Origin: Roseofilum acuticapitatum BLCC-M154
Lineage (GTDB): Bacteria; Cyanobacteriota; Cyanobacteriia; Cyanobacteriales; Desertifilaceae
Length of the DNA stretch: 64,000 bases
Direction: 5' to 3'
Assembly (NCBI RefSeq): GCF_030068475.1
Contig: NZ_JAQOSP010000104.1
Span: forward strand, 62,001 to 126,000
Below the pieces are notes generated by a model that saw only the letters and a list, made by a program, of their open reading frames with translations, was not told the DNA's origin and ran no database searches. The position numbers and the translations under genes are program-made. Below, one piece after another: positions 1 through 64,000 of this stretch (positions are counted from its first letter, which is position 1; each line of letters starts with the position of its first letter).

Positions 1-161
1 AAAAACACAATCGGGATCGCCTCCAAGCGCGATAAACTGCGAATATAGGTATAGCGGATACGCCATCCTCGCCAGATCCAAGTCCGTTGTGCCCCCATCG
101 ATTGATGAGTAGATTTAAGATTCATCATCTGGATCATCCTCCCTATTTTCTCCTAACTCTC

Positions 162-1091
162 ATGATTGACCACGATCGCCTATTCAAGGAACTCCTCTCA
201 ACCTTTTTTCTCGAATTTCTGGAGTTATTCTTCCCTCAAGTCATCCACTATATCGACACACAATCTATAATTTTACTCGACAAAGAAGTATTTACTGATG
301 TCACCGAAGGCGAGAGACATGAAAGCGATTTAATCGCCCAAGTCCAGTTTCGCGGCAAACCCTCTTATTTTCTCATTCATATAGAAGCCCAAGCCAGTGC
401 CCAAAAAGACTTTGAGCGACGAATGTTTGTCTATTTTGCTCGCTTGCATGAAAAATTTTCCTTACCGGTTTATCCCATCGTCCTTTTTTCCTATGATACA
501 CCACTCAAAGAAGCCAAAAACCAATATAAAGTTACCTTTCCTGATTTAAATGTTTTAGAATTTAAGTATCAGGTGGTGCAACTCAATCGCTTAAATTGGC
601 GTGATTTTCTTAATCAGCCCAATCCCATCGCTTCTGCTTTGATGGCTAAAATGAGAATTGACCCTCAAGATAGACCCAAAGTCAAGGCCCAATGTTTACG
701 ATTATTAACCACATTGAAGCTAGATCCAGCCCGGATGCAGTTAATCTCAGGATTTGTGGATACCTATCTCAAGCTGAATCGCTCAGAAGAGCTAGAATTT
801 GAACAGGAAATTAGTACATTTACCCCATCGGAACAGGAGTCAGGTATGGAAATTATCACCAGTTGGATGGAAAAAGGAATTGAGCGAGGTATTGAGCGAG
901 GCATTGAACAGGGATTTATCCGAGAGAAGGAATTAATTCTGCGTCAAATGAAGCGTAAATTAGGCGAGATTGATTCGGAACTTGAAACTCAAATCAAAGC
1001 TCTGGATATTGAGCGAGTAGAAGCTTTGGGAGAAGCTTTACTAGACTTTAATTCGGTTCAGGATTTAACGGACTGGTTCAATCAAATCTAG
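162..1091 (+). CDS. Rpn-type PD-(D/E)XK nuclease / putative transposase with C-terminal DUF4351
   Basis: Protein of about 309 aa that looks like the cyanobacterial Rpn/PD-(D/E)XK family, proteins thought to promote RecA-independent recombination. The nuclease core is suggested by the acidic residue in HESDLIAQV followed by the strand IHIEAQ. A repeated run (KGIERGIERGIEQGF) then leads to a C-terminal DUF4351-like helical tail (QMKRKLGEI...EALLDF...LTDWF). The open frame extends upstream to 87, but the ATG at 162 (MIDHDRLFKELL) is where family similarity begins, so I chose it. Such genes are numerous and often decayed in filamentous cyanobacteria; this copy is intact. Family assignment is firm; the biological role is inferred. 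Confidence 0.8.
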   Translation: MIDHDRLFKELLSTFFLEFLELFFPQVIHYIDTQSIILLDKEVFTDVTEGERHESDLIAQVQFRGKPSYFLIHIEAQASAQKDFERRMFVYFARLHEKFSLPVYPIVLFSYDTPLKEAKNQYKVTFPDLNVLEFKYQVVQLNRLNWRDFLNQPNPIASALMAKMRIDPQDRPKVKAQCLRLLTTLKLDPARMQLISGFVDTYLKLNRSEELEFEQEISTFTPSEQESGMEIITSWMEKGIERGIERGIEQGFIREKELILRQMKRKLGEIDSELETQIKALDIERVEALGEALLDFNSVQDLTDWFNQI

Positions 1092-1155
1092 GGTGAGGAT
1101 TAAGTCAAGTATACAAATAAAAGGGTGAAGCTTTGCCTAATGCATGAACCTCCCC

Positions 1156-3894
1156 CTATCTTTTGGTCGTGGCATTCACGATCTTAAAAATTCCTTTCCA
1201 GCTATCTTCTAGCAAGGTATATAAAACCGGGACAACAATTAAACTTAATAGAGTAGAAGTGAGCAATCCCCCCATAATTGCCACTGCCATGGGTTGCCGC
1301 AATTCTGCCCCTGCACCCAATCCAAGGGCAAGAGGTAGCATTCCCAGTAGGGTCGATCCGGTGGTCATTAAAATGGGTCTGAGGCGCACTTTTCCGGTTT
1401 CTAATAAGGCAGTATGGCGGTCAATTCCTTTCTGGCGTAATTGGTTGGCATAGTCCATTAAAAGCAGGGCATTTTTATCTAATAATCCGAGGAGAAAAAT
1501 CAAACCCAAAAGGGAAATCATGCCAAAATCACTTTGGGTCATTAGTAAGGCTAACATGGCTCCGACAATAGATAAGGGGAGACATAAACCGACAACGATT
1601 GGCTCTTGCAGACGACCAAATAAGAGCCAAAGTAGCACGAGCATGGAGAGAACAGAAAAGATTAAGGTTGTACCAAAGCTACCAAAAACTTCGCTACTCG
1701 ATGCTCCTTCACCACTGATAATGAGGTGGATATTTTCTGGAAGGATGCTATTAGCAACTTGAGTGATTTTATCGCTGATATTGCCGATCGCCGCTCCATC
1801 GGTTAAATTAGCACTGAAGAGAATCACCCGCTCTCCCTGGTAGCGATCGATGCGTGTGGGTAGCTCTCCAGATTGATTCACTCCGGTTTCCGTAACCTCT
1901 AAATCGGCTAATCCAGGCAGTTGGGCTAACTCCTGCTGAAACTCTTGCCCGACTTGGGTTAGGAGCGCTAAATCCTTTCCCGCTAACATCACTTGCACCG
2001 GTTTTTGATCCACAGTATCTACAAATTGGATATCTTCAACGCTGATCGTAACCCTAGGAATTTTCGGGAGGTTATCCCGTAGGAATTGCTGCATTTCTAC
2101 AGTCGTTAACTGGCGATCGCCTTTAAGTATCACCCGCATCTGTCCCTTATTGGCTTCTCCCCGTAATCCCATAATCGTATAGACTTTTTCCACATCAGGA
2201 AGACTTAAAACCCCCTCTTCTAACGCTTCGGCAACATTACGAGACTTGCGTAAAAGGATACTTTCAGGAGACTTAGCCAGATTCGCTAACCAACCAAACG
2301 ATCCTTGATTTTCAGGGGTTTCCGTGGCAGGAGGAGCGCTAAATTTAGGCAATTCCGAGGTATAGACAATGTTAAACTCGCCGCGATCGAGTTGGGGGAT
2401 AAAACCTTTGGGGATAAAGGGAATCAGGGCAATCCCGGCGATGAAACTTAACAGAGCAATTCCCATGACAATCCATCGGTGATGTAAACACCATTCCAGC
2501 AGGGAACCATAGGCGCTAGAAACCCCATATCTTAGCACTGGCTTTTGTTTTAAGGTTTTTTGCCGTTTGAGCCAATCCACGGCTAAAATTGGCGTGAGGG
2601 TACGAGCAACGAGCAAAGAGGCGATCGCGGCGGCAGAAATGGTTAAGCCAAAGGGTTTGAAAAATTGTCCTACTGTGCCACCCATAAAGGCAACGGGGAG
2701 AAAAACGGCGACAATGGTAAGGGTAGAAGCAGACACGGTTAAGCCAATTTCATTCGTGGCGGCGATCGCCGCTTTTAAGGGAGATTTCCCTAACTCCACA
2801 TGGCGGATGATATTTTCGACTTCCACAATGGCATCATCCACAATAATGCCAATCACCAAGGCTAACGCCAACAGAGTAATGGTTTCCAAATTAAACCCAT
2901 AGCTCGCCATCACCATAAACGTGGCTAATAGAGACATGGGAATCGCTAAAGCAGCGATCAGGGTTGCAGGGATATTCCAGAGAAAAACAAAAATTACCAA
3001 TACGGCTAAGGCGATCGCCAAAAACAAAGCATCAATCGTTGATTGCGTGGCTTCTTCAATATATTCAGCATCCGTATCCGCTAAAACTAACTGTAAATCC
3101 TGATGATTCTCCTGTAACTGAGCAACTTCATTTTCAATCCGATCTACCACATCCAACGTATTGGCATCACTCCGTTTGACGACACTCAAAGCTAGGGCAT
3201 TTTCCCCATTAAACCTCACTAAGGTAGGCGGATGTTGGGTAGCCAAAACCTCGTCTAACTGGGAATCTGGCGAGGTTTCCCGGTTGCGATCTAAGCCATC
3301 TCCCAATAGATCCACCCGTAACACCCCCTCAACAGCCGATAATTGGGGCACAAAAGAAGATACAGCAATTTCACGTAACTCTGGCAAGGAAAGTGTCTCG
3401 CTGATGATGGCATAACTGATCGCGCTCGACTCATTCAAATTCAGAGCAATGACCTCAAATTCGGTATCCTGGGGTAGAGATACCTGATTTAAGTTGGCTT
3501 CTAATTGGGGGGCGATCGCCTCCAAATTCACCCCCACTTCAAAAATGCCATTGACTACCGTTTGTCCCGGATAGACTAAAGAGCGGCTATGGTTTAATCC
3601 GGGTAGATCCCCAAGCTCTTGTTCTATGGGTTCAGTCAGTTGAGATTCTACCTCTAAGGCAGTAGACAAAGGTGCAGAAGCATGAACCACCACCACCGGA
3701 AAGGTAATATCGGGAAAGAGGGCATATTTGAGGGAACTAAAGGCTAAAATCCCCGCCACCACTGTAGCGATCCAAAATCCTAGCGTGATTCTGGGGGAGG
3801 CGATCGCCCAACGGGAAATATTTAACCTCTGCCGCCATTTCTGGTGGCGCTGCATCCCTTTCGGCGATTTTCCTTTCCCTGAACTCATAGCCAA
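1156..3894 (-). CDS. RND-family efflux permease (AcrB/HAE1-like), shortened
   Basis: Inner-membrane proton-driven exporter of the RND superfamily. An N-terminal membrane helix (around residues 35-55) is followed by a periplasmic loop, then a block of helices with the paired aspartates in GIIVDDAIVEVENI, and a second half with the conserved lysine in GLLDKNALLLMDYA. These are the proton-relay residues of AcrB-type pumps, so it should be active. At 912 aa it is about 100 residues shorter than typical AcrB (about 1,030-1,050), the loss falling mainly in the first periplasmic loop. No membrane-fusion or outer-membrane partner lies beside it, so the substrate cannot be told. It is encoded convergently with the Rpn-type gene. 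Confidence 0.88.
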   Translation of the reverse strand: MAMSSGKGKSPKGMQRHQKWRQRLNISRWAIASPRITLGFWIATVVAGILAFSSLKYALFPDITFPVVVVHASAPLSTALEVESQLTEPIEQELGDLPGLNHSRSLVYPGQTVVNGIFEVGVNLEAIAPQLEANLNQVSLPQDTEFEVIALNLNESSAISYAIISETLSLPELREIAVSSFVPQLSAVEGVLRVDLLGDGLDRNRETSPDSQLDEVLATQHPPTLVRFNGENALALSVVKRSDANTLDVVDRIENEVAQLQENHQDLQLVLADTDAEYIEEATQSTIDALFLAIALAVLVIFVFLWNIPATLIAALAIPMSLLATFMVMASYGFNLETITLLALALVIGIIVDDAIVEVENIIRHVELGKSPLKAAIAATNEIGLTVSASTLTIVAVFLPVAFMGGTVGQFFKPFGLTISAAAIASLLVARTLTPILAVDWLKRQKTLKQKPVLRYGVSSAYGSLLEWCLHHRWIVMGIALLSFIAGIALIPFIPKGFIPQLDRGEFNIVYTSELPKFSAPPATETPENQGSFGWLANLAKSPESILLRKSRNVAEALEEGVLSLPDVEKVYTIMGLRGEANKGQMRVILKGDRQLTTVEMQQFLRDNLPKIPRVTISVEDIQFVDTVDQKPVQVMLAGKDLALLTQVGQEFQQELAQLPGLADLEVTETGVNQSGELPTRIDRYQGERVILFSANLTDGAAIGNISDKITQVANSILPENIHLIISGEGASSSEVFGSFGTTLIFSVLSMLVLLWLLFGRLQEPIVVGLCLPLSIVGAMLALLMTQSDFGMISLLGLIFLLGLLDKNALLLMDYANQLRQKGIDRHTALLETGKVRLRPILMTTGSTLLGMLPLALGLGAGAELRQPMAVAIMGGLLTSTLLSLIVVPVLYTLLEDSWKGIFKIVNATTKR

Positions 3895-3968
3895 CCTTGC
3901 CCTAAGCTATCGATAAAAAATCCCCAAGAGCTGGGGACAATAAACCTAAAAAAATAGACTCATGGATC

Positions 3969-4295
3969 TTAAATTAACTTAGCCGCGCATTCTTGACCAA
4001 TTTCAGTAAATTCGGAGGGATCTTCTCCTTTTGCCTCAGCTTCACGAATGATTCTCTGATAGTCAGCATAAGGAAACTGAGCTTGAAACTCAGTTAGCAC
4101 ACATTGACATAAGGGTTCGACGAAATCTGCCGGTAAAAATGTCTCCACTTTTGTGCTGCAATTGTCGAGAATTTCATTCACCGCTTTTTCGGGATAACGA
4201 TTCGGGGTAGACTGCGCTCTAGCTAGGGGAGTTACCAATATCCCTAAATATCCCAGGCTCATCAGGGTTGATAACCCTATTTTCCATGCATCCAT
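3969..4295 (-). CDS. Small exported protein of unknown function
   Basis: A 108-aa protein that I do not recognise. Residues 1-27 form a signal peptide (MDAWKIGLSTLMSLGYLGIL..., ending near ALARAQS-type residues), so it is probably exported to the periplasm or thylakoid lumen. The mature part contains four cysteines (DNCST, LCQC, QECAAK), enough for two disulfides, and is rich in acidic residues. It lies 74 bp upstream of the RND gene on the same strand, so the two may be co-transcribed, but nothing else links them. Confidence 0.6.
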   Translation of the reverse strand: MDAWKIGLSTLMSLGYLGILVTPLARAQSTPNRYPEKAVNEILDNCSTKVETFLPADFVEPLCQCVLTEFQAQFPYADYQRIIREAEAKGEDPSEFTEIGQECAAKLI

Positions 4296-4399
4296 GATTG
4301 TTATTGTCCTTGAATTCTCAATCGATTAGAATAACTGGGCAGTAAAGAAGTTTCGGGTACTCAATAAGTTCCCCAGGGTTTCACCTGAGAAGAATTGAC

Positions 4400-5125
4400 T
4401 TGGATCAGATCGACATCTCCTTACCCAATGTGATTTTAGTCCCTCAAGGGGCTGAATATCACGCGGTTCGTCGAGGTATAGCTTCTTTGTCATTATCCTC
4501 TAGGTTGCCTCTGGTGTATCCCATTCCTATGGGAGGGGAAGCGGTTACGGGGTACTTGCAACAGTGGATCGGAGAAATTTTACCCGATCGTGTTAGCGAT
4601 GGGGAGCATTATCGCCCCAAAGTTCTGGTATTGGGATTAGCCGGAAGTTTGTCCCCTGACTATCCACTGGGCGATCGCGTGGTCTATCAACAGTGTTATC
4701 ATCTCGGAGAGACTCTAGAGTGCGATCGCTCCTTAACCGAGTTTCTCCGGCTTCGACTAACCCCCCATACCCCAGCGATCAGAGCCTTAACCAGCACTTC
4801 TATTATTACTCAAGCCAGTGAAAAAAAACACCTTGGTCAAACCTATGGCGCTTCTGCTGTGGATATGGAAGGCTTTGCGATCTTAAAAACCTTACAAAGC
4901 CTAGATATTCCGGTGGGGATGGTACGGATTATTGGCGATCGCCATAATCAAGATCTACCCAATCTCAATGCTACTCTGAACCCTCAAGGGCAACTCGATC
5001 CCCTTTCCCTCACCCTAGAGCTGCTCAAACATCCCCTCAAAGCCATGAATCTGATTCAGGGATCGCTGCGAGCATTACCGATTCTCTCTCAAATAGCGAT
5101 CGAACTTTATGATGTACAGCCTTAA
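4400..5125 (+). CDS. Nucleosidase/phosphorylase-superfamily protein (PNP/MTAN-like)
   Basis: A 241-aa protein resembling 5'-methylthioadenosine/S-adenosylhomocysteine nucleosidase and purine nucleoside phosphorylases. Visible family features are the strand-loop KVLVLGLAGSLSP in the first half and the substrate-binding segment SAVDMEGFAI, where the Met-Glu pair normally contacts the ribose. A late acidic residue falls in VRIIGDRHN. The start used is a TTG; no convincing ATG lies nearby, so the N-terminus is uncertain. Substrate cannot be decided; in cyanobacteria related proteins are annotated simply as phosphorylases, and some act in hopanoid synthesis. It is divergent from the small secreted protein gene. 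Confidence 0.65.
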   Translation: MDQIDISLPNVILVPQGAEYHAVRRGIASLSLSSRLPLVYPIPMGGEAVTGYLQQWIGEILPDRVSDGEHYRPKVLVLGLAGSLSPDYPLGDRVVYQQCYHLGETLECDRSLTEFLRLRLTPHTPAIRALTSTSIITQASEKKHLGQTYGASAVDMEGFAILKTLQSLDIPVGMVRIIGDRHNQDLPNLNATLNPQGQLDPLSLTLELLKHPLKAMNLIQGSLRALPILSQIAIELYDVQP

Positions 5126-5171
5126 AGGCTCAAAGCCATGTACCACAACCCTATTCCCTATTCCCTATTCC

Positions 5172-6737
5172 CTAGCGCGAAGCGCTATAATCCCGTCCTG
5201 AGCCATAATGCCAACCCTCTCGCCAACGGTGATAAGTGTAGCGTTGCTCTGGAGAAAGGAATTTTAGAGCAGGTTCTAAGGAATTACCGATGACATCCAA
5301 TAGGGTATAAGCCGCTAAATTCTGATAATGGATCATCCAGTTAATCAGAGTAAGCAAGCCTACTTGAGGAATAATTTTCAGCACAGAAAGGGGTTGTTGA
5401 ATCCAGGTTTTAAGTAAGGTTTCAGTTAAGCCGGGAAACTGTACCACATCTTGCAAAAAGGGACGTAAAACATCATCGCCTGCTTCTTCCATAATGGCAA
5501 AAACGCCCCGGAGCAAGTCATTGGGAGGCACGAGAAAGTCTTTGCTTTCCATTTTTAAACTCATGGAGCGTTGGAAGAGCCAAGTAACGGATAAACTGGG
5601 TTGATAGGGTTGGAGTAGAGATAATTGTTTTTGTTTGAGATGATCTAGGGTTAAGGCTTCTTCAATGCCCAAGGTTAAGCGCTTTAAGTGGCGGATCATG
5701 GCTCCAAAACCGCCAAAACTGAGGGGAGACTGACTACCACTACTATCACCGATGGGTAAGATGCGATCGAAGGGCAGTTTTAGGGGACTATTTTGATAAC
5801 AGGGAAAGAAGCCGAAGAGGGCGCGTTGAAACGTGAGTTGATCGAGGGAAATGTTTTGGTATTCGGGGAGTAAGCGCAAGTATTCTTCATAGAAAAATTC
5901 TAGGCTAAACCGATCGCGATGGGCATCTAAGTAAGTGAATAAATAGGTAGTGCGCCCATCTTTGGCAGGAAAAGCTTCCCAGAAATATTGACAGTGATGT
6001 ATGGGGGGAGTGAAGGAGACAAACAGATCTCCGGTATCATTTTGGGGATAGCCTTGAGCGACGCTACCAACGACTAAACAGACGGCATCGGGTTTTGCTC
6101 CTGCTCGTGCTTGTTGACTGATGGGGGAAAAGTGCCCCATGGCATCGAGGAGTAAGCGAGCATTAATGTTTTGATTTCCTGCTTTGATGATAATGCGATC
6201 GCCGTAAATCGTCGCTCCTGCAAACGGCGTTTGCTCTAACAGGGTTCCTCCTGCTGCCAAAAAACGCTGCTTGAGACACTCCAACAGAAACACCGGATCG
6301 ATGCCAATATTGAGGATATCCTTAACCCAAATATCCCGGCTACCGGGAAAACTAATCCGGGCTGGGTTATACTCAGTGGCGATCGCCTCCTCTAACTCCT
6401 CCTCAGTCAAAACCCCCAACTCCACCAACACCCCCAACTCCCGACGGGAAATATTCCACTCCTGCACCCTACCCCGCAGAATTCCCCGCTCTATCACCGT
6501 CACCCCAATGCCGCGCAACTGCAACGCACAGCCCATCATAATCCCCAGAGTCCCCCCACAGATCGCCACATCCGTATCTAAAGGTTCATCTCCCGAAATC
6601 CCGCGATCGGCTACCCGAATCACTTCCGAAACCGGTATACTTGACGAGCGCACACTTGACCAGAGTTGATCCGCCTTTCGCAACCCTCCCAGCACATCCC
6701 CCGGTAATGGGGATAAAATTTCCTCAGTCTTACTCAT
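5172..6737 (-). CDS. cruP: CruP-like FAD-dependent oxidoreductase (lycopene cyclase paralogue)
   Basis: A 521-aa flavoprotein with an N-terminal dinucleotide-binding fold (DVAICGGTLGIMMGCALQ, with the acidic end of strand 2 in VIERG) and a later FAD motif (LPIGDSSGSQSPLSFGGFG). Length and this combination match CruP, a paralogue of the CruA lycopene cyclase found in cyanobacteria and plants. From memory CruP is linked to removal of a lycopene epoxide and protection from reactive oxygen rather than to cyclisation. I chose the ATG at 6737 (MSKTEEIL) over an upstream one at 6764. The last residues (YSASR) and stop are encoded by a dispersed palindromic repeat (about 5172-5190), so the C-terminus has been altered by repeat insertion. 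Confidence 0.72.
   Translation of the reverse strand: MSKTEEILSPLPGDVLGGLRKADQLWSSVRSSSIPVSEVIRVADRGISGDEPLDTDVAICGGTLGIMMGCALQLRGIGVTVIERGILRGRVQEWNISRRELGVLVELGVLTEEELEEAIATEYNPARISFPGSRDIWVKDILNIGIDPVFLLECLKQRFLAAGGTLLEQTPFAGATIYGDRIIIKAGNQNINARLLLDAMGHFSPISQQARAGAKPDAVCLVVGSVAQGYPQNDTGDLFVSFTPPIHHCQYFWEAFPAKDGRTTYLFTYLDAHRDRFSLEFFYEEYLRLLPEYQNISLDQLTFQRALFGFFPCYQNSPLKLPFDRILPIGDSSGSQSPLSFGGFGAMIRHLKRLTLGIEEALTLDHLKQKQLSLLQPYQPSLSVTWLFQRSMSLKMESKDFLVPPNDLLRGVFAIMEEAGDDVLRPFLQDVVQFPGLTETLLKTWIQQPLSVLKIIPQVGLLTLINWMIHYQNLAAYTLLDVIGNSLEPALKFLSPEQRYTYHRWREGWHYGSGRDYSASR
5174..5190. repeat. Small palindromic repeat (AGCGCGAAGCGCT)
   Basis: The palindrome AGCGCGAAGCGCT overlaps the stop codon of the CruP-like gene. 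The same or complementary motif recurs at 16379-16395 and 16438-16454, and degenerate forms appear near 35440-35490 and 38175-38190. It is preceded here by runs of CCCTATT, a tandem-heptad type common in filamentous cyanobacteria. Confidence 0.6.
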
Positions 6738-6766
6738 AACCCATCCATCAGTCAACCTCTCCATTG

Positions 6767-9700
6767 TTAATGATTAATTGCCAATTGCCCAATATCCCCC
6801 TGACATACCCACGCACCCCAGTAATACGGATGGGAGAGGGGGCGATCTTCATCTGCATAATTACCTCTTATCTCTTGTAAAATAGACTGCCCTAAATCCG
6901 ACTGGCGCAACTCCCCAGCCGTCACCGTGCAGACATCAGACTGAGCATGGGCAAGGGCGGCAGCGCGTCCCAGACCTTCCTCTAGGTGGTGGAATAAGCG
7001 TTCCATTAGATACGCCGTAGCTAGGGCGGGAACTGACCACAGGCTCATGATTAGGGTTTTTGACCCGGCGACGACAAACGCCCGCCGTAAGCCAAACACG
7101 CCCTCGCCAGAAGCCACCTCACCGAGTCCGGTTTGGCAGGCAATCAGGGCGCTCAGTTCATTACCCCACAGGTCTAAAGCAGCGATGTCCTGAGCCAACA
7201 GCACCCCCTTCATCCCCTCTGGGAGCGGCTTACCCTGGTTCCAGATATTCGCTCCCGCCAGGGCAACCCCCGCCCGGTACATGGCATCCTCCGCCGCTTC
7301 CGAGTCTAGGCGGCTGGGAGGATGGGCATTGAGGTAGGCTTGGATGTTGGGGGTTAGAGCGCGGAGGCGTTGGGTAAATTCGGGATAATTATTATCTTGG
7401 CAATATTGGATAACTTGCTCGACCTCTTCTAATAGGTGCGGGTTCATTAAGTCAGAATGTTGCTCAAAGAGTTGGGTTTCCTGTTCGGGGTTAGCCACAA
7501 GTAACGCTAGAACAAACTCAACATAAGGCTTTTGTCCCGTGCGGGCGAAGCCGTGGGTGGCAATGGCGAGGATGCGGGGACAGTCCCCATGGGTGAGATG
7601 GGTGGAGACGGCTTCCTTATCCAGATAGGCTTGTGTTCCCAGCCGTTCAGCCACCTGGCGACCAAAGATATCCGTTCCCACGGCACGACCAAACCCGGAG
7701 AGGGTGGTTAGGGTTGCCTCTAAGCCAGCTTGGGCAATGCCTTGGTTTTGTTCATCGGGTGCGGGATGGGACTTTTCACCGTCCCAGTTGTAGTCAGGGT
7801 CAGCCAGAATCGTTGCCGGACACACATTCAGCTTACGCTTCGGTAACTGGCGCGGCAGCAGGTCGCGTCCTGAACTCAGGTAACTCATACTATATATATG
7901 GGCCAGATAACCCTGGGATGGCTTCCCCTCCTCCCCCCCGTCATTGCGAGCAGAACGCAGTGGAGCAAAGCAATCTCCAGCCCCCATGACAGACTCCTCT
8001 CCCCCGTCATTGCGAGTGGAACGCAGTGGAGCGAAGCAATCTCCAACCCCCCTCTCCCGTGGGAGAGGGGCTGGGGGAGAGGGCATCGGCAAAATCTGAA
8101 ACGGCAGCAAATTCAACGCCCCATCCGGAGCCAGGAACCAGTGGGAAACCCCAGCCAACGCCTCAATCAACGGTTGGCAGAGAACCCGATAGACTTGCTC
8201 TTGCGTCTGCGACTGTTCCTTAGCTTTCTCCTCCCGCTTTTTCTTCTCCTCCCGCTCCTTCTGCGCTTTCTGCTCTTCAAACTCTGGTGTACGACGCGCC
8301 AGGTTATCCCCTGAGCCGGTAAAATAGCCGCGAAATTGGGTAATCAACCCGTCCAAGGCTTCCGCTTCTCCTAAATCAATTAACCGCACCTGCTCCGGTT
8401 GGTGCGCCATCACCGTAAACGCCAGATAGCGCTCCTCTTGCCACTGTTGCTCAGACTCACCAAAATCATTACGACGGAAGCGAACAAACTCCACCAGCGC
8501 CGAACCTTCCGGCAGTTGGTCGGCAACCACTTGCCGGTTAATCGTGTCTTGGTTCAGTTGCAGCTCTGGCACTTCCTTGGCCAGTTGTTTTTCCAGGCTT
8601 TCCGCTTCAGTTTGCAGGTCTTTGACGCGCTGGCGATGCTCCTGGCGCTGTTTTCGGTCAACCTCTGGGTCAATCTGGGGAGGGGGTGGGCTATACGTCG
8701 CTTCCCGCAGTTCCTCCAGAGCGTCTTGCCACTGACGGAACAGAGCCATCACCGTTTCTCCATAGCGTCCCCCATGGATAACCGCACTCTGGGCCGCCAA
8801 AGCTGCCGTGGTCAGGGATTTGCGGCGCAATACGGCATCGAGGGCAGCCCCCACCGCTTCCGGGTCATCGGCTAGAGACTGGGACACCAGGCTGAGGAAT
8901 AAATCATAGGTTATCCGGTTGGATTGCAGATATTCCCGGCGCTCCCGGTCAGAATGGGTGCTGAAGATATAGCGCAGTCGGTTTTGTTCGCACTTCAGAG
9001 AAGCTTGGAATTGCTGCAACGCTTCCCTGTATCTGCCTTGAGACTGGTACAACAGAGCCAGGTTGTTCAGGTGGGTGGTAAGTTGGGGATGGTTATCGGG
9101 TAGGGCGATGGGGGCGATCGCTAATGCTTCTTGGTACAGGGGTTCGGCTTCCGTGTATCTGCCTTGAGACTTGTACAACCCTGCCAGGTTGTTCAGGTGG
9201 GTGGCAAGTTGGGGATGGTGTTCGGGTAGGGCGATGCGGTCGATGGCTAATGCTTCTTGGAACAGGGGTTCGGCATCGGTGTATCTGCCTTGAGACTGGT
9301 ACAACAGAGCCAGGTTGTTCAGGTGGGTGGCAAGTTGGGGATGGTTTTCGGGTAGGGCGATGCGGACTATGGCTATTACTTGTTGGAACAGGGGTTCGGC
9401 ATCGGTGTATCTGCCTTGAGACTGGTACAACGCTGCCAGGTTGTTCAGACTCGTGGCTACGTTTTCATGCTCATTCCCCCACCGCTCCCGCGCCAGTTCG
9501 ATCGCCCTCTCTCCCAGGGGAATAGCGGCTGCATATTGTCCCTGTTGGTACAGTTGCACCACTTGCTGGTTTACGGTTTCCCAACTCTCGGCATTATCAG
9601 AGCCTCCCATTTCTCGTATTGCGGGTTCCAGGTGTTGGGCAAACTCTTCTAACCACTTGGCGTTCTTCTCCTGTCCCTGACTGCGAAGATATTGGCTATA

Positions 9701-9835
9701 AGCTGCCATTACCGACAAGAACCCCGCATCGAGCAGTTCAACATTGGCTTCCAGAATCTCCAGTTCCTCACCATTCGGACAGGTGAGCAGTTTTGCAATC
9801 AGTTCCGCGTATTGTGCGATTCGTTGTTCGTCCAT
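6767..9835 (-). CDS. TPR-CHAT protein (caspase-like protease with tetratricopeptide repeats)
   Basis: A 1,022-aa protein. Residues 95-275 hold four to five Kinesin-light-chain-type TPRs of 42 residues (GRYTDAEPLFQ... LATHLNNLA). A helical linker and a charged coiled coil (EKREEKKKREEK-like) follow, then a C-terminal CHAT domain (CHAT is a caspase-like peptidase clan). The probable catalytic histidine lies in ILAIATHGFA (near residue 760) and the cysteine in ALIACQTGLGE (near 900), both present. About 57 residues just before YLAHIYSMSYL are encoded by two copies of a dispersed palindromic repeat and sit inside the CHAT fold without breaking the frame. TPR-CHAT proteins act as proteases in signalling, cell-death or anti-phage systems. 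The DUF4384-like gene lies 92 bp upstream on the same strand. Confidence 0.88.
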   Translation of the reverse strand: MDEQRIAQYAELIAKLLTCPNGEELEILEANVELLDAGFLSVMAAYSQYLRSQGQEKNAKWLEEFAQHLEPAIREMGGSDNAESWETVNQQVVQLYQQGQYAAAIPLGERAIELARERWGNEHENVATSLNNLAALYQSQGRYTDAEPLFQQVIAIVRIALPENHPQLATHLNNLALLYQSQGRYTDAEPLFQEALAIDRIALPEHHPQLATHLNNLAGLYKSQGRYTEAEPLYQEALAIAPIALPDNHPQLTTHLNNLALLYQSQGRYREALQQFQASLKCEQNRLRYIFSTHSDRERREYLQSNRITYDLFLSLVSQSLADDPEAVGAALDAVLRRKSLTTAALAAQSAVIHGGRYGETVMALFRQWQDALEELREATYSPPPPQIDPEVDRKQRQEHRQRVKDLQTEAESLEKQLAKEVPELQLNQDTINRQVVADQLPEGSALVEFVRFRRNDFGESEQQWQEERYLAFTVMAHQPEQVRLIDLGEAEALDGLITQFRGYFTGSGDNLARRTPEFEEQKAQKEREEKKKREEKAKEQSQTQEQVYRVLCQPLIEALAGVSHWFLAPDGALNLLPFQILPMPSPPAPLPRERGVGDCFAPLRSTRNDGGEESVMGAGDCFAPLRSARNDGGEEGKPSQGYLAHIYSMSYLSSGRDLLPRQLPKRKLNVCPATILADPDYNWDGEKSHPAPDEQNQGIAQAGLEATLTTLSGFGRAVGTDIFGRQVAERLGTQAYLDKEAVSTHLTHGDCPRILAIATHGFARTGQKPYVEFVLALLVANPEQETQLFEQHSDLMNPHLLEEVEQVIQYCQDNNYPEFTQRLRALTPNIQAYLNAHPPSRLDSEAAEDAMYRAGVALAGANIWNQGKPLPEGMKGVLLAQDIAALDLWGNELSALIACQTGLGEVASGEGVFGLRRAFVVAGSKTLIMSLWSVPALATAYLMERLFHHLEEGLGRAAALAHAQSDVCTVTAGELRQSDLGQSILQEIRGNYADEDRPLSHPYYWGAWVCQGDIGQLAINH
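7939..8083. repeat. Dispersed palindromic repeats inserted in frame in the CHAT gene
   Basis: Two 41-bp copies (7939-7979 and 8005-8045) begin CGTCATTGCGAG and end CAATCTCCA, differing at a few bases. They are followed by a hairpin-forming CCTCTCCCGTGGGAGAGG (about 8051-8068). On the minus strand they are translated as GDCFAPLRSxRNDGGEE twice, preceded by PPAPLPRERGV. These are typical cyanobacterial interspersed repeats, normally intergenic; here they lie within a coding sequence. Confidence 0.85.
9030..9475 (-). repeat. 126-bp tandem DNA repeats encoding TPRs
   Basis: The sequence TATCTGCCTTGAGAC starts at 9030, 9156, 9282 and 9408, a strict 126-bp period. The units are nearly identical at DNA level, including GGTTGTTCAGGTGGGTGG. 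This indicates recent unit duplication or gene conversion in the TPR array. Confidence 0.85.
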
Positions 9836-9882
9836 AGCAATTCACCATTAATAATGATTTGTCTGATCCCCTTGGGGGGCCC

Positions 9883-9916
9883 AGAAACCCGGTTTCTTCA
9901 AGAAACCGGGTTTCTT
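9883..9916. repeat. Inverted repeat of the AGAAACCCGGTTTCTT family
   Basis: Arms AGAAACCCGGTTTCTT and AAGAAACCGGGTTTCTT lie head to head between the CHAT gene and the DUF4384-like gene. A second, diverged copy is at 12092-12124. It could fold as an intercistronic hairpin. Confidence 0.75.
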
Positions 9917-9926
9917 AGCGCCTAGG

Positions 9927-10736
9927 CTAATACACCTCATATTCCGTATACAATAACCGTCCCTTCCTCCCCTCGCTCACATAGTCCAACACCTCCTGCA
10001 ACTGCACCGGTTGCAACTCCAACGCCTCAGCGCGACTTTGCTCCAACCACCTAAACCGAGGAGCATCCGGAGTCAACAGCGCCAACCACCGCTCCTTACC
10101 CACCTCCGTTGCTGCAAATGTGGGATAGGGGGCTTCCTTTTGGGGAAACTCATGCACCCCTACCGTAAGCAGACTCTGCCGTGCATACTCCGAAGGACAC
10201 AAACACACCACCGTCCCATTCGGTTCCCGCTCCAATAGGGTTAAATGAGTCGATTCTGCTACCGTCATCTCCAACTTCAACTCGCTGCCCATTTTCACCC
10301 GCTCCACATAACACTTAGACGATGCACGACGCGCCCCCAAGTGACTCATTTCCACCAGTTCACGCACTTCCAGAAATCCCATCTGCTGGGTCAGTTGCGC
10401 TTTCTGCCTGAGCATTTCCCATAACCAGGGTTCATACTTGGTCTGCTCTAACCATTCGCGCACCTTCAACCAGAGCTTTTTACCATTCTCTTGATAATCA
10501 AACCCCCAGTTTTGCAGAGGTTCACGAATCTCTCTCCACCAAATGTTTTTTCGTGCATCGTCGCCATTTATCGAATCCGGCAGCGCCGCCGTTAACTCAC
10601 ACCACTGCTTCTTTAAGTTGGCTTTAGATACCCGCGTCTTAAACACCTCAACTGCAACGGGAGAAAGGTTCAGTGACTTAGCAATACTCTCCAAAAACAG
10701 TCCTTCATAGCGCTCTGGAATCTCAATGGGTTGCAT
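9927..10736 (-). CDS. DUF4384-like protein upstream of the TPR-CHAT gene
   Basis: About 269 aa. The C-terminal half (SELKLEMTVAESTHLTLLE, NGTVVCLCPS, then FAATEVGKERWLAL) resembles DUF4384, a beta-rich domain often attached to or encoded beside caspase-like and NTPase signalling proteins. The N-terminal half (residues 1-115) is helical and tryptophan-rich (WWREI, WGFDY, WLWEML) and I do not recognise it. The ATG at 10736 has AGGAG eight bases upstream, which decides the start over 10760 and 10784. It probably forms a two-gene operon with the TPR-CHAT gene, as a sensor or adaptor partner; that role is inferred from context only. Confidence 0.6.
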   Translation of the reverse strand: MQPIEIPERYEGLFLESIAKSLNLSPVAVEVFKTRVSKANLKKQWCELTAALPDSINGDDARKNIWWREIREPLQNWGFDYQENGKKLWLKVREWLEQTKYEPWLWEMLRQKAQLTQQMGFLEVRELVEMSHLGARRASSKCYVERVKMGSELKLEMTVAESTHLTLLEREPNGTVVCLCPSEYARQSLLTVGVHEFPQKEAPYPTFAATEVGKERWLALLTPDAPRFRWLEQSRAEALELQPVQLQEVLDYVSEGRKGRLLYTEYEVY

Positions 10737-11099
10737 CACTTTAACTCCTAAATGTTCCATTTTGCTCTTAAAAACATTAATCAACTTATATTTACCATAG
10801 CAAAAAAAATTTTAATCCATCCTCTTTACCGTAAGTAAGAGACATTTTGAGACATCAGTAGACATCGGGAGTCAATCTGAGTCAATCTGAGTCAAAAAAA
10901 AACAAAAAAAACACTTAAGACATCAAGATATATACCCTTTAATTTTAGAGACAAAGCAAGTCATTAAACCCTTGATTTTCTTACCCAAAACTCGCTATAA
11001 CAAAAACATAGGCAGCCAGTTCTAAGAACCCGCTTCCTCAACAAAAAACCTTAAGCCGAAACCTCGACTTAAGGCCACACACTAATTTTCAACACCATT
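10737..11099. other. Divergent intergenic region (363 bp)
   Basis: AT-rich gap between the DUF4384-like gene (minus) and the oxygenase gene (plus). Apart from the 10-bp repeat array and an adenine-rich stretch at about 10894-10912, I see no RNA gene or reading frame. It must contain both promoters. Confidence 0.5.
10839..10898. repeat. Array of six 10-bp direct repeats
   Basis: Six consecutive decamers: GAGACATTTT, GAGACATCAG, TAGACATCGG, GAGTCAATCT, GAGTCAATCT, GAGTCAAAAA. The array sits about 100 bp upstream of the DUF4384-like gene, in the divergent gap facing the oxygenase gene. A 10-bp period places each unit on the same helix face, which is how iterons or cooperative operator arrays look. 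Looser matches (AAGACATCAA, AGAGACAAAG) follow downstream. Confidence 0.7.
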
Positions 11100-11810
11100 A
11101 TGTTATCACTCGAATCCAATGGCATCAACGCCATCGGTCAAAATCTGCATCAAAACGGTTGGGTCTTCCTTTCCCATGTCCACCCAGACATCTGGCAAAC
11201 CGTGGCAAAACAGATCGCGAAATGCCAACCCATGACCCAAGAAAACGGTCAAACAATCTATGATGTTAAAGCGAATTCCAGCAAACAAAACCGGTCAGAT
11301 TCCCAAAGCCAAAACCCCCTCCGTCCCCATACCGACGGCAGCGATTTATTGGTTCCTCCCAATTATTTAGCCCTGTATTGCCTAAAACCTGACCAGTTTG
11401 GCGGTGGCTATACTACCCTGGCAGACGGACAGGAATTGCTCAGACATCTAACCGAGACCGACCAACAAAAGATGCTCTCTAATCCCTATCCATTTTTCTC
11501 TAAAGATGGCAAACAACAAATCCTCCGTCCTATCCTCTCTCTGAATCAGAATCAACCCCTATTTCGGTTTTCTTACAATACCCTAGTTTACGGCACGCCT
11601 TCCCCAGAGATGACCCAAACTACACCCTCAGTGAGGGATTCTTGGTTACTTGATATCTGTCATAAAATTGTCAATTGGTTTGACAACAACCATGAATCAA
11701 TTCGCATCCCCCAAAATGGTTTATTAATTTTCAATAATCATCGGATGCTCCATTCTCGCACTGCTTACTGGGATGCAGAACGCCATCTGCAACGGCTGTG
11801 GTTAATCTAA
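11100..11810 (+). CDS. TauD/TfdA-like Fe(II)/2-oxoglutarate dioxygenase
   Basis: A 236-aa clavaminate-synthase/TauD-like oxygenase. The iron ligands are visible as the HxD of LRPHTDGSDLL and a distal histidine in NNHRMLHSR, and the 2-oxoglutarate-binding arginine is probably in ERHLQRLWLI at the C-terminus. FGGGYTTLADG is also typical of the fold. It is a hydroxylase or desaturase acting on a small molecule or peptide; the substrate is unknown. A 64-aa protein is encoded 54 bp downstream in the same direction and may be functionally tied to it. Confidence 0.82.
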   Translation: MLSLESNGINAIGQNLHQNGWVFLSHVHPDIWQTVAKQIAKCQPMTQENGQTIYDVKANSSKQNRSDSQSQNPLRPHTDGSDLLVPPNYLALYCLKPDQFGGGYTTLADGQELLRHLTETDQQKMLSNPYPFFSKDGKQQILRPILSLNQNQPLFRFSYNTLVYGTPSPEMTQTTPSVRDSWLLDICHKIVNWFDNNHESIRIPQNGLLIFNNHRMLHSRTAYWDAERHLQRLWLI

Positions 11811-11864
11811 ACTCTCTAGTCTCAATTTTGTCTAGTTTCTCTCATTGTTCACGAGGTTAAAATC

Positions 11865-12059
11865 ATGTCTAAATCCTTGATTGCTTTCGTTTCCGGTGTC
11901 ACTCAATCCGTCGCCAATAGCGCCATTGATAACGCTTACGATGAAGAATATCAAATCGAAGTCGAAGAACACCCCGATGAAAGTCCTTCCGTCCATGCAT
12001 GGCACGCTGCTGGTCGTTTAGTCGGTGATACGGTTCGCTTTCTGTTCACCGGTTCTTAA
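11865..12059 (+). CDS. Small acidic protein of unknown function
   Basis: A 64-aa protein starting MSKSLIAFVSG that I do not recognise. It has a short hydrophobic N-terminus, a very acidic centre (YDEEYQIEVEEHPDE) and a tail with HAWHAAGRLVGDTVRF. The ATG is preceded by ACGAGGTTAAAATC, giving a plausible ribosome-binding site (GAGG), and codon use looks like its neighbours. Position right after the 2-oxoglutarate oxygenase suggests co-transcription. It could be a modified-peptide substrate, a partner, or unrelated. Confidence 0.6.
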   Translation: MSKSLIAFVSGVTQSVANSAIDNAYDEEYQIEVEEHPDESPSVHAWHAAGRLVGDTVRFLFTGS

Positions 12060-12091
12060 TCTCTCATAGGGTTTAATCCCCTCATGTTCCG

Positions 12092-12230
12092 AGAAGCCGG
12101 GTTTCTTGGAGAAACCTGGCTTCTGGTTTGTGTAGATGGTAAACTCTGGGGAGACACAGAAGGGGGGCGGGTTTACAAAATGGGCTGGTGAGAATTCTAG
12201 TTATGGGTAAAACCCGCCCCTACCAATCCA
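12092..12230. repeat. Intergenic dispersed repeats upstream of purD
   Basis: Two elements share this 267-bp gap. At 12092-12124 is an inverted repeat (GAAGCCGGGTTTCTT ... GAAACCTGGCTTC) related to 9883-9916. From about 12166 to 12223 GGGCGGGTTT pairs with AAACCCGCCCCTACC, a terminal-inverted-repeat type also seen within 51879-51955. Nothing else is recognised before purD. Confidence 0.65.
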
Positions 12231-12326
12231 TTGTTTCGGCTGTCGCCGACATGAACATTGTTAATTGCCATAAGTTTCCGATCGCATACTACAATCAGAC
12301 AGGTAAGTGTGATGGAATAACCGAAC

Positions 12327-13619
12327 GTGAAGATCATTGTCATTGGTAGTGGAGGGCGAGAACATGCGATCGCCAAAACCCTTCTGCAATCTTCCCAAGT
12401 GCAGCATGTTATCTGTATCCCCGGCAATGGGGGAACGGCACGGTTAAAGCGCTGCGAAAATCTGCCCCTCAACATTGACCAAGTTGACCAGTTTGAGGCG
12501 ATCGCCGAATATGCTAAAACCCATGCCATCGATCTGATTATCATTGGCCCAGAAGCACCCCTCGCCCTCGGTATCACCGATGTTCTACAACGCCACAACT
12601 TAACCGTATTTGGCCCAAGCCAAGCGGGAGCGCAAATAGAAGCCAGCAAAGCCTGGGCGAAAGCCCTCATGAGCGAGGCATCCATTCCTACGGCTGCCTG
12701 TGCCGTATTTACAGATGAACCGGCTGCCCGCGCCTATGTCCAGAGCGGAAAAATCCCCATCGTCATTAAAGCCGATGGTCTAGCTTCTGGGAAAGGGGTG
12801 ACCGTGGCCATGACCTTAGCAGAAGCAGAAGAAGCCCTATCCGAGGCCTTTTCCGGTAAATTTGGCGCAGCCGGTCAAACCGTAGTGATTGAAGAATATC
12901 TGACCGGTCAAGAAGCCTCTATTTTAGCCCTCACCGACGGCGAAACTATCCGACCCCTGATCAGCGCCCAAGACCACAAACGCATTGGTGAAGGGGACAC
13001 AGGGCCCAATACCGGAGGCATGGGAGCCTATGCTCCAGCGCCCCTAGTGACCCCAGAATTAAGCGATCGTATTAACCAAGAAATTCTCATCCCCACCATA
13101 AAAACCCTGAAAAAACGGGGCATTACCTACCGGGGTGTGTTGTATGCTGGCCTGATGATTACCCCAGAGGGCGATCCGAAAGTGATCGAATTTAACTGTC
13201 GGTTTGGCGATCCAGAAATTCAAGCCATTCTCCCCCTGTTGGAAACCCCCCTAGAAACTCTCCTTTTAGCCACCGCTAAAGGAGAATTAGCCCAACAAGA
13301 GATAACCTGGAAACCGGGAGCCTGTGCTTGTGTGGTGGCAGCCTCTGAAGGCTATCCCGGTGACTTTGCTAAAGGGTTTCCCATCACCGGTATAGAGTTG
13401 GCCGAAGCTCAAGGGGCGATCGTGTTTGAAGCGGGAACTAGCCTAAAAGATAATCATCCCGTCACCAGTGGGGGGCGCGTTTTGGGCGTAACTGCGGTGG
13501 GAGCAACCCACGATCTGGCCTTTGAAAAAGTCTATCAGGCGATCGCCTCCATTCACTTCCAGGGCATCTACACCCGTCGAGACATCGGCCATCGGGTGCG
13601 GCAAAAACCCAAGGAGTAA
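12327..13619 (+). CDS. purD: Phosphoribosylamine-glycine ligase
   Basis: Second step of purine synthesis: joins glycine to 5-phosphoribosylamine using ATP, in the cytosol. At 430 aa it has full family length. It opens with MKIIVIGSGGREHAIAKTLL, has the ATP-grasp features IPIVIKADGLASGKGV and IEEYLTGQEAS, and the family signature RFGDPEIQAI. The start is a GTG. It is followed 56 bp later by nblS, an arrangement I recall from other cyanobacteria. Confidence 0.97.
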   Translation: MKIIVIGSGGREHAIAKTLLQSSQVQHVICIPGNGGTARLKRCENLPLNIDQVDQFEAIAEYAKTHAIDLIIIGPEAPLALGITDVLQRHNLTVFGPSQAGAQIEASKAWAKALMSEASIPTAACAVFTDEPAARAYVQSGKIPIVIKADGLASGKGVTVAMTLAEAEEALSEAFSGKFGAAGQTVVIEEYLTGQEASILALTDGETIRPLISAQDHKRIGEGDTGPNTGGMGAYAPAPLVTPELSDRINQEILIPTIKTLKKRGITYRGVLYAGLMITPEGDPKVIEFNCRFGDPEIQAILPLLETPLETLLLATAKGELAQQEITWKPGACACVVAASEGYPGDFAKGFPITGIELAEAQGAIVFEAGTSLKDNHPVTSGGRVLGVTAVGATHDLAFEKVYQAIASIHFQGIYTRRDIGHRVRQKPKE

Positions 13620-13675
13620 CCCATAATAGAAAGAATCTAAAAAACTGTAGGTCTTCAGCGCAATGCATCGGTATC

Positions 13676-15757
13676 ATGGTGGCTTTACTGAAAAATCTTA
13701 AAGGAGCGATCGCCCATTGGTGGTCAGAATTCACTCTGCAAACCCGACTCATGGCAGCAGCTACCCTAGCGGTATCCCTGATCATGAGCAGTCTCACCTT
13801 CTGGGCCGTCAACACCATTCAACTCGATGCTCGCCTCCATGATACCCGCTTTGGTCAAGACCTGGGACTCCTGCTGGCCTCCAACGTCACGCCCCTGGTA
13901 GCCGAAAATAACCTCACGGAAGTCGCCCGATTTTCCCAGCGCTTCTATAACAGTACCTCCAATATCCGTTATCTGCTCTACGCCGACCGAGAAGGTAAAC
14001 TCTTTTTCGGTCTTCCCTTCTGGGACTCCGAAGTACAAACCTCCCTCAGTATCGAACGGCGCATTCAGCTCCCAGAGAATTACATGACTTCCTCCCAAGC
14101 TCCCCTGGTGCGCCAACATCAAACCCCCGATGGAGAAGTCACGGATGTCTTCGTTCCCCTGATCCATGAAAACAAATATCTTGGCGTATTGGCGATCGGC
14201 ATTAATCCTAATCCTACCGTCGTCACCTCCTCCAATTTAACCCGCGATGTAACCCTAGCTGTTTTCGTCTCCATTTGGTCAATGGTCATTTTAGGGGGAG
14301 TCTTCAATGCTCTCGCCATTACTCAACCCATTAAAGAACTCTTATCTGGAGTAAAAAGTATCGCTTCGGGTAATTTTAAGCAGCGCATTGATTTACCCTT
14401 GAGCGGAGAATTGGGTGAACTCATTTGTAGCTTTAATGAAATGGCGGAACGGTTAGAGAGCTATGAAGAACAAAATATTGAAGAATTAACTGCCGAAAAA
14501 GCCAAACTAGAAACGCTGGTTTCCACCATTGCTGATGGCGCAATGTTGTTAGATACCGAACTGAATATTATCTTAGTCAATCCCAATGCTCGCCGCATGT
14601 TTGATTGGGAAGGAGAACCCGTAGTCGGTAAAAATGTTTTACGCTATGTACCACCCCCCATACAAGTCAAACTCACTCGTCCCCTTTATGAAATTATTCA
14701 AGGCAAATTTTCCCCGGCTGATGGAGCGTCTGTCCATGAATTTCGGATCACTTTAAGTGAACCGGTTAAACGCACCGTAAGAATTCTTTTAACCACGGTT
14801 TTATCCCATCGCGCCACAGGAGAGGGCGCTTTATGTCAAGACTGCCTACATGATGAGAATAATACTTGTGTAGTTCCCGAACGTCCCCTAGCCCAAGAAT
14901 GCGTCTTATATGAGCATCATATTAAACCCAATTTAGAGAATGGGAATATTGGCAACTTGAAAGGGATTGCGATGACGGTTCAAGATATCACCCGCGAGGT
15001 GGAACTGAATGAAGCGAAAAGCCAATTTATTAGCAATGTATCCCATGAACTGAGAACTCCTTTATTTAATATTAAAGGGTTTATTGAAACCCTCTATGAG
15101 TATGGGGAAGAACTGAGTGAAGTTGAGCGGCGCGATTTTCTGGAAACCGCAAATCATGAAACCGATCGCCTCACACGCTTGGTTAATGATGTATTAGATC
15201 TATCTCGACTAGAATCTAGCCGCACTTATCACTTGGATGCGGTATATGTGGGACAACTGATTGAGCAAACCCTCCGCACCTATCAACTGAATGCCAAAGA
15301 TAAGGGAATTGAACTGCGCCAAGAGATTGAAACGGATTTACCGAAAATTTGGGGCCATTACGATCTCCTCCTACAAGTCCTCACCAATTTAGTGGGAAAT
15401 TCCCTCAAATTTACCGAATCGAAAGGTAAAGTAATGATTCGGGCCTATTGTCCTCCGAGCAATAAGAAGGTCGTCCGCATCGAAGTGGCTGATACGGGAA
15501 TTGGGATCGATCCAGAAGACCAAGCGGCTATTTTTGACCGCTTCTATCGGGTGGAAAACCGAGTGCATACCTTAGAAGGAACGGGACTGGGATTATCTAT
15601 TGTCCGCAATATTATTGATAAACATAATAGTTGTGTACAATTGGTCAGTGAAGTGGGAGTGGGGACGACCTTTTGGTTCGATCTAGCGTTGTATGAGGAA
15701 GCCCTAGATTCTGAACCGGTCAATTCCTTGGAACCTGTCTATAGCAAACCTAAATGA
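13676..15757 (+). CDS. nblS: NblS (Hik33/DspA) sensor histidine kinase
   Basis: Membrane sensor kinase of cyanobacteria that integrates light, redox, cold and nutrient stress and controls high-light and phycobilisome-degradation genes. Order: membrane helix about 28-48, periplasmic sensor with the landmark FFGLPFWDSEVQTSLSI, second helix about 182-205, HAMP (ITQPIKELLSGVKSIA), coiled coil, PAS (ADGAMLLDTELNIILVNPNA), then HisKA with the phospho-acceptor in FISNVSHELRTPL and an ATPase domain (NLVGNSLKF, GTGLGLSIV). Length 693 aa is normal. Residues 387-410 hold a C-x2-C-x7-C-x10-C cluster late in the PAS region, possibly a metal or redox site. NblS normally works with RpaB; no response regulator gene adjoins it here. 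Confidence 0.93.
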   Translation: MVALLKNLKGAIAHWWSEFTLQTRLMAAATLAVSLIMSSLTFWAVNTIQLDARLHDTRFGQDLGLLLASNVTPLVAENNLTEVARFSQRFYNSTSNIRYLLYADREGKLFFGLPFWDSEVQTSLSIERRIQLPENYMTSSQAPLVRQHQTPDGEVTDVFVPLIHENKYLGVLAIGINPNPTVVTSSNLTRDVTLAVFVSIWSMVILGGVFNALAITQPIKELLSGVKSIASGNFKQRIDLPLSGELGELICSFNEMAERLESYEEQNIEELTAEKAKLETLVSTIADGAMLLDTELNIILVNPNARRMFDWEGEPVVGKNVLRYVPPPIQVKLTRPLYEIIQGKFSPADGASVHEFRITLSEPVKRTVRILLTTVLSHRATGEGALCQDCLHDENNTCVVPERPLAQECVLYEHHIKPNLENGNIGNLKGIAMTVQDITREVELNEAKSQFISNVSHELRTPLFNIKGFIETLYEYGEELSEVERRDFLETANHETDRLTRLVNDVLDLSRLESSRTYHLDAVYVGQLIEQTLRTYQLNAKDKGIELRQEIETDLPKIWGHYDLLLQVLTNLVGNSLKFTESKGKVMIRAYCPPSNKKVVRIEVADTGIGIDPEDQAAIFDRFYRVENRVHTLEGTGLGLSIVRNIIDKHNSCVQLVSEVGVGTTFWFDLALYEEALDSEPVNSLEPVYSKPK

Positions 15758-15815
15758 GTTATGTAATAATGGCTGCCCCTCATCCCCATTCCCTATTATC
15801 CAAAGGAGACCTAAA

Positions 15816-16343
15816 ATGACCCATGCTTCTGACTCGGAGAGCCTTCAGGAATTTCAAGCGGAAATGACGCGCTTGCGGGAAGAGTTAACTTTAAGAGACC
15901 AATTGGTACAACAGTTGTCTCAAGAGCTGTTTCGGTTAGTGAAAGGGAATGCCTCTTTTATCCCAGCTCAAACTCAGTCAGGCGATCAAATGGAAAATAT
16001 GCGATCGCTCCAAGAGCAATTGCAAAAGGTGGAGGAGCAGGTACAGTTCTATCAAGAACAAATCGAAGAGCGCGATCGCGAAATCTATCAACTGCGTCAG
16101 TCCGTGCAAGAATTAAGCGATCGCTCCGGAATGCTCGAACAAGTGGTACAAGAACTTCCCCATCTCTATCGGCAAAAGTTTGCCGAACGCATGGAACCCA
16201 TCCGGGAAAAGGTCGCTATGCTCCAACGGGAAAACCGCCAACTGCACGCTGAATTGCAAAGCGTCAGCTATCGATTAGCCATGAGAACCCGCAACCCGTC
16301 GCGCATCGATTTACCCGATTTTCCCATCACTAATATCAATTAA
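15816..16343 (+). CDS. Coiled-coil protein of unknown function
   Basis: A 175-aa protein made almost wholly of heptad-patterned helix (residues 8-145: LREELTLRDQLVQQLSQEL, LQEQLQKVEEQVQFYQEQI and so on), with a basic tail. No enzyme motif or membrane segment is visible. AGGAGACC lies just before the ATG. It follows nblS by 58 bp in the same direction, so purD-nblS-this gene may be one transcript. It may be a structural or scaffolding protein; function is not recognised. Confidence 0.65.
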   Translation: MTHASDSESLQEFQAEMTRLREELTLRDQLVQQLSQELFRLVKGNASFIPAQTQSGDQMENMRSLQEQLQKVEEQVQFYQEQIEERDREIYQLRQSVQELSDRSGMLEQVVQELPHLYRQKFAERMEPIREKVAMLQRENRQLHAELQSVSYRLAMRTRNPSRIDLPDFPITNIN

Positions 16344-16454
16344 AAATTAAAAATTAAAAATTAAAAATTTGATCTACAGCGCTTCGCGCTTTAATGAGGT
16401 ACACTCTCATTACTTATTACTCATTACTCATTACTTAACAGCGCGAAGCGCTGT
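16339..16454. repeat. Tandem heptads and paired palindromes
   Basis: ATTAAAA is repeated about four times (16339-16370). Then come CAGCGCTTCGCGCT (16378-16391), a run of TTACTCA-type heptads (about 16409-16437) and the inverse palindrome CAGCGCGAAGCGCTG (16439-16453). This is the short-tandem-repeat plus palindrome mixture typical of filamentous cyanobacteria. Confidence 0.75.
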
Positions 16455-16464
16455 AACCGATCGC

Positions 16465-17106
16465 ATGTCCCATTCCTCTGTGCAGATTGTTGTCGAGTCC
16501 GATCGCGATCGCTCGGCTCCTTTGCCTGTAAAATTATTACAAATAATTAACAGTATTTCCCCTGATCTGAATACCTCTATTCAATCTCTTAATACGCTTA
16601 ACCCTTCAGATAACGGGCTTTTCTGTCCTTTGACCTTCAACATTCCTGATTCTCTTCCTTTTCAGGGTCAAAAAGCTTACCAAAACTGCCGATCGCTAGA
16701 CCCCCTACGGCAAACCGTGACCACTTGGGGATACCCTACCGGCGAAGGAAACTATTGGCTACCCATTATTCTGACGGCCAAAGGGCCGGTCTATGGTGAA
16801 GCCATTGAAAACAGGAACTCCAACTATCATCAACCTCTACATTTAGGCGATCGCAGCCGTCAAACCCTCTACCAATTGAGTTATCAACTGTTGCGCCATA
16901 TCCAAGCTATTCCTAGCGTTTATTTGCTTCAGTTTGGGGGAATATCCGATCCCTGGTTCGATCGCCTAATTCCCTTTCCCGATACCCCAGTCTTAGCCAG
17001 TTTAGGGGTTCAGGAACCAGACTTACTCACCAGTTACTGGTATTGCCAAATCGGAACCCCCCTGATTGACCTACAAATTAAAGCCATTTCCTCAAGCAGC
17101 CCTTAA
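16465..17106 (+). CDS. Conserved cyanobacterial-type protein of unknown function
   Basis: About 213 aa from the ATG at 16465 (MSHSSVQIVVESDRDR). An upstream in-frame start at 16369 would translate the palindromic repeat, so I reject it. The protein has mixed alpha/beta composition and no recognisable catalytic motif, signal peptide or membrane helix; segments such as GEGNYWLPIILTAKGPVYGEAI suggest a ligand-binding or GAF-like sensor fold, which is a guess. Its 3' end overlaps the STAS gene by 15 bp, tail to tail. Confidence 0.55.
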   Translation: MSHSSVQIVVESDRDRSAPLPVKLLQIINSISPDLNTSIQSLNTLNPSDNGLFCPLTFNIPDSLPFQGQKAYQNCRSLDPLRQTVTTWGYPTGEGNYWLPIILTAKGPVYGEAIENRNSNYHQPLHLGDRSRQTLYQLSYQLLRHIQAIPSVYLLQFGGISDPWFDRLIPFPDTPVLASLGVQEPDLLTSYWYCQIGTPLIDLQIKAISSSSP

Positions 17107-17439
17107 TTGATTGGGCTGATACCTCTCTACCACCTCTTCATAGGAAGAATAAACTTCAAAGACTCCCTCTAATCTGGCAATATCCAAAATGAGCTTGACC
17201 TGTCCAGGAATATGACACAGAACTAGACGACAACCCTGCTGACGAGCCGTTTTAAGTCCAGAAACGAGCTTACCGAGTCCGGCACTATCCATGAAATCGA
17301 CTCTAGCCAAATCTAAACAAAGGACAGAAGTCCCAGAAGCCATCTCCTCAATCTGGCGAGCAATTTTTTCCCCACCCTGGCGATCGAAACGCCCTTGAGG
17401 GTGAAGAACCGCAAACTGACCCATTACTCTATTTGTCAT
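17092..17439 (-). CDS. STAS-domain anti-sigma-factor antagonist
   Basis: A 115-aa single STAS domain like SpoIIAA/RsbV, cytosolic switch proteins that bind a kinase (anti-sigma) partner and are controlled by phosphorylation. The phospho-acceptor is Ser52 in DFMDSAGLGKLV, with the usual preceding strand VLCLDLARV. The C-terminal helix (YSSYEEVVERY) completes the fold. No kinase or phosphatase gene is adjacent. In cyanobacteria such proteins act in sigma control, motility or carbon/nitrogen signalling; the pathway here cannot be told. Confidence 0.85.
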   Translation of the reverse strand: MTNRVMGQFAVLHPQGRFDRQGGEKIARQIEEMASGTSVLCLDLARVDFMDSAGLGKLVSGLKTARQQGCRLVLCHIPGQVKLILDIARLEGVFEVYSSYEEVVERYQPNQLRAA

Positions 17440-17771
17440 TGTAGTTATCCTTTTGATAAGTCCCTAGGAGGTGAAAATCGTTGACCCATCCAAGATCTAA
17501 AGCCAAAAGAGTCCGGCAAGACGACCGAACTCTAGCTTAAGCAATCTTACTCTAGCGATCGCTCCTTTAGACCTTCTTAATATAAGCGTGAAAATTGAGA
17601 ATTGTCAGCCCCAAAAACTACACTTTTTTAGAACTTCACTCCCTCGGTCAAACTTTCCCGAAGCCTCGATCCCCAGTGGAGATTGACAGTACCCGGATTC
17701 CGCGCCAAGATCAGAGAAAGCTCAATCTAGCAACGTAACAAATACGTTCCCTTCTCCCCCAACTGGTTTGC
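17440..17771. other. Intergenic region without recognised features (332 bp)
   Basis: Lies between two divergent genes (STAS on minus, DedA on plus), so it holds both promoters. One HIP1 site (GCGATCGC, near 17555) is visible. I see no RNA gene, repeat or credible small reading frame. Confidence 0.4.
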
Positions 17772-18392
17772 ATGTCCTTAGAATTTCTCTCCCTCGATAC
17801 GATTCAATCCCTAGCCAGTCAATACGGATACTGGACGATCTTTCTCGGCATTATGCTCGAAAATACTGGACTCCCCCTACCGGGTGAAACGATTACCCTG
17901 GTGGGTGGATTTCTAGCCGGTAGCGGCGAAATGGTCTATTGGCGAGTCCTCACCAGTGCGATCGCCGGAGCCGTCATTGGTGATAGTTGTGGATATTGGA
18001 TCGGTAGAACCGGAGGATGGCCCCTACTGCTCAAAGTGGGTCAATTCTTTCGGGTGGCTGAACATCAACTTGAAAATGCTAAAACCCAATTTCAGCAAAA
18101 TGCCGCTCGTGCGGTCTTTCTTGGTCGTTTCGTCGCCCTGCTGCGGATCTTTGCTGGCCCGATCGCCGGTATTGTAGAAATGCCCTATCCTAAATTTCTT
18201 CTCTGTAATGTGGCCGGAGCCAGTCTTTGGGCGAGTGTTATGGTCAGCCTTTCCTTTTTTGTCGGCCGCGTCATTGCCCTGGAACAACTGATCGCTTGGG
18301 TGGGGCAATTTGCCATCCTTGCTCTAGTTCTCCTCATCGCTTGGATCGTTGTTCCCCTATGGTTAGAAGCCCGTGCTTCCCAAAACTCATGA
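17772..18392 (+). CDS. DedA-family membrane protein
   Basis: A 206-aa integral membrane protein of the DedA/VTT family; members act as lipid flippases or scramblases recycling undecaprenyl phosphate or phospholipids and support proton-motive-force homeostasis. Hallmarks are the ENTGLPLPGET segment, the FLGRFVALLRIFAGPIAG motif with its paired arginines, and at least four hydrophobic stretches, including the last at about 175-195. It is monocistronic and precedes murA, which fits a link with cell-envelope lipid carriers, although gene order alone is weak evidence. Confidence 0.88.
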   Translation: MSLEFLSLDTIQSLASQYGYWTIFLGIMLENTGLPLPGETITLVGGFLAGSGEMVYWRVLTSAIAGAVIGDSCGYWIGRTGGWPLLLKVGQFFRVAEHQLENAKTQFQQNAARAVFLGRFVALLRIFAGPIAGIVEMPYPKFLLCNVAGASLWASVMVSLSFFVGRVIALEQLIAWVGQFAILALVLLIAWIVVPLWLEARASQNS

Positions 18393-18549
18393 GCGATCCG
18401 GAGATTGGATTAGCGTCTTAGAAAACTTTCCGGTACAATCAAAACCAACTTCGCAACTCATGAGAAGAATTACTTAAATTTTGGAGGATAGAGCTATTAA
18501 TACCGTAATCTCAACTAATGTCACGAAAGAAGTGGCACAAAGTCCTTCT

Positions 18550-19812
18550 ATGCTTCAGATTGAAGGGAAATCTCGTTTAAGCGGTCAAGTGCAGATCAGT
18601 GGGGCGAAAAATTCGGCCTTAGCGATTCTAGCAGGGGTGATACTTTGCTCCCAAACTTGCCGATTACGCAATGTGCCTAATTTGGTTGATGTGACGCGCA
18701 TGGGGCAAATTTTGCAATCCTTGGGGATTAAGCTGGAGCGCCACGGGGATACCCTAGAATTGGATGCCACCCATATTAGTCAAGGGCAAGCTCCTTATGA
18801 AGTGGTGAGCCAACTGCGAGCCAGTTTCTTTATTATTGGCCCCTTGCTCGCCCGTTTGGGTACGGCCCAAGTGCCCTTACCCGGTGGCTGTGCCATCGGC
18901 GCTCGTCCTGTAGACCTGCATGTGCGGGGACTGCAAGCGATGGGGGCCCATGTGCAAATTGAACATGGAGTGGTTCAAGCCTATGCTCCCCAGGGTAAAC
19001 TCAAAGGAGCCAAAATCTATCTGGATTATCCCAGTGTAGGAGCTACGGAAACCCTGATGATGGCGGCTACTTTGGCTGAGGGCGAAACTTGCATCGAAAA
19101 TGCCGCCCAAGAACCGGAAGTGATCGATTTAGCTAACTTCTGCCGTTCTATGGGCGCTCGGATTAAGGGAGCGGGGACAAAAACCATTTGGATTGAAGGG
19201 GTATCCCAACTCCACAGTACCGACTATGAAGTGATTCCCGATCGCATTGAAGCAGGTACTTTCCTGGTGGCAGCCGCCATTACCCAGTCTGAATTGCTGC
19301 TCAATAATGTGATTGCTTCTCACTTGATCCCGGCGATCGCTAAGTTAGAGGAAACCGGAGCTAAAGTGATTAAAGAAGGGGAGAGACAATTACGCCTGAT
19401 TCCGGCTGAACGCATTGTAGCCACGGATATCGAAACTCTGCCCTATCCCGGTTTTCCTACGGATATGCAAGCCCAGTTTATGGCATTGCTGACGATTGCT
19501 GAAGGCAACAGCATGGTGACTGAAACGGTGTTTGAAAATCGCCTGCGCCATGTGGCTGAATTGCAGCGCATGGGAGCCAATATCCGCGTCAAGGGTAATA
19601 TTGCCATTGTCAAAGGGGTTCCCCTATTGTCGGGTGCGCCGGTACTCGCCACGGATTTACGAGCTTCTGCGGCTTTAGTTTTGGCCGGATTAGCGGCTGA
19701 AGGCACGACCATTATTCAAGATCTACAGCATCTAGACCGGGGCTATGAACAGCTTGAAGTTAAGTTGCAACAACTAGGGGCCCGCTTAACGCGCATTGAA
19801 AAAGCTTCTTAA
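18550..19812 (+). CDS. murA: UDP-N-acetylglucosamine 1-carboxyvinyltransferase
   Basis: First committed step of peptidoglycan synthesis: transfers enolpyruvate from PEP to UDP-GlcNAc in the cytosol; target of fosfomycin. The fold repeats ([12 protein letters not shown]) and the active-site loop [14 protein letters not shown] are present, with the catalytic Cys at residue 114 when counted from the ATG at 18550, matching the usual Cys115. The frame remains open to 18481 (TTG), and GGAGG at 18483-18487 could serve a non-ATG start near 18496, so an N-terminal extension of about 20 residues is possible. Cyanobacterial MurA often has such an extension. Confidence 0.95.
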
Positions 19813-19931
19813 TGATCTCTGGATATCCAAGAAATAAGTCCTGAAGGGTGCTGAACTGAATTTTGAACATTACCATAGGAGGTGAACGGTTTTTCTAGCC
19901 TATCGATCGCAAATTTTAAGAGGTTCTTCTT

Positions 19932-20978
19932 GTGGCTCTCTATGCTGAACTCCACCGACATTTAGGTGGTTCGGTTGTCCCTCGCATTCTTTGGCGCTAC
20001 TTTCACCGTAGCGGCTCAGAATGGTCTGAGCAGTTTCCTGAGTATACTGAGTTTGAAGACTTCTATACTCGTCCTCGGACAACCTTAGATGAATATTTAG
20101 AACTCCATACCCTAGTGGAGAAAACACAAACCTTAGACACTTTGCCCTATTTTATTTATCGGTTGATTCGAGGGGCTTATGTGTTTGAAAATTTAGCCTA
20201 TTTGGAATTGCGCTATACGCCTTACCTACGGACTCCAGAACAGGATAGCCAGAGCGATCGCATCGATCAAATGGCGGCCATTGTTGAAGCTGTAGGTAAA
20301 GCCAGCAAAAATCATAACTATAGTATTATTACCAGCCAGATTCTCTGTACCCATTCCCGTTTGCCAGATGAAGTCAACCGGGCGATTGTAGAATTGGCAG
20401 CACAAATGCCTGAGTATGTGTGTGGCATTGATATTGCCGGTGGAGATGCCCATTATGGCGATCGCCTCCCGGAACTCATTCAACTCTATGAATATGCCCG
20501 ATCTTTGGGTATCAAAACTACTGGACACCTCTATGAAACCCGCGAGGGCTGTTATCCGGAACTATTGCCCTATCTGATGCGGATCGGCCATGGGATTCAA
20601 ATTCCCCTCCACTATCCCCACCTCCTACCCCAACTGGCTCGGCAAGGGCAATGTCTAGAGGTTTGTCCTACGACTTACCTGAAAACTGGAACCCTAGAGG
20701 ACTTACACGAACTGAAAATCGTCTTCGATCGCTGTTTTGAGGCTGGGGTAGACATTGCCATCTGTACGGATAATGCCGGACTTCATAATATGCGTCTCCC
20801 CTTTGAATACGAGAATTTACTCACCCTGGACATCATCGACTTTGAGCAATTGCAAGCCTGTCAAGATGCCTCCTTCCGCCATGCCTTTGCTTGGCCCTAT
20901 CCTGAACATCCGGCTTCTTTATTAACCGGACTTTTGCAAAGCGAATCCAACCTTAATTTAACTCCAGCCTTAACCTAG
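19932..20978 (+). CDS. Adenosine deaminase-like metallohydrolase
   Basis: A 348-aa amidohydrolase of the adenosine deaminase family. Metal-site features are kept: HxH in ELHRHLGGS near the N-terminus, HxxE in TGHLYET (normally HAGE), RIGHG, and an aspartate in CTDN. The normal motif there is TDDP; here the second aspartate is asparagine (CTDNAG), so it may act on another purine, or on something else. The GTG at 19932 follows AGAGG; the frame lacks a longer N-terminus. An AGGAGG at 19877-19882 has no usable start codon behind it. Confidence 0.78.
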   Translation: MALYAELHRHLGGSVVPRILWRYFHRSGSEWSEQFPEYTEFEDFYTRPRTTLDEYLELHTLVEKTQTLDTLPYFIYRLIRGAYVFENLAYLELRYTPYLRTPEQDSQSDRIDQMAAIVEAVGKASKNHNYSIITSQILCTHSRLPDEVNRAIVELAAQMPEYVCGIDIAGGDAHYGDRLPELIQLYEYARSLGIKTTGHLYETREGCYPELLPYLMRIGHGIQIPLHYPHLLPQLARQGQCLEVCPTTYLKTGTLEDLHELKIVFDRCFEAGVDIAICTDNAGLHNMRLPFEYENLLTLDIIDFEQLQACQDASFRHAFAWPYPEHPASLLTGLLQSESNLNLTPALT

Positions 20979-21008
20979 GAGTAATGAGTTGAGTAATGAG
21001 TAATGAGT

Positions 21009-21303
21009 AATATCAAGTCCGGTTATTCATGTCCGCGAAAATGAGTAATATCAAGTCCGGTTATTCATGTCCGCGAAGCGGAAACACCATAATTAAAAAT
21101 CTAGGGAGCGAGACGCTCCCACTCCAGTAATATCAAGGGATTCCAGGAGTGCGGGCATCTTGCCCGCTTCTCTTTTCCCATTTTCATGTCCGCTTGCGGA
21201 AACCAGACTTGATATAATAAGTAAAATTGGGTGTCTCTAGGGAAAAGCGGTTTACCCATTACCTATTCCCTATTACCCATTACCTATTACCCATTACCCG
21301 TCA
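21009..21303. repeat. MITE-like element and tandem heptads downstream of the deaminase gene
   Basis: The left end AATATCAAGTCCGG occurs twice (21009 and 21047-21060, a 38-bp direct duplication). It faces CCAGACTTGATATAAT at 21203-21218, making terminal inverted repeats. Inside are four short hairpins: GTCCGCGAAGCGGAAAC, GGGAGCGAGACGCTCCC, GCGGGCATCTTGCCCGC and GTCCGCTTGCGGAAAC. After it, 21252-21300 is a run of TTACCCA/TTACCTA heptads. No reading frame. A related element is at 51821-51990. Confidence 0.72.
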
Positions 21304-21702
21304 TTATGTTCCGCGCTTAAGGGCTGCTTCAACCTGGCGCAACTCCTGATCTATCCGATTTTTCAACTTCTCTGGAACTGGACGATTGGGATAGGAACTA
21401 TAATGGCCGGCTAAACTATTGAGAGCGGTGCGGATGGTTGTAAACGAGGTTAAAGTAGACACGGACTTATCCCGACGATATCGAGAGGCATATTGATTAA
21501 TCAACTCTCTTGCCTGACTTTGAGCTTCAGCCTTATTGGGAGCATCTTCAGGAAGCTCGATGGCTGCACGGAGGCTATCAACCATATTCAATGTATCTTG
21601 AGAATAGTTACCTGTAATCAAGGAAGGGGTGTTGGAACAGCCAACCAAACCCATGACTGCCACCAAAATCAGGGGTAGCAATCTGGCAAAAAATCGCTTC
21701 AT
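21304..21702 (-). CDS. psb27: Photosystem II assembly lipoprotein Psb27
   Basis: Lumenal lipoprotein that binds CP43 during PSII assembly and repair, before the oxygen-evolving complex is formed. The signal peptide MKRFFARLLPLILVAVMG ends in a lipobox (LVGC), so the mature protein is anchored by its N-terminal cysteine. The mature four-helix protein (TGNYSQDTLNMVDSLRAAI ... INQYASRYRRD ... LNSLAGHYSSYPNRPVP) matches Psb27 closely. The ATG at 21702 gives the most normal signal peptide; starts at 21711 and 21723 are also in frame. It lies downstream of pstB on the same strand with a 100-bp gap and is probably transcribed separately. Confidence 0.93.
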   Translation of the reverse strand: MKRFFARLLPLILVAVMGLVGCSNTPSLITGNYSQDTLNMVDSLRAAIELPEDAPNKAEAQSQARELINQYASRYRRDKSVSTLTSFTTIRTALNSLAGHYSSYPNRPVPEKLKNRIDQELRQVEAALKRGT

Positions 21703-21805
21703 AAGGATCATCAAAAACTGCATGATTGAGATTTACTCGTCAGATGATCCTATCGTGAATGGGGACGTTGGCGATCGTTGGGTAAGGATTAATTCATAAT
21801 TAAAT

Positions 21806-22624
21806 TTAGCCAAAGCGTCCGCTCACATACTGCTGAGTGGCTTCTTCTTGGGGATTTTGGAAAATATCTTCTGTGTTGTCATACTCGACTAAATAGCCAA
21901 ATCGTTTCCCCCCTTCGATCGCCTTGGCATTGAAAAATGCGGTCATATCGGAGACACGGGAAGCTTGTTGCATATTGTGGGTAACAATCACAATGGTATA
22001 GTTTTCCTTCAGCTCATGGATCAGTTCCTCTACCTTCAGGGTAGAAATGGGGTCGAGAGAAGCACAAGGTTCATCCATCAATACCACATCCGGGTTAATG
22101 GCAACCGTGCGAGCGATACACAGGCGCTGTTGTTGTCCTCCAGAGAGGGCAAAGCCACTCTGATGCATTTTATCTTTTACTTCGTCCCACAGGGCAGCTT
22201 GACGGAGCGATCGCTCCACAATTTCATCAATATCTGCCTTGGATTTTGCCAACCCATTAATCCGCACCCCATAGGCAATATTGTCATAAATCGACTTGGG
22301 GAAAGGATTGGGTTTTTGGAACACCATCCCAATCCTGCGGCGCACTTCTACTGCATCAATATTCCTTTCATATAAACTTTGATCGTGGTATAAAATTCGC
22401 CCCTCTAACTTGAAAATGGGAATCAGATCGTTCAGGCGATTAAAGCATCTTAAAATTGTACTTTTCCCACATCCAGACGGGCCAATAAATGCCGTGACTC
22501 GGTTTTTGGGGATTTCTAGAGACACATCCCGAACCGCCTTAAAATCGCCGTAAAAAATACTTACATTGTCTGTTTTTAAGACGGTCTCGGTTCTATTGAG
22601 AATATTTGCATCTGAGCTTGACAT
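21806..22624 (-). CDS. pstB: Phosphate ABC transporter ATP-binding protein PstB
   Basis: Cytosolic ATPase of the high-affinity phosphate importer. Walker [10 protein letters not shown], signature LSGGQQQR, Walker [13 protein letters not shown] and switch histidine IVTHNM are all present. The ATG at 22624 has AGAGGAAA upstream, so I prefer it to 22657. It is last in pstS-pstC-pstA-pstB and 36 bp after pstA. Confidence 0.97.
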
Positions 22625-22660
22625 AATATTTCCTCTGTTTTTGAATAAATTAATCAATTC

Positions 22661-23557
22661 TTAAAACTGACTTTGACGAGTGGCTAATCTGGCAATAATA
22701 CTACTCAGGAGAACCAACAAGACTAAAACTAAAGAAGCTGCCCAGGCTAATTCTTGAAGCTTGAGATCGAAACTACTGGCAAAGTTGTAAACCAGCACGG
22801 CTAAGGAAGGGGTAGGAGCCATTAATCCTCTGGGCCAAAAATTGGAATTGAGCGCCGTAAATAGAAGGGGAGCCGTTTCTCCAGAAGCACGAGCTACGGC
22901 TAGGGTCACTCCGGTCAAAATCGCCGGGAGTGCTGCCGGTAAAACTACTTTGAGGACGGTTTGATAATTGGATGCTCCCACTCCAACGGAGGCCCAACGA
23001 ATGTCTTGGGGCACAATTTGCAAGGCTTCATCGGTGGTACGAATGATCGTGGGGAGCATTAATACGGATAGGGCTACTCCTCCGGCTAAGGCGGAAAAGG
23101 TTCCTGTGGTTAAAACGACGAGACTATAAGCAAAGACCCCGGCAATAATGGAGGGAACCCCACTGAGGACATTAGTGGCAAACCGAATCCAGCGAGCGAC
23201 TTCGCGAGCAAGTTGGCTACTAAAACTAAATTCAGACAGATAAACCGCCGCTAATACGCCAATGGGGACGGCAATGACGCTGGCAATGCCAACAGTAATA
23301 AAAGTTCCTACGATGGCGTTGGCGATTCCACCTCCGGTCTGTCCGGCTGCTGGCGGCAGTTGGGTGAACAGGGCTAAACTCAGACGCGAGCCGCCTTTAA
23401 TCATCACATAGGTTAAGACGGCAAATAGGGGCAAGATAGTGAGTCCAATACAAATCCCAGAAAGTCCAGTCATTACTAGCTCAAAGATGGCTCTGGGACG
23501 GCTATTATCTCGGATTAGGCTCTGGGCGAGGGATTTAGATTCTGTGGAAGGGTTCAT
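22661..23557 (-). CDS. pstA: Phosphate ABC transporter permease PstA
   Basis: One of two membrane subunits of the phosphate importer, 298 aa with six hydrophobic segments. The cytosolic coupling loop that contacts PstB is seen in LGASNYQTVLKVVLPAALP-like sequence (here VGVGASNYQTVLKVVLPA), and GTFSALAGGVALSVLMLPTI is family-typical. It sits 21 bp after pstC. Confidence 0.95.
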   Translation of the reverse strand: MNPSTESKSLAQSLIRDNSRPRAIFELVMTGLSGICIGLTILPLFAVLTYVMIKGGSRLSLALFTQLPPAAGQTGGGIANAIVGTFITVGIASVIAVPIGVLAAVYLSEFSFSSQLAREVARWIRFATNVLSGVPSIIAGVFAYSLVVLTTGTFSALAGGVALSVLMLPTIIRTTDEALQIVPQDIRWASVGVGASNYQTVLKVVLPAALPAILTGVTLAVARASGETAPLLFTALNSNFWPRGLMAPTPSLAVLVYNFASSFDLKLQELAWAASLVLVLLVLLSSIIARLATRQSQF

Positions 23558-23578
23558 GATGATGGGGGAATGGGGGAA

Positions 23579-24529
23579 TTACTCATATTTGGCTTTGACT
23601 TGGTTGACAATCCATTCTGCTAGTACATTGACGACTAGGGTGAGAATCATGAGAATTAAGCCGGCATACATGAGGGCGGAAACCTGGAGTCCGGAGGCTT
23701 CGGGGAATTGGTTGGCCATGAGGGAGGCGATGGTATTGCCGGGGGCTAAGATGGAGAGTCTCATTTGGTTGGAGTTGCCGATGAGCATGGTGGCGGCCAT
23801 GGTTTCTCCCATGGCTCGACCGAGGGCTAACATGATGCCGCCGACGATGCCGGAGAAGGCAGCAGGAAGGAGGACGCGGATAATGGTCACCCATCGGGTT
23901 GCACCGAGACCAAGGGAGGCTTGACGTAGGTCTGGGGGTAGGCTGGCGAGGGAGTCGCGGGCGATCGCCGTAATAATGGGTAAAATCATAATCGAGAGGA
24001 CTAAACCGGCCGGTAACATGCCTGGGCCAGCTAGAGGGGTGCTGAAGAGGGGAAACCAGCCAAAGTTGTCGTGCAAAAAGTCGCCCATCGGTTTAAGAAT
24101 CGGAATGAGGACAAAAATACCCCATAGGCCGTAAACCACACTGGGGATAGCGGCCAGCAGTTCCACCAGAAAGACGAGAATGGTGCGGATATTGACGGGA
24201 ATAAAGTCTTCACTGAGGAAAACGGCGGTTCCTAGACCCAAGGGTACGGCAATGAAGAGGGCAATGGCAGAACTGATCATGGTTCCATAGATCATGGGCC
24301 AAATGCCATATTGATCTTCGACGGGATTCCAGGCACTCTGAAACAGAAAGCCCAGATGAAATTCTTGTAGAGCAGGAATTGCCCGCCAACCCACGGTGAA
24401 GATAATAATGGTCAACAGAAGAGCAATGGAGAGGGCAAAAATTAAGGTGAGGCCGATAAAGCCTCGATCTAAGTTTTTTTCTAGACCAGAGCGCGATCGC
24501 CCCGATTCAGTTTTTGTGATAGAAACCAT
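23579..24529 (-). CDS. pstC: Phosphate ABC transporter permease PstC
   Basis: Second membrane subunit of the phosphate importer, about 316 aa from the ATG at 24529 (MVSITKTESG). The coupling loop LGLGATRWVTIIRVLLPAA and the conserved LGRAMGETMAATMLIGN are present. The frame continues upstream to 24595, but that part has no family similarity. It is translated after pstS with an 90-bp gap. Confidence 0.95.
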   Translation of the reverse strand: MVSITKTESGRSRSGLEKNLDRGFIGLTLIFALSIALLLTIIIFTVGWRAIPALQEFHLGFLFQSAWNPVEDQYGIWPMIYGTMISSAIALFIAVPLGLGTAVFLSEDFIPVNIRTILVFLVELLAAIPSVVYGLWGIFVLIPILKPMGDFLHDNFGWFPLFSTPLAGPGMLPAGLVLSIMILPIITAIARDSLASLPPDLRQASLGLGATRWVTIIRVLLPAAFSGIVGGIMLALGRAMGETMAATMLIGNSNQMRLSILAPGNTIASLMANQFPEASGLQVSALMYAGLILMILTLVVNVLAEWIVNQVKAKYE

Positions 24530-24619
24530 AAGAATAAGACGAATACTTGTAGAGTCTAGTTTAGGAGCAAGGGGGGGCCTTGCTCCCAGTGGCATAAGAG
24601 TCTTAAAACTCTTAAAACC

Positions 24620-25768
24620 CTATTTCACTTCGATGGTGTACTCTGGGCTAATGGCATCAGCCGCCATGGCTACCTTTTCGCGCACGTTATCGGGTAAGGG
24701 AATATAGCCCAAGTCTGAACTTATCATTTGTCCTTCATTGAGACCATATTCAATCATGGCTTCTACTGACTGGGCAATTTCTGGATCGTCGTATTGCTTA
24801 TAAGCCAGCAGCCAAGTATAGGTGACAATGGGATAAGAATCTTCCCCTTCTGGGTTAGTGACAAATGCCCGCAGGTTTTCCGGTAATTCTACTGCTGCTA
24901 GGGCTTGAGAGGCGGCTTCATCGGTGGGGTAGATAAACTTACCCGCTTTATTTTCTAGGGCTGCCATATTCAAACCCGCGCTTTTGGCAAATCCTAGCTC
25001 TAGGTAACCAATCGCGCCTTCAGTTTGCCGGATTTGGGCGGCTACGCCATCATTTTTGGCTCCCCCAATGCCCACGGGCCATTCTACGGTTTTGCCTTCA
25101 CCGACTTGGGTTTTCCATTCTTCGCTCATGGCGCTCAGGTTTTTGGTGAATACTCCTGTGGTTCCGCTACCATCTGAACGATAAACGACGGTGATATTGG
25201 TATCGGGAAGGGTGGCATCTGGGTTGGCTTCGGCAATTTTGGGGTCATTCCATTTGGTGATTTTCCCTAAGAGGATATCAATCATAACGGCTTGAGTTAA
25301 GTTCAGTTCATCGACACCAGGGAGGTTGTAAGCTAAGACCACACTACCAGCAGTCATGGGGAGCATCAAAACTCCTTTTTCAACTTTGGAGATTTCTTCA
25401 TCCTTCATCGCCACATCACTGGCTCCAAAGTTCACCAGGTTTTGCATAAATCGTTCTACCCCAGCTCCACTACCAACGGACTGATAGTCCACTTGTAAAT
25501 TAGGGGTGGCATTGCTGAAGTCTACGAACCAGCGTTGGTAAAGGGGAGCCGGAAAAGAGGCTCCAGCCCCAGTAAGACTGGTGTCGTTGGCTAGGGCGAG
25601 TTTGCTGGTTGATTTGGGAGCGGATGCTTCTTCTGTGTTGGATTCACCTGGGGTAGTGCTTCCCACTTGAGCGGTGTTGTCTCCTGCACAGGAGGATAAG
25701 GCTAGGGCAGTTAGGGCTGCGATCGACAGGGAAATGCTATTACGCTTGAAGTTAGAAAGAGAAAACAT
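24620..25768 (-). CDS. pstS: Phosphate-binding lipoprotein PstS
   Basis: Periplasmic phosphate receptor of the Pst importer. Signal peptide with lipobox ALSSC near residue 27, a low-complexity linker rich in T/S/E, then the phosphate-binding protein proper: LTGAGASFPAPLYQRW, the phosphate loop VDYQSVGSGAGV, and VVYRSDGSGTTGVFTKNL. Length 382 aa is normal for cyanobacteria. It is first in the operon, and three Pho-box repeats lie about 70-100 bp upstream of its ATG. Confidence 0.96.
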   Translation of the reverse strand: MFSLSNFKRNSISLSIAALTALALSSCAGDNTAQVGSTTPGESNTEEASAPKSTSKLALANDTSLTGAGASFPAPLYQRWFVDFSNATPNLQVDYQSVGSGAGVERFMQNLVNFGASDVAMKDEEISKVEKGVLMLPMTAGSVVLAYNLPGVDELNLTQAVMIDILLGKITKWNDPKIAEANPDATLPDTNITVVYRSDGSGTTGVFTKNLSAMSEEWKTQVGEGKTVEWPVGIGGAKNDGVAAQIRQTEGAIGYLELGFAKSAGLNMAALENKAGKFIYPTDEAASQALAAVELPENLRAFVTNPEGEDSYPIVTYTWLLAYKQYDDPEIAQSVEAMIEYGLNEGQMISSDLGYIPLPDNVREKVAMAADAISPEYTIEVK

Positions 25769-25839
25769 AGGATATACAAGTTTGAGATTAGGGCGATCTT
25801 CAGTGTACGAGAAGATGTTGATTGCAGGTTAACCTTTTA

Positions 25840-25869
25840 TGGTGATTTTTTGGTTAAGAATAGGTAAAC
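25840..25869 (-). promoter_or_regulatory. Triple Pho box upstream of pstS
   Basis: On the minus strand three octamers, GTTTACCT, CTTAACCA and AATCACCA, are each separated by three bases, an exact 11-bp period. This is the cyanobacterial SphR-binding arrangement (direct repeats of YTTAACCW-type octamers). A further AGGTTAAC in plus orientation lies at 25826-25833. The pstS start is about 70 bp downstream. The SphR/SphS pair at 61.5-63.8 kb is the likely regulator. Confidence 0.72.
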
Positions 25870-26499
25870 TAAATATTAAAAGATGGTTATTTTAGGGTAA
25901 ATTAATGTATGGTTTTACGATCTATTTTGACCTATTCTACATTTTTTTTATTCATTTAAGTCGAGGATGATGTCTATCTCTTATACAAAGCTTTTACAGG
26001 TATACAAGATGAAAAGGATAAAAGCTAAATAGCAATAAAATCTATCGATCAAAACAGTCAGCTAAAATAGCTGTTAACCTGAGAAGTGATTGATCCCTAC
26101 TTATAGTATCTGCAATCCTGTTCCTTTTTAAAGATGTATGTCTAATGTCTTAATCTAAAATAACAATAGAGTTTTATCTATGATTGACTAGGGATCGACC
26201 GACTCCGATCGCAAAGCTAGACTCAAAGAAACTTAAAAAGTTTGGGGATTTTTGTATCATTTGATATAATAGAGTCCAAAGGAGAATAAGAGGTAAAATG
26301 GTTTTGGGCCCATGGGTTTGAGGAAATTGGCAAATACTCCTTCTCTATTAGGCCAGAGCGCCAGAAAACCCTTACCCCTAAAGCTAGGAGGTCAATATAG
26401 TCAAGCCTCTTGTCTTGAGATCGAATTTGGGGTGGGATTGGATTTAGCTCAACTCTTTTGTTGCTTGAATCAAGAACCGGCATATTCTCCTGAAAAGGG
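25870..26499. other. AT-rich intergenic region (630 bp)
   Basis: Between divergent pstS and the sensory GGDEF-EAL gene. Very AT-rich from about 25860 to 26170. I see no RNA gene or repeat. Two short overlapping open frames at 26223-26503 have no ribosome-binding site or composition supporting them. Confidence 0.4.
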
Positions 26500-29217
26500 T
26501 TGACTCAGCTAGAGTTGCCAGTTTTTGATGATTCACGTAAAAGTGCCATAGGGATTTTCGCAGTGCAGCAACATTTTAAGCCAATTCAGAAATCTACCCT
26601 AGAAACAAACAACTTTTGTTGGCAAGGGGGTCATATGATGTCTGTGCTACATCATCAGGAACGATTTTTTAATCTCTCCCTAGAATTGTTGTGTACGATT
26701 GATTTTCAGGGATATTTCAAAAGTATTAATCCTGCATGGGAGAGGATATTGGGATATCGTGCAGAAGAATTATTTGAACAGAATTTCCTGGAGTTCATCA
26801 ATCCGCAAGACCAACAACAAACTCGCTTAGGGTTGGAGCAATTAATTTTAGGGCAATCGAGTGTTTATTTGGAAAATCGCTATCGTTGTCGCCATGGTTC
26901 CTATCGGTGGATTTCTTGGACTGCGGTTGTTTATGCAGATGAGGGTTTAATTTATGTTATGGGTCGGGATGTGACCCATCATAAGCAGGTAGAAACGGAA
27001 CTGCACTCGCGTTTGCAGCAGCAGGCTGCGGTTTCAGAACTGAGTCAGCAGGCTTTAACGAATCAGAATTTAGATGCTTTGATGGAAAAGGCGGTGGAGT
27101 TGGTGAATGAGACGCTCTCGGTAGATTGTAGTGGGATTTTGGAGTTGTTGCCTAATCATCAGACCCTGTTGCTGAGGGCGGGGGTGGGTTGGCAAGCTGG
27201 ATTGGTGGGTCAAGCGACGTTGAGCGCTCGCAGTAATTGTCATGCGGGGTATACCTTATCTCAAGGAAAACCGATTATTGTGGAGGATTTGCGGGTAGAA
27301 ACTCGGTTTAGTGGTTCTCCTCTGTTGCATAATCATCGGGTGGTTTCGGGAGTGAGTACGATTATTGCGGGGATTCCGGGTTCTGAGGGGCCGTTTGGGG
27401 TGTTAAGTGTTTACACGATGGAGTGCCGCCAGTTTACTCAGGAGGATGTGTCTTTTTTACAGACGATCGCTAATGTGCTGACGAGTGTGATGACTCGTTT
27501 GCAAGCTCAAGAGCAGTTACATCTGATGGAGCGGGCGATCGCCTCTAGCAATAATGGGATTATTATTACGGATGCGACTCAGGCGGATAATCCGGTGGTT
27601 TATGTGAATCCGGCGTTTGAAGAAATTACTGGATATTTTTTCCATGAGGTGGTCGGTTGTAACTGTCGTTTTCTGCAAGGGCAGTACCGAGATCAAGTGG
27701 CTCTGGGGGAAATTCGCGAAGCCATGGAAGCAGCGACAGAATGCCGAGTTGTGCTGCAAAATGTGCGTAAAGATGGTCAGCCGTTTTGGAATGAGCTGCA
27801 TATTTCTCCGGTGTTTAATATCCAGGGTCATCTCACCCACTTTATTGGGATTCAAAATGATATTAGCGATCGCAAAAAAGCAGAAGCAGAACTCGAACAT
27901 AGTGCCTTTTACGATCATCTTACCAATCTTCCTAACCGTGCCCTATTAAGCGAATACCTACAACGGGCCATTGAACAGACCCATGAAGACCGAAACTATC
28001 ACTTTGCGGTGCTGTTTCTCGATTTGGATGGCTTTAAGAAAGTTAATGATAGCCTGGGCCATGTGGTGGGAGACTTATTGTTAGTGGCGATCGCCCGTCG
28101 TTTAGAAAATTGTCTGCGTCCAAAGGATTTGCTGGCCCGACTGGGAGGGGATGAATTTACCATTTTCCTCCATAATATTCATACTCTCCAAGATGCCACC
28201 AAAGTCGCCCAACGAGTTTTAAGTAAACTCTCGCAACCCTTCAACCTCAACGGCCATGAAGTCTTTGCCAATACCAGCATCGGTATTACCTTAAGCACCA
28301 TCGGATACGATCAACCCGATGATGTTCTCCGAGATGCAGACTTAGCCATGTACCAGGCCAAAACTGCCGGTAAAGGGCGCTATGCCGTTTTTAATACCTT
28401 ACTCCATACCCAAGCTGTAACCCGACTGAAGCTCGAAACCGATCTCAGAGGAGCCATTGACCGGCAACAATTAGAAGTTTACTATCAACCGATCATTAAC
28501 TTAAATAGCGGCCAACTCACCGGTTTTGAATCCCTCCTGCGCTGGCATCATCCCGAATGGGGGTTTGTTTCTCCGGCTGAGTTTATTCCCATTGCTGAAG
28601 AAACGGGGTTGATTTTACCCATAGGCACTTGGGTACTGGAGAAAGCCTGTGAACAATTACATCTTTGGAATCTTCAATTCCCCGATCGCTTCCCATTGAC
28701 GATGAATGTGAATTTGTCAGTCAAACAATTTGCCCAAGCCGATCTAATTGAGCAAATCGATTGGATTCTGGAGCAAACGGAGATTGATGGAAAATATCTC
28801 AAACTGGAAATTACGGAAAGTGCAATTATTGATAACTCTAAAGTCGCTAATCTGATTTTTCAGCAACTGAAAGTGCGTCAAATTCGACTTTGCATTGATG
28901 ATTTTGGTACAGGTTATTCTTCCTTAAGCTATCTGTATCGTTTTCCCGTACATACCCTAAAAATTGACCGCAGTTTTCTCAATAATCTAGAATATAAAGC
29001 TTCCTGCCAATATCGAGCAATTATTAAAGCGGTGATTGATTTAGGTCATACTTTGGATATGGATATTGTTGCTGAAGGGATTGAAAAAATTGAACAGCAT
29101 CAACTGCTGAAACAATTGGGTTGTGAATATGGTCAGGGTTATTTTTACTCTAAACCGATGCCAGCAGAAGCAGTAACAGAATTATTAGCACACTCACCGG
29201 CTCAAGAATTAATCTAA
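26500..29217 (+). CDS. LOV/PAS-GAF-GGDEF-EAL sensory protein (cyclic-di-GMP metabolism)
   Basis: A soluble protein of up to 905 aa. Order: PAS about 60-165 (WERILGYRAEELFEQNF), GAF about 185-335, second PAS about 345-455, GGDEF about 470-630, EAL about 640-890. The second PAS looks like a true LOV domain: it has GCNCRFLQG with the photoactive cysteine (residue 389), VYVNPAFEEITGY, FWNELHISPV and HFIGIQND, so it should bind flavin and sense blue light. LARLGGDEF is intact, so diguanylate cyclase activity is expected. The EAL site reads ESLLRW, with the glutamate kept, and DDFGTGYSSLSYL is intact, so phosphodiesterase activity is possible. The start is uncertain: TTG 26500, or ATG 26635/26638. 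Its end overlaps the GntR gene by 9 bp. Confidence 0.88.
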   Translation: MTQLELPVFDDSRKSAIGIFAVQQHFKPIQKSTLETNNFCWQGGHMMSVLHHQERFFNLSLELLCTIDFQGYFKSINPAWERILGYRAEELFEQNFLEFINPQDQQQTRLGLEQLILGQSSVYLENRYRCRHGSYRWISWTAVVYADEGLIYVMGRDVTHHKQVETELHSRLQQQAAVSELSQQALTNQNLDALMEKAVELVNETLSVDCSGILELLPNHQTLLLRAGVGWQAGLVGQATLSARSNCHAGYTLSQGKPIIVEDLRVETRFSGSPLLHNHRVVSGVSTIIAGIPGSEGPFGVLSVYTMECRQFTQEDVSFLQTIANVLTSVMTRLQAQEQLHLMERAIASSNNGIIITDATQADNPVVYVNPAFEEITGYFFHEVVGCNCRFLQGQYRDQVALGEIREAMEAATECRVVLQNVRKDGQPFWNELHISPVFNIQGHLTHFIGIQNDISDRKKAEAELEHSAFYDHLTNLPNRALLSEYLQRAIEQTHEDRNYHFAVLFLDLDGFKKVNDSLGHVVGDLLLVAIARRLENCLRPKDLLARLGGDEFTIFLHNIHTLQDATKVAQRVLSKLSQPFNLNGHEVFANTSIGITLSTIGYDQPDDVLRDADLAMYQAKTAGKGRYAVFNTLLHTQAVTRLKLETDLRGAIDRQQLEVYYQPIINLNSGQLTGFESLLRWHHPEWGFVSPAEFIPIAEETGLILPIGTWVLEKACEQLHLWNLQFPDRFPLTMNVNLSVKQFAQADLIEQIDWILEQTEIDGKYLKLEITESAIIDNSKVANLIFQQLKVRQIRLCIDDFGTGYSSLSYLYRFPVHTLKIDRSFLNNLEYKASCQYRAIIKAVIDLGHTLDMDIVAEGIEKIEQHQLLKQLGCEYGQGYFYSKPMPAEAVTELLAHSPAQELI

Positions 29218-30192
29218 GCCCAATTCTCGCTTCAGGCGATTAATTGAAGACTGATCGATATAACTATCGGTTTGAATTAATCGAGGGGGGCGAATAATAT
29301 CTTCTCTAGCTGCTTGTAGAGCAGCTTTAACGGCATCATAGCTCGAAACATCACTGACTACATATTGAACGGTTTTAACCATGGCATTCAGTTTATAGCG
29401 ATCGTCCCGATGGGCGGTCATGACTAATACATCATCTCCGCGCAAACTATGAATAATCACTTCTACAGCCCGTAAAATGCCCTGGGAGAGACTCACTACT
29501 CCGAAATAGGTTCCTTTGGGTAATCCTTTGACTAATTCGACTTCTGGGGCATAATCATAGATCTCTACGGGAACGACTCGTGCGGATTTGGGGGCGGCTA
29601 TTTTTTCGGCATCGCCAAAGAAATAGCGACTGGTGACGACGGTGGCCGATCGCGTATGATTTAAGAGATCGTCTAATTCTTCTAGGGGAACCAACTGTAC
29701 GGGAATATGCAGAGCTGCTTGTAACTCTTCCATCATCAGTTGTCCCACCCCGATATCGTTGGTGGGAGCGGTGACTAAAACCCTGGCACTGCAACGCAAA
29801 CGCCAATCGATTTCGGCTAAGAAGAGTTCCCGCGCTTCATGGAGAGAGCAACCTTCTTGAATGAGCTGATTGACGCTATTTTGGACAATGGTTTGGGCTT
29901 GGGGATAGGTTTGTAAAAGTTGAGATTTATACTGGGCTAGAATTCCTTTTCCCTGCTGTCGGACGTAAATTCCTGAGCCAGCTTGAGCTTCAACGAGTCC
30001 GGTTTCTTCCAGTTGGCGATAGACTTTGCTAATGGTGTTGCGATGCAAACCGGTTTGCATGGCTAAAGCGCGTGTACTGGGCAGTTGGGAGCCAGGAGGG
30101 TATTGACCAGAGGCGATCGCAAAGCGTAATTGATTAAATAACTGATTAGAAGCCGGAATGTCACTATCTGCCTGAATCTGAAATTTGACCAT
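29209..30192 (-). CDS. GntR-family transcriptional regulator
   Basis: A 327-aa regulator. Residues 10-75 form a GntR winged helix (LFNQLRFAIASGQYPPGSQLPSTRALAMQTGLHRNTISKVY ...) with recognition helix HRNTISKVYRQLEE. The remaining 250 residues form an effector domain that is not the aminotransferase type and that I cannot name; it contains two Rossmann-like segments (ARVLVTAPTND, DDVLVMTAHRDDRY). Cyanobacteria carry a conserved protein of this size. The target genes cannot be told; it is convergent with the GGDEF-EAL gene. Confidence 0.82.
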   Translation of the reverse strand: MVKFQIQADSDIPASNQLFNQLRFAIASGQYPPGSQLPSTRALAMQTGLHRNTISKVYRQLEETGLVEAQAGSGIYVRQQGKGILAQYKSQLLQTYPQAQTIVQNSVNQLIQEGCSLHEARELFLAEIDWRLRCSARVLVTAPTNDIGVGQLMMEELQAALHIPVQLVPLEELDDLLNHTRSATVVTSRYFFGDAEKIAAPKSARVVPVEIYDYAPEVELVKGLPKGTYFGVVSLSQGILRAVEVIIHSLRGDDVLVMTAHRDDRYKLNAMVKTVQYVVSDVSSYDAVKAALQAAREDIIRPPRLIQTDSYIDQSSINRLKRELGLD

Positions 30193-30426
30193 ATCCCCAG
30201 AGATACCCCCATAATGTCACTGATTTTTAGTATATAGCGCTTTCGGCGATCGTAGACAAGGCTATTGATCCGTAGAATCCCGTTATAGCTTTTATCGAAT
30301 TAGTGAGGTAGAGTAGAACAGAAGAGTAAGAAACTAAAGAAGCCTTCAGTCAAGTTTCTAAGCCAGATCTTCATCACTGGCTTACACATTGTTGTTATTG
30401 TAGCCTACCGATTTGAGAAACGCTAT

Positions 30427-30705
30427 ATGAATATTGTCATTACTCTTAATTCAGAATTGGAAATATTACTTCATGCTAAAGCCACTCAACGAGGTCAAGA
30501 TATTAATACTTTTGCATCTGAGTTATTAGCTCATGTTTTAGCTCAAGAAGAGCAAAGTTATCAAGTTCTAGAAAAGTCATCGTCTAGAACCAGGGTTGAA
30601 ATGTTTAAGGATTTGTTTGATGACGAGGCATCCTTACCTCTCCACTTAGATTTAGATAACGATCGGGAGAAATGGGAATATCTAAAGGAAAAATATGATT
30701 TATGA
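30427..30705 (+). CDS. Antitoxin of a type II toxin-antitoxin pair
   Basis: A 92-aa protein with an N-terminal ribbon-helix-helix-like segment (IVITLNSELEILLHAKATQRGQ) and an acidic C-terminus (DLDNDREKWEYLKEKYDL) of the kind that wraps a PIN toxin. Its stop overlaps the toxin start by four bases (ATGA), so translation is coupled. It is expected to neutralise the PIN nuclease and repress the operon. The pair is assigned mainly from gene arrangement and the PIN partner. Confidence 0.72.
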   Translation: MNIVITLNSELEILLHAKATQRGQDINTFASELLAHVLAQEEQSYQVLEKSSSRTRVEMFKDLFDDEASLPLHLDLDNDREKWEYLKEKYDL

Positions 30706-31118
30706 AAGTCTTGCTCGATACTAACATTATTTTAGATTATGCTCTTGAACGATTCCCATTTTTCCAGGATAGTGAAGAGATTTTTATAGCGATTGAAAAT
30801 CAGCAAGTAAGTGGGTATGTGTCTGCATCTACTCTTAGTGATTTATACTATATTATTCGTAAAAAGAAGGGAAAAGCATGGGCGATTGCCTTCGTGAGTC
30901 GTTTGGTTGATTTGTGTGAAGTTGCAAGATGCGATCGCCAAACCATTGACATAGCGATCAGCGCAAATTTTAATGATTTTGAAGATGGGATTCAATATGG
31001 TGCTGCCATAGTCAACCATTTAGATGCGATTATTACTCGAAATATTCAAGATTTCCCTGTTACTGATATTCAAATTATGACGAGCGATCGCCTGATAGAA
31101 CAAATTAGCACTCTCTAA
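30702..31118 (+). CDS. PIN-domain toxin (VapC-like ribonuclease)
   Basis: A 138-aa PIN nuclease. The first acidic residue is in the N-terminal strand KVLLDTNIILDY; later acidic positions are in SDLYYIIRK, NDFEDGIQYGAA (the DxxD-type centre) and the end strand LDAIITRN. PIN toxins of TA systems cut RNA, often tRNA, using Mg ions. It overlaps its antitoxin gene by four bases. Confidence 0.85.
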   Translation: MKVLLDTNIILDYALERFPFFQDSEEIFIAIENQQVSGYVSASTLSDLYYIIRKKKGKAWAIAFVSRLVDLCEVARCDRQTIDIAISANFNDFEDGIQYGAAIVNHLDAIITRNIQDFPVTDIQIMTSDRLIEQISTL

Positions 31119-31178
31119 GACTTCAATTGTATCCTAATTTCCCTTAAAATCGGAAAGATGCAACGTTTTCCAGCAATT

Positions 31179-31928
31179 ATGACCGATTTAACCATCCAAT
31201 CTACCCCCGTACAAGTGCCCAATGGGGACTTACTCATTGATGCGTATCTGGCTGAACCCACGACACCGGGGCCCCATCCGGGGGTGGTGGTGGTACAGGA
31301 GATTTTTGGGGTCAATGAACATATTCGGGAGGTAACGGAGCGCATCGCCAAACAGGGTTATATTGCCATTGCTCCGGCCATCTATCAGCGTCTGGCTCCC
31401 GGTTTTGAAGCGGGTTATACCCCAGAGGATATTAAAATTGGGCGAGAATATAAGGTGAAAACTAAAGCGGATGAGCTGCTCAGTGATATTCAAGCGACTT
31501 TAGAGTATCTGAAAACGCGACCGAATGTAAAATCGGGAGGCTTTGGGGCGATCGGATTTTGCTTTGGCGGTCATGTGGTCTATTTAACGGCTATCCTCGA
31601 TGAGATTAAAGCCACTGCTTCGTTCTATGGTGCGGGAATTGCCACCCTCACCCCAGGAGGAGGTGAACCCACCGTTACCCGCACCCCGGAAATTCAGGGA
31701 ACCATGCACTGCTTTTTTGGCAATGAGGATGCCAGTATTCCTGCTGAGGAAGTCGAGCAAATTGAAGCGGCGTTAAGGGAGGCTCAGGTGGATCATCAGA
31801 TTTTCCGATACGATGGAGCCGATCATGGGTTTTTCTGCGATCGCCGGTCTAGTTATAATGCAAAAGCTGCTACTGATGCCTGGGCTAAAGTGAAAGACTT
31901 ATTTCACTCCCAACTTCAGGCCTCTTAA
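31179..31928 (+). CDS. Dienelactone hydrolase-family protein
   Basis: Alpha/beta hydrolase of about 249 aa starting at the second in-frame ATG (31179, MTDLTIQSTPVQVP). The catalytic triad is visible: nucleophilic cysteine in GAIGFCFGGH, aspartate in GNEDASIP, histidine in YDGADHGFFCDRRSSY. PHPGVVVVQEIFGVNEHI is the usual DLH opening. These enzymes open lactone or ester bonds, but the natural substrate in cyanobacteria is unclear. It is 18 bp upstream of the S1-domain gene and may share a transcript. Confidence 0.9.
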   Translation: MTDLTIQSTPVQVPNGDLLIDAYLAEPTTPGPHPGVVVVQEIFGVNEHIREVTERIAKQGYIAIAPAIYQRLAPGFEAGYTPEDIKIGREYKVKTKADELLSDIQATLEYLKTRPNVKSGGFGAIGFCFGGHVVYLTAILDEIKATASFYGAGIATLTPGGGEPTVTRTPEIQGTMHCFFGNEDASIPAEEVEQIEAALREAQVDHQIFRYDGADHGFFCDRRSSYNAKAATDAWAKVKDLFHSQLQAS

Positions 31929-31945
31929 TTTCTCAGATCCTAGTT

Positions 31946-32857
31946 ATGAACCCTGAATCTAAACCCGCTTCTGAAACTCCCTCTTCTATTGGCTTTTCCC
32001 AAGATGACTTTGCCAAAGCCTTACAAGAGCATGACTATACCTTTCAAAAAGGACAAATGGTACGCGGTCGGGTGGCCGTCCATTCCCCAGAGGGAGCCTA
32101 TATTGAAATTGGTGGCAAATCGACTGCCTTTGTCCCCCTACAAGAGGCAGCCTTAGAAACGGTAACCGATCTATCTACGGTTTTACCTCTGAATGAGGAA
32201 TTAGATTTTCTGATTACTCGCGAACAAAACGAAGAGGGACAAGTAACCCTCTCCCGTCGTCAACTGCAAATCCAGCGCCTTTGGGATACCCTCTTAGATA
32301 AACAGGAAGAGCAACAAGCTCTGCAAGTTCGGGTCACCGGGAGCAATAAAGGGGGGGTGACGGTGGATGTGATGGGACTTAGGGGGTTTATACCGCGATC
32401 GCATCTGAATCGACGGGATAATATGAATACTCTTAAGGGGGAAACCTTGACGGTTAGCTTTCTGGAAGTGAACCCAGACACTCGTAAGTTGGTACTTTCT
32501 GAACGACTGGCCAGCCAAGCGACCACCTTTAATCAGTTGGAAGTGGGTCAACTGGTTGAAGGTAGAATTGCCAATATTAAACCCTTTGGTTTATTTGTGG
32601 ATTTAGGCAATACCACCGGACTCATTCATATTAAGCAAATTAGCCAAAGCTATATTGAATCCCTCTCCAGTCAGTTTTCCATGGGTCAATCGATTAAAGC
32701 GATTATTATTAGTATTGATGAAGGGAAAGGACGGATTTCTTTGTCTACCCGTGTTTTGGAAAACTATCCTGGAGAAGTGTTGGAAAATATGGCTGAAGTG
32801 ATAGCCAGCGCCGAGGCTCGTCGGGAACGGGCTGCTAAATCCTTGCAGAATAATTAG
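31946..32857 (+). CDS. S1-domain RNA-binding protein (30S ribosomal protein S1 homologue)
   Basis: A 303-aa protein with three S1 domains: residues about 35-105 (GQMVRGRVAVHSPEGAYIEIGGKSTAFVP), 120-190 (LRGFIPRSHL) and 205-275 (LVEGRIANIKPFGLFVDLGNTTGLIHI). This short form is usual for cyanobacteria, which have two S1 genes (about 330 and 300 aa) instead of one six-domain protein. It helps mRNA loading onto the 30S subunit. This shorter copy resembles the second gene (rps1b), but I cannot be sure which it is. Confidence 0.88.
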   Translation: MNPESKPASETPSSIGFSQDDFAKALQEHDYTFQKGQMVRGRVAVHSPEGAYIEIGGKSTAFVPLQEAALETVTDLSTVLPLNEELDFLITREQNEEGQVTLSRRQLQIQRLWDTLLDKQEEQQALQVRVTGSNKGGVTVDVMGLRGFIPRSHLNRRDNMNTLKGETLTVSFLEVNPDTRKLVLSERLASQATTFNQLEVGQLVEGRIANIKPFGLFVDLGNTTGLIHIKQISQSYIESLSSQFSMGQSIKAIIISIDEGKGRISLSTRVLENYPGEVLENMAEVIASAEARRERAAKSLQNN

Positions 32858-32972
32858 ACTACTGATTTAGACTCAGGGGGAAAGGATATGAGACTCTAAA
32901 AGTCTCGATATTCCCTCTGCTCTTAGCTCAAGCAAAGCTCTACATTTGGAAATTTACCGGTTAGTTGATTAC

Positions 32973-33851
32973 ATGAAAACCATTTGGGAACTCGATTTTT
33001 ACTCCCGCCCAATTCTGGATGAAAATAAGAAGAAAATTTGGGAAATTTTGATTTGTGAAACACCATCGTCAGTCGCCACTGACCCGGACAGTTTATTTCG
33101 GTATTCTCGGTTTTGCTCAAGTAGCAAAGTAAACTCAGGAGAATTAAGGGATGCGATATTAGAAGCGATGGAGCAATCCCAGAGTCGGCCCAATAAGATC
33201 CGCTTCTTTCGCAGGCAAATGAATAACATGATTGTCAAAGCTTGCAAGGATTTGGCTATTCCTTCTGCTCCCAGTCGCCGCACGTTAACTTTGTATCAGT
33301 GGATGCAGCAAAGGGAAAATGAAGTGTATCCCCAAGAAGCGGGTTATGATGCTAAGGCAGCTTCTTCTCCTTCTGTGCAATATGAATCGGCGATCGCCCA
33401 ACCTCTTCCTGATGCTATCCTCGGTCAAAAATGGGCTTTAGTGAGCCTAGAAGCCCAAGCCTTTGCCGAAATGCCCGAATGGGAGATTGCTTTTCAAGAA
33501 TCTTTTCCCTTAAGTCCCTTTGGATTATCCCAAACTACGCCTATTCCTGGTATCATCCTCTTCTCATCCCGTGCCGTTCCTATGGCGGGATGGATGTCTG
33601 GCTTAGAATTGGGTTGTGTCAAAGTGATGGAGAATCGAGAAGATAGAAGTAAAAATCCTCGATTATTGCTGGAAACGGGAGTCAATGAAAGTTGGATTTT
33701 GGCGAATTTGAATACGTCCCAGTTATTAAAAGAGGGAGAGAGTTTTGAACAAGCGAAAAAAAATTCTCAAGGGATTCATTTTCTCGCCATTCAAGCGAAT
33801 CCAGAATCAGAATCTTTTGCCGGATTTTGGCTGATGCAAGATTTAAGTTGA
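32973..33851 (+). CDS. Tab2/Atab2-like RNA-binding protein (DUF1092)
   Basis: About 292 aa starting MKTIWELDFYSRPILDENKK, the hallmark opening of the Tab2/DUF1092 family, shared by cyanobacteria and chloroplasts. In algae and plants this protein binds the psaB (and related) mRNA leader and supports photosystem I translation. Other family landmarks are RFFRRQMNNMIVKAC and the middle segment PSRRTLTLYQWM, and the C-terminal WILANLN. The frame runs on to 32946, but the ATG at 32973 matches the family start. Confidence 0.88.
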   Translation: MKTIWELDFYSRPILDENKKKIWEILICETPSSVATDPDSLFRYSRFCSSSKVNSGELRDAILEAMEQSQSRPNKIRFFRRQMNNMIVKACKDLAIPSAPSRRTLTLYQWMQQRENEVYPQEAGYDAKAASSPSVQYESAIAQPLPDAILGQKWALVSLEAQAFAEMPEWEIAFQESFPLSPFGLSQTTPIPGIILFSSRAVPMAGWMSGLELGCVKVMENREDRSKNPRLLLETGVNESWILANLNTSQLLKEGESFEQAKKNSQGIHFLAIQANPESESFAGFWLMQDLS

Positions 33852-34005
33852 CGGTTAAGGATAGGATAAAACTCCCCTATCTCCCCATTCTCCCCCTCCC
33901 AAATTGCCAAGGGCTGTAATGTCTTAAGGTTCAACTTATTTGGTACAGTGTAGAGTGGAGCAAAAAAATAAGATCCACAGGATTGAGGGAGGGTGAGAAC
34001 CGAGC

Positions 34006-35418
34006 GTGAACGATCGCACAGGGAATCAACAGGCAACAGATCAACCGGATCATCCCTCAAGGGGCGATCGCCTGGCCGAAAGTTTACTTTCTGCATCTCG
34101 ATCGCCCTCCATCTCTGGAGATAATTATGGCGAGCAGCTCTTAGATTTGGCTGCTCGCTATGGCGCACAAGCAGCAGAAGTATTCTTATCTAAATCCCAT
34201 TCAACCCCCATTGTTTTTGAAGCTAACCGGCTCAAAAGTGTCCTCAGTCACCACAGTGAAGGGGTGGCTCTGCGGTTATGGAAAAATGGGCAACCGGGAT
34301 TAGCGGTCTCCCATGGCTCCGTATCACCAGAAAAATTAGTGGAAAAGGCGATCGCCCTTTCCCAATTGCAAGAAAAATCGGACTATATAGAGTTAACCCC
34401 TGGAGGGAAACAGATTTACCCCAATTTAGGAACCTGGATAGAGAGTAAGCAACTCTTAAGTTGGGGAGAAGAGGCGATCGCCCAGTTGCGAGAAACCCAG
34501 AGCGATATTCTCGCTCAGTGCGAACTTGACAGTGAAGCAGAAAGTACCCGTCTGCTCAACTCCCAAGGTCTAGACTGTAGCTACACCGATACCACCCTCA
34601 GTGGTTATCTGGCCGTGGAATGGGTACGCAGTGATGATTTTTGCAGCATCAGTGATGGCCAGGTACAACGAGATACCTTGAATTTAGGGGAAATCGTCTC
34701 TAGAATCCAAGACCATCTGCAAGCGTGCGAACGCAATGTGAGCGCCCCTAAAAGCCGTGTGCCGATTCTGTTTACCGCCAAAGCCGCCGATATTCTTTGG
34801 GAAACCCTAAGCGCTGCCCTCAATGGTAAGCAAGTCTTTGAAGGATCTTCCCCTTGGGCAGACAAACGGGGGGAACAGATGACCTCATCCCAAATTACCC
34901 TCTACCAAGACCCGCAAATGGGGCCCTATAGCTGCCCATTTGATGATGAAGGAACTCCCACCCATCCCCTGATCTTTTTGGACAAAGGGGTGGTGAAAAA
35001 CTTCCTGTGCGATCGCACCACCGGTCGCCAATTGGGAACCGGAACCACCGGTAATGGGTTTCGCCCCAGCCTCGGCAGTTATCCTACCCCATCTCTGTAT
35101 AATTTAATTGTCTATGGTGGAACCAATCGGCAGCTCAAAGACTTAATTGCCTCCTTGCCAGACGCTCTGATCGTCGATCAAATCTTAGGCTCAGGAGGCG
35201 GAATTTCCGGAGACTTTTCCATTAATGTGGACTTGGGCTATCGGGTTCGCAACGGAGAAATTGTTGGTCGAGTCAAAGACACCATGGTGGCAGGAAATAT
35301 CTATCACTGTCTGCGAAATGTGGTCGAACTCGGAGGCGATCGCGAATGGAATGGCTCTTGTTATACCCCCTCAATTATTGTCGAAGGCCTATCCATCACC
35401 AGTAAACTAGACAATTGA
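34006..35418 (+). CDS. pmbA: TldD/PmbA-family protein (PmbA/TldE-like)
   Basis: A 470-aa protein of the TldD/TldE family. In enterobacteria these form a heterodimeric metallopeptidase that trims unfolded peptides and matures microcin B17 and other modified peptides. The metal motif HExxxH of TldD is not visible here, which fits the non-catalytic PmbA/TldE subunit. Landmarks are YGAQAAEVFLSKS, DEGTPTHP and TTGNGFRPSLGSYPTPSLYNL. The start is a GTG at 34006; the first about 35 residues are low-complexity and may not be translated. No tldD gene is adjacent. Confidence 0.82.
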   Translation: MNDRTGNQQATDQPDHPSRGDRLAESLLSASRSPSISGDNYGEQLLDLAARYGAQAAEVFLSKSHSTPIVFEANRLKSVLSHHSEGVALRLWKNGQPGLAVSHGSVSPEKLVEKAIALSQLQEKSDYIELTPGGKQIYPNLGTWIESKQLLSWGEEAIAQLRETQSDILAQCELDSEAESTRLLNSQGLDCSYTDTTLSGYLAVEWVRSDDFCSISDGQVQRDTLNLGEIVSRIQDHLQACERNVSAPKSRVPILFTAKAADILWETLSAALNGKQVFEGSSPWADKRGEQMTSSQITLYQDPQMGPYSCPFDDEGTPTHPLIFLDKGVVKNFLCDRTTGRQLGTGTTGNGFRPSLGSYPTPSLYNLIVYGGTNRQLKDLIASLPDALIVDQILGSGGGISGDFSINVDLGYRVRNGEIVGRVKDTMVAGNIYHCLRNVVELGGDREWNGSCYTPSIIVEGLSITSKLDN

Positions 35419-35496
35419 TAACCGACCTAGGTAATACAGCGCTTTCTGCTTTCGAGTTTTTGTAAACCCAATAGCGCACAACGCTATAATTCTAAG

Positions 35497-35529
35497 GATT
35501 TTTAATTTTTAATTTTTAATTTTTAATTG
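35497..35529. repeat. Tandem heptad TTTTTAA
   Basis: About four copies of TTTTTAA directly upstream of the chloride channel gene. The complementary heptads at 16339-16370 and a shorter run at 63836-63851 are the same type. Confidence 0.75.
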
Positions 35530-35533
35530 AACC

Positions 35534-38200
35534 GTGCGTCCTCTCCTGTTACCCAAACGACGGGTCATAATTGCCGAGGCTTGTCTGATTGGATTAGTCT
35601 CCGGTTGCAGCGCCGTATTACTCAGAAATGGCATCGGTATATTGGGGGGATGGCGCATCTGGCTGACCCAAATTTTCCCCGCTTGGTTCGTCTTACCCCT
35701 TGTGGGCATGACCTTTGCCTTTCTTTCCGGTTGTTTAATTGAAGCCTTTGCCCCCGAAACTCAAGGTAGCGGTATTGCCCAAGTTAAAGCCGTCCTAGAA
35801 GGAATCCCTCTTCCCCTCGGTTGGCGCACTGCCCTGATTAAGCTGATGGCGGGCTTGCTCTCCCTTTCCTCTGGACTCACCCTCGGTCGTCAAGGGCCAA
35901 CAGTACAAATTGGAGCCGCCTTAGCTTCGGAAATTGCCCGCATTTTCCCCACCTCTCCCAACCATCGGCGGCAAATGGTAGCGGCTGGAGCCGCCGCAGG
36001 ACTAGCGGCTGGCTTTAATGCCCCGATCGCCGGTATGTTATTTGTCCTCGAAGAACTCCTTCATGATGTCTCCGAACTCACCCTAGAAACGGCGATCGGA
36101 GCCTCCTTTATCGGTGCAGTCGTCTCCCGCATCTTTGGGAATGACCTCAACCTCAATCGAGAAGTCAGTGCCTCCATTGCCCATTTCTCTGCCCCAGAAA
36201 TCCCCGCCTTCCTCATCCTAGGTATCCTAGCCGGTCTTCTAGGCACTCTCTTTAACCAAGGCATTATTACCAGTCTCACCCTCAATCGTCGCCTACCCCT
36301 GACTCTACCCGCTCGCATGGCCCTAGCGGGTCTCATTTCCGGCCTCTGTATTGCCCTACTCCCCCCCAGTTTTAACGATCATGCCGGTTTACGAGAATTC
36401 CTATTAACGGGCAATCTCCAAGCCAATGAAGTCATTCTCGCCTTTATTGTCCATTTCCTACTCACCTGTTTAGCCTATGGTGCAGGTACACCAGGAGGAC
36501 TGTTTTCCCCCACCCTGACTTTAGGAGCAGCTCTGGGGTATTTAGTCGGTTATCTTCTCGGTTTACCCCTAGGAGTTTCTCCGGATACTTATGCTTTAGC
36601 GGGGATGGGAGCCTTTTTTAGTGCTGTGGGTAAAGTGCCCATGACCAGTATTGTAATTGTGTTTGAAATCACAGCAGATTTTAATTTAGTTTTGCCCCTG
36701 ATGATTGTGTCAGTGGTGGCCTATTTTATTTCCAGTTTGTTGGAGAAAAACTCCCTATACCAACGGTTGTTGATCTGGAATGGCATGGAACCCCAAAATG
36801 AGCAACGCAAAACTCCGGAAGGGTTTGATGAATTGATTGCCGAAGATCTGATGCAACAGCGCGTGGAAACCTTGAATCTGAATTTGCCCCTAGATCAGGT
36901 GGTGCAAGCCTTTTCTCGTTCCCATCATCGGGGGTTTCCCGTAGTCCATGAAGGTAAATTAGTCGGTATTGTCACTCAGGGAGATTTAGAAAAACGTCCC
37001 CAGGATCGCAATGCGGTTTTAGCCGAAATTATGACTCCCGATCCGGTGAGTGTTCCGCCCTCTTGTCCCTTGAGTGAGGTGGTGTATTCCCTGAATCGGT
37101 ATAAACTTAGCCGCTTACCGGTGACGGAGGGACGTAGGTTAGTGGGGATTATTACCCGCAGTGATATTATTCGGGCGGAGTCCGATTTGTTGAGTGGGGT
37201 GGGGCCGGCGTTAGGGCCGGCGGGGGGTACGTCTTATGTGATTTATCAAACCCATGGGCCAGCAACGGGCAAGGGACGGATTTTGGTTCCGGTGGTTAAT
37301 CATAGTACAGCAGCCCTATTGTTACAGATGGCAGGGGCGATCGCCGCCGAGCAGAATTATGAGTTGGAATGTTTGCAAGTCGCGGTGGTCTCGGATCATA
37401 CTCCGGTGGATCAAGCAGAGGTCAATTTAGATCGATTTCGACGCTGGACGGACTATACCCAAAAGTTGGGGGAAGAGTTAAGTATTAGCGTACATACTCA
37501 GGTGCGAGTAACCCATGATATCGGGAAAACGATTCTGGAAACCGTTAAGTATCGTCATGTGGATCTGTTGCTGATGGGATGGAAGGGCAGAACCCGGACG
37601 GACGGACGTATTTTTGGGGATGTGGTAGATACCTTGATTCGCCAAGCCCCTTGTGAGGTGGTCTTGGTGAAATGGGCGACCCGCGGCCAGCAGGCTAAAT
37701 GGCATTTTAATCGCTGGTTGTTACCCTTAGCAGGAGGCCCGAATGCGATCGCCGGTGCTGAATTGTTACCCGGTTTAATGCGTCTGCGCGAAATTCAGTT
37801 GAGATCCCGTGGGCAGTCTATCCCTAGGCGGTTTTTCCCGCCAGAGATTCAATTGTGTCAGGTCTATCCTCCAGGGCAAAAAAATGCGGGCCCTGTCGTC
37901 TTGGAAGAGGTACAACAGTTTTTACTCAATCGCTTAAAATCCCTGGGAGATCATAACCAACTCAACCAGAGATTACCGAAGTTGACTCTCGTTAAATTAG
38001 TTTCTGAACAAGTCAGTGAAGCGATCGTTAAGCAAGCCCAACGCTCCCATATTGATGTGGTGATCATGGGGGCATCACGGGAAGGTCTACTCCAACAGGT
38101 GATTAAAGGCAATATTCCAGAGGCGATCGCCTCCGGATGCGACTGTACCGTGATTTTGGTGCGCCAAGCTATATACAGCCCTTCGCGCAATAACGGGTAA
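35534..38200 (+). CDS. CLC-type anion channel/transporter with CBS pair and two USP-like domains
   Basis: An 888-aa membrane protein. Residues 1-410 are a CLC domain with GSGIAQVKAVLEG, GRQGPTVQIGA and GKVPMTSIVIVFEI. A CBS pair follows (about 435-555: DLMQQRVETL..., IMTPDPVSVPP...), then two universal-stress-protein-like segments (about 580-720 and 730-880; LLLMGWKGR and VVIMGASREG). The gating position normally held by glutamate (GREGP) is Gln120; the internal proton glutamate (LFVLEE) is kept. A Gln gate suggests channel-like or altered Cl-/H+ coupling. CBS domains often sense adenine nucleotides. I recall GRQGP in other cyanobacterial CLC-CBS-USP proteins, so this is probably a subfamily trait. 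The start is a GTG. Confidence 0.88.
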   Translation: MRPLLLPKRRVIIAEACLIGLVSGCSAVLLRNGIGILGGWRIWLTQIFPAWFVLPLVGMTFAFLSGCLIEAFAPETQGSGIAQVKAVLEGIPLPLGWRTALIKLMAGLLSLSSGLTLGRQGPTVQIGAALASEIARIFPTSPNHRRQMVAAGAAAGLAAGFNAPIAGMLFVLEELLHDVSELTLETAIGASFIGAVVSRIFGNDLNLNREVSASIAHFSAPEIPAFLILGILAGLLGTLFNQGIITSLTLNRRLPLTLPARMALAGLISGLCIALLPPSFNDHAGLREFLLTGNLQANEVILAFIVHFLLTCLAYGAGTPGGLFSPTLTLGAALGYLVGYLLGLPLGVSPDTYALAGMGAFFSAVGKVPMTSIVIVFEITADFNLVLPLMIVSVVAYFISSLLEKNSLYQRLLIWNGMEPQNEQRKTPEGFDELIAEDLMQQRVETLNLNLPLDQVVQAFSRSHHRGFPVVHEGKLVGIVTQGDLEKRPQDRNAVLAEIMTPDPVSVPPSCPLSEVVYSLNRYKLSRLPVTEGRRLVGIITRSDIIRAESDLLSGVGPALGPAGGTSYVIYQTHGPATGKGRILVPVVNHSTAALLLQMAGAIAAEQNYELECLQVAVVSDHTPVDQAEVNLDRFRRWTDYTQKLGEELSISVHTQVRVTHDIGKTILETVKYRHVDLLLMGWKGRTRTDGRIFGDVVDTLIRQAPCEVVLVKWATRGQQAKWHFNRWLLPLAGGPNAIAGAELLPGLMRLREIQLRSRGQSIPRRFFPPEIQLCQVYPPGQKNAGPVVLEEVQQFLLNRLKSLGDHNQLNQRLPKLTLVKLVSEQVSEAIVKQAQRSHIDVVIMGASREGLLQQVIKGNIPEAIASGCDCTVILVRQAIYSPSRNNG

Positions 38201-38296
38201 TACTTTCCCCACAGTCCAGGGTTCAAGGCTTAAAATAAAGGTAGACATGATTGTGGTTTTTTCTGTTGTTTTTTTTCTGATGAGGATCAATAGTTT

Positions 38297-39151
38297 ATGT
38301 TATTTTCTTGGCTTCCGTCCATTTCCAGGTCTCGACCTCACGGGGCTTTCGCCACCCTTCTCGCTCTAGGAATTACCCTCTTTCCTTTACCGAGTCTTGC
38401 CCTAGAGGATTTACAACTCCCAGATGAGATGGGATTACCCAGCCGCCGTGAAGCCGGTGGAACCCGTGGCCCTTGCATTACGGATCAAAACAGTCAACTG
38501 ATGGCTATTATTCCGGAATTTAATGTCGGTCGAACCCTGAGCGATTCACCCACTGTATTTGTACATTTACCGAAGCACAATACCGATCGAGGAATACTCA
38601 TTGTGCAAGAATTGGATCGGGAAAAACTCGCTCAAGCTGGGTTGACTTTAGGGGATCTAGATGCACAAAATCAAGATCAATTTTTGAAATCAGAATTTGA
38701 AAGTTCCGTGGCTCTGAATCAGGATGCAGGAATTTTAGGTGTGCCCCTGAGCAGCCATCCGCAGTTACCGAAATTGGAAGCGGGAAAAATTTATTTGTGG
38801 GCGTTTCAGTTGGTTTGTAATAATACCTTGAGCGACTACACTCAGGGCTGGATTCAGGTGGTTAATCCAGATGAGAATCAAGGTACAGTCAAAGCGCAGT
38901 TGGATGAGGCTAAATCTGACCGCGATCGCGCTAAAATCTATGCTCAAACGGGTTTATGGTATGATTTGCTGGCCACTCTAGCTCAGTTGCGCCAAACGGA
39001 TGCTGGCCCCGATCGCGATCGAGCAACGGCTGACTGGAACAGTGTCCTGAGCCATCCTCAAGTGGGCCTAGATGAATTAGTGAATGCGCCGCTTTTGTCT
39101 TGCTGTACGGTGTCAGCCAATAGTCCCACCGCGATAGAAGTTGCTCCCTAG
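38297..39151 (+). CDS. DUF928 secreted protein
   Basis: A 284-aa exported protein of the cyanobacteria-specific DUF928 family. A signal peptide (about residues 1-36, ending PSLALEDL) is followed by the family hallmark GLPSRREAGGTRGPC. The middle part (TVFVHLPKHN, IYLWAFQLVCNN) looks like an extracellular beta-rich domain. Such genes are often near CHAT proteins or adhesins; here it stands alone. Function is unknown. A coupled-helix tail (DEAKSDRDRAKIYAQTGLWYDLLATLAQL) is family-typical. Confidence 0.88.
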   Translation: MLFSWLPSISRSRPHGAFATLLALGITLFPLPSLALEDLQLPDEMGLPSRREAGGTRGPCITDQNSQLMAIIPEFNVGRTLSDSPTVFVHLPKHNTDRGILIVQELDREKLAQAGLTLGDLDAQNQDQFLKSEFESSVALNQDAGILGVPLSSHPQLPKLEAGKIYLWAFQLVCNNTLSDYTQGWIQVVNPDENQGTVKAQLDEAKSDRDRAKIYAQTGLWYDLLATLAQLRQTDAGPDRDRATADWNSVLSHPQVGLDELVNAPLLSCCTVSANSPTAIEVAP

Positions 39152-39161
39152 GGGTTGAGTA

Positions 39162-40583
39162 TTACAAAGGGGGTTGGTGTTTTGCCGATTCCCGATTCTG
39201 CTCAAGTTTGAGTAGAATTTCTTGATGGACGGTTTGGGTAATGGGATAGAAATAAGCTAAAGCTCCACCCAGAATCACGCAGACAAGGGGAAGCAGGGTA
39301 ATCGATAAACGAATGGCCAAAAGAGCAGAATCAGGTTGGATAGGAGCGGTCGATCCGGCGATGGTCGATTGATATCCCGACCCCTCTAAAATCTGGCCCA
39401 CTAAGGCTAAACCGAGGGCCAGACCCATTTTTTGCAAGACCAACATAAAGGAATAAAAAACACCCTCTCGACGTTGACCGGTTTTCAGTTCATCCAAATC
39501 GATCACATCCGGAAGCATCGACCAAGGGATTAAATAGCCCACAGACACCCCAAACCCGGCAATAATACATAAGAAGAACATTGACCCCACTTGACCGGGT
39601 TGCAGCAGCAATAGCCCCAATTCTGTGATCAGCCAAAATCCAGCACCGAGATAGTAAACCGCTTTTTTGCCTAAGCGATAACTGACTTGACTCCAAAGGA
39701 AGAGGGTCACGAATACAGTGCCTTGTACGGCTAGAGCAGCCATGAAAAAGAAGAAATCAGATAATCCCATCCAACTGACTACATAATATTTAAGCACTGT
39801 GGCTGTGATTTGGATAGCTAACCAGGAGGATAAATAAATTCCCATCACGAATAGGAAGGGCCCATTGGTAAAGGCAATCTTGATTTGATCGACGAGGGGA
39901 ATGGATGCTTCTACATGGGTTGATTTTCTCTGTTGTTCTATGCGTTTGACCGGTTGTCGAGTGCCCCAAATGGATAAATAGATGGGAATGACCGATAATA
40001 CGGTCGCCAGACCAGCAAGTACCAAATGTTGCAGTTCGGGGTCTGGAATTAGTAAGGAGAGGACTAAGCCTAGAATTAAGGAAAAGATACTGCCGCCAAT
40101 GGAGAAGGTGAAGCGAAACCCATTGAGGGTAGTGCGTTCATTGTAATCTGGGGTGAGTTCAGCCGTGAGCGCTACATAGGGTAAATTGACCATGGTGTAG
40201 CCCAGATTAAAGAAGATGCTGATGACCACGTAGTACCAAAAGGTTCCCCATTCTCCGAAGGGGGGGACAACCCAACAGAGGAAGAAAAAGAGACCAAAGG
40301 GAATGGCTCCCCAGATCATCCAAGGATGTCGTCTTCCCCATCGAGATTGGGTGCGATCGCTTAAAAAGCCAATCACTGGATCGTTAATCGCGTCCCAAAT
40401 TTTACCAATCATTAAGACCTGACCGGCTAAACCGGGACTGATACCGGCCACATCAGTCAAGAAGGGTAAAAAGATGAACACCAAAAGATTGGCGGTAATA
40501 GCTGGCCCTAAATCTCCCAGGCCATAGGAAAATTTCTGTAACCAGGTCAGGGGTGATGGCGATCGCTCGGCTTGAGAGGTCAT
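39162..40583 (-). CDS. GPH-family sugar:cation symporter (MFS)
   Basis: A 473-aa transporter with twelve hydrophobic helices. The family signature is clear: IGKIWDAINDPVIGFLSDRTQSRWGRRHPWM (given in part: DAINDPVIGFLSDRT and RWGRRHPWM) and DIDEL-type end motif (here VIDLDELKTGQRREGVFYSF). This is the melibiose/lactose-permease-like GPH group, which moves glycosides or other sugars with Na+ or H+. Substrate unknown. It is convergent with the DUF928 gene. Confidence 0.9.
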   Translation of the reverse strand: MTSQAERSPSPLTWLQKFSYGLGDLGPAITANLLVFIFLPFLTDVAGISPGLAGQVLMIGKIWDAINDPVIGFLSDRTQSRWGRRHPWMIWGAIPFGLFFFLCWVVPPFGEWGTFWYYVVISIFFNLGYTMVNLPYVALTAELTPDYNERTTLNGFRFTFSIGGSIFSLILGLVLSLLIPDPELQHLVLAGLATVLSVIPIYLSIWGTRQPVKRIEQQRKSTHVEASIPLVDQIKIAFTNGPFLFVMGIYLSSWLAIQITATVLKYYVVSWMGLSDFFFFMAALAVQGTVFVTLFLWSQVSYRLGKKAVYYLGAGFWLITELGLLLLQPGQVGSMFFLCIIAGFGVSVGYLIPWSMLPDVIDLDELKTGQRREGVFYSFMLVLQKMGLALGLALVGQILEGSGYQSTIAGSTAPIQPDSALLAIRLSITLLPLVCVILGGALAYFYPITQTVHQEILLKLEQNRESAKHQPPL

Positions 40584-40693
40584 AGGTTAAGATCTGCTAA
40601 AACTATGGGATAATTGAGTTTCCATACGACTCGGTTTCCCCTGGGCACAAGTATTTTATGATGCTCCCTTGATCCCCTTCCCTTATAGCTGTA

Positions 40694-41224
40694 ATGTCTG
40701 ATTTACTTGTTTCTTGGTCAGAATACCACCAAAAGATTGAACGATTGGCAGCCCAAATTTATCAATCAGGTTGGGAATTTAATCAAATTGTCTGTATTGC
40801 CAAGGGTGGTTTGCGCGTTGGAGATATTCTCTGTCGATTATATCGGAAACCCTTAGCGGTTCTTTCTGCTTCATCATACACGGGCCCGGATAATCAGACA
40901 CGGGGTCAAATTCGGTTTTCCCGTCATTTGTCTATGACGACTGAGGGTTTGGGTCCTCGGATTTTATTGGTGGATGATTTGGTTGATTCTGGGATTTCTC
41001 TACAAGAAAGTATCACTTGGTTGCAAAATTACCAAGATCAGGGAGGAGAACCGGAAGGCGATCGCCTCGATGATATCCGCACGGCTGTATTATGGTATAA
41101 ATCCTGCTCTATTCTTGCACCGGATTATTATGTGGATTATCTGACAGATGATCCCTGGATTCATCAACCCTTTGAAGTCTATGAACAAACTCCCCTTGAG
41201 GAACTGGTGGCCAAATATCAGTAA
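40694..41224 (+). CDS. Phosphoribosyltransferase (xanthine-guanine type)
   Basis: A 176-aa enzyme with the PRPP-binding motif RILLVDDLVDSGISLQE and the N-terminal loop IAKGGLRVGDILC. The flexible loop (SASSYTG) and C-terminal DYYVDYLTDDPWIHQPFE match xanthine/hypoxanthine-guanine phosphoribosyltransferases, which salvage purine bases. Its last 44 bases overlap the start of the PLD-like lipoprotein gene in another frame, so the two are translationally linked, although no shared role is evident. Confidence 0.87.
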   Translation: MSDLLVSWSEYHQKIERLAAQIYQSGWEFNQIVCIAKGGLRVGDILCRLYRKPLAVLSASSYTGPDNQTRGQIRFSRHLSMTTEGLGPRILLVDDLVDSGISLQESITWLQNYQDQGGEPEGDRLDDIRTAVLWYKSCSILAPDYYVDYLTDDPWIHQPFEVYEQTPLEELVAKYQ

Positions 41225-42821
41225 ATATTTACTCTTATCGAGTATTCTATTCACAGGATGTAAACCCAAAACCCCAGAACTGACGACAATTGAGCCTCTG
41301 CCTCAAGATTCCTTAATTCAAGTTTATTTTAACTCTTCTGAAGCTTCCAGTTATACAGAACCCTATCGCCAAATTACTCGCTTAGGGGATAATTTAGAAG
41401 CAGTTATCATTGAGGAAATTAATCAAGCTCAATCGAGTATTGATATCGCTATTCAAGAGTTTCGTCTTCCCCAAATTGCCCAAGCTCTGGCAGAGAAAGC
41501 CAGATCTGGAGTAAAAGTTAGAGTCATCTTAGAACATACCTATTCTCGCCCTTGGAGCGATTTTACTCCCCGTGAAATTGCCCAGTTAGAAGGTGACGAT
41601 CAAAACCGATATCGGGAATTTGTCGCACTCGCTGATATTAACCAAGATGGTCAACTGTCTGAAGAGGAAATTAATCAAAGAGATGCCCTAGCGATCCTGC
41701 GTAATGCTAAAATTCCCGTTATTGATGATACGGCAGATGGATCGCAAGGCAGTGGGTTAATGCATCACAAATTTGTCGTGATTGATAACCAGCGTTTGAT
41801 TGTTTCTTCGGCTAATTTTACCCCCAGTGGCATTCATGGAGATTTCAAAAATCTAGATAGTCGTGGTAATGCAAATCATCTACTAACGATACAAAGTCGC
41901 GAACTATCAGAAAAATTTACTCAAGAATTTAATCTGATGTGGGGAGAGGGAGATTCGAGATCTAACACTCGTTTATTTGGACTACAAAAACCTTTACGTC
42001 CTGCTCAAAGTGTTGTTGTGGGTAATACTCCGGTTTCCGTTCAATTTTCACCCACCTCTCCCTCTGAGTTGTGGATTAAGAGTGGGAGTGGTTTGATTGG
42101 AACAACGTTGAAAACAGCCCAAGAAACAGTGGATTTAGCTCTGTTTGTTTTCTCTGAGCAACCTTTAGCGAATATTCTACACATTCAGCATCAAAATGGG
42201 GTTGAGGTGCGGGCGTTGATCGATCCGGTGTTTGCCTATCAATACTATAGCGAAGCCTTAGATCTGAGGGGACTGGCGATCGCCCGTCAATGCAAGACTG
42301 AACCGGATAATCTTCCCTGGAGAGCCAAGATTGATACGGTTGGTACACCTAAATTGGCGATCGGTGACAAACTGCACCACAAATTTGCCGTCATCGACCA
42401 AAAAACCGTCATTACCGGCTCTCAAAATTGGTCAGAAGCGGCTAATCACAAAAATGATGAAACTGTCCTTATCCTCACCAACCCTACCGTTGCTGCCCAT
42501 TTTGACCGCGAATTTCAACGCTTGTATCGCAGTGCTAACCTCACCCTTCCAGAGCGTATTTCTGACCAACTTGCCCGTCAAACCCAAGACTGTCCCCAAA
42601 TCCAAGCCCAAACTGACCACCCCATTCGCGGTAAAATAGTCAATTTAAATACTGCAACTTCAGAGGAATTACAAGCATTACCGGGCATTGGAGAAACCTT
42701 AGCCGAACGTATTATTGCTTTCCGTCAACAGCAACCTTTTACCTCTCTCGAAGATTTAGATCGAGTTCGAGGGGTAGGGCCGAGTTTACTAAAACAATTG
42801 GAGGGACGAGTGACCTGGTAA
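41181..42821 (+). CDS. Phospholipase D-like lipoprotein with EF-hand and ComEA-type HhH domain
   Basis: About 546 aa. The ATG at 41181 gives a signal peptide with lipobox LFTGC, so it is probably lipid-anchored outside the inner membrane. Two PLD halves carry HKD motifs: MHHKFVVID (near 194) and LHHKFAVID (near 398). The phosphodiesterase pair suggests nuclease or lipase activity of the Nuc/cardiolipin-synthase type. Inside the first half a perfect EF-hand loop DINQDGQLSEEE is inserted (about 153-164), implying Ca2+ binding. The last about 55 residues are a ComEA-like helix-hairpin-helix (LNTATSEELQALPGIGETLA), a DNA-binding element. Together they suggest a Ca-dependent surface nuclease that binds DNA; this is inferred. 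Confidence 0.85.
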   Translation: MNKLPLRNWWPNISKYLLLSSILFTGCKPKTPELTTIEPLPQDSLIQVYFNSSEASSYTEPYRQITRLGDNLEAVIIEEINQAQSSIDIAIQEFRLPQIAQALAEKARSGVKVRVILEHTYSRPWSDFTPREIAQLEGDDQNRYREFVALADINQDGQLSEEEINQRDALAILRNAKIPVIDDTADGSQGSGLMHHKFVVIDNQRLIVSSANFTPSGIHGDFKNLDSRGNANHLLTIQSRELSEKFTQEFNLMWGEGDSRSNTRLFGLQKPLRPAQSVVVGNTPVSVQFSPTSPSELWIKSGSGLIGTTLKTAQETVDLALFVFSEQPLANILHIQHQNGVEVRALIDPVFAYQYYSEALDLRGLAIARQCKTEPDNLPWRAKIDTVGTPKLAIGDKLHHKFAVIDQKTVITGSQNWSEAANHKNDETVLILTNPTVAAHFDREFQRLYRSANLTLPERISDQLARQTQDCPQIQAQTDHPIRGKIVNLNTATSEELQALPGIGETLAERIIAFRQQQPFTSLEDLDRVRGVGPSLLKQLEGRVTW

Positions 42822-42864
42822 ATGTCGGTATTGCCTGATACTAATTACTCTACCTCGATTAGGA

Positions 42865-44721
42865 CTAATTTTTGATGGAGTGGGGAGAATTGAGCGATCG
42901 CCCCTGCACCTCAGAAACCGTTGGCTCTTGCAATAATATTAACTTTTCCGATCGCAAACGAATGTACCAGGGAAAGCTTTGCCCTTGCAGACTTTCCCAT
43001 TTCTCCTTAAATAGTTCTGCCTGGAGATGATAGTCCCGGTGATGATTGGGGGGGCGATTTAAGGTCAGATATAAGGTCATGCGGTGGGGACTTTCGCTAG
43101 TATCGGCTAACCAGCAGGGAAAGGTATTTTCTTGCTCACTATCGGCAGCAAAGGTGAGATGATGCGCTCGGATAGCAACTTGGGTGAGGGTATCGGGTAT
43201 GGGTTTATGGGGGGTTAAAGCACAATTCCAATCAATGGCTAAAATTTGCCCTTCTTCCGAGAGGGTGGCACGGGAGAAGTTTTTACAAGCGGTGATCCGA
43301 GCGACGGATTCATAGCGAGGTTCGGTAAAGATGTCTTCTTTGCTTCCAAAGGCGATCGCCTCCCCCCCATCTAAAACCAACAGATTTTGGCAGATGCGAT
43401 AGGCTTCTTCTAAATTATGGGTAACAAATAGGCTCACTCCCAGATAACTTTCGAGGCGATCGACCAATAATTTCACCATCTGTAAATGCAGATAGCTATC
43501 CAACGCAGAGCAAGGTTCATCTAAAAGCAAAATATCCGGTTGACTGGCTAAAGCTCTGGCTAGGGCGACTCGTTGCTGTTGTCCTCCAGAGAGTTGATCC
43601 GGGTAGCGATCGCCCATTCCCGATAAGTATACTGCTGCCAGTTGCGCTTCAATATCCGCAAGAGTGGGTTTCACAGACTTGGGAATCCCAAAGGCAATAT
43701 TTTCAGCCACGGTGAGATGGGGAAATAGGGCATAATTTTGGAACACAAACCCCACGCGACGCTCCGAAGCCGGTACATTAATCCCCTGTTCCGAATCATA
43801 TAACACACGACCCTTGAGAACAATGCGACCCGCATCTGGAGTATCGATACCCGCGATACAGCGTAAAATCAGGCTTTTTCCTGCGCCAGAACTACCCAAT
43901 ATTCCTAATACTTGGCCCTTATCACTCGTAAACGATACATCCAAACCAAACTCGCCTAGTCCTTTGCGAATCTCGACACTCAAATAGGGTGCAGAGTCTA
44001 GAGCCATTTTAGGATAAACCCGCCAAGACAGTAATGAAACAGGGGAAACTATCTTGCCCTTTTTTTCCCTAAATTTGCGCCATAAATTGACCCCCGTCAC
44101 CATCAACAAAGACAGCCCCATCATCACCATGCACCAAAACCAAGCCCTTTCCATGGAACCTGATTCCACCGCCAAATAAATCGCCATCGGAATCGTTTGG
44201 GTTTGGTTAGGAATATTTCCCGCTAACATCAACGTTGCCCCAAATTCCCCCAAGGCACGGGTAAAGGCTAGAGTCGCTCCCGCCATCAAACCCGGAAACG
44301 CCAGAGGTAAACTAATGCGCCAAAAAATACTTTTTTCGCTTGCTCCTAGGGTTTGAGCTGCTTGGGGAATGGTGCGATCGATTTGTTCAAAAGCAGCTAA
44401 AGCCGTTTTGTACATCAGGGGAAACGCCACCACAGTTGCTGTAATGACTGCCGCATACCAGGTAAAGACAATGTGAATATTAAACCGGGATAAAAAAGAT
44501 CCAATCGGGGTATTTTTCCCGAATATCGTTAAGAGAAAAAAGCCTAAAACCGTCGGCGGCAAAACTAACGGTGATAAAAAAAATCCATCCAAGATTGATT
44601 TAGCTTTTCCCCGATAGCGGAATATCCAGTAAGCGGTCGTTATTCCTAGGAAAAAAGTAATCGCTGTAGCAATACTTGCCGTTTTGATGGAGATCCATAA
44701 AGGGGAAAAGTCATCGATCAT
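42865..44721 (-). CDS. modBC: Molybdate ABC transporter, fused permease-ATPase (ModBC)
   Basis: A 618-aa fusion. Residues 1-225 are ModB (about five membrane helices, coupling loop QTLGASEKSIFWRISLPLAFPG). Residues 245-600 are ModC, with Walker A GSSGAGKS, signature LSGGQQQR, Walker B ILLLDEPCSALD and a C-terminal molybdate/TOBE-like region. ModB-ModC fusions are usual in cyanobacteria. It supplies molybdate for the FeMo-cofactor made by the nif genes upstream, on the same strand. It is last in the island, 253 bp after modA. Confidence 0.94.
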   Translation of the reverse strand: MIDDFSPLWISIKTASIATAITFFLGITTAYWIFRYRGKAKSILDGFFLSPLVLPPTVLGFFLLTIFGKNTPIGSFLSRFNIHIVFTWYAAVITATVVAFPLMYKTALAAFEQIDRTIPQAAQTLGASEKSIFWRISLPLAFPGLMAGATLAFTRALGEFGATLMLAGNIPNQTQTIPMAIYLAVESGSMERAWFWCMVMMGLSLLMVTGVNLWRKFREKKGKIVSPVSLLSWRVYPKMALDSAPYLSVEIRKGLGEFGLDVSFTSDKGQVLGILGSSGAGKSLILRCIAGIDTPDAGRIVLKGRVLYDSEQGINVPASERRVGFVFQNYALFPHLTVAENIAFGIPKSVKPTLADIEAQLAAVYLSGMGDRYPDQLSGGQQQRVALARALASQPDILLLDEPCSALDSYLHLQMVKLLVDRLESYLGVSLFVTHNLEEAYRICQNLLVLDGGEAIAFGSKEDIFTEPRYESVARITACKNFSRATLSEEGQILAIDWNCALTPHKPIPDTLTQVAIRAHHLTFAADSEQENTFPCWLADTSESPHRMTLYLTLNRPPNHHRDYHLQAELFKEKWESLQGQSFPWYIRLRSEKLILLQEPTVSEVQGRSLNSPHSIKN

Positions 44722-44802
44722 GAGAAGTCTGTGGGGGAATGGGGGAAAGTCCCTCTCCCGTGGCTAATCTTGTAGGGTTTCCATTGAAGTACAATTCGGC
44801 AT

Positions 44803-44833
44803 GTAGGGGCGAACGGCCGTTCGCCCCTACAGG
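44803..44833. repeat. Palindromic repeat between modA and modBC
   Basis: GTAGGGGCGAAC and GTTCGCCCCTAC form a perfect palindrome around CGGCC in a 253-bp gap. Hairpins ending GTAGGGGCG/CGCCCCTAC are a dispersed cyanobacterial repeat family and share the CGCCCCTAC end with the copies near 12223 and 51953. Confidence 0.7.
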
Positions 44834-44974
44834 TTGTCAACACACCTTGGGACATGAAAGGTATTACGAGCGCTGATTTTCATAGATTTATTCAGTTGAT
44901 GAATTTATTCTATCCTATCAAAATTCACCGGATAAAAGCGTATCAGAGAGAACAAATTTCAGGATTTTTACCCT

Positions 44975-45757
44975 TTATTGGGCTGGTGTAAATCCGTAGT
45001 CTTTGAAGATGGATTGTGCGGTATCCGTTATGAGAAAATCAACAAAACGTTGAGCTTGTTCAGGAAATTTGCTCTGCTGCAAAACGGCGACAGGATACAG
45101 AATAGGAGAGTGGGAGCCTTCGGGAGCAGTGGCAACAATAGTTATTTTATCGGAAAGCATGGCATCCGTTTGATAAACGATTCCGGCATCCACATTACCT
45201 GATTCCACATAAAATAAGACTTGCCGGACATCTTTAGCCAGGACAAATTTAGGCGTAAGATCTTCATATAACTTGAGGTGGCTTAACACTTCTTTTCCAT
45301 ATTGTCCTGCGGGAACTGTTTCTGGATTACCGAGGGCAATTTTTGTGATATTTTCACCGGTTAAGTCGGCAAAGTCTTGAAGGGATTGACTGTCTTTGGC
45401 AGTGACTAACACAACTTCATTTTTGAGGAGATTTTTCCGGGTTTCGACTTTTAATAAATTTTTGCTCTCTAGGATATCGATTTGTTTGGGTGAAGCGGAA
45501 ATGAAGATATCAACGGGAGCGCCTTGTTCGATTTGTTGTTGCAGGGTTCCGGAGGAGGCGAAGTTATAGACGATGAGGGTATTGGGTTCTTGTTGTTGAT
45601 AAGCTTCGGCAATAGGAGCCATTACATCCTGAAGACTGGCAGCGACGGAGACGGTTAATTGGGTTTGGGTTGATGCTTCGGGAGTGCTGGCACTACAGCT
45701 TATACAAATGGTAAGGATTAGGGAAATGATAAAATAGAAAAATCCTCGTTTTTTCAT
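44975..45757 (-). CDS. modA: Molybdate-binding lipoprotein ModA
   Basis: Periplasmic molybdate receptor, about 260 aa. GAGGT lies seven bases before the ATG at 45757, which decides the start (MKKRGFFYFII...) over 45763 and 45817. The signal peptide ends in a lipobox (CISC). The mature part opens LTVSVAASLQDVMAPIAEAY, with ligand-loop residues FNFASSGTLQQQIEQGAP-like (seen as VYNFASSGTLQQQIEQ) and YVESGNVDAGIVYQTDA, both typical of ModA. It lies between the nif genes and modBC. Confidence 0.93.
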   Translation of the reverse strand: MKKRGFFYFIISLILTICISCSASTPEASTQTQLTVSVAASLQDVMAPIAEAYQQQEPNTLIVYNFASSGTLQQQIEQGAPVDIFISASPKQIDILESKNLLKVETRKNLLKNEVVLVTAKDSQSLQDFADLTGENITKIALGNPETVPAGQYGKEVLSHLKLYEDLTPKFVLAKDVRQVLFYVESGNVDAGIVYQTDAMLSDKITIVATAPEGSHSPILYPVAVLQQSKFPEQAQRFVDFLITDTAQSIFKDYGFTPAQ

Positions 45758-45843
45758 GACCATTACCTCAAAGGTGTAAGAAGATTCAAATAACCAGAAT
45801 AAACGAGAATTTTTCAAAACTTTGAAGGGTTGAAGTCAATCGC

Positions 45844-46146
45844 TTACAATATGGATTTTGTCAACTTTCTAACGGCTTGAAAATGCTCGAAACTGGGGGT
45901 TTCAATTTCTCCATCTGCTAACTTTTCGAGTTCACTGGCTAAACGACGCAGATAGTCAGCTTGTCTTCGGATTCTGTCACTGATACCGGTATCTCCGGAG
46001 GCTAGACATTGGGGACAGACATCGGTGATATATTCATCAGAATTGCGATAGGCTCGCGCAATAATTTCTTCAGGGAAGAAGAGCGTACCACAGAGGTGAC
46101 ATTGACATTTTTCATCAAAATAGTTACTTTCTAACTCGATTTTCAT
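45844..46146 (-). CDS. Small zinc-binding protein in the nif-mod island
   Basis: About 100 aa from the ATG at 46146 (MKIELESNYFDEK). Two Cys pairs (CQCHLCG and CPQCLASG), about 30 residues apart, look like a zinc ribbon. The C-terminal half is helical (SDRIRRQADYLRRLASELEKL). The frame could begin at 46194. I do not recognise the family. It lies between nifV and modA on the same strand. It could be a nif-associated helper, but that rests on position only. Confidence 0.6.
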   Translation of the reverse strand: MKIELESNYFDEKCQCHLCGTLFFPEEIIARAYRNSDEYITDVCPQCLASGDTGISDRIRRQADYLRRLASELEKLADGEIETPSFEHFQAVRKLTKSIL

Positions 46147-46256
46147 GAATGGTTTCCTCAGAAGCTTTCTGGTTATGGTATTGGTCACTACCATTTTAAC
46201 AACTTCTTTATAATTCTAGGGAAGAGAGGATCGGTTCAAAGTAAGGGTATCCTGAC

Positions 46257-46290
46257 AAAAAAAGCCTGAAGGAAGGGATAGATTGAGGCT
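46257..46290 (-). terminator. Possible terminator after nifV
   Basis: On the minus strand AGCCT and AGGCT, spaced by 18 bases, are followed by seven T residues. The stem is short, so this is a weak call. If real, it would end the nif transcript just before the zinc-protein gene. Confidence 0.35.
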
Positions 46291-47431
46291 AAGAGGAGTG
46301 GATTTCCTCGGTTTCTGACAACTTCCTGTTACTTAAAAGATCTAATACTTCCTCTTGAGTTACTCCGCGCTTGAGTTGAATGGCTAGAGAACGTACCTGC
46401 TCAAGCAATCGTTGAATTTCTTGTTGTTGCAGGGTAATTTTCTGCTCTTGGAGTAAGCTGTACAATAGCGATCGCCCGGAATGCTTGCCTAAGACTAGAC
46501 GGTGCTGTAATCCGAGTTCCGCCGGATCGTAGGGTTGATAGGTGTGAGCATTTTTGAGCAAGCCATTCACATGAATCCCCGCTTCATGGGTAAAGGCATT
46601 ATCGCCAACCACCGACTTCCAGGGGGGGAGAATATTTCCCGAAGCTTGCTGCACCAACTGAGAAATATCTCGTAACTGATGGGTATCAATTCCTAGTTTT
46701 ATCCCATACAGATGCTTGAGCGCAATCACCACTTCTTCTAAAGCAGCATTTCCCGCTCGCTCTCCCAATCCATTCACGGTGGTATTAACCGAAGTGGCTC
46801 CCGCTTTAACTCCCGCTAAAGTATTCGCCACTGCCATCCCTAAGTCATCATGGGTATGCATTTCGATGGGAAGGGTAACCTGTTGCACCAATTGACTAAT
46901 TTTGTCATAGGTGGCGAAGGGATCGAGGATGCCGACGGTATCGCAAAATCGAAACCGACTCGCTCCCCAGTCTTGCACTTTTTGCACAACTTCGCTCAAA
47001 AATTCGGGATTGGCGCGGGAAGAATCTTCTCCTCCAACCGCAACATAAAATCCGCGATCGATCGCAAAACTAATGCTTTCCTCTAACTGTCGCCAAAATT
47101 GAGACAGCTTGCCACCAAACTTAACCTGGATCTGAAGTTCGGAAACGGGAATCGAGATATGAACTCTATGCAATCCACAGGCAAGGGAGGCTTGAATATC
47201 TTCAATTTTAGCCCGATTCCAGCCCATTAACTGAGCCTTGAGTCCTAAATCAACGATCGCCCGGATCGCATCTGCCTCTTCGCCTCCCATCACTGGAATT
47301 CCCACTTCCAGCTCCGGAACTCCCATCCGATCCAGCAGTTGGGCGATCGCCACTTTTTCCGCCAGAGTAAACGCCACACCCGCCGCTTGTTCTCCATCCC
47401 TCAAAGTGGTGTCATTAATATTAATGCTCAT
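46289..47431 (-). CDS. nifV: Homocitrate synthase
   Basis: Makes homocitrate, the organic ligand of FeMo-co, from acetyl-CoA and 2-oxoglutarate. The 380-aa protein has [17 protein letters not shown] at its N-terminus, the metal residues [16 protein letters not shown], and [13 protein letters not shown]; all are DRE-TIM metallolyase hallmarks. Homology to 2-isopropylmalate synthase is always a caveat, but length and nif context support NifV. It follows nifB by 75 bp. Confidence 0.95.
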
Positions 47432-47506
47432 GGGTTACTTTCTCCTCTCATTGGGTTCCTAGAAACTCCAGGCGTTGGCTCCCTCCATCTTCCCATATTC
47501 TATGCC

Positions 47507-48802
47507 TCATCCACAACCCAAACCATCCCCTTGACATTCAGAAGCGGCTGCGGCAAATTTCGTGCATTCCGTCTGTTTGCGCCGCTTGAACTTCGAGAGA
47601 TCTTCCCCCTCATAAACCGCCTTCAATCCCAGATTAATAAACCCACTCAGTTCTATGGGCATAATCCCACATTGACTTAAAATCTGTTTCGGATTATCTC
47701 CCATACCACTAGCTAAAATAGCCCGACAATCTTGTAAATTATTCGCCAACTTTTGCCAGCGCTCAAACCCAGTCCCAGACCCTGGCGTTAACCGTTCTTC
47801 CACCAAATTAAATCCAGTTTTAGTCTGTTCCCAAATCTGCAATTGCAGGGCTTGTCCCAGATGTTGATTGACTAAAACCCCTTCAACCGTCGCCACAGCA
47901 ACATAGGGGCGATTATTCGATTTTTGCGGAATTTTGCGCTCAGAAGAAGAAGCCAAACAACCCGCAAACTCCTGCGATCGATCTTCGCCCAAAAGTCCCA
48001 CCGCATCAGCCCGACAGCGAGTACAATGGCGCATTTGTGGCAAATATTCCTCGCACTCTTTGCGAATTTGATTCATCATTCGTCCATTGGGTTCTTTCAG
48101 TTCCTCAAAGGGCGTATCTGGAGTGGGAAACATGGCCATGGCATTGAACAAATCAGCTCCTAATTCTGCCGCCTTTTTCGCCACTTCCACCACATGATGG
48201 TCATTAATTCCCGGCATAACAATACAGTTAATTTTCACTGTCACGCCGGCCGCTTTTAAACCCTTAATCGCTGCCAATTGCCGCTCTAGGAGTAAAGTCG
48301 CTCCTTTTAAGCCTTGATAAACCGTCTTTTCATCCCGAACCCAGCGATAAACCTTGCGGGTAATTTCCGGATCGACTGCATTCATAGTCACGGTCACATG
48401 ACTGACCCCAATTTCGGCAATTTTAGCAATATATTCTGGCTTTAAATTCAGTCCATTGCTGGCCAAACAGAGGATTAAATCTGGGTATTCTTCCCGCAAC
48501 AATTCCATCGTGCGTAAGGTTTCCTCTGGATTGGCAAAGGGGTCACCTGGCCCGGCAATTCCTGCCACTGTAATTCGCGGTTCTTTCTCCAATACTTGAC
48601 CCATATAATAGAGGGCTTGTTCTGGAGATAATACATTACTGGTTACTCCTGGTCGGCTTTCATTGACGCAATCATATTTACGATTGCAATAGTTACACTG
48701 AATATTGCATTTGGGCGCTACGGGTAAATGGACTCGTCCATATTGTCCTTTGACATTGACATTGAAGCAAGGATGTTTTTCGTAATCAATAGTAGTGGTC
48801 AT
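47507..48802 (-). CDS. nifB: FeMo-cofactor biosynthesis protein NifB
   Basis: Radical-SAM enzyme making NifB-co, the 8Fe-9S-C core. It has CNIQCNYCNRKYDC (CxxxCxxC), AGPGDPFANPEETL, and conserved cysteines CTRCRADAVGLLGED. The C-terminal part (YVAVATVEGVLVNQHLGQA) is a NifX-like domain, so both halves are present. The 431 aa are shorter than most cyanobacterial NifB (about 470-500), through a shorter N-terminus. It ends CQGDGLGCG, a cysteine-rich tail. The order nifN-nifB-nifV is not the standard cyanobacterial one. Confidence 0.97.
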   Translation of the reverse strand: MTTTIDYEKHPCFNVNVKGQYGRVHLPVAPKCNIQCNYCNRKYDCVNESRPGVTSNVLSPEQALYYMGQVLEKEPRITVAGIAGPGDPFANPEETLRTMELLREEYPDLILCLASNGLNLKPEYIAKIAEIGVSHVTVTMNAVDPEITRKVYRWVRDEKTVYQGLKGATLLLERQLAAIKGLKAAGVTVKINCIVMPGINDHHVVEVAKKAAELGADLFNAMAMFPTPDTPFEELKEPNGRMMNQIRKECEEYLPQMRHCTRCRADAVGLLGEDRSQEFAGCLASSSERKIPQKSNNRPYVAVATVEGVLVNQHLGQALQLQIWEQTKTGFNLVEERLTPGSGTGFERWQKLANNLQDCRAILASGMGDNPKQILSQCGIMPIELSGFINLGLKAVYEGEDLSKFKRRKQTECTKFAAAASECQGDGLGCG

Positions 48803-48871
48803 TTTTCCGTTCTCCGTGATGGTTGATTTAAGCCGTGGGTACTTTCTTATTTACCCATTCGCTAACTCTCT

Positions 48872-50269
48872 CTACAAATAGCCATACCCAACAGGGGAAT
48901 CGGCTTGTTTTTTGTCGATAATGGCGTTAACAATTTGATCGAGAAGGCGCTGGGTTCCGCGATAGCCAAGGTGTAAAATACGCTGTCCTCCAAAGCGATC
49001 GTGAATGGGGAAACCGACGCGAATCATGGGGATTTGATGTTTACGAGCAATGGGATATCCTTTGCTGGTTCCGATGATTAAATCGGGTTTAATTTGGTCA
49101 ATTTGTTCGCCAATTTCGTAGAAGTCCACATTGTCGCGAACGGAGATGGGTTCTTTGAGGATATCTGCGGTAACAGCTTCGATCGCCGGAGAGAGTTGGC
49201 CGCTATTACCACCGGAGGCACAGAAGATCGGTTTAATACCCACTTCTGCGAGAAAAGCCGTAATTCCTACGACCAAATCTTCCTCTCCGTAGACTACCGC
49301 CCGTTGACCAAAGAGATATTTGTGAGCATCCACATAAGCATCGACTAACCGCCCCCGTTCCGATGCATGGATTTGGGGAATCGCTTGTCCGGTAAGGTCT
49401 TGGAGCAAGTTAAAGAGGCGATCGCTCTCTCGCAAACCGATGGGAAGTCCCAAGCGATGCAAAGGCACATCAAAGCGCTTCTGGAGAACTTCTCCACCGG
49501 TGTCTCCTGTGCCTTCTAAGACTCGTCCGAACTCCAAAGTGGCGATCGCCTGATCCATCGCCCGAATATCAGCAACCGGAGTTCCTCCTTCTGGAATCGT
49601 CAGATAATCCAGTTGTGCCGGCCCATCCAATGTATCCGAAAAATCCGGTAAAATTGTGCCTTTAATGCCAAAATCTTGCACAATTTCTCGCAAATACCGC
49701 AGATCAGCCGGAGACACTAAACCCGGCAAAACATTAATCGAAGGACTATGGATCAAAGGTGAACTTTCCACCCCTGATAATTGCTCAATAACCGCTTTAA
49801 CCGTTGCATGAAAACCTTCCGCATGAGTCCCACTATAACTCGGAGTTGCCACCCGTACCAACGTCGGTAACGGCTCCTCCCCTTGGCCAAATTCTTGTTG
49901 GAATTCCAATAAGAAACGCTTCACATCATCGCCAATAGTTTCTGTTAAACAAGTCGTAGCAATTCCCACCACATCCGGATGGTATTTATCCATCACATTG
50001 AGTAAGCCTTTTTTTAAGTTTGGCCCGCCCCCATAAACCGCATGTTTTTCACTCAGAGCAGACGAAGCAATATCAATCGGTTCCCGGAAATGGCTAATAA
50101 TATAGCGGCGCATATACGTTGCACATCCTTGAGAACCATGCAAGAAAGGAACGCACCCTTCTATGCCTCGAAAAGCAATACAAGCCCCCAGAGGTTTACA
50201 GAGTTTACAGGCATTCGTTGTCGAGACATATGCCTCGGTTTGGCGCTTAATTTTTAAGGTTTTACTCAT
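48872..50269 (-). CDS. nifN: FeMo-cofactor scaffold subunit NifN
   Basis: Beta subunit of the NifEN scaffold where NifB-co matures to FeMo-co. A 465-aa NifK homologue: NACKLCKPLGACIAFRGIEGCVPF and HGSQGCATYMRRYI hold the cluster cysteines, and TTCLTETIGDDVKRFL is the family core. Forty-eight bp separate it from nifE. It contains two HIP1 sites, unlike nifK and nifD. Confidence 0.95.
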   Translation of the reverse strand: MSKTLKIKRQTEAYVSTTNACKLCKPLGACIAFRGIEGCVPFLHGSQGCATYMRRYIISHFREPIDIASSALSEKHAVYGGGPNLKKGLLNVMDKYHPDVVGIATTCLTETIGDDVKRFLLEFQQEFGQGEEPLPTLVRVATPSYSGTHAEGFHATVKAVIEQLSGVESSPLIHSPSINVLPGLVSPADLRYLREIVQDFGIKGTILPDFSDTLDGPAQLDYLTIPEGGTPVADIRAMDQAIATLEFGRVLEGTGDTGGEVLQKRFDVPLHRLGLPIGLRESDRLFNLLQDLTGQAIPQIHASERGRLVDAYVDAHKYLFGQRAVVYGEEDLVVGITAFLAEVGIKPIFCASGGNSGQLSPAIEAVTADILKEPISVRDNVDFYEIGEQIDQIKPDLIIGTSKGYPIARKHQIPMIRVGFPIHDRFGGQRILHLGYRGTQRLLDQIVNAIIDKKQADSPVGYGYL

Positions 50270-50317
50270 GATTTTACCCGTTCCCAGATTGCAGTTGTCA
50301 AAATCAAAATTAGTTGA

Positions 50318-51667
50318 TTACTTCGACTGAGCGCGTCGAGGCACAAATTGCCAAATCGGAGACATCACCGTAGAATGAACTTCCTTGGCAAAATTGAGCA
50401 TTCCCACAAACCCTTCTAGGGCTTCTTTCCGTTCATGGTTGTGGTCGCAGAATCCAATGCCCAATTTATAAGCAATAGGCCGTTCTTTAACCCCACCAAC
50501 AAAAATATCTACATCCTTTTCTTTCAAAAAATCAGATAATTCTAAGGGATTAGAATCATCAACAATAATGGTTCCTTCGTCAGTGATTTCATGGAGTTCT
50601 TGATAATCAGCTTGGGTTCCCGTTTGTGACCCCACCATTACCACATCCATACCCAATAACCGGAAAGCTTTCACTAAGGAGAAAGCCTTAAAAGCTCCTC
50701 CCACATAAATCGCTGCGGTTTTGCCTTCTAAGTCTTTGCGGTATTCATTTAACTGGGAATAGAGCGTGGATAATTCAGAGCGGACTAACTCTTGCGCTCG
50801 TTGCAAAATACTCGGATCGTCCTCAAAAAAACGAGCGACTGAGTATAAAGCTTCTGCCATATCTTCCACGCCAAAATAAGAGACGCGCAGGAAGGGTACA
50901 CCATAGTCCTCTTGCATCAGTTTGGCGAAGTCCATGGTTGCACCAGAACATTGCACCACATTCAAAGCTGCCCCATGCGATCGCTGAATATCTCCGATCC
51001 GTCCGTCTCCGGTAATATTCGCCACGACTTGAATACCCATCCGCTCAAAATATTCACGGATAATCCAAATTTCTCCCGCTAAATTAAAGTCACCCAAAAT
51101 ATTGATACTGTGGGGAGAAATCCCCGTCGTATCCCCCATTCCCACCAACCGAAACATGGCTCGACAAGCGGCATTATATCCCGCTCGTTTATTCCCCTTA
51201 AAGCCTTCCGACTGTACGGGAATAACAGGAATACCTTTTTCTTGGCTGACTCGTTTACAAATGCCTTCTAAGTCATCGCCAATAATGCCCACAATGCAAG
51301 TCGAATAGACAAATGCACCCTTGGGATCGTGGCGATCGATTAATTCACATAAGGCTTGGTGAAGTTTTTTCTCCCCACCAAAGATCACATCCCGTTCTTG
51401 CAAATCTGTGGAAAAACTGAGCCGATGTAATTCTGGCCCAGAGGACAAAGCGCCCCGAATATCCCAAGTATAAGCCGCACAACCAATGGGGCCATGCACT
51501 AAATGAATGGCATCAGCAATGGGGTAAAGAACGACGCGGGAACCACAGAATACACAAGCTCTTTGACTAACAGCACCAGCCAAACTTTCTTTATTGCAAG
51601 CAAACTCAAAAGGGCTATCACCTTTGCGGTGAATTTGTTGCTCTCGCTCTCTTAAAATTCCAGTCAT
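50318..51667 (-). CDS. nifE: FeMo-cofactor scaffold subunit NifE
   Basis: Alpha subunit of NifEN, 449 aa and NifD-like. Cysteine segments are SQRACVFCGSRVV, HGPIGCAAYTWDIRG and YSTCIVGIIGDDLEGI. Ends WQFVPRRAQSK. It begins a sub-block nifE-nifN-nifB-nifV and lies 377 bp from the ferredoxin gene, a gap filled by repeats. Confidence 0.96.
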   Translation of the reverse strand: MTGILREREQQIHRKGDSPFEFACNKESLAGAVSQRACVFCGSRVVLYPIADAIHLVHGPIGCAAYTWDIRGALSSGPELHRLSFSTDLQERDVIFGGEKKLHQALCELIDRHDPKGAFVYSTCIVGIIGDDLEGICKRVSQEKGIPVIPVQSEGFKGNKRAGYNAACRAMFRLVGMGDTTGISPHSINILGDFNLAGEIWIIREYFERMGIQVVANITGDGRIGDIQRSHGAALNVVQCSGATMDFAKLMQEDYGVPFLRVSYFGVEDMAEALYSVARFFEDDPSILQRAQELVRSELSTLYSQLNEYRKDLEGKTAAIYVGGAFKAFSLVKAFRLLGMDVVMVGSQTGTQADYQELHEITDEGTIIVDDSNPLELSDFLKEKDVDIFVGGVKERPIAYKLGIGFCDHNHERKEALEGFVGMLNFAKEVHSTVMSPIWQFVPRRAQSK

Positions 51668-52044
51668 CGCTTACGTCCTCAGTCCTAATTAGAAGTAATA
51701 AGAAGGGCGCATGGCTTGCACCCCTGAGATTACAAGTAGTTTGCTCTGCTATAAGGTCATTAAGATCCCCCTAAATCCCCCTTAAAAAGGGGGACTTTTG
51801 TTTATTTTTCTCCCCTTTCTAATATCAAATCCTTAAATGCTTGCTACGTTCTGCGTACTGTAGAAACAGGGTGGGGGAGGGCGGGTTTCCGCAAGCGGAC
51901 ATGAATACAAAAATAGTGGTCAGTCTACAAGATTTGGGTATAACCCGCCCCTACAGAGATCTGTAGCGTAAATAAATAGATTTGATATAAGGGGAACTTT
52001 TGTTTATTCTCCCCCCTTTCTAAGGGGGGTAAGGGGGGATCTCT
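51668..52044. repeat. MITE-like insertion between the ferredoxin gene and nifE
   Basis: TAATATCAAATCC (51820-51832) faces GATTTGATATAA (51979-51990): terminal inverted repeats of about 10 bp around 170 bp. The element is flanked by two near-identical 33-35-bp direct copies (about 51790-51822 and 51991-52023), both containing CTTTTGTTTATT and CCCCTTTCTAA. Inside, GGGCGGGTTT (about 51879) pairs with AACCCGCCCCTAC (about 51942-51954). The inverted ends resemble those at 21047-21218 (ATATCAAGTC/GACTTGATAT). No reading frame. It interrupts an operon that is otherwise compact. Confidence 0.7.
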
Positions 52045-52362
52045 TTACGTGGCAAATAAATAATCTTCAGCCGGTTTATTCTCTTCGAGAGCATCGAGAA
52101 TTTCATCGATCGCATCTTCATCCACTTCCCCATACCAGTAGTTGTCGGGATAGACCATCATCACCGGGCCATGATCGCAGAGCTTGAGACAACCGGTAGA
52201 AGAGACCAAAATATTATCAAGTCCGCGATCGATTAATTCACCTTCGAGATACTGAATTAAACTCACAGCTTTCTTTTTATTACAAACTCCCTGGGCTTCT
52301 CCCTTGGTTCTAAAGGAATTACAAACAAAAATGTGGTGTTCGGGTTTCGTGAATTTACTCAT
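52045..52362 (-). CDS. Thioredoxin-like 2Fe-2S ferredoxin in the nif operon
   Basis: A 105-aa protein with cysteines spaced C14-x12-C27-x30-C58-x3-C62, the pattern of thioredoxin-fold [2Fe-2S] ferredoxins (Shethna protein/NuoE-like). TGCLKLCDHGPVMMVYPDNYWYG-type sequence around the second pair is typical. It lies between nifK and nifE, where nif clusters of sulfate reducers and relatives often carry such a gene. It may serve electron transfer or conformational protection of nitrogenase from oxygen, as the Shethna protein does; that role is inferred. Confidence 0.88.
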   Translation of the reverse strand: MSKFTKPEHHIFVCNSFRTKGEAQGVCNKKKAVSLIQYLEGELIDRGLDNILVSSTGCLKLCDHGPVMMVYPDNYWYGEVDEDAIDEILDALEENKPAEDYLFAT

Positions 52363-52425
52363 GATTGACTCCTGATTCAGATTCAGAGGTTTAACTAAGC
52401 TCCCTGAGTCAGGGAGCCATAAATC

Positions 52426-53799
52426 TTACAGAACCAACTCAAAGATTTCATCGGGATCATCCCGGTCTTTGCGTTCCAAAATCGTATTGATGATGTTGCA
52501 CAACAGATGCATACTGCCCTTGTAACCTACAGAGGGGAAGTAGCTATGACCCACCCGGTCGAGAATCGGCCAACCAAACCGGACTAAGGGAATATCTTCT
52601 GCACGGGCAATATGTTTACCATACACATTCGAGATCAACAGATCCACAGGATTGCCCTTAATCAGTTGATGCAGATAGAATAGATCGGTATCATCTTTGA
52701 CGATCGCATCCGGAACCCACTCTTGCAGGATTTCTTCACAGCGTTTCCGGAAATACTTAGAAGCCGTTCCCGTAATCACATATACCGGTTTAGCACCACA
52801 ACTGACCAAAAACTCCGTTAAAGGAACCATTTGATCCGGGTCTCCAGCCAAAGCCACCCGCTTACCATACAGATACTGCTGCATATCCGTCATCAGGTCT
52901 ACTAACCGACCCCGGTCATCTTTTAAACACTCTGGAACCTCTGCACCAGTGGTTTCTAAAATCGCTTGGATAAAGCGATCCGTTGCCGCAATTCCAATCG
53001 GTAAATCCAGCAGATGATAGGGAACCTTACACTTAATTTCCAGTTCCTTCGCCGCTTGTGTCGAGGCATCCGGCCCCAGAGCCAGAGTTGCAATACTATC
53101 TCCAGTCGTATGCAACGCTTCCACCGGAGTTCCCCCTTTAGGATACATCTCAAACGTTCCCGTTTGCGGCGTATCCACTACATCACTGGTATCCGGGAAA
53201 ACCACAGATTTTACCCCCACTTGATCCAACAGATGCTTAATCTGGCGGATATCCGACGGTTCTACATAACCCGGAATCACATTAATTTGCTGTAGAGGAG
53301 TTTCCGTTTTCCGCGAAAGATACTTAACAATCCCAGCCGTCATATTCGACCAACCCGTAATATGGGTTCCCACATAACTGGGGGTATTGGCATGAATCAC
53401 TACCTTACCTTCCGGGATAATCCCACTTTCTCGCGCTTCCCGAATCAACGTAGGAATATCATCGCCAATGGTTTCTGACAGACAAGTGGTATTGATCGCA
53501 ATCACTTCCGGGTCATAGAGTTTATACATCGTAGTGAACGCTTGACGCAAGTTCGCGCCACCACCAAAGACGGCTGAACCTTCCGTAAAAGAACTGGTGG
53601 CCGCCATAATCGGGTCGCGATAATGACGAGTGAGGTGCGATCGATGGTAAGAACAACAACCTTGTGAGCCATGGGAATGGGGTAAGCATCCATGAATTCC
53701 TAGTGCCGCATACATTGCCCCGATGGGTTGACAAGTTTTTGCTGGGTTGACCCGTAGGGCTTTGCGTTCTACAACTTCTTTGGGGGTTGCTTCTAACAT
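52426..53799 (-). CDS. nifK: Nitrogenase MoFe protein beta subunit
   Basis: Holds half of the P-cluster in the alpha2-beta2 MoFe protein. Cysteines fall in NPAKTCQPIGAMYAALGIHGCLP, SHGSQGCCSYHR and NTTCLSETIGDDI. The 457 aa lack the about 50-residue N-terminal extension of Azotobacter and typical cyanobacterial NifK (about 510-520) and match the length of the clostridial type (about 458). HIP1 sites are absent from it. A hairpin lies 37-76 bp upstream, between nifD and nifK. Confidence 0.97.
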   Translation of the reverse strand: MLEATPKEVVERKALRVNPAKTCQPIGAMYAALGIHGCLPHSHGSQGCCSYHRSHLTRHYRDPIMAATSSFTEGSAVFGGGANLRQAFTTMYKLYDPEVIAINTTCLSETIGDDIPTLIREARESGIIPEGKVVIHANTPSYVGTHITGWSNMTAGIVKYLSRKTETPLQQINVIPGYVEPSDIRQIKHLLDQVGVKSVVFPDTSDVVDTPQTGTFEMYPKGGTPVEALHTTGDSIATLALGPDASTQAAKELEIKCKVPYHLLDLPIGIAATDRFIQAILETTGAEVPECLKDDRGRLVDLMTDMQQYLYGKRVALAGDPDQMVPLTEFLVSCGAKPVYVITGTASKYFRKRCEEILQEWVPDAIVKDDTDLFYLHQLIKGNPVDLLISNVYGKHIARAEDIPLVRFGWPILDRVGHSYFPSVGYKGSMHLLCNIINTILERKDRDDPDEIFELVL

Positions 53800-53836
53800 G
53801 ATGTTCTCTCCTTATGAAGATGAATGAAGGGTGAGA

Positions 53837-53875
53837 GTTGCAAAGGGTAGGGCCCAAGCACAAACCCTATGCAAC
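53837..53875 (-). other. nifD-nifK intercistronic hairpin
   Basis: Arms GTTGCA-A-AGGGT and ACCCT-A-TGCAAC form an eleven-base-pair stem with one A/A mismatch around a 15-base loop. No T-run follows on the minus strand, so it is more likely a processing or mRNA-stability structure than a terminator. Confidence 0.6.
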
Positions 53876-53912
53876 TAGAGGACGGAGGCTAGGGGCATAC
53901 AACCCCTTAACC

Positions 53913-55568
53913 CTAATCCCAAGGGGCTTTAATGTATTGCCAAGCCGGGCCATTAACGCGCAGATCCACATCTTTAGCAAAGTTCACCGCACCTCGGAAA
54001 CCCGCAAAGGGCCCGCCATAGTCATAATTGTGCAATTGCTTGCAAGGTACACCGAATTTCTCAATCACATACTTATCCTTAATCCCAGAACCAATCAGGT
54101 CAGGCTTAAAGCGTTGGATTAACACATCCAGTTCATGGTGAGAAATGTTATCGACCAGCAATGTGCCTTCACCCATATCCGGCATCATGCCTTTATAGTC
54201 ACTGACTAGATTTTCGCCACGCAATCGCTCCATTTCTGCATCCGATGGAGGGTTATAGCGCTCTGAATCGGGTTCAACTTCCAATTCTTCGATATTGCGA
54301 CTATCTGCATCTACTTTAATATTCGGCAGAGCTTGCCGTCCTTCATAGTCATCCCGGTGAGCAAACTCATAGCCTGCTACAATGGTTTTCATGCCGAGAT
54401 CTGCAAACAGTTCTTGGTAGTGATGGGCCCGGGAACCGCCAACGAACAAGAACACCGTTTTTCCTTCGAGTCGTTTGCGGTACTGGGTCAACTGAGCTTC
54501 CGCAAGACCCAATTCCTCCAAAATCACCTCTTCTACCCGTTGGGTCAAAGCCGGATTATCAAAGAACTTAGCAATCTTACGCAAACTCTTGGCAAAAGCA
54601 TGAATGCCAATAAAGTTCACCTTCATCCAAGGCGTGCCATATTTCTCTTCCATCATGTTTGCCATATAGTTGATGGAGCGATGACACATCACCAGATTCA
54701 ATTTAGCTAAATGAGCCTTGATTGCATCATCATAAGACCCATCACCACTAAAGGTAGAAACTACCTTAATACCACATTTTTCCAGAACCCGTTCAATTTC
54801 CCAAGAGTCACCACCGATATTATATTCACCCATCAGGTTAACGGTAAATCCTTCGATTTCTTCCGTTTCGGTGTCCTTGCCAATCCAATGTTTAAAGAAA
54901 CCATTATTAGCAATATGGTGTCCTGCGGATTGACTCACTCCTTTATATCCTTCACAGTTAAAGGCAAGCACCGGAAGTCCCAGTTTCTCCGTCATTTCCT
55001 TGGCAGCCCCCTGGATATCATCTCCAATTAATCCCACCGGACAAGTGGAGTGAATCGTAATCGATTTGGGTTGGAAAATTTCATAAGCCTCTTGCACTGC
55101 CTGCTTCAGCTTATTGACCCCCCCGAACACAATATCATGCTCGTTCAAATCCGTAGAGAAACAATAGTGCAAAAAGTCCTTGCCATCTGCTCTCGGTTTA
55201 AACTGATTGCGTCGAGTCATCCATGCATAATAAGAACAGCCAATTGGCCCATGAACAATATGTACGCAATCTCCAAATGGCCCAACGACCACACCTTTAC
55301 ATCCGGCAAAAGCGCACCCTCTTTGGGTAATAATTCCGGGAGTTGTCCGAGCATTTGCATCAATTTGTTGCTCCGAAATCGATGGGTCGCGAACTACAAT
55401 ATGTTTTTCCCGTTTGCGAGCCACTTTTTTCGGATAAGCTTCAAGAATTTCTGTAACGCTCTTATTCGTTTCTTCCAGACTAATCGGAGACGGAGAAAGC
55501 ATTACGCCTTGTTGTGCTTGTTGGGATTTCGTCTCGAAATCAGTGGTCGGTGATAATTTTTCAGTCAT
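53913..55568 (-). CDS. nifD: Nitrogenase MoFe protein alpha subunit
   Basis: Catalytic subunit carrying FeMo-co and half of the P-cluster. Cysteines GCAFAGCKG, HGPIGCSYY and STCPVGLIGDDI are P-cluster ligand segments; CEGYKGVSQSAGHHIANN holds the His195 equivalent; VMCHRSINYM holds the FeMo-co cysteine (Cys275 equivalent) and QLHNYDYGGP its histidine (His442 equivalent). GGAGATAAAACC precedes the ATG at 55568, giving 551 aa. A stretch of about 50 residues (about 416-466, NIEELEVEPDSERY...) is inserted relative to Azotobacter and standard cyanobacterial NifD, as in clostridial NifD. The gene is uninterrupted, with no excision element. Confidence 0.97.
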   Translation of the reverse strand: MTEKLSPTTDFETKSQQAQQGVMLSPSPISLEETNKSVTEILEAYPKKVARKREKHIVVRDPSISEQQIDANARTTPGIITQRGCAFAGCKGVVVGPFGDCVHIVHGPIGCSYYAWMTRRNQFKPRADGKDFLHYCFSTDLNEHDIVFGGVNKLKQAVQEAYEIFQPKSITIHSTCPVGLIGDDIQGAAKEMTEKLGLPVLAFNCEGYKGVSQSAGHHIANNGFFKHWIGKDTETEEIEGFTVNLMGEYNIGGDSWEIERVLEKCGIKVVSTFSGDGSYDDAIKAHLAKLNLVMCHRSINYMANMMEEKYGTPWMKVNFIGIHAFAKSLRKIAKFFDNPALTQRVEEVILEELGLAEAQLTQYRKRLEGKTVFLFVGGSRAHHYQELFADLGMKTIVAGYEFAHRDDYEGRQALPNIKVDADSRNIEELEVEPDSERYNPPSDAEMERLRGENLVSDYKGMMPDMGEGTLLVDNISHHELDVLIQRFKPDLIGSGIKDKYVIEKFGVPCKQLHNYDYGGPFAGFRGAVNFAKDVDLRVNGPAWQYIKAPWD

Positions 55569-55715
55569 GGTTTTATCTCCATTAGGTTTGGGGTTCATAA
55601 AGACGAGAGAATCGAACAATATTTAACACTGATCTAGTCTTTATCCTTCTCTCTCGCCCCGACTTTTTTCACAACAAATCCGGTTGAGTTTCACCGCCCC
55701 AGATTTGGGATCACT

Positions 55716-56126
55716 TTAGGCAAAAAACATGCCTGAACCCATTTCATCAATCGCAAAGTTCCCTCTTTCACGAGTCCGAATCCGAATACTGTCTAGCACA
55801 GGTACGACAAAGACTTTGCCATCTCCAGGATTCCGAGTTTGATTCACCTTGATGATGGTATTGACAACTTCTTTAACCAATTCATCGGGAACCACTAAAC
55901 TAATCCAACGCTTGGGAATTAAGCGAGGAACATGAGCGAGTAAAGGCAAGACTTCTGATGCATCTTCGGGGTGTTGATTTAAAGCATCTACGACTTCTGC
56001 TTCCATGGCTTGTCGTCCTCGTCCGACAACTTTCACGGCGTTAAATCCCGGAAAACCTGCCTTAATGAGTGCCTCTTTGGTCTCATGCATTTTGTTCATG
56101 CGAATAATCGCAATAACTTCTTTCAT
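55716..56126 (-). CDS. nifI2: Nitrogenase-regulating PII-like protein NifI2
   Basis: PII-family protein, 136 aa from the ATG at 56126, which follows AAAAGGAG. It has MKEVIAIIRMNKMHETKEAL, VVGRGRQ, an enlarged T-loop region (about 45-70: VDALNQHPEDASEVLPLL) and RNPGDGKVFVVPVLDSIRIRT. NifI2 with NifI1 binds NifDK and blocks it; 2-oxoglutarate and ATP relieve this, as shown in methanogens. It lies between nifI1 and nifD, the diagnostic position. NifI proteins are not part of the standard cyanobacterial nif system. Confidence 0.93.
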   Translation of the reverse strand: MKEVIAIIRMNKMHETKEALIKAGFPGFNAVKVVGRGRQAMEAEVVDALNQHPEDASEVLPLLAHVPRLIPKRWISLVVPDELVKEVVNTIIKVNQTRNPGDGKVFVVPVLDSIRIRTRERGNFAIDEMGSGMFFA

Positions 56127-56267
56127 CTCCTTTTCCTCTGTTTTATCTAGGATAGAGTGATTAGGGGGTATTATGAGGTTCAAACAATAAAGCTTATAAA
56201 TCAGCTATGAGCCAGGATTTACCCCTAACCATTCGCAATTGAAATGTCACTTTAATGGCAACTTCCC

Positions 56268-56654
56268 TTAAGTCTTCACTAAAGTTCGGGCAGAGGTTTC
56301 TGGGGTTGCTGTTGGAGAGAGGGCACTGTTTTCTTGAATACCGGTGCTAACAGTGTAGACTTCTTCAACTGGAGTGACGAAGATTTTTCCATCTCCATAG
56401 GCTCCTTCAGTGCCGGTGCGGGCGCTGTCGAGAATAATCCGGATTACGGTGTCTTTGTCTTCATCAGGGACAACAAACATTAACAGTTCTTTGGGCAGTT
56501 CATCATAGTGAACGTTACCAATTTTTAAACCCCGTTGTTTGCCTCGACCATAAACATCAATTTTTGTGACTGCCGGAAAACCTGAATTTAACAAGGCTTG
56601 CATCACATCGTTAGCTTTTTCTGGTCGCACAATGGCTCGAATAGCGACTGGCAT
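56268..56654 (-). CDS. nifI1: Nitrogenase-regulating PII-like protein NifI1
   Basis: A 128-aa PII-family protein: MPVAIRAIVRPEKANDVMQALLNSG opens it, KIDVYGRGKQRG is the pre-T-loop signature, and YGDGKIFVTPVEEVYTVSTG is the family end motif. The C-terminal tail of about 20 residues is serine/threonine-rich. The gene lies 73 bp after nifH and 141 bp before nifI2. With NifI2 it forms the ammonia switch-off complex. Ordinary GlnB is excluded by the lack of the YxxEYxxxx T-loop and by context. Confidence 0.94.
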   Translation of the reverse strand: MPVAIRAIVRPEKANDVMQALLNSGFPAVTKIDVYGRGKQRGLKIGNVHYDELPKELLMFVVPDEDKDTVIRIILDSARTGTEGAYGDGKIFVTPVEEVYTVSTGIQENSALSPTATPETSARTLVKT

Positions 56655-56727
56655 GTGAATTTTTCCTCCTCAAAATGGGAAAATACAACGAAAGAAATGG
56701 ATATGAGTTGAGAATACGGGTGTATCT

Positions 56728-57638
<911 letters not shown>

Positions 57639-57770
57639 ACAGTAACAAGCCACTACGAGAATAGAGAATAACGTCTAAAACACTGACAATTTACTCTGCA
57701 AAGTTTGACCCCTTATTTGCTCTTTTGAATGAGTTATGGGGAGACTTTACCTTTCTTTGCCTCTGATATA

Positions 57771-57812
57771 GTTATACGATTTAAAATATTGAATAACTGT
57801 ATATCTAACTAC
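57771..57812 (-). promoter_or_regulatory. NtcA-activated type promoter of nifH
   Basis: A perfect GTA-N8-TAC at 57799-57812 (GTAGTTAGATATAC on the minus strand) is followed after 22 bases by TATAAC (57771-57776). This is the spacing of class II NtcA-dependent promoters. The start site would be near 57764, giving a leader of about 210 nt. NtcA senses 2-oxoglutarate, as NifI does, so transcription and enzyme activity would respond to the same signal. Confidence 0.72.
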
Positions 57813-58034
57813 TAAATAAAGCTTTTTTGCAAAAATATCGGTTTAATTTTGATCAATTTACGGATGATTTTTAAACAATTTTTTTGTTGCTATTGATGAA
57901 ATTAGTGGCGAACTCATTATTGCATTTTTGTCATGCAAAACCCGAAATTAAATTGTGTTTAAAGATTAAATAATGAAAACAAAAATTAAAAATATGGGTG
58001 ATAGAGGAGGAGCAATTGGGGAGAATAAATGAAG
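57813..58034. other. AT-rich gap upstream of the nifH promoter
   Basis: Remainder of the 549-bp nifU-nifH gap. Very AT-rich, with poly-T/A tracts near 57820-57900. No reading frame, RNA gene or second NtcA box is seen. Confidence 0.4.
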
Positions 58035-58058
58035 AAAGCACGGTCATGCCGTGCTTTT
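58035..58058 (-). terminator. Terminator after nifU
   Basis: AAAGCACGG and CCGTGCTTT form a 9-bp stem with a 5-base loop, about 45 bp beyond the nifU stop codon. It separates nifX-nifS-nifU from the nifH operon. Confidence 0.7.
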
Positions 58059-58101
58059 GATAAGGTTTTATGGGATAATTTCTGAGATGAACAAAGAGTT
58101 A

Positions 58102-59034
58102 TTAAATGGCAATAACGACTAAATCTGGTGAGACGCGATCGCGCAAGGTTTGCTCAATGCCTTGTTTTAAGGTGGTCAGTACGCTATAACAACTGCCGCA
58201 GGCTCCTTTTAAGATAACTTTAACGACATGACCATCTATGTCGTAAAGTTCGAGATCGCCGCCATCAAGGGCGATCATGGGACGAATTTCATGGTTTAGG
58301 ATATCTTGAATGAGAGTAATTTTTTGTAATGTGCTGAGTTTGGGTAACGTGGGTGTGGCTTCTGGGGGAGAGCTGGCGAATTTTGCGGCAAGTTCGACGC
58401 AGGTTTCTAGGGCTACATGATGAAGACGCTGTTGTTGTTGTTGTTCTTGGATGGCTTCGGCTAAAAGATCGTCAATTTCGGCTAGACAAGAGCCACAACC
58501 ACCGCCCGCTTTGATGTAGTTGGTGACTTGTTCGGCCCTGGTGAGATGATTTTCGCGGATAATGCGTTTAATTTTGCCTTTGGTGATGGCAAAGCAGCGA
58601 CAAATGAGGGGACTTTCGTCTTCTTCTTCGGCTTGGAGGGGAATGCCTTTGTAGTTGTAAATGGCGGCTTCTAGGGCTTCTTGTCCCATGACGGAGCAGT
58701 GCATTTTTTCTTCGGGCAGCCCGCCTAAAAAGTCGGCAATTTCGCGATTGCTGAGGGTTAGGGCTTCGTCGAGGGTCATGCCTTGAATGAGGTCGGTTAG
58801 GGCTGAGGAGGAGGCGATCGCACTGGCGCATCCAAAGGTCTGAAACCGAGCATCGAGAATGCGTTCAGTTTGGGTGTTAACTTTCAGATGCAACCGCAGG
58901 GCATCCCCGCAGGCAATACTGCCGACATCACCAACAGCAACGGTTTCATTTTCCTCACAGTCGGAGGGAGTGATTTCTCCCATATTATGAGGGTTGTGAA
59001 ATAGGTCAATTACTTTATCTGTGTAGTCCCACAT
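58102..59034 (-). CDS. nifU: Fe-S cluster scaffold NifU
   Basis: Three-part scaffold of 310 aa: IscU-like N-terminus (MWDYTDKVIDLFHNPHNMGE, cysteines in FQTFGCASAIASSSALT and HCSVMG), a central 2Fe-2S Fer2_BFD part (LICRCFAITKGKIKRII, GGGCGSCLAEI), and the C-terminal CxxC domain (VKVILKGACGSCYSVLTTLKQG). It builds clusters delivered to NifH and NifB. It has the full length of cyanobacterial NifU and contains two HIP1 sites, so it may belong to the host rather than the imported block. Confidence 0.96.
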   Translation of the reverse strand: MWDYTDKVIDLFHNPHNMGEITPSDCEENETVAVGDVGSIACGDALRLHLKVNTQTERILDARFQTFGCASAIASSSALTDLIQGMTLDEALTLSNREIADFLGGLPEEKMHCSVMGQEALEAAIYNYKGIPLQAEEEDESPLICRCFAITKGKIKRIIRENHLTRAEQVTNYIKAGGGCGSCLAEIDDLLAEAIQEQQQQQRLHHVALETCVELAAKFASSPPEATPTLPKLSTLQKITLIQDILNHEIRPMIALDGGDLELYDIDGHVVKVILKGACGSCYSVLTTLKQGIEQTLRDRVSPDLVVIAI

Positions 59035-59082
59035 GGTTCTGTCAGCTCCATTAAGTTTGAAGGGTTGGTGGTAAAAAAGAGA

Positions 59083-60312
59083 TTAGCGAGTGGCAGTCAG
59101 TTGTTTACCCCCGACTGCACTCAACCAACCTTGCTGTTCGTCGGTTTCGTCTTTGAAGGGGGAAATTTGGCGCAGTCGCTCGACGACTTGGGGTATGACT
59201 TGCAATACTTGGTCGATTTCTGCGTCGGTGGTATACCGAGAGAGGCTAAAACGAATGGAACCATGCAAGATGGTGTAGGGTAGGCCCATGGCTCGCAGGA
59301 CATGGGAGGCTTCTAGGGAACCGGAGGTGCAAGCCGATCCGGAGGAGGCACAAATGCCATGGCGATCGAGGGAGAGGAGGATGGCTTCACCTTCGATGTA
59401 TTTGAAGCCAATGTTGGTGGTGTTGGGGAGTCTGAGGGCGGGATGGCCGTTGAGTTGGGTATGGGGAATGGTTTTTAAGATTGTTTGTTCGAGGCGATCG
59501 CGTAATTGTCGCACTTGCCCATTTTCCGCTTCCATAGACTCCATCGCTAACTCAGCCGCTTTCCCCAAAGCAATGATACCGGGGACGTTTTCTGTTCCCG
59601 CTCGTCTACCCCGTTCCTGATGTCCCCCAACTAGCATGGGCCGAAAGCGCACCCCTTTGCGGACATACAAGGCTCCAATACCTTTAGGAGCGTGCAATTT
59701 ATGCCCAGATAATACCAGAAAATCTACGGTACTCTCTTCCATATTCAAGGGCACTTTACCCACCGCTTGTACGGCATCTACATGGAACAAAATGCCCCGC
59801 TCTTTGACGATTTTCCCAATTCTCTCAATGGGGAACAGGTTGCCCGTTTCATTGTTGGCGCACATGACGGAGACGAGAGCCGTATTCTCGGTGAGAGCGG
59901 CTCTCAATTCCTCTAAATTGAGTTGTCCTTTCTCATTGACTCCCAGATAGGTGGTGCTATAACCTTGTTTTTCCAAACCCTTACAGAAGTTAATAATGGC
60001 AGGATGTTCCACTTGGGTGGTGACAATATGGCGCTTGTCGGGACAACTGGCTAAGGCAGCCCGAATGGCGGCATTATCCCCTTCTGTACCGCAACTGGTG
60101 AAGATAATTTCATCCGGTTGAGCTACCAATAATTGAGCTACATTTTCCCTGGCTTGTCTTACCGGTTTGGCCAGTTGTCCGCCAAAGGTATGCATACTGG
60201 AAGGGTTGGCATAATAGTCGCGCAAGTAGGGAAGCATGGCTTCTAAAACTTCATCGGCAATCCGGGTGGTTGCATTGTTATCGAGATAAATGGTTGGGGG
60301 TTTTTTGTCCAT
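59083..60312 (-). CDS. nifS: Cysteine desulfurase NifS
   Basis: PLP enzyme that takes sulfur from cysteine and passes it to NifU. MDKKPPTIYLDNNATTRI opens it (ATG at 60312; the frame continues to 60369), the PLP lysine is in VLSGHKLHAPKGIG, and the catalytic cysteine in GICASSGSACTSGSLEASH. About 409 aa. It follows the NifX-like gene by 118 bp and precedes nifU by 48 bp. Confidence 0.95.
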   Translation of the reverse strand: MDKKPPTIYLDNNATTRIADEVLEAMLPYLRDYYANPSSMHTFGGQLAKPVRQARENVAQLLVAQPDEIIFTSCGTEGDNAAIRAALASCPDKRHIVTTQVEHPAIINFCKGLEKQGYSTTYLGVNEKGQLNLEELRAALTENTALVSVMCANNETGNLFPIERIGKIVKERGILFHVDAVQAVGKVPLNMEESTVDFLVLSGHKLHAPKGIGALYVRKGVRFRPMLVGGHQERGRRAGTENVPGIIALGKAAELAMESMEAENGQVRQLRDRLEQTILKTIPHTQLNGHPALRLPNTTNIGFKYIEGEAILLSLDRHGICASSGSACTSGSLEASHVLRAMGLPYTILHGSIRFSLSRYTTDAEIDQVLQVIPQVVERLRQISPFKDETDEQQGWLSAVGGKQLTATR

Positions 60313-60430
60313 GGTTTCGATCGCAATTGGAGATAATTTGGGCAAGCAGGAATCGCTAAAAATGATCAATAGAGCGCGTTATCCTAGATGGGGATCTCAC
60401 ACGCTGGTCTTGATTATTTCGGCGCTAGAT

Positions 60431-60817
60431 TTAGGCAATGGACTTCTCAACCCATTGAGTATAAAAATCTAAGACGGCAGTTTCTATGGTTTCGTAAACT
60501 TGTACGACTTCTATTCCGGCTTCTTTGAGGCGACTTTCTGGCAGTGCCCCAATTTTAGCGACGATCACTGCTGTGCAATCGGATAGGGCGGCAATGCTCT
60601 CGCTCAGGTCTCCTGGGCTTTCTTCTGGGCCGTGACAATAGGGTTTAACTGGGCGATTTTCCAGCAGTTGAGCTTTCTGCGTGTCTATTTCATAGATGAG
60701 AAATTCCTGGGCATGGCCAAAATGCTCATTGGTTAGACCTTTGTCTTTGCTGGCCACTGCAACCCGAATTTTCTGGGGGGAATTGACAACTGTTGAAGCT
60801 GTCATCGAAGATACCAT
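60431..60817 (-). CDS. NifX/NafY-type FeMo-cofactor binding protein
   Basis: A 128-aa protein of the dinitrogenase iron-molybdenum cofactor (NifX/NafY/NifB C-terminal) fold. KIRVAVASKDKGLTNEHFGHAQEFLIYEID has the HFG motif, and CHGPEE, IAALSDCTAVIVAKIG and LKEAGIEVVQVYETIETAV complete it. It binds or carries NifB-co or FeMo-co precursors. GGAG lies nine bases before the ATG at 60817. It heads the nifX-S-U unit, which is unusual. Confidence 0.88.
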   Translation of the reverse strand: MVSSMTASTVVNSPQKIRVAVASKDKGLTNEHFGHAQEFLIYEIDTQKAQLLENRPVKPYCHGPEESPGDLSESIAALSDCTAVIVAKIGALPESRLKEAGIEVVQVYETIETAVLDFYTQWVEKSIA

Positions 60818-61238
60818 GATGTTTTTCTCCTTGCCTACATGAGAGTTCGAGACTATCTAGGCAAGAAAGGAGAGTGTTATCAGTGTTACAAAAAATCAAG
60901 AGAGTCTAAAGATGATCTAGGATGTATAAGGTAATCTTGAGACCGTATTGATTTAGAAGTTTTATAGGTTTCGTTATTCTCTGAATCTTGTTATATCTCA
61001 CCTGGCCAGAAAGATAAGTTTGATTAATCACAATTTCATGTTTTCTTTATACTTCCGAAAAATGCTTGAATCGCATGGAAAATATGGAAAAAGTGCAAAA
61101 TTTAACTGAGGGATGAGGGGAATCGGGGCGATCGCCGCTTGAAGAGAGTTAAAGCTTTAAAGTTCTGGTAAATTAGCACCATTTATCAATGCAAATTAGT
61201 ACGAAATGAGCGGTTAAAATGAAGGAGGTAAAAATAGA
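60818..61238. other. AT-rich divergent region upstream of the NifX-like gene
   Basis: Holds the promoter of nifX-S-U (minus). I could not find GTA-N8-TAC here. It contains one HIP1 site (near 61129) and no open frame of note. Confidence 0.4.
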
Positions 61239-61283
61239 ATGGGGGGGAGGAGATTTAACTACCAAGAAAAAGAGAGATTATAA
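61239..61283 (+). CDS. Possible 14-residue leader peptide
   Basis: MGGRRFNYQEKERL, preceded by a near-perfect ribosome-binding site (AAGGAGGT, 61223-61230) nine bases from the ATG. It ends immediately before the structured region at 61284. Too short to judge by composition. It could regulate the following RNA by ribosome stalling; this is inferred. Confidence 0.35.
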   Translation: MGGRRFNYQEKERL

Positions 61284-61400
61284 GGGGGTTGAGCGCCCTG
61301 GGAGAGTCTCCACCCGGCGGCTGAGAGGGGAAAGTTCATCAACCAGCCCAAGGAATTTAGGACTGTAATTCCTCAAAACACCAACGGGTAAAACCCCTGA
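61284..61400 (+). ncRNA. Candidate structured RNA or leader, unidentified
   Basis: A GC-rich block of about 120 bases in an AT-rich gap, between nifX-like and sphR-like genes. GGGTTGAG and TTCATCAACC can close an outer stem; CCTGGGAGA, CCACCCGG and CGGCGGCTGAGAGGGG lie inside; then GGAATT-AATTCC and GGGTAAAACCC hairpins. I could not match it to a riboswitch class; glycine, TPP and Moco types were considered and do not fit. Strand could also be minus. Confidence 0.4.
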
Positions 61401-61529
61401 AATCAAAGGCTTATTGATATAGACGAAATATAGACGAAATCTACATAAATTGAATTGGAAAAATCGGATTGAATTCCAAAAAAGCTGATAGGCTTAAAAA
61501 GATAAACCATTAGAGTTAGCAGGCCGGTT

Positions 61530-62303
61530 ATGGTATTCACGTTATCAGTCGAATCCCCCCCCATGAATTCACCCCTGAATTCAAAACGGAGTTTAGGGCG
61601 GGTTTTAGTGGTTGAAGATGAAGAACTGATTCGGGAGACGGTCGCCTTATCCTTGCGCGATGAAGGGTTTGAGGTGATTGCGGCCGAAGATGGTCGGGCG
61701 ATCGTAGATTTATTTCACCAACAACTGGAGCAGACAGATGACTCTAGGGAGTCCATTGATGCGATCGTCCTCGATCTGATGCTCCCTTCCGTGAATGGTC
61801 TGGATCTCTGCCGTTGGCTGCGCCAAAAAGGACAAACTGTACCGATCCTGATTCTGAGTGCTAAAGGTTCAGAAACCGATCGCGTCGTTGGCCTAGAAGT
61901 GGGTGCAGATGACTACCTGACTAAACCCTTCGGGGTGCGAGAATTAGTGGCTAGGGTTCGCGCTCTCCTCCGACGCAATCGCTACCCGATCCCCCAATCT
62001 CATCCTTCAGTGCTGAAAATCAAAGATATTACCCTATTTCCCCAAGAATGTCGGGTGATCGTTCGCGACGAAGAAATTAACCTCTCTCCCAAAGAGTTTC
62101 GCCTCCTAGAACTTTTTATGAACCATCCCCGGAGAGTGTGGTCGCGAGACCAACTGATTGAACGGATATGGGATGCGGACTTTATGGGAGATACCAAAAC
62201 CGTAGACGTACATATTCGTTGGTTGCGGGAAAAAATTGAACTCGATCCGAGTCATCCAGAATACTTGCTGACTGTGCGTGGATTTGGATATCGGTTTAGC
62301 TGA
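61530..62303 (+). CDS. sphR: OmpR-family response regulator, SphR/PhoB-like
   Basis: A 257-aa regulator. Receiver domain about 22-140 with phospho-acceptor Asp in IVLDLMLPSVNGLDL, acidic pair VEDEELI and lysine in YLTKPFG; winged-helix domain about 155-255 (LSPKEFRLLELFMNHP, DTKTVDVHIRWLREKIE). It probably binds Pho boxes such as 25840-25869. The start is uncertain (61530 or 61563). The kinase gene follows 94 bp later. sphR is assigned from the SphS-like partner and could be another OmpR-type regulator. Confidence 0.78.
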   Translation: MVFTLSVESPPMNSPLNSKRSLGRVLVVEDEELIRETVALSLRDEGFEVIAAEDGRAIVDLFHQQLEQTDDSRESIDAIVLDLMLPSVNGLDLCRWLRQKGQTVPILILSAKGSETDRVVGLEVGADDYLTKPFGVRELVARVRALLRRNRYPIPQSHPSVLKIKDITLFPQECRVIVRDEEINLSPKEFRLLELFMNHPRRVWSRDQLIERIWDADFMGDTKTVDVHIRWLREKIELDPSHPEYLLTVRGFGYRFS

Positions 62304-62397
62304 CGGAAAATCCATTCTCTTTCTGATGTAGGATCAAAAACGGAGATCGTGAGGCGATAATCAAGAGAATCCATCATCGATTAAACAGATTGCGATC

Positions 62398-63762
62398 GTG
62401 CCACTATTCGGATTTGTACTGGGATTAACCCTAGGCCTGCTCCTATGGCTAGGGTGTCAATTGCGCTTAGAATTTCAGCTCAAGCGAATCCTGCCGGAAT
62501 TGAGTCCATCATCGCCACTCATGGGCCGATTTCCAGAGCGCCTATTGCGGGCGATCGCCCGTCAACGCCAAACGGAGTACCATCTCCAGCAAGACATAGA
62601 CTACTGGAAATCCATCCTCGCGAGTGCCCCCCTGGGACATTTACAAGTGGACGATCAAAACCAACTGATCTGGTGTAACACCCAAGCCTATCAAATGTTT
62701 GGCATTAGTCCTCCCCAACTTAATAGTCCTCGCCTGCTGTTGGAAATTGTACGCTCCTATGAATTGGATGAACTGATCGAGCAAACCCGCACGACCCAAA
62801 AACCGGCGGAAAAACAATGGTACTTTCAACCCATTGCCCCCACCCTAGAACCCCAGAATAGCCGGCGATCGCTACCCCCTAAAATCCCTCTTAAAGCCTA
62901 TACCATTCCCCTTTCTCGCGGTCGTATCGGAGTCTTTCTCGAAAATCGCCAAGAACTGGTGACCTTAACCAACCAACGCGATCGCGCCTTTTCCGATGTT
63001 GCCCACGAACTCAAAACCCCCCTAACCTCCATTCGCCTCGTGGCCGAAACCCTACAAACTCGCCTCGATCCCCCCCTGCGTAACTGGATCGATCGCCTCC
63101 TGTCCGAAGTCATTCGCCTCAGCGATATTGTCCAAGTCCTCCTCGATCTGAGTCAACTTGAACGGGGATCGACCTATAGCCTCAACTGGAAACCCATTAA
63201 CCTCCCTGACTTGATCCACTCCTCCTGGATGGCTTTGGAACCCCTAGCGCGTCAGAAACAACTCCAACTGCAATATTCTGGCCCAGAACACTTATTAATC
63301 CATGGCGATGAACATCGGTTATGTCGAGTCTTCATTAACCTTCTTGACAACAGCATCAAATATAGTCCCCTCCAAGGGCAAATATGGGTTAAACTCAGTA
63401 GAGAAGAATGCCCAAGCTTAACCGCTTCATGCTACAACTGGGTGCATATTGAAGTCATTGATGGCGGTGTAGGCTTCCCAGAAACAGACTTACCCTATGT
63501 CTTCGAGCGCTTCTATCGGGGAGAACCCTCCCGTGCCAGAGTCTCCTCTAATCCCCCAATTACTCCTGCCGTGTTCTCGGATGCTTCCGACCATCCCCGT
63601 ACCCCCTTAACCCATAGTAGTGGACTGGGATTAGCCATTGTTCGGCAAATTGTCGAAGCTCATGAAGGATCGGTCAGTGCCAAGAACCATCCAGAAACCA
63701 AGGGAGCTTGGATTGAAGTGTATCTGCCTCAACAGCCATCAAGGGATTTGAGTAGAAGTTAA
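62398..63762 (+). CDS. sphS: Sensor histidine kinase, SphS/PhoR-like
   Basis: A 454-aa kinase. A short N-terminal hydrophobic segment (residues 5-25, GFVLGLTLGLLLWLGCQL), needed in SphS for signalling, is followed by a PAS domain about 65-165 (ILASAPLGHLQVDDQNQLIW), HisKA with FSDVAHELKTPLTSIR, and an ATPase domain (NLLDNSIKYS, VIDGGVGF, SSGLGLAIVRQIV). No periplasmic sensor loop is present, as usual for cyanobacterial SphS. Start is a GTG. It would phosphorylate the adjacent regulator under phosphate limitation, probably under control of the Pst/PhoU complex. Confidence 0.8.
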   Translation: MPLFGFVLGLTLGLLLWLGCQLRLEFQLKRILPELSPSSPLMGRFPERLLRAIARQRQTEYHLQQDIDYWKSILASAPLGHLQVDDQNQLIWCNTQAYQMFGISPPQLNSPRLLLEIVRSYELDELIEQTRTTQKPAEKQWYFQPIAPTLEPQNSRRSLPPKIPLKAYTIPLSRGRIGVFLENRQELVTLTNQRDRAFSDVAHELKTPLTSIRLVAETLQTRLDPPLRNWIDRLLSEVIRLSDIVQVLLDLSQLERGSTYSLNWKPINLPDLIHSSWMALEPLARQKQLQLQYSGPEHLLIHGDEHRLCRVFINLLDNSIKYSPLQGQIWVKLSREECPSLTASCYNWVHIEVIDGGVGFPETDLPYVFERFYRGEPSRARVSSNPPITPAVFSDASDHPRTPLTHSSGLGLAIVRQIVEAHEGSVSAKNHPETKGAWIEVYLPQQPSRDLSRS

Positions 63763-64000
63763 CCCCCTATCGAGTCTTCGCCTTGTCTGTTGAGACCTCT
63801 TAGTTAAGGGAAAAGTAATCATTTTGAGTGTTTGATTTTTAATTTTTAATTGAACGCTGCCCCGTTCTGGGCAACTTCTTGTAAGATTTGTAAAGATCCG
63901 CTAGTTCTGTTGAATGGGCAGGATCGACCTAAACGGGTGTTTGCAATATCCTCTTAAACTTAACTCTAAAACTGGTGAGTATCACGACGATGATAGAGGC
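63763..64000. other. Window-end region
   Basis: Contains a TTTTTAATTTTTAATT heptad run (63836-63851) but no complete gene. Any gene beginning here continues outside the window. Confidence 0.4.

Follow-up and report, generated by a model that had tools for sequence, protein, structure and literature searches.

A NifI1/NifI2 pair in the cluster III-type nif operon of the cyanobacterium Roseofilum acuticapitatum: a probable post-translational brake on nitrogenase under predicted NtcA control

The nif locus of Roseofilum acuticapitatum BLCC-M154 makes a question testable, namely whether an anaerobe's direct nitrogenase brake can be layered on the PII/NtcA network of an oxygen-making cell. The locus lies in a stretch of 64,000 nucleotides (contig NZ_JAQOSP010000104.1, positions 62,001 to 126,000), referred to here as the window. 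The sequences are probably best read as a NifI switch that still works, its NifI2 pocket modified, encoded in an operon that host NtcA would control. It is fairly probable that NifI1 and NifI2 are functional, that they arrived by horizontal transfer as part of a nif operon of cluster III (Desulfobacterota) type, and that they still serve as a post-translational brake.

The nif cluster occupies the minus strand of the window from a NifX-like domain (60431-60817) through nifV (46289-47431), in the order NifX-like, nifS, nifU, nifH, nifI1, nifI2, nifD, nifK, ferredoxin-like, nifE, nifN-like, nifB and nifV. All coordinates below, unless stated otherwise, refer to this strand of the window. The preliminary description had placed two PII-like genes between nifH and nifD, and this is confirmed; the genes are adjacent and all on the minus strand (PF00543, TIGR01287, TIGR01282). 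The first, nifI1 (56268..56654), encodes a PII family protein of 128 aa (PF00543 78.4 bits, cut-off 25), is preceded by GAGGAGG, and consists of a conserved core of approximately residues 1-106 followed by a variable tail. The second, nifI2 (55716..56126), encodes a PII family protein of 136 aa (PF00543 81.8 bits, cut-off 25). The NifI2 start is likely ATG 56126, the TTG 56183 of the listed open reading frame being too early, because an MKE N-terminus is found in 17/17 cyanobacterial NifI2 homologues and in 54/60 others.

The structural genes are nifH (56728..57552; TIGR01287 451.5 bits), nifD of the cluster III type (53913..55568; TIGR01282 677.9 bits) and nifK (52426..53799; TIGR01286 447.5 bits). 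For nifD, residues 56-567 match 5vpw and 1mio, and ATG 55568 is the likelier start, preferred over TTG 55619 of the listed frame. Downstream are a 2Fe-2S ferredoxin-like protein (52045..52362; NF041612 85.8 bits, below the cut-off of 150, and PF01257 24.6, cut-off 24.8), nifE (50318..51667; TIGR01283 625.7 bits), a nifN-like gene assigned with its position after nifE (48872..50269; TIGR01285 303.4 bits, below the cut-off of 326.8), nifB with a C-terminal NifX-like domain (47507..48802; TIGR01290 407.5 bits, PF04055, PF02579) and a nifV-like homocitrate synthase gene (46289..47431; PF00682, PF22617). Upstream are nifU (58102..59034; TIGR02000 394 bits), a cysteine desulfurase gene named nifS-like by position (59083..60369; PF00266 320.5 bits over 59086-60312) and the stand-alone NifX-like domain (60431..60817; PF02579 81.6 bits), which, judging from the available part of PMC12694226, probably corresponds to what has been described as a truncated nifB'.

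Adjoining the cluster on the same strand, at 42865-45817, are a modA-like solute-binding protein and a fused permease-ATPase (modBC-like), presumably for molybdate uptake. Between nifV and the modA-like gene an open reading frame of 116 aa with paired cysteines (45844-46194) gave no Pfam match at E 1e-4. Elsewhere on the minus strand of the window, at 6767-9835, a long open reading frame appears by eye to combine tetratricopeptide-like repeats in tandem with a CHAT-like end. Among five other sampled congeners, two (G415 and G427) carry the nif cluster in the same gene order. The remaining three (G402, G438 and G461) are without a nifD of the window type, so that a comparison with them could locate the edges of the transferred cluster.

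Both PII-like proteins are closer to NifI-type chains than to GlnB or GlnK. The best solved relative of NifI1 is 9p1x_H (E 2.8e-30, 108 bits; next 65 bits) and that of NifI2 is 9p1x_G (E 2.3e-26, 96 bits; next 68 bits), and GlnB and GlnK structures score clearly below the 9p1x chains for both. PDB entry 9p1x comprises 6 nitrogenase alpha chains, 12 NifI1-like and 6 NifI2-like chains; the PDB label of both PII chains is only 'P-II family nitrogen regulatory protein', and their position and partners suggest a NifI1 and a NifI2. The window proteins are 38% (NifI1) and 36% (NifI2) identical to the host GlnB. An AlphaFold2 model of NifI1 (mean pLDDT 78.2) aligns with PII structures, its best match being GlnK1 (Z 15.8, rmsd 3.6, 107 residues). 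PII family membership of NifI2 rests on PF00543, and its model shows the long T-loop region as two helices. The alignments used for the models had 30 rows (A1) and 38 rows (A2), several rows with stop-codon errors being left out. The occurrence of the pair is not due to chance, as it is present in 60/71 non-cyanobacterial loci fetched with nifD; in the 11/71 loci without both NifI genes, 4 have no nifH on the stretch covered and 7 have nifH. Together, PF00543, the 9p1x chains and the place between nifH and nifD bear out the proposed NifI identity and diagnostic position.

The host genome (5.2 Mb, listed as 99.84% complete with 0 contamination) has what the preliminary description ascribed to it, oxygenic photosynthesis and a nitrogen-sensing network of its own. 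Photosystem II CP47 (psbB) scores 1019 bits, above the cut-off; psbB was chosen as the marker because psbA was recovered in fragments, two of which lie at or close to the ends of contigs. NtcA_cyano is present above cut-off, and the host GlnB carries the T-loop RYRGSEY, which is typical of cyanobacteria. Five PII-family matches occur in the genome: GlnB, the NifI pair and two more, which resemble SbtB and a third type. A single nifH scores above the family cut-off; a second nif cluster was considered and rejected, the next nifH-family match (220 bits, presumably chlL) falling below that cut-off. DraT (PF07357) gave no match in the host and none in 14 control genomes either.

Control of the operon by the host is predicted from the region upstream of nifH. 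The NtcA consensus is GTAN8TAC. One match to it, GTAGTTAGATATAC at 57799..57812, lies in the gap between nifU and nifH, where approximately 0.05 would be expected per 549 bp; across the window 7 matches were found and 6.19 expected, i.e. no enrichment. The NtcA-type box is aligned in G415 and G427. A -10-like TATAAC (57771..57776) follows 22 nt downstream of it and the hexamer is identical in three congeners. G415 and G427 share the outer GTA and TAC as well as the TATAAC, although the rest of their gap varies in many columns; conservation also extends to further blocks, mostly nearer nifH. A terminator-like hairpin in the same gap (58035..58057), read from the alignment, keeps its stem and differs in its loop in two congeners, which suggests that nifH begins its own transcript after nifU. 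Upstream regions were scanned for 10 of 19 cyanobacterial clusters, and an NtcA-type match was present in 6/10: the three congeners, G387 and G002 at a similar distance, and G550 farther off. It was absent from the other 4/10 (G603, G595, G512 and M55). On these sequences, an NtcA-type promoter probably drives the nif operon.

A two-layered control can thus be proposed. Host NtcA would set the amount of nitrogenase and NifI would set its activity. With fixed nitrogen in good supply and 2-oxoglutarate declining, the NifI1/NifI2 complex would bind NifDK and block NifH; 2-oxoglutarate together with Mg-ATP would release the complex from NifDK. NifDK binding, the block of NifH and ligand release are carried over from the characterised NifI1/NifI2 of methanogens, for which the available part of PMC9765008 describes the mechanism. 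The action of NtcA at the box and ammonium as the signal in the cyanobacterium are likewise predictions.

In GlnK of Methanococcales, as far as described in the portion of PMC8395244 consulted, ATP is contacted by T29', I38, Q39, G87, K90, V64', R101' and R103' (the prime denoting the neighbouring subunit), with F92 stacking; 2-oxoglutarate is bound via R9, K58 and the main chain at Q39 and G41, whereas the side chain of Q39 binds Mg. In cyanobacterial NifI1, residues R9, T29, Q39, G41, K58, V64, G87, K90 and F92 are each present in 16/16, so that the 2-oxoglutarate half-site (R9, Q39, G41, K58) is intact throughout. Positions 101 and 103 are T and S in 16/16, so there is no Arg101 or Arg103. 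The same holds for cluster III NifI1 relatives (T101 and S103 each in 59/60; R101 absent from 60/60 and R103 from 59/60), the sole R103 being in L075, a row with an out-of-frame end. Loss of Arg103 is not common to every NifI1, since a more distant Bacillota group keeps R103 in 12/12. Cyanobacterial NifI2 has R101 in 17/17 and R103 in 12/17, with S103 in 5/17; other cluster III NifI2 (n=59) has R103 in 59/59 and R101 in 44/59. These counts leave out NifI1 of G550 (a stub) and NifI2 of L018 (a split match). In the window pair, the residue alignment places the ATP-binding arginines in NifI2 (R101, R103), where NifI1 has T101 and S103.

From these residues, the 2-oxoglutarate half of NifI1 and the arginine half of NifI2 look complementary at the subunit interface, and in cluster III the two halves would make up one complete NifI effector site; the complementarity would be weaker where NifI2 is without one arginine. 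Loss of conserved ligand residues had been put forward as an observation that would speak against a functional NifI. The 2-oxoglutarate residues are kept in NifI1. The nucleotide residues are lost only in a literal sense, NifI1 being without Arg101 and Arg103 as its cluster III relatives are, and because those relatives share the loss it was not accepted as a disproof of function.

Within NifI2, a single residue, Gln39, which in PII proteins coordinates Mg and thereby 2-oxoglutarate, separates the 17 cyanobacterial proteins (17/17) from all the remaining cluster III proteins in the sample (0/75). Among 59 other cluster III rows from several phyla, position 39 is G in 57, R in one and K in one; Q39 also occurs in 0/16 cluster III-type Bacillota and in 12/12 Bacillota of the more distant group. 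Matches were found in 40 Bacillota genomes and loci in 30; L141 was already in the set and 29 (L151-L179) were added. The two Bacillota groups were split by NifD identity; L170 and L174, with no nifD on the stretch, were assigned to the distant one from their rank and sequence. The position 39 counts leave out NifI2 of L159 (not parsed). In the distant group (L168-L179), NifD is 33-43% identical in the 10/12 where it was seen, and NifI1 R103 and NifI2 Q39 occur together in 12/12. Q39 without NifI1 R103 is found only in cyanobacteria; both are present in distant Bacillota and neither in the rest of cluster III. On the larger NifI2 tree, to which Bacillota were added and in which position 39 was masked, cyanobacteria form one clade at 99/86 and Q39 requires two changes (unrooted). 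On this unrooted tree of bacterial NifI2, Gln39 was apparently regained in cyanobacteria; this is the simplest reading because the cyanobacteria nest among relatives without Q39.

It is possible, though doubtful, that after transfer to oxygenic hosts NifI2 re-evolved Gln39 and that a second, partial effector site now retunes the brake within an operon under NtcA. In such a scheme, cyanobacterial Gln39 would open this second site beside the complete one and so adapt an anaerobe's brake to a photosynthetic cell. Cyanobacterial NifI2 has S103 in 5/17 and a pocket unlike that of its relatives (N29 in 16/17, Q39 in 17/17), so its response may not be that of methanogens.

The alternative that survives best, although we regard it as unlikely, takes the difference further: NifI would still bind NifDK and would answer mainly to energy charge or to a day-night swing of 2-oxoglutarate, not to ammonium. 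The distribution of Q39 (17/17 cyanobacteria, 0/59 and 0/16 in cluster III) with the changes at position 29 and, in some, at 103 points this way, as do its recurrence in 12/12 distant Bacillota, the two changes on the masked tree and the 99/86 support for the cyanobacterial clade. Against it, Gly41 of NifI2 is not restored in cyanobacteria, which have I, V, M or L there, and NifI1 still has S at position 103 in 16/16 instead of Arg103.

A second alternative, which we judge improbable, is that NifI1 and NifI2 regulate nothing any longer and are kept solely through their place inside the nif operon. The pattern of retention and loss bears on it from both sides. A nifD of the window type (E 1e-190 or better) was found in 17/388 genomes sampled from the order and in 5/386 sampled from the phylum, and NifI1 (E 1e-25 or better) in 6/386 of the phylum sample, the window genome being included each time. 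The 19 cyanobacterial clusters compared are the 17 from the order sample, G116 and L013 (M55_K2018_004). Both NifI genes are kept in 16/19, a NifI1 stub is present in one and both genes are missing in two. The stub, of approximately 33 codons, is in G550 (LEGE 06147), where NifI2 is open (one assembly). Hydrococcus rivularis carries both genes. M55_K2018_004 has nifHDK with no NifI between nifH and nifD, and a search of its genome for NifI2 gave no match at E 1e-10. With NifI1 or both genes lost in 3/19 clusters, the switch is dispensable in some cyanobacteria, and the stub and M55_K2018_004 speak for genes that are mere passengers. Retention of both genes in 16/19 clusters and the invariant ligand residues of NifI1 argue the other way.

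Some of these clusters are otherwise irregular. In Microseira wollei NIES-4236 (G437; L027 6815-9338) no NifI was found, breaks interrupt nifH and the beginning of nifD, and the broken genes adjoin an open reading frame that by eye resembles a TnpB-type transposon protein. In G116 (L125 7494-9836) nifU is fused in frame to the end of nifH and only 250 aa of nifD are left, the NifI pair between them being open; the fusion and the short nifD may be a real deletion or an assembly collapse. In G561, nifH lies beyond the contig end.

Substitution rates also speak against genes without a function. For the window genome compared with G415 and G427, respectively, dN/dS is 0.111 and 0.096 for NifI1 and 0.052 and 0.062 for NifI2, next to 0.037 and 0.040 for nifH, 0.078 and 0.078 for nifD and 0.056 and 0.057 for nifK. 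NifI2 thus falls among the nifHDK values, and NifI1 exceeds them slightly because of its variable tail; for the NifI1 core (codons 1-106) dN/dS is 0.023 and 0.029, and in the G000-G415 pair a comparison of nonsynonymous with synonymous changes per site gives Fisher p 6e-18. In seven other pairs dN/dS ranges from 0.058 to 0.475 for NifI1 and from 0.047 to 0.195 for NifI2, the highest values resting on few changes (0.475 on 5 changes in G603-G595; 0.195 on 11 changes in G066-G207). Within the genus both nifI genes are under purifying selection close to the nifHDK level, and NifI1 and NifI2 as relics are accordingly judged unlikely.

The operon and its host differ in ancestry, as had been supposed. 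On the quickly built NifK tree, which contains one bad row (L048) and leaves out rows below 300 aa, the 19 cyanobacterial rows fall on one side of a branch with SH-aLRT 97; their neighbours are L014 (uncultured Desulfomonile), then L015 and L016 ('Deltaproteobacteria'). In a first NifI2 tree the cyanobacterial group reached only 56/71, and L014 lay close to it. The NifK and NifI2 trees, in which host GlnB is not among the rows, point to Desulfobacterota (cluster III) as the nearest relatives of the nif cluster. If methanogen ancestry was what the preliminary description meant, neither the locus comparison nor the NifK tree supports it. Transfer of nif from Desulfobacterota or Deltaproteobacteria to cyanobacteria has been published (PMC12694226 and PMC12903952, in the parts available), and the present trees fit it. 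If the NifK and NifI2 trees are right, the constraint on nifI acted wholly after the transfer.

That the nif cluster of a sulfate reducer was assembled or binned into a cyanobacterial genome, as its Desulfobacterota type and its absence from three of the five other sampled congeners (G402, G438, G461) might suggest, is extremely improbable and already close to refuted, given that the window NifK groups with 18 other cyanobacterial records, that two congeners carry the cluster in the same order, that the genome is 99.84% complete with 0 contamination on a contig extending to at least base 126000, and that cultured strains with such an operon are described in the accessible parts of PMC5061849 and PMC12694226.

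The preferred reading, in which NifI still works as a switch and host NtcA controls the operon, concerns a type of operon that is in print. NifI1/NifI2 in cyanobacterial nif operons were published in 2016 (PMC5061849) and 2025 (PMC12694226, on the NifI pair of the nif operon in Sodalinema), so that, going by the parts of these papers available, NifI in an oxygenic cyanobacterium is not new. The window represents a further lineage within the described group of cyanobacterial desulfo-type nif operons. Loss of nifI has been tied to aerobic life (PMC12903952, available part). Among the open-access papers listed, no title or abstract opening showed a functional test of NifI in cyanobacteria, and the available parts of the cited papers mention neither the Q39 pattern of NifI2 nor the NifI1 stub or the NtcA-type box. 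Two sequences supply natural controls, the NifI1 stub of LEGE 06147 and M55_K2018_004, in which both genes are lost. A desulfo-type nif operon is reported for Phormidium lacuna under its present name Sodalinema stali (PMC12694226, available part); deletions of nifI look feasible because this organism is reported to be naturally transformable and to yield gene knockouts (PMC13222304, available part).

Among known systems, the closest are the desulfo-type nif operons of Geitlerinema PCC 9228, Coleofasciculus/Microcoleus chthonoplastes, Pleurocapsa 7327, Phormidium OSCR and Sodalinema (PMC5061849, PMC12694226). As far as the available parts of these papers go, the order nifH-nifI1-nifI2-nifD-nifK is the same, the host likewise has glnB and ntcA, and nothing essential differs; the papers give the presence of NifI and its expected role. 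Two of the published strains are within the compared set as L011 (contig SMDP01000020.1, strain P-1104) and L012 (Phormidium OSCR). The cluster III NifI of L014 and L016 share the gene order, T101 and S103 of NifI1 and the long T-loop region of NifI2; their identity to the window proteins is 70% and 72% for NifI1 and 51% and 59% for NifI2, respectively, and position 39 of NifI2 is R and K, whereas it is Q in cyanobacteria. In PDB entry 9p1x, the best sequence match for both window proteins, the NifI1-like chain has R103 and the NifI2-like chain has Q39-R40-G41. The switch of Methanococcus maripaludis, likened here by its description in the available part of PMC9765008, also has two PII-like genes in the nif operon, and direct inhibition of NifDK is proposed for both; there, however, the host is archaeal with control by NrpR, whereas the operon in the window is probably controlled by NtcA.
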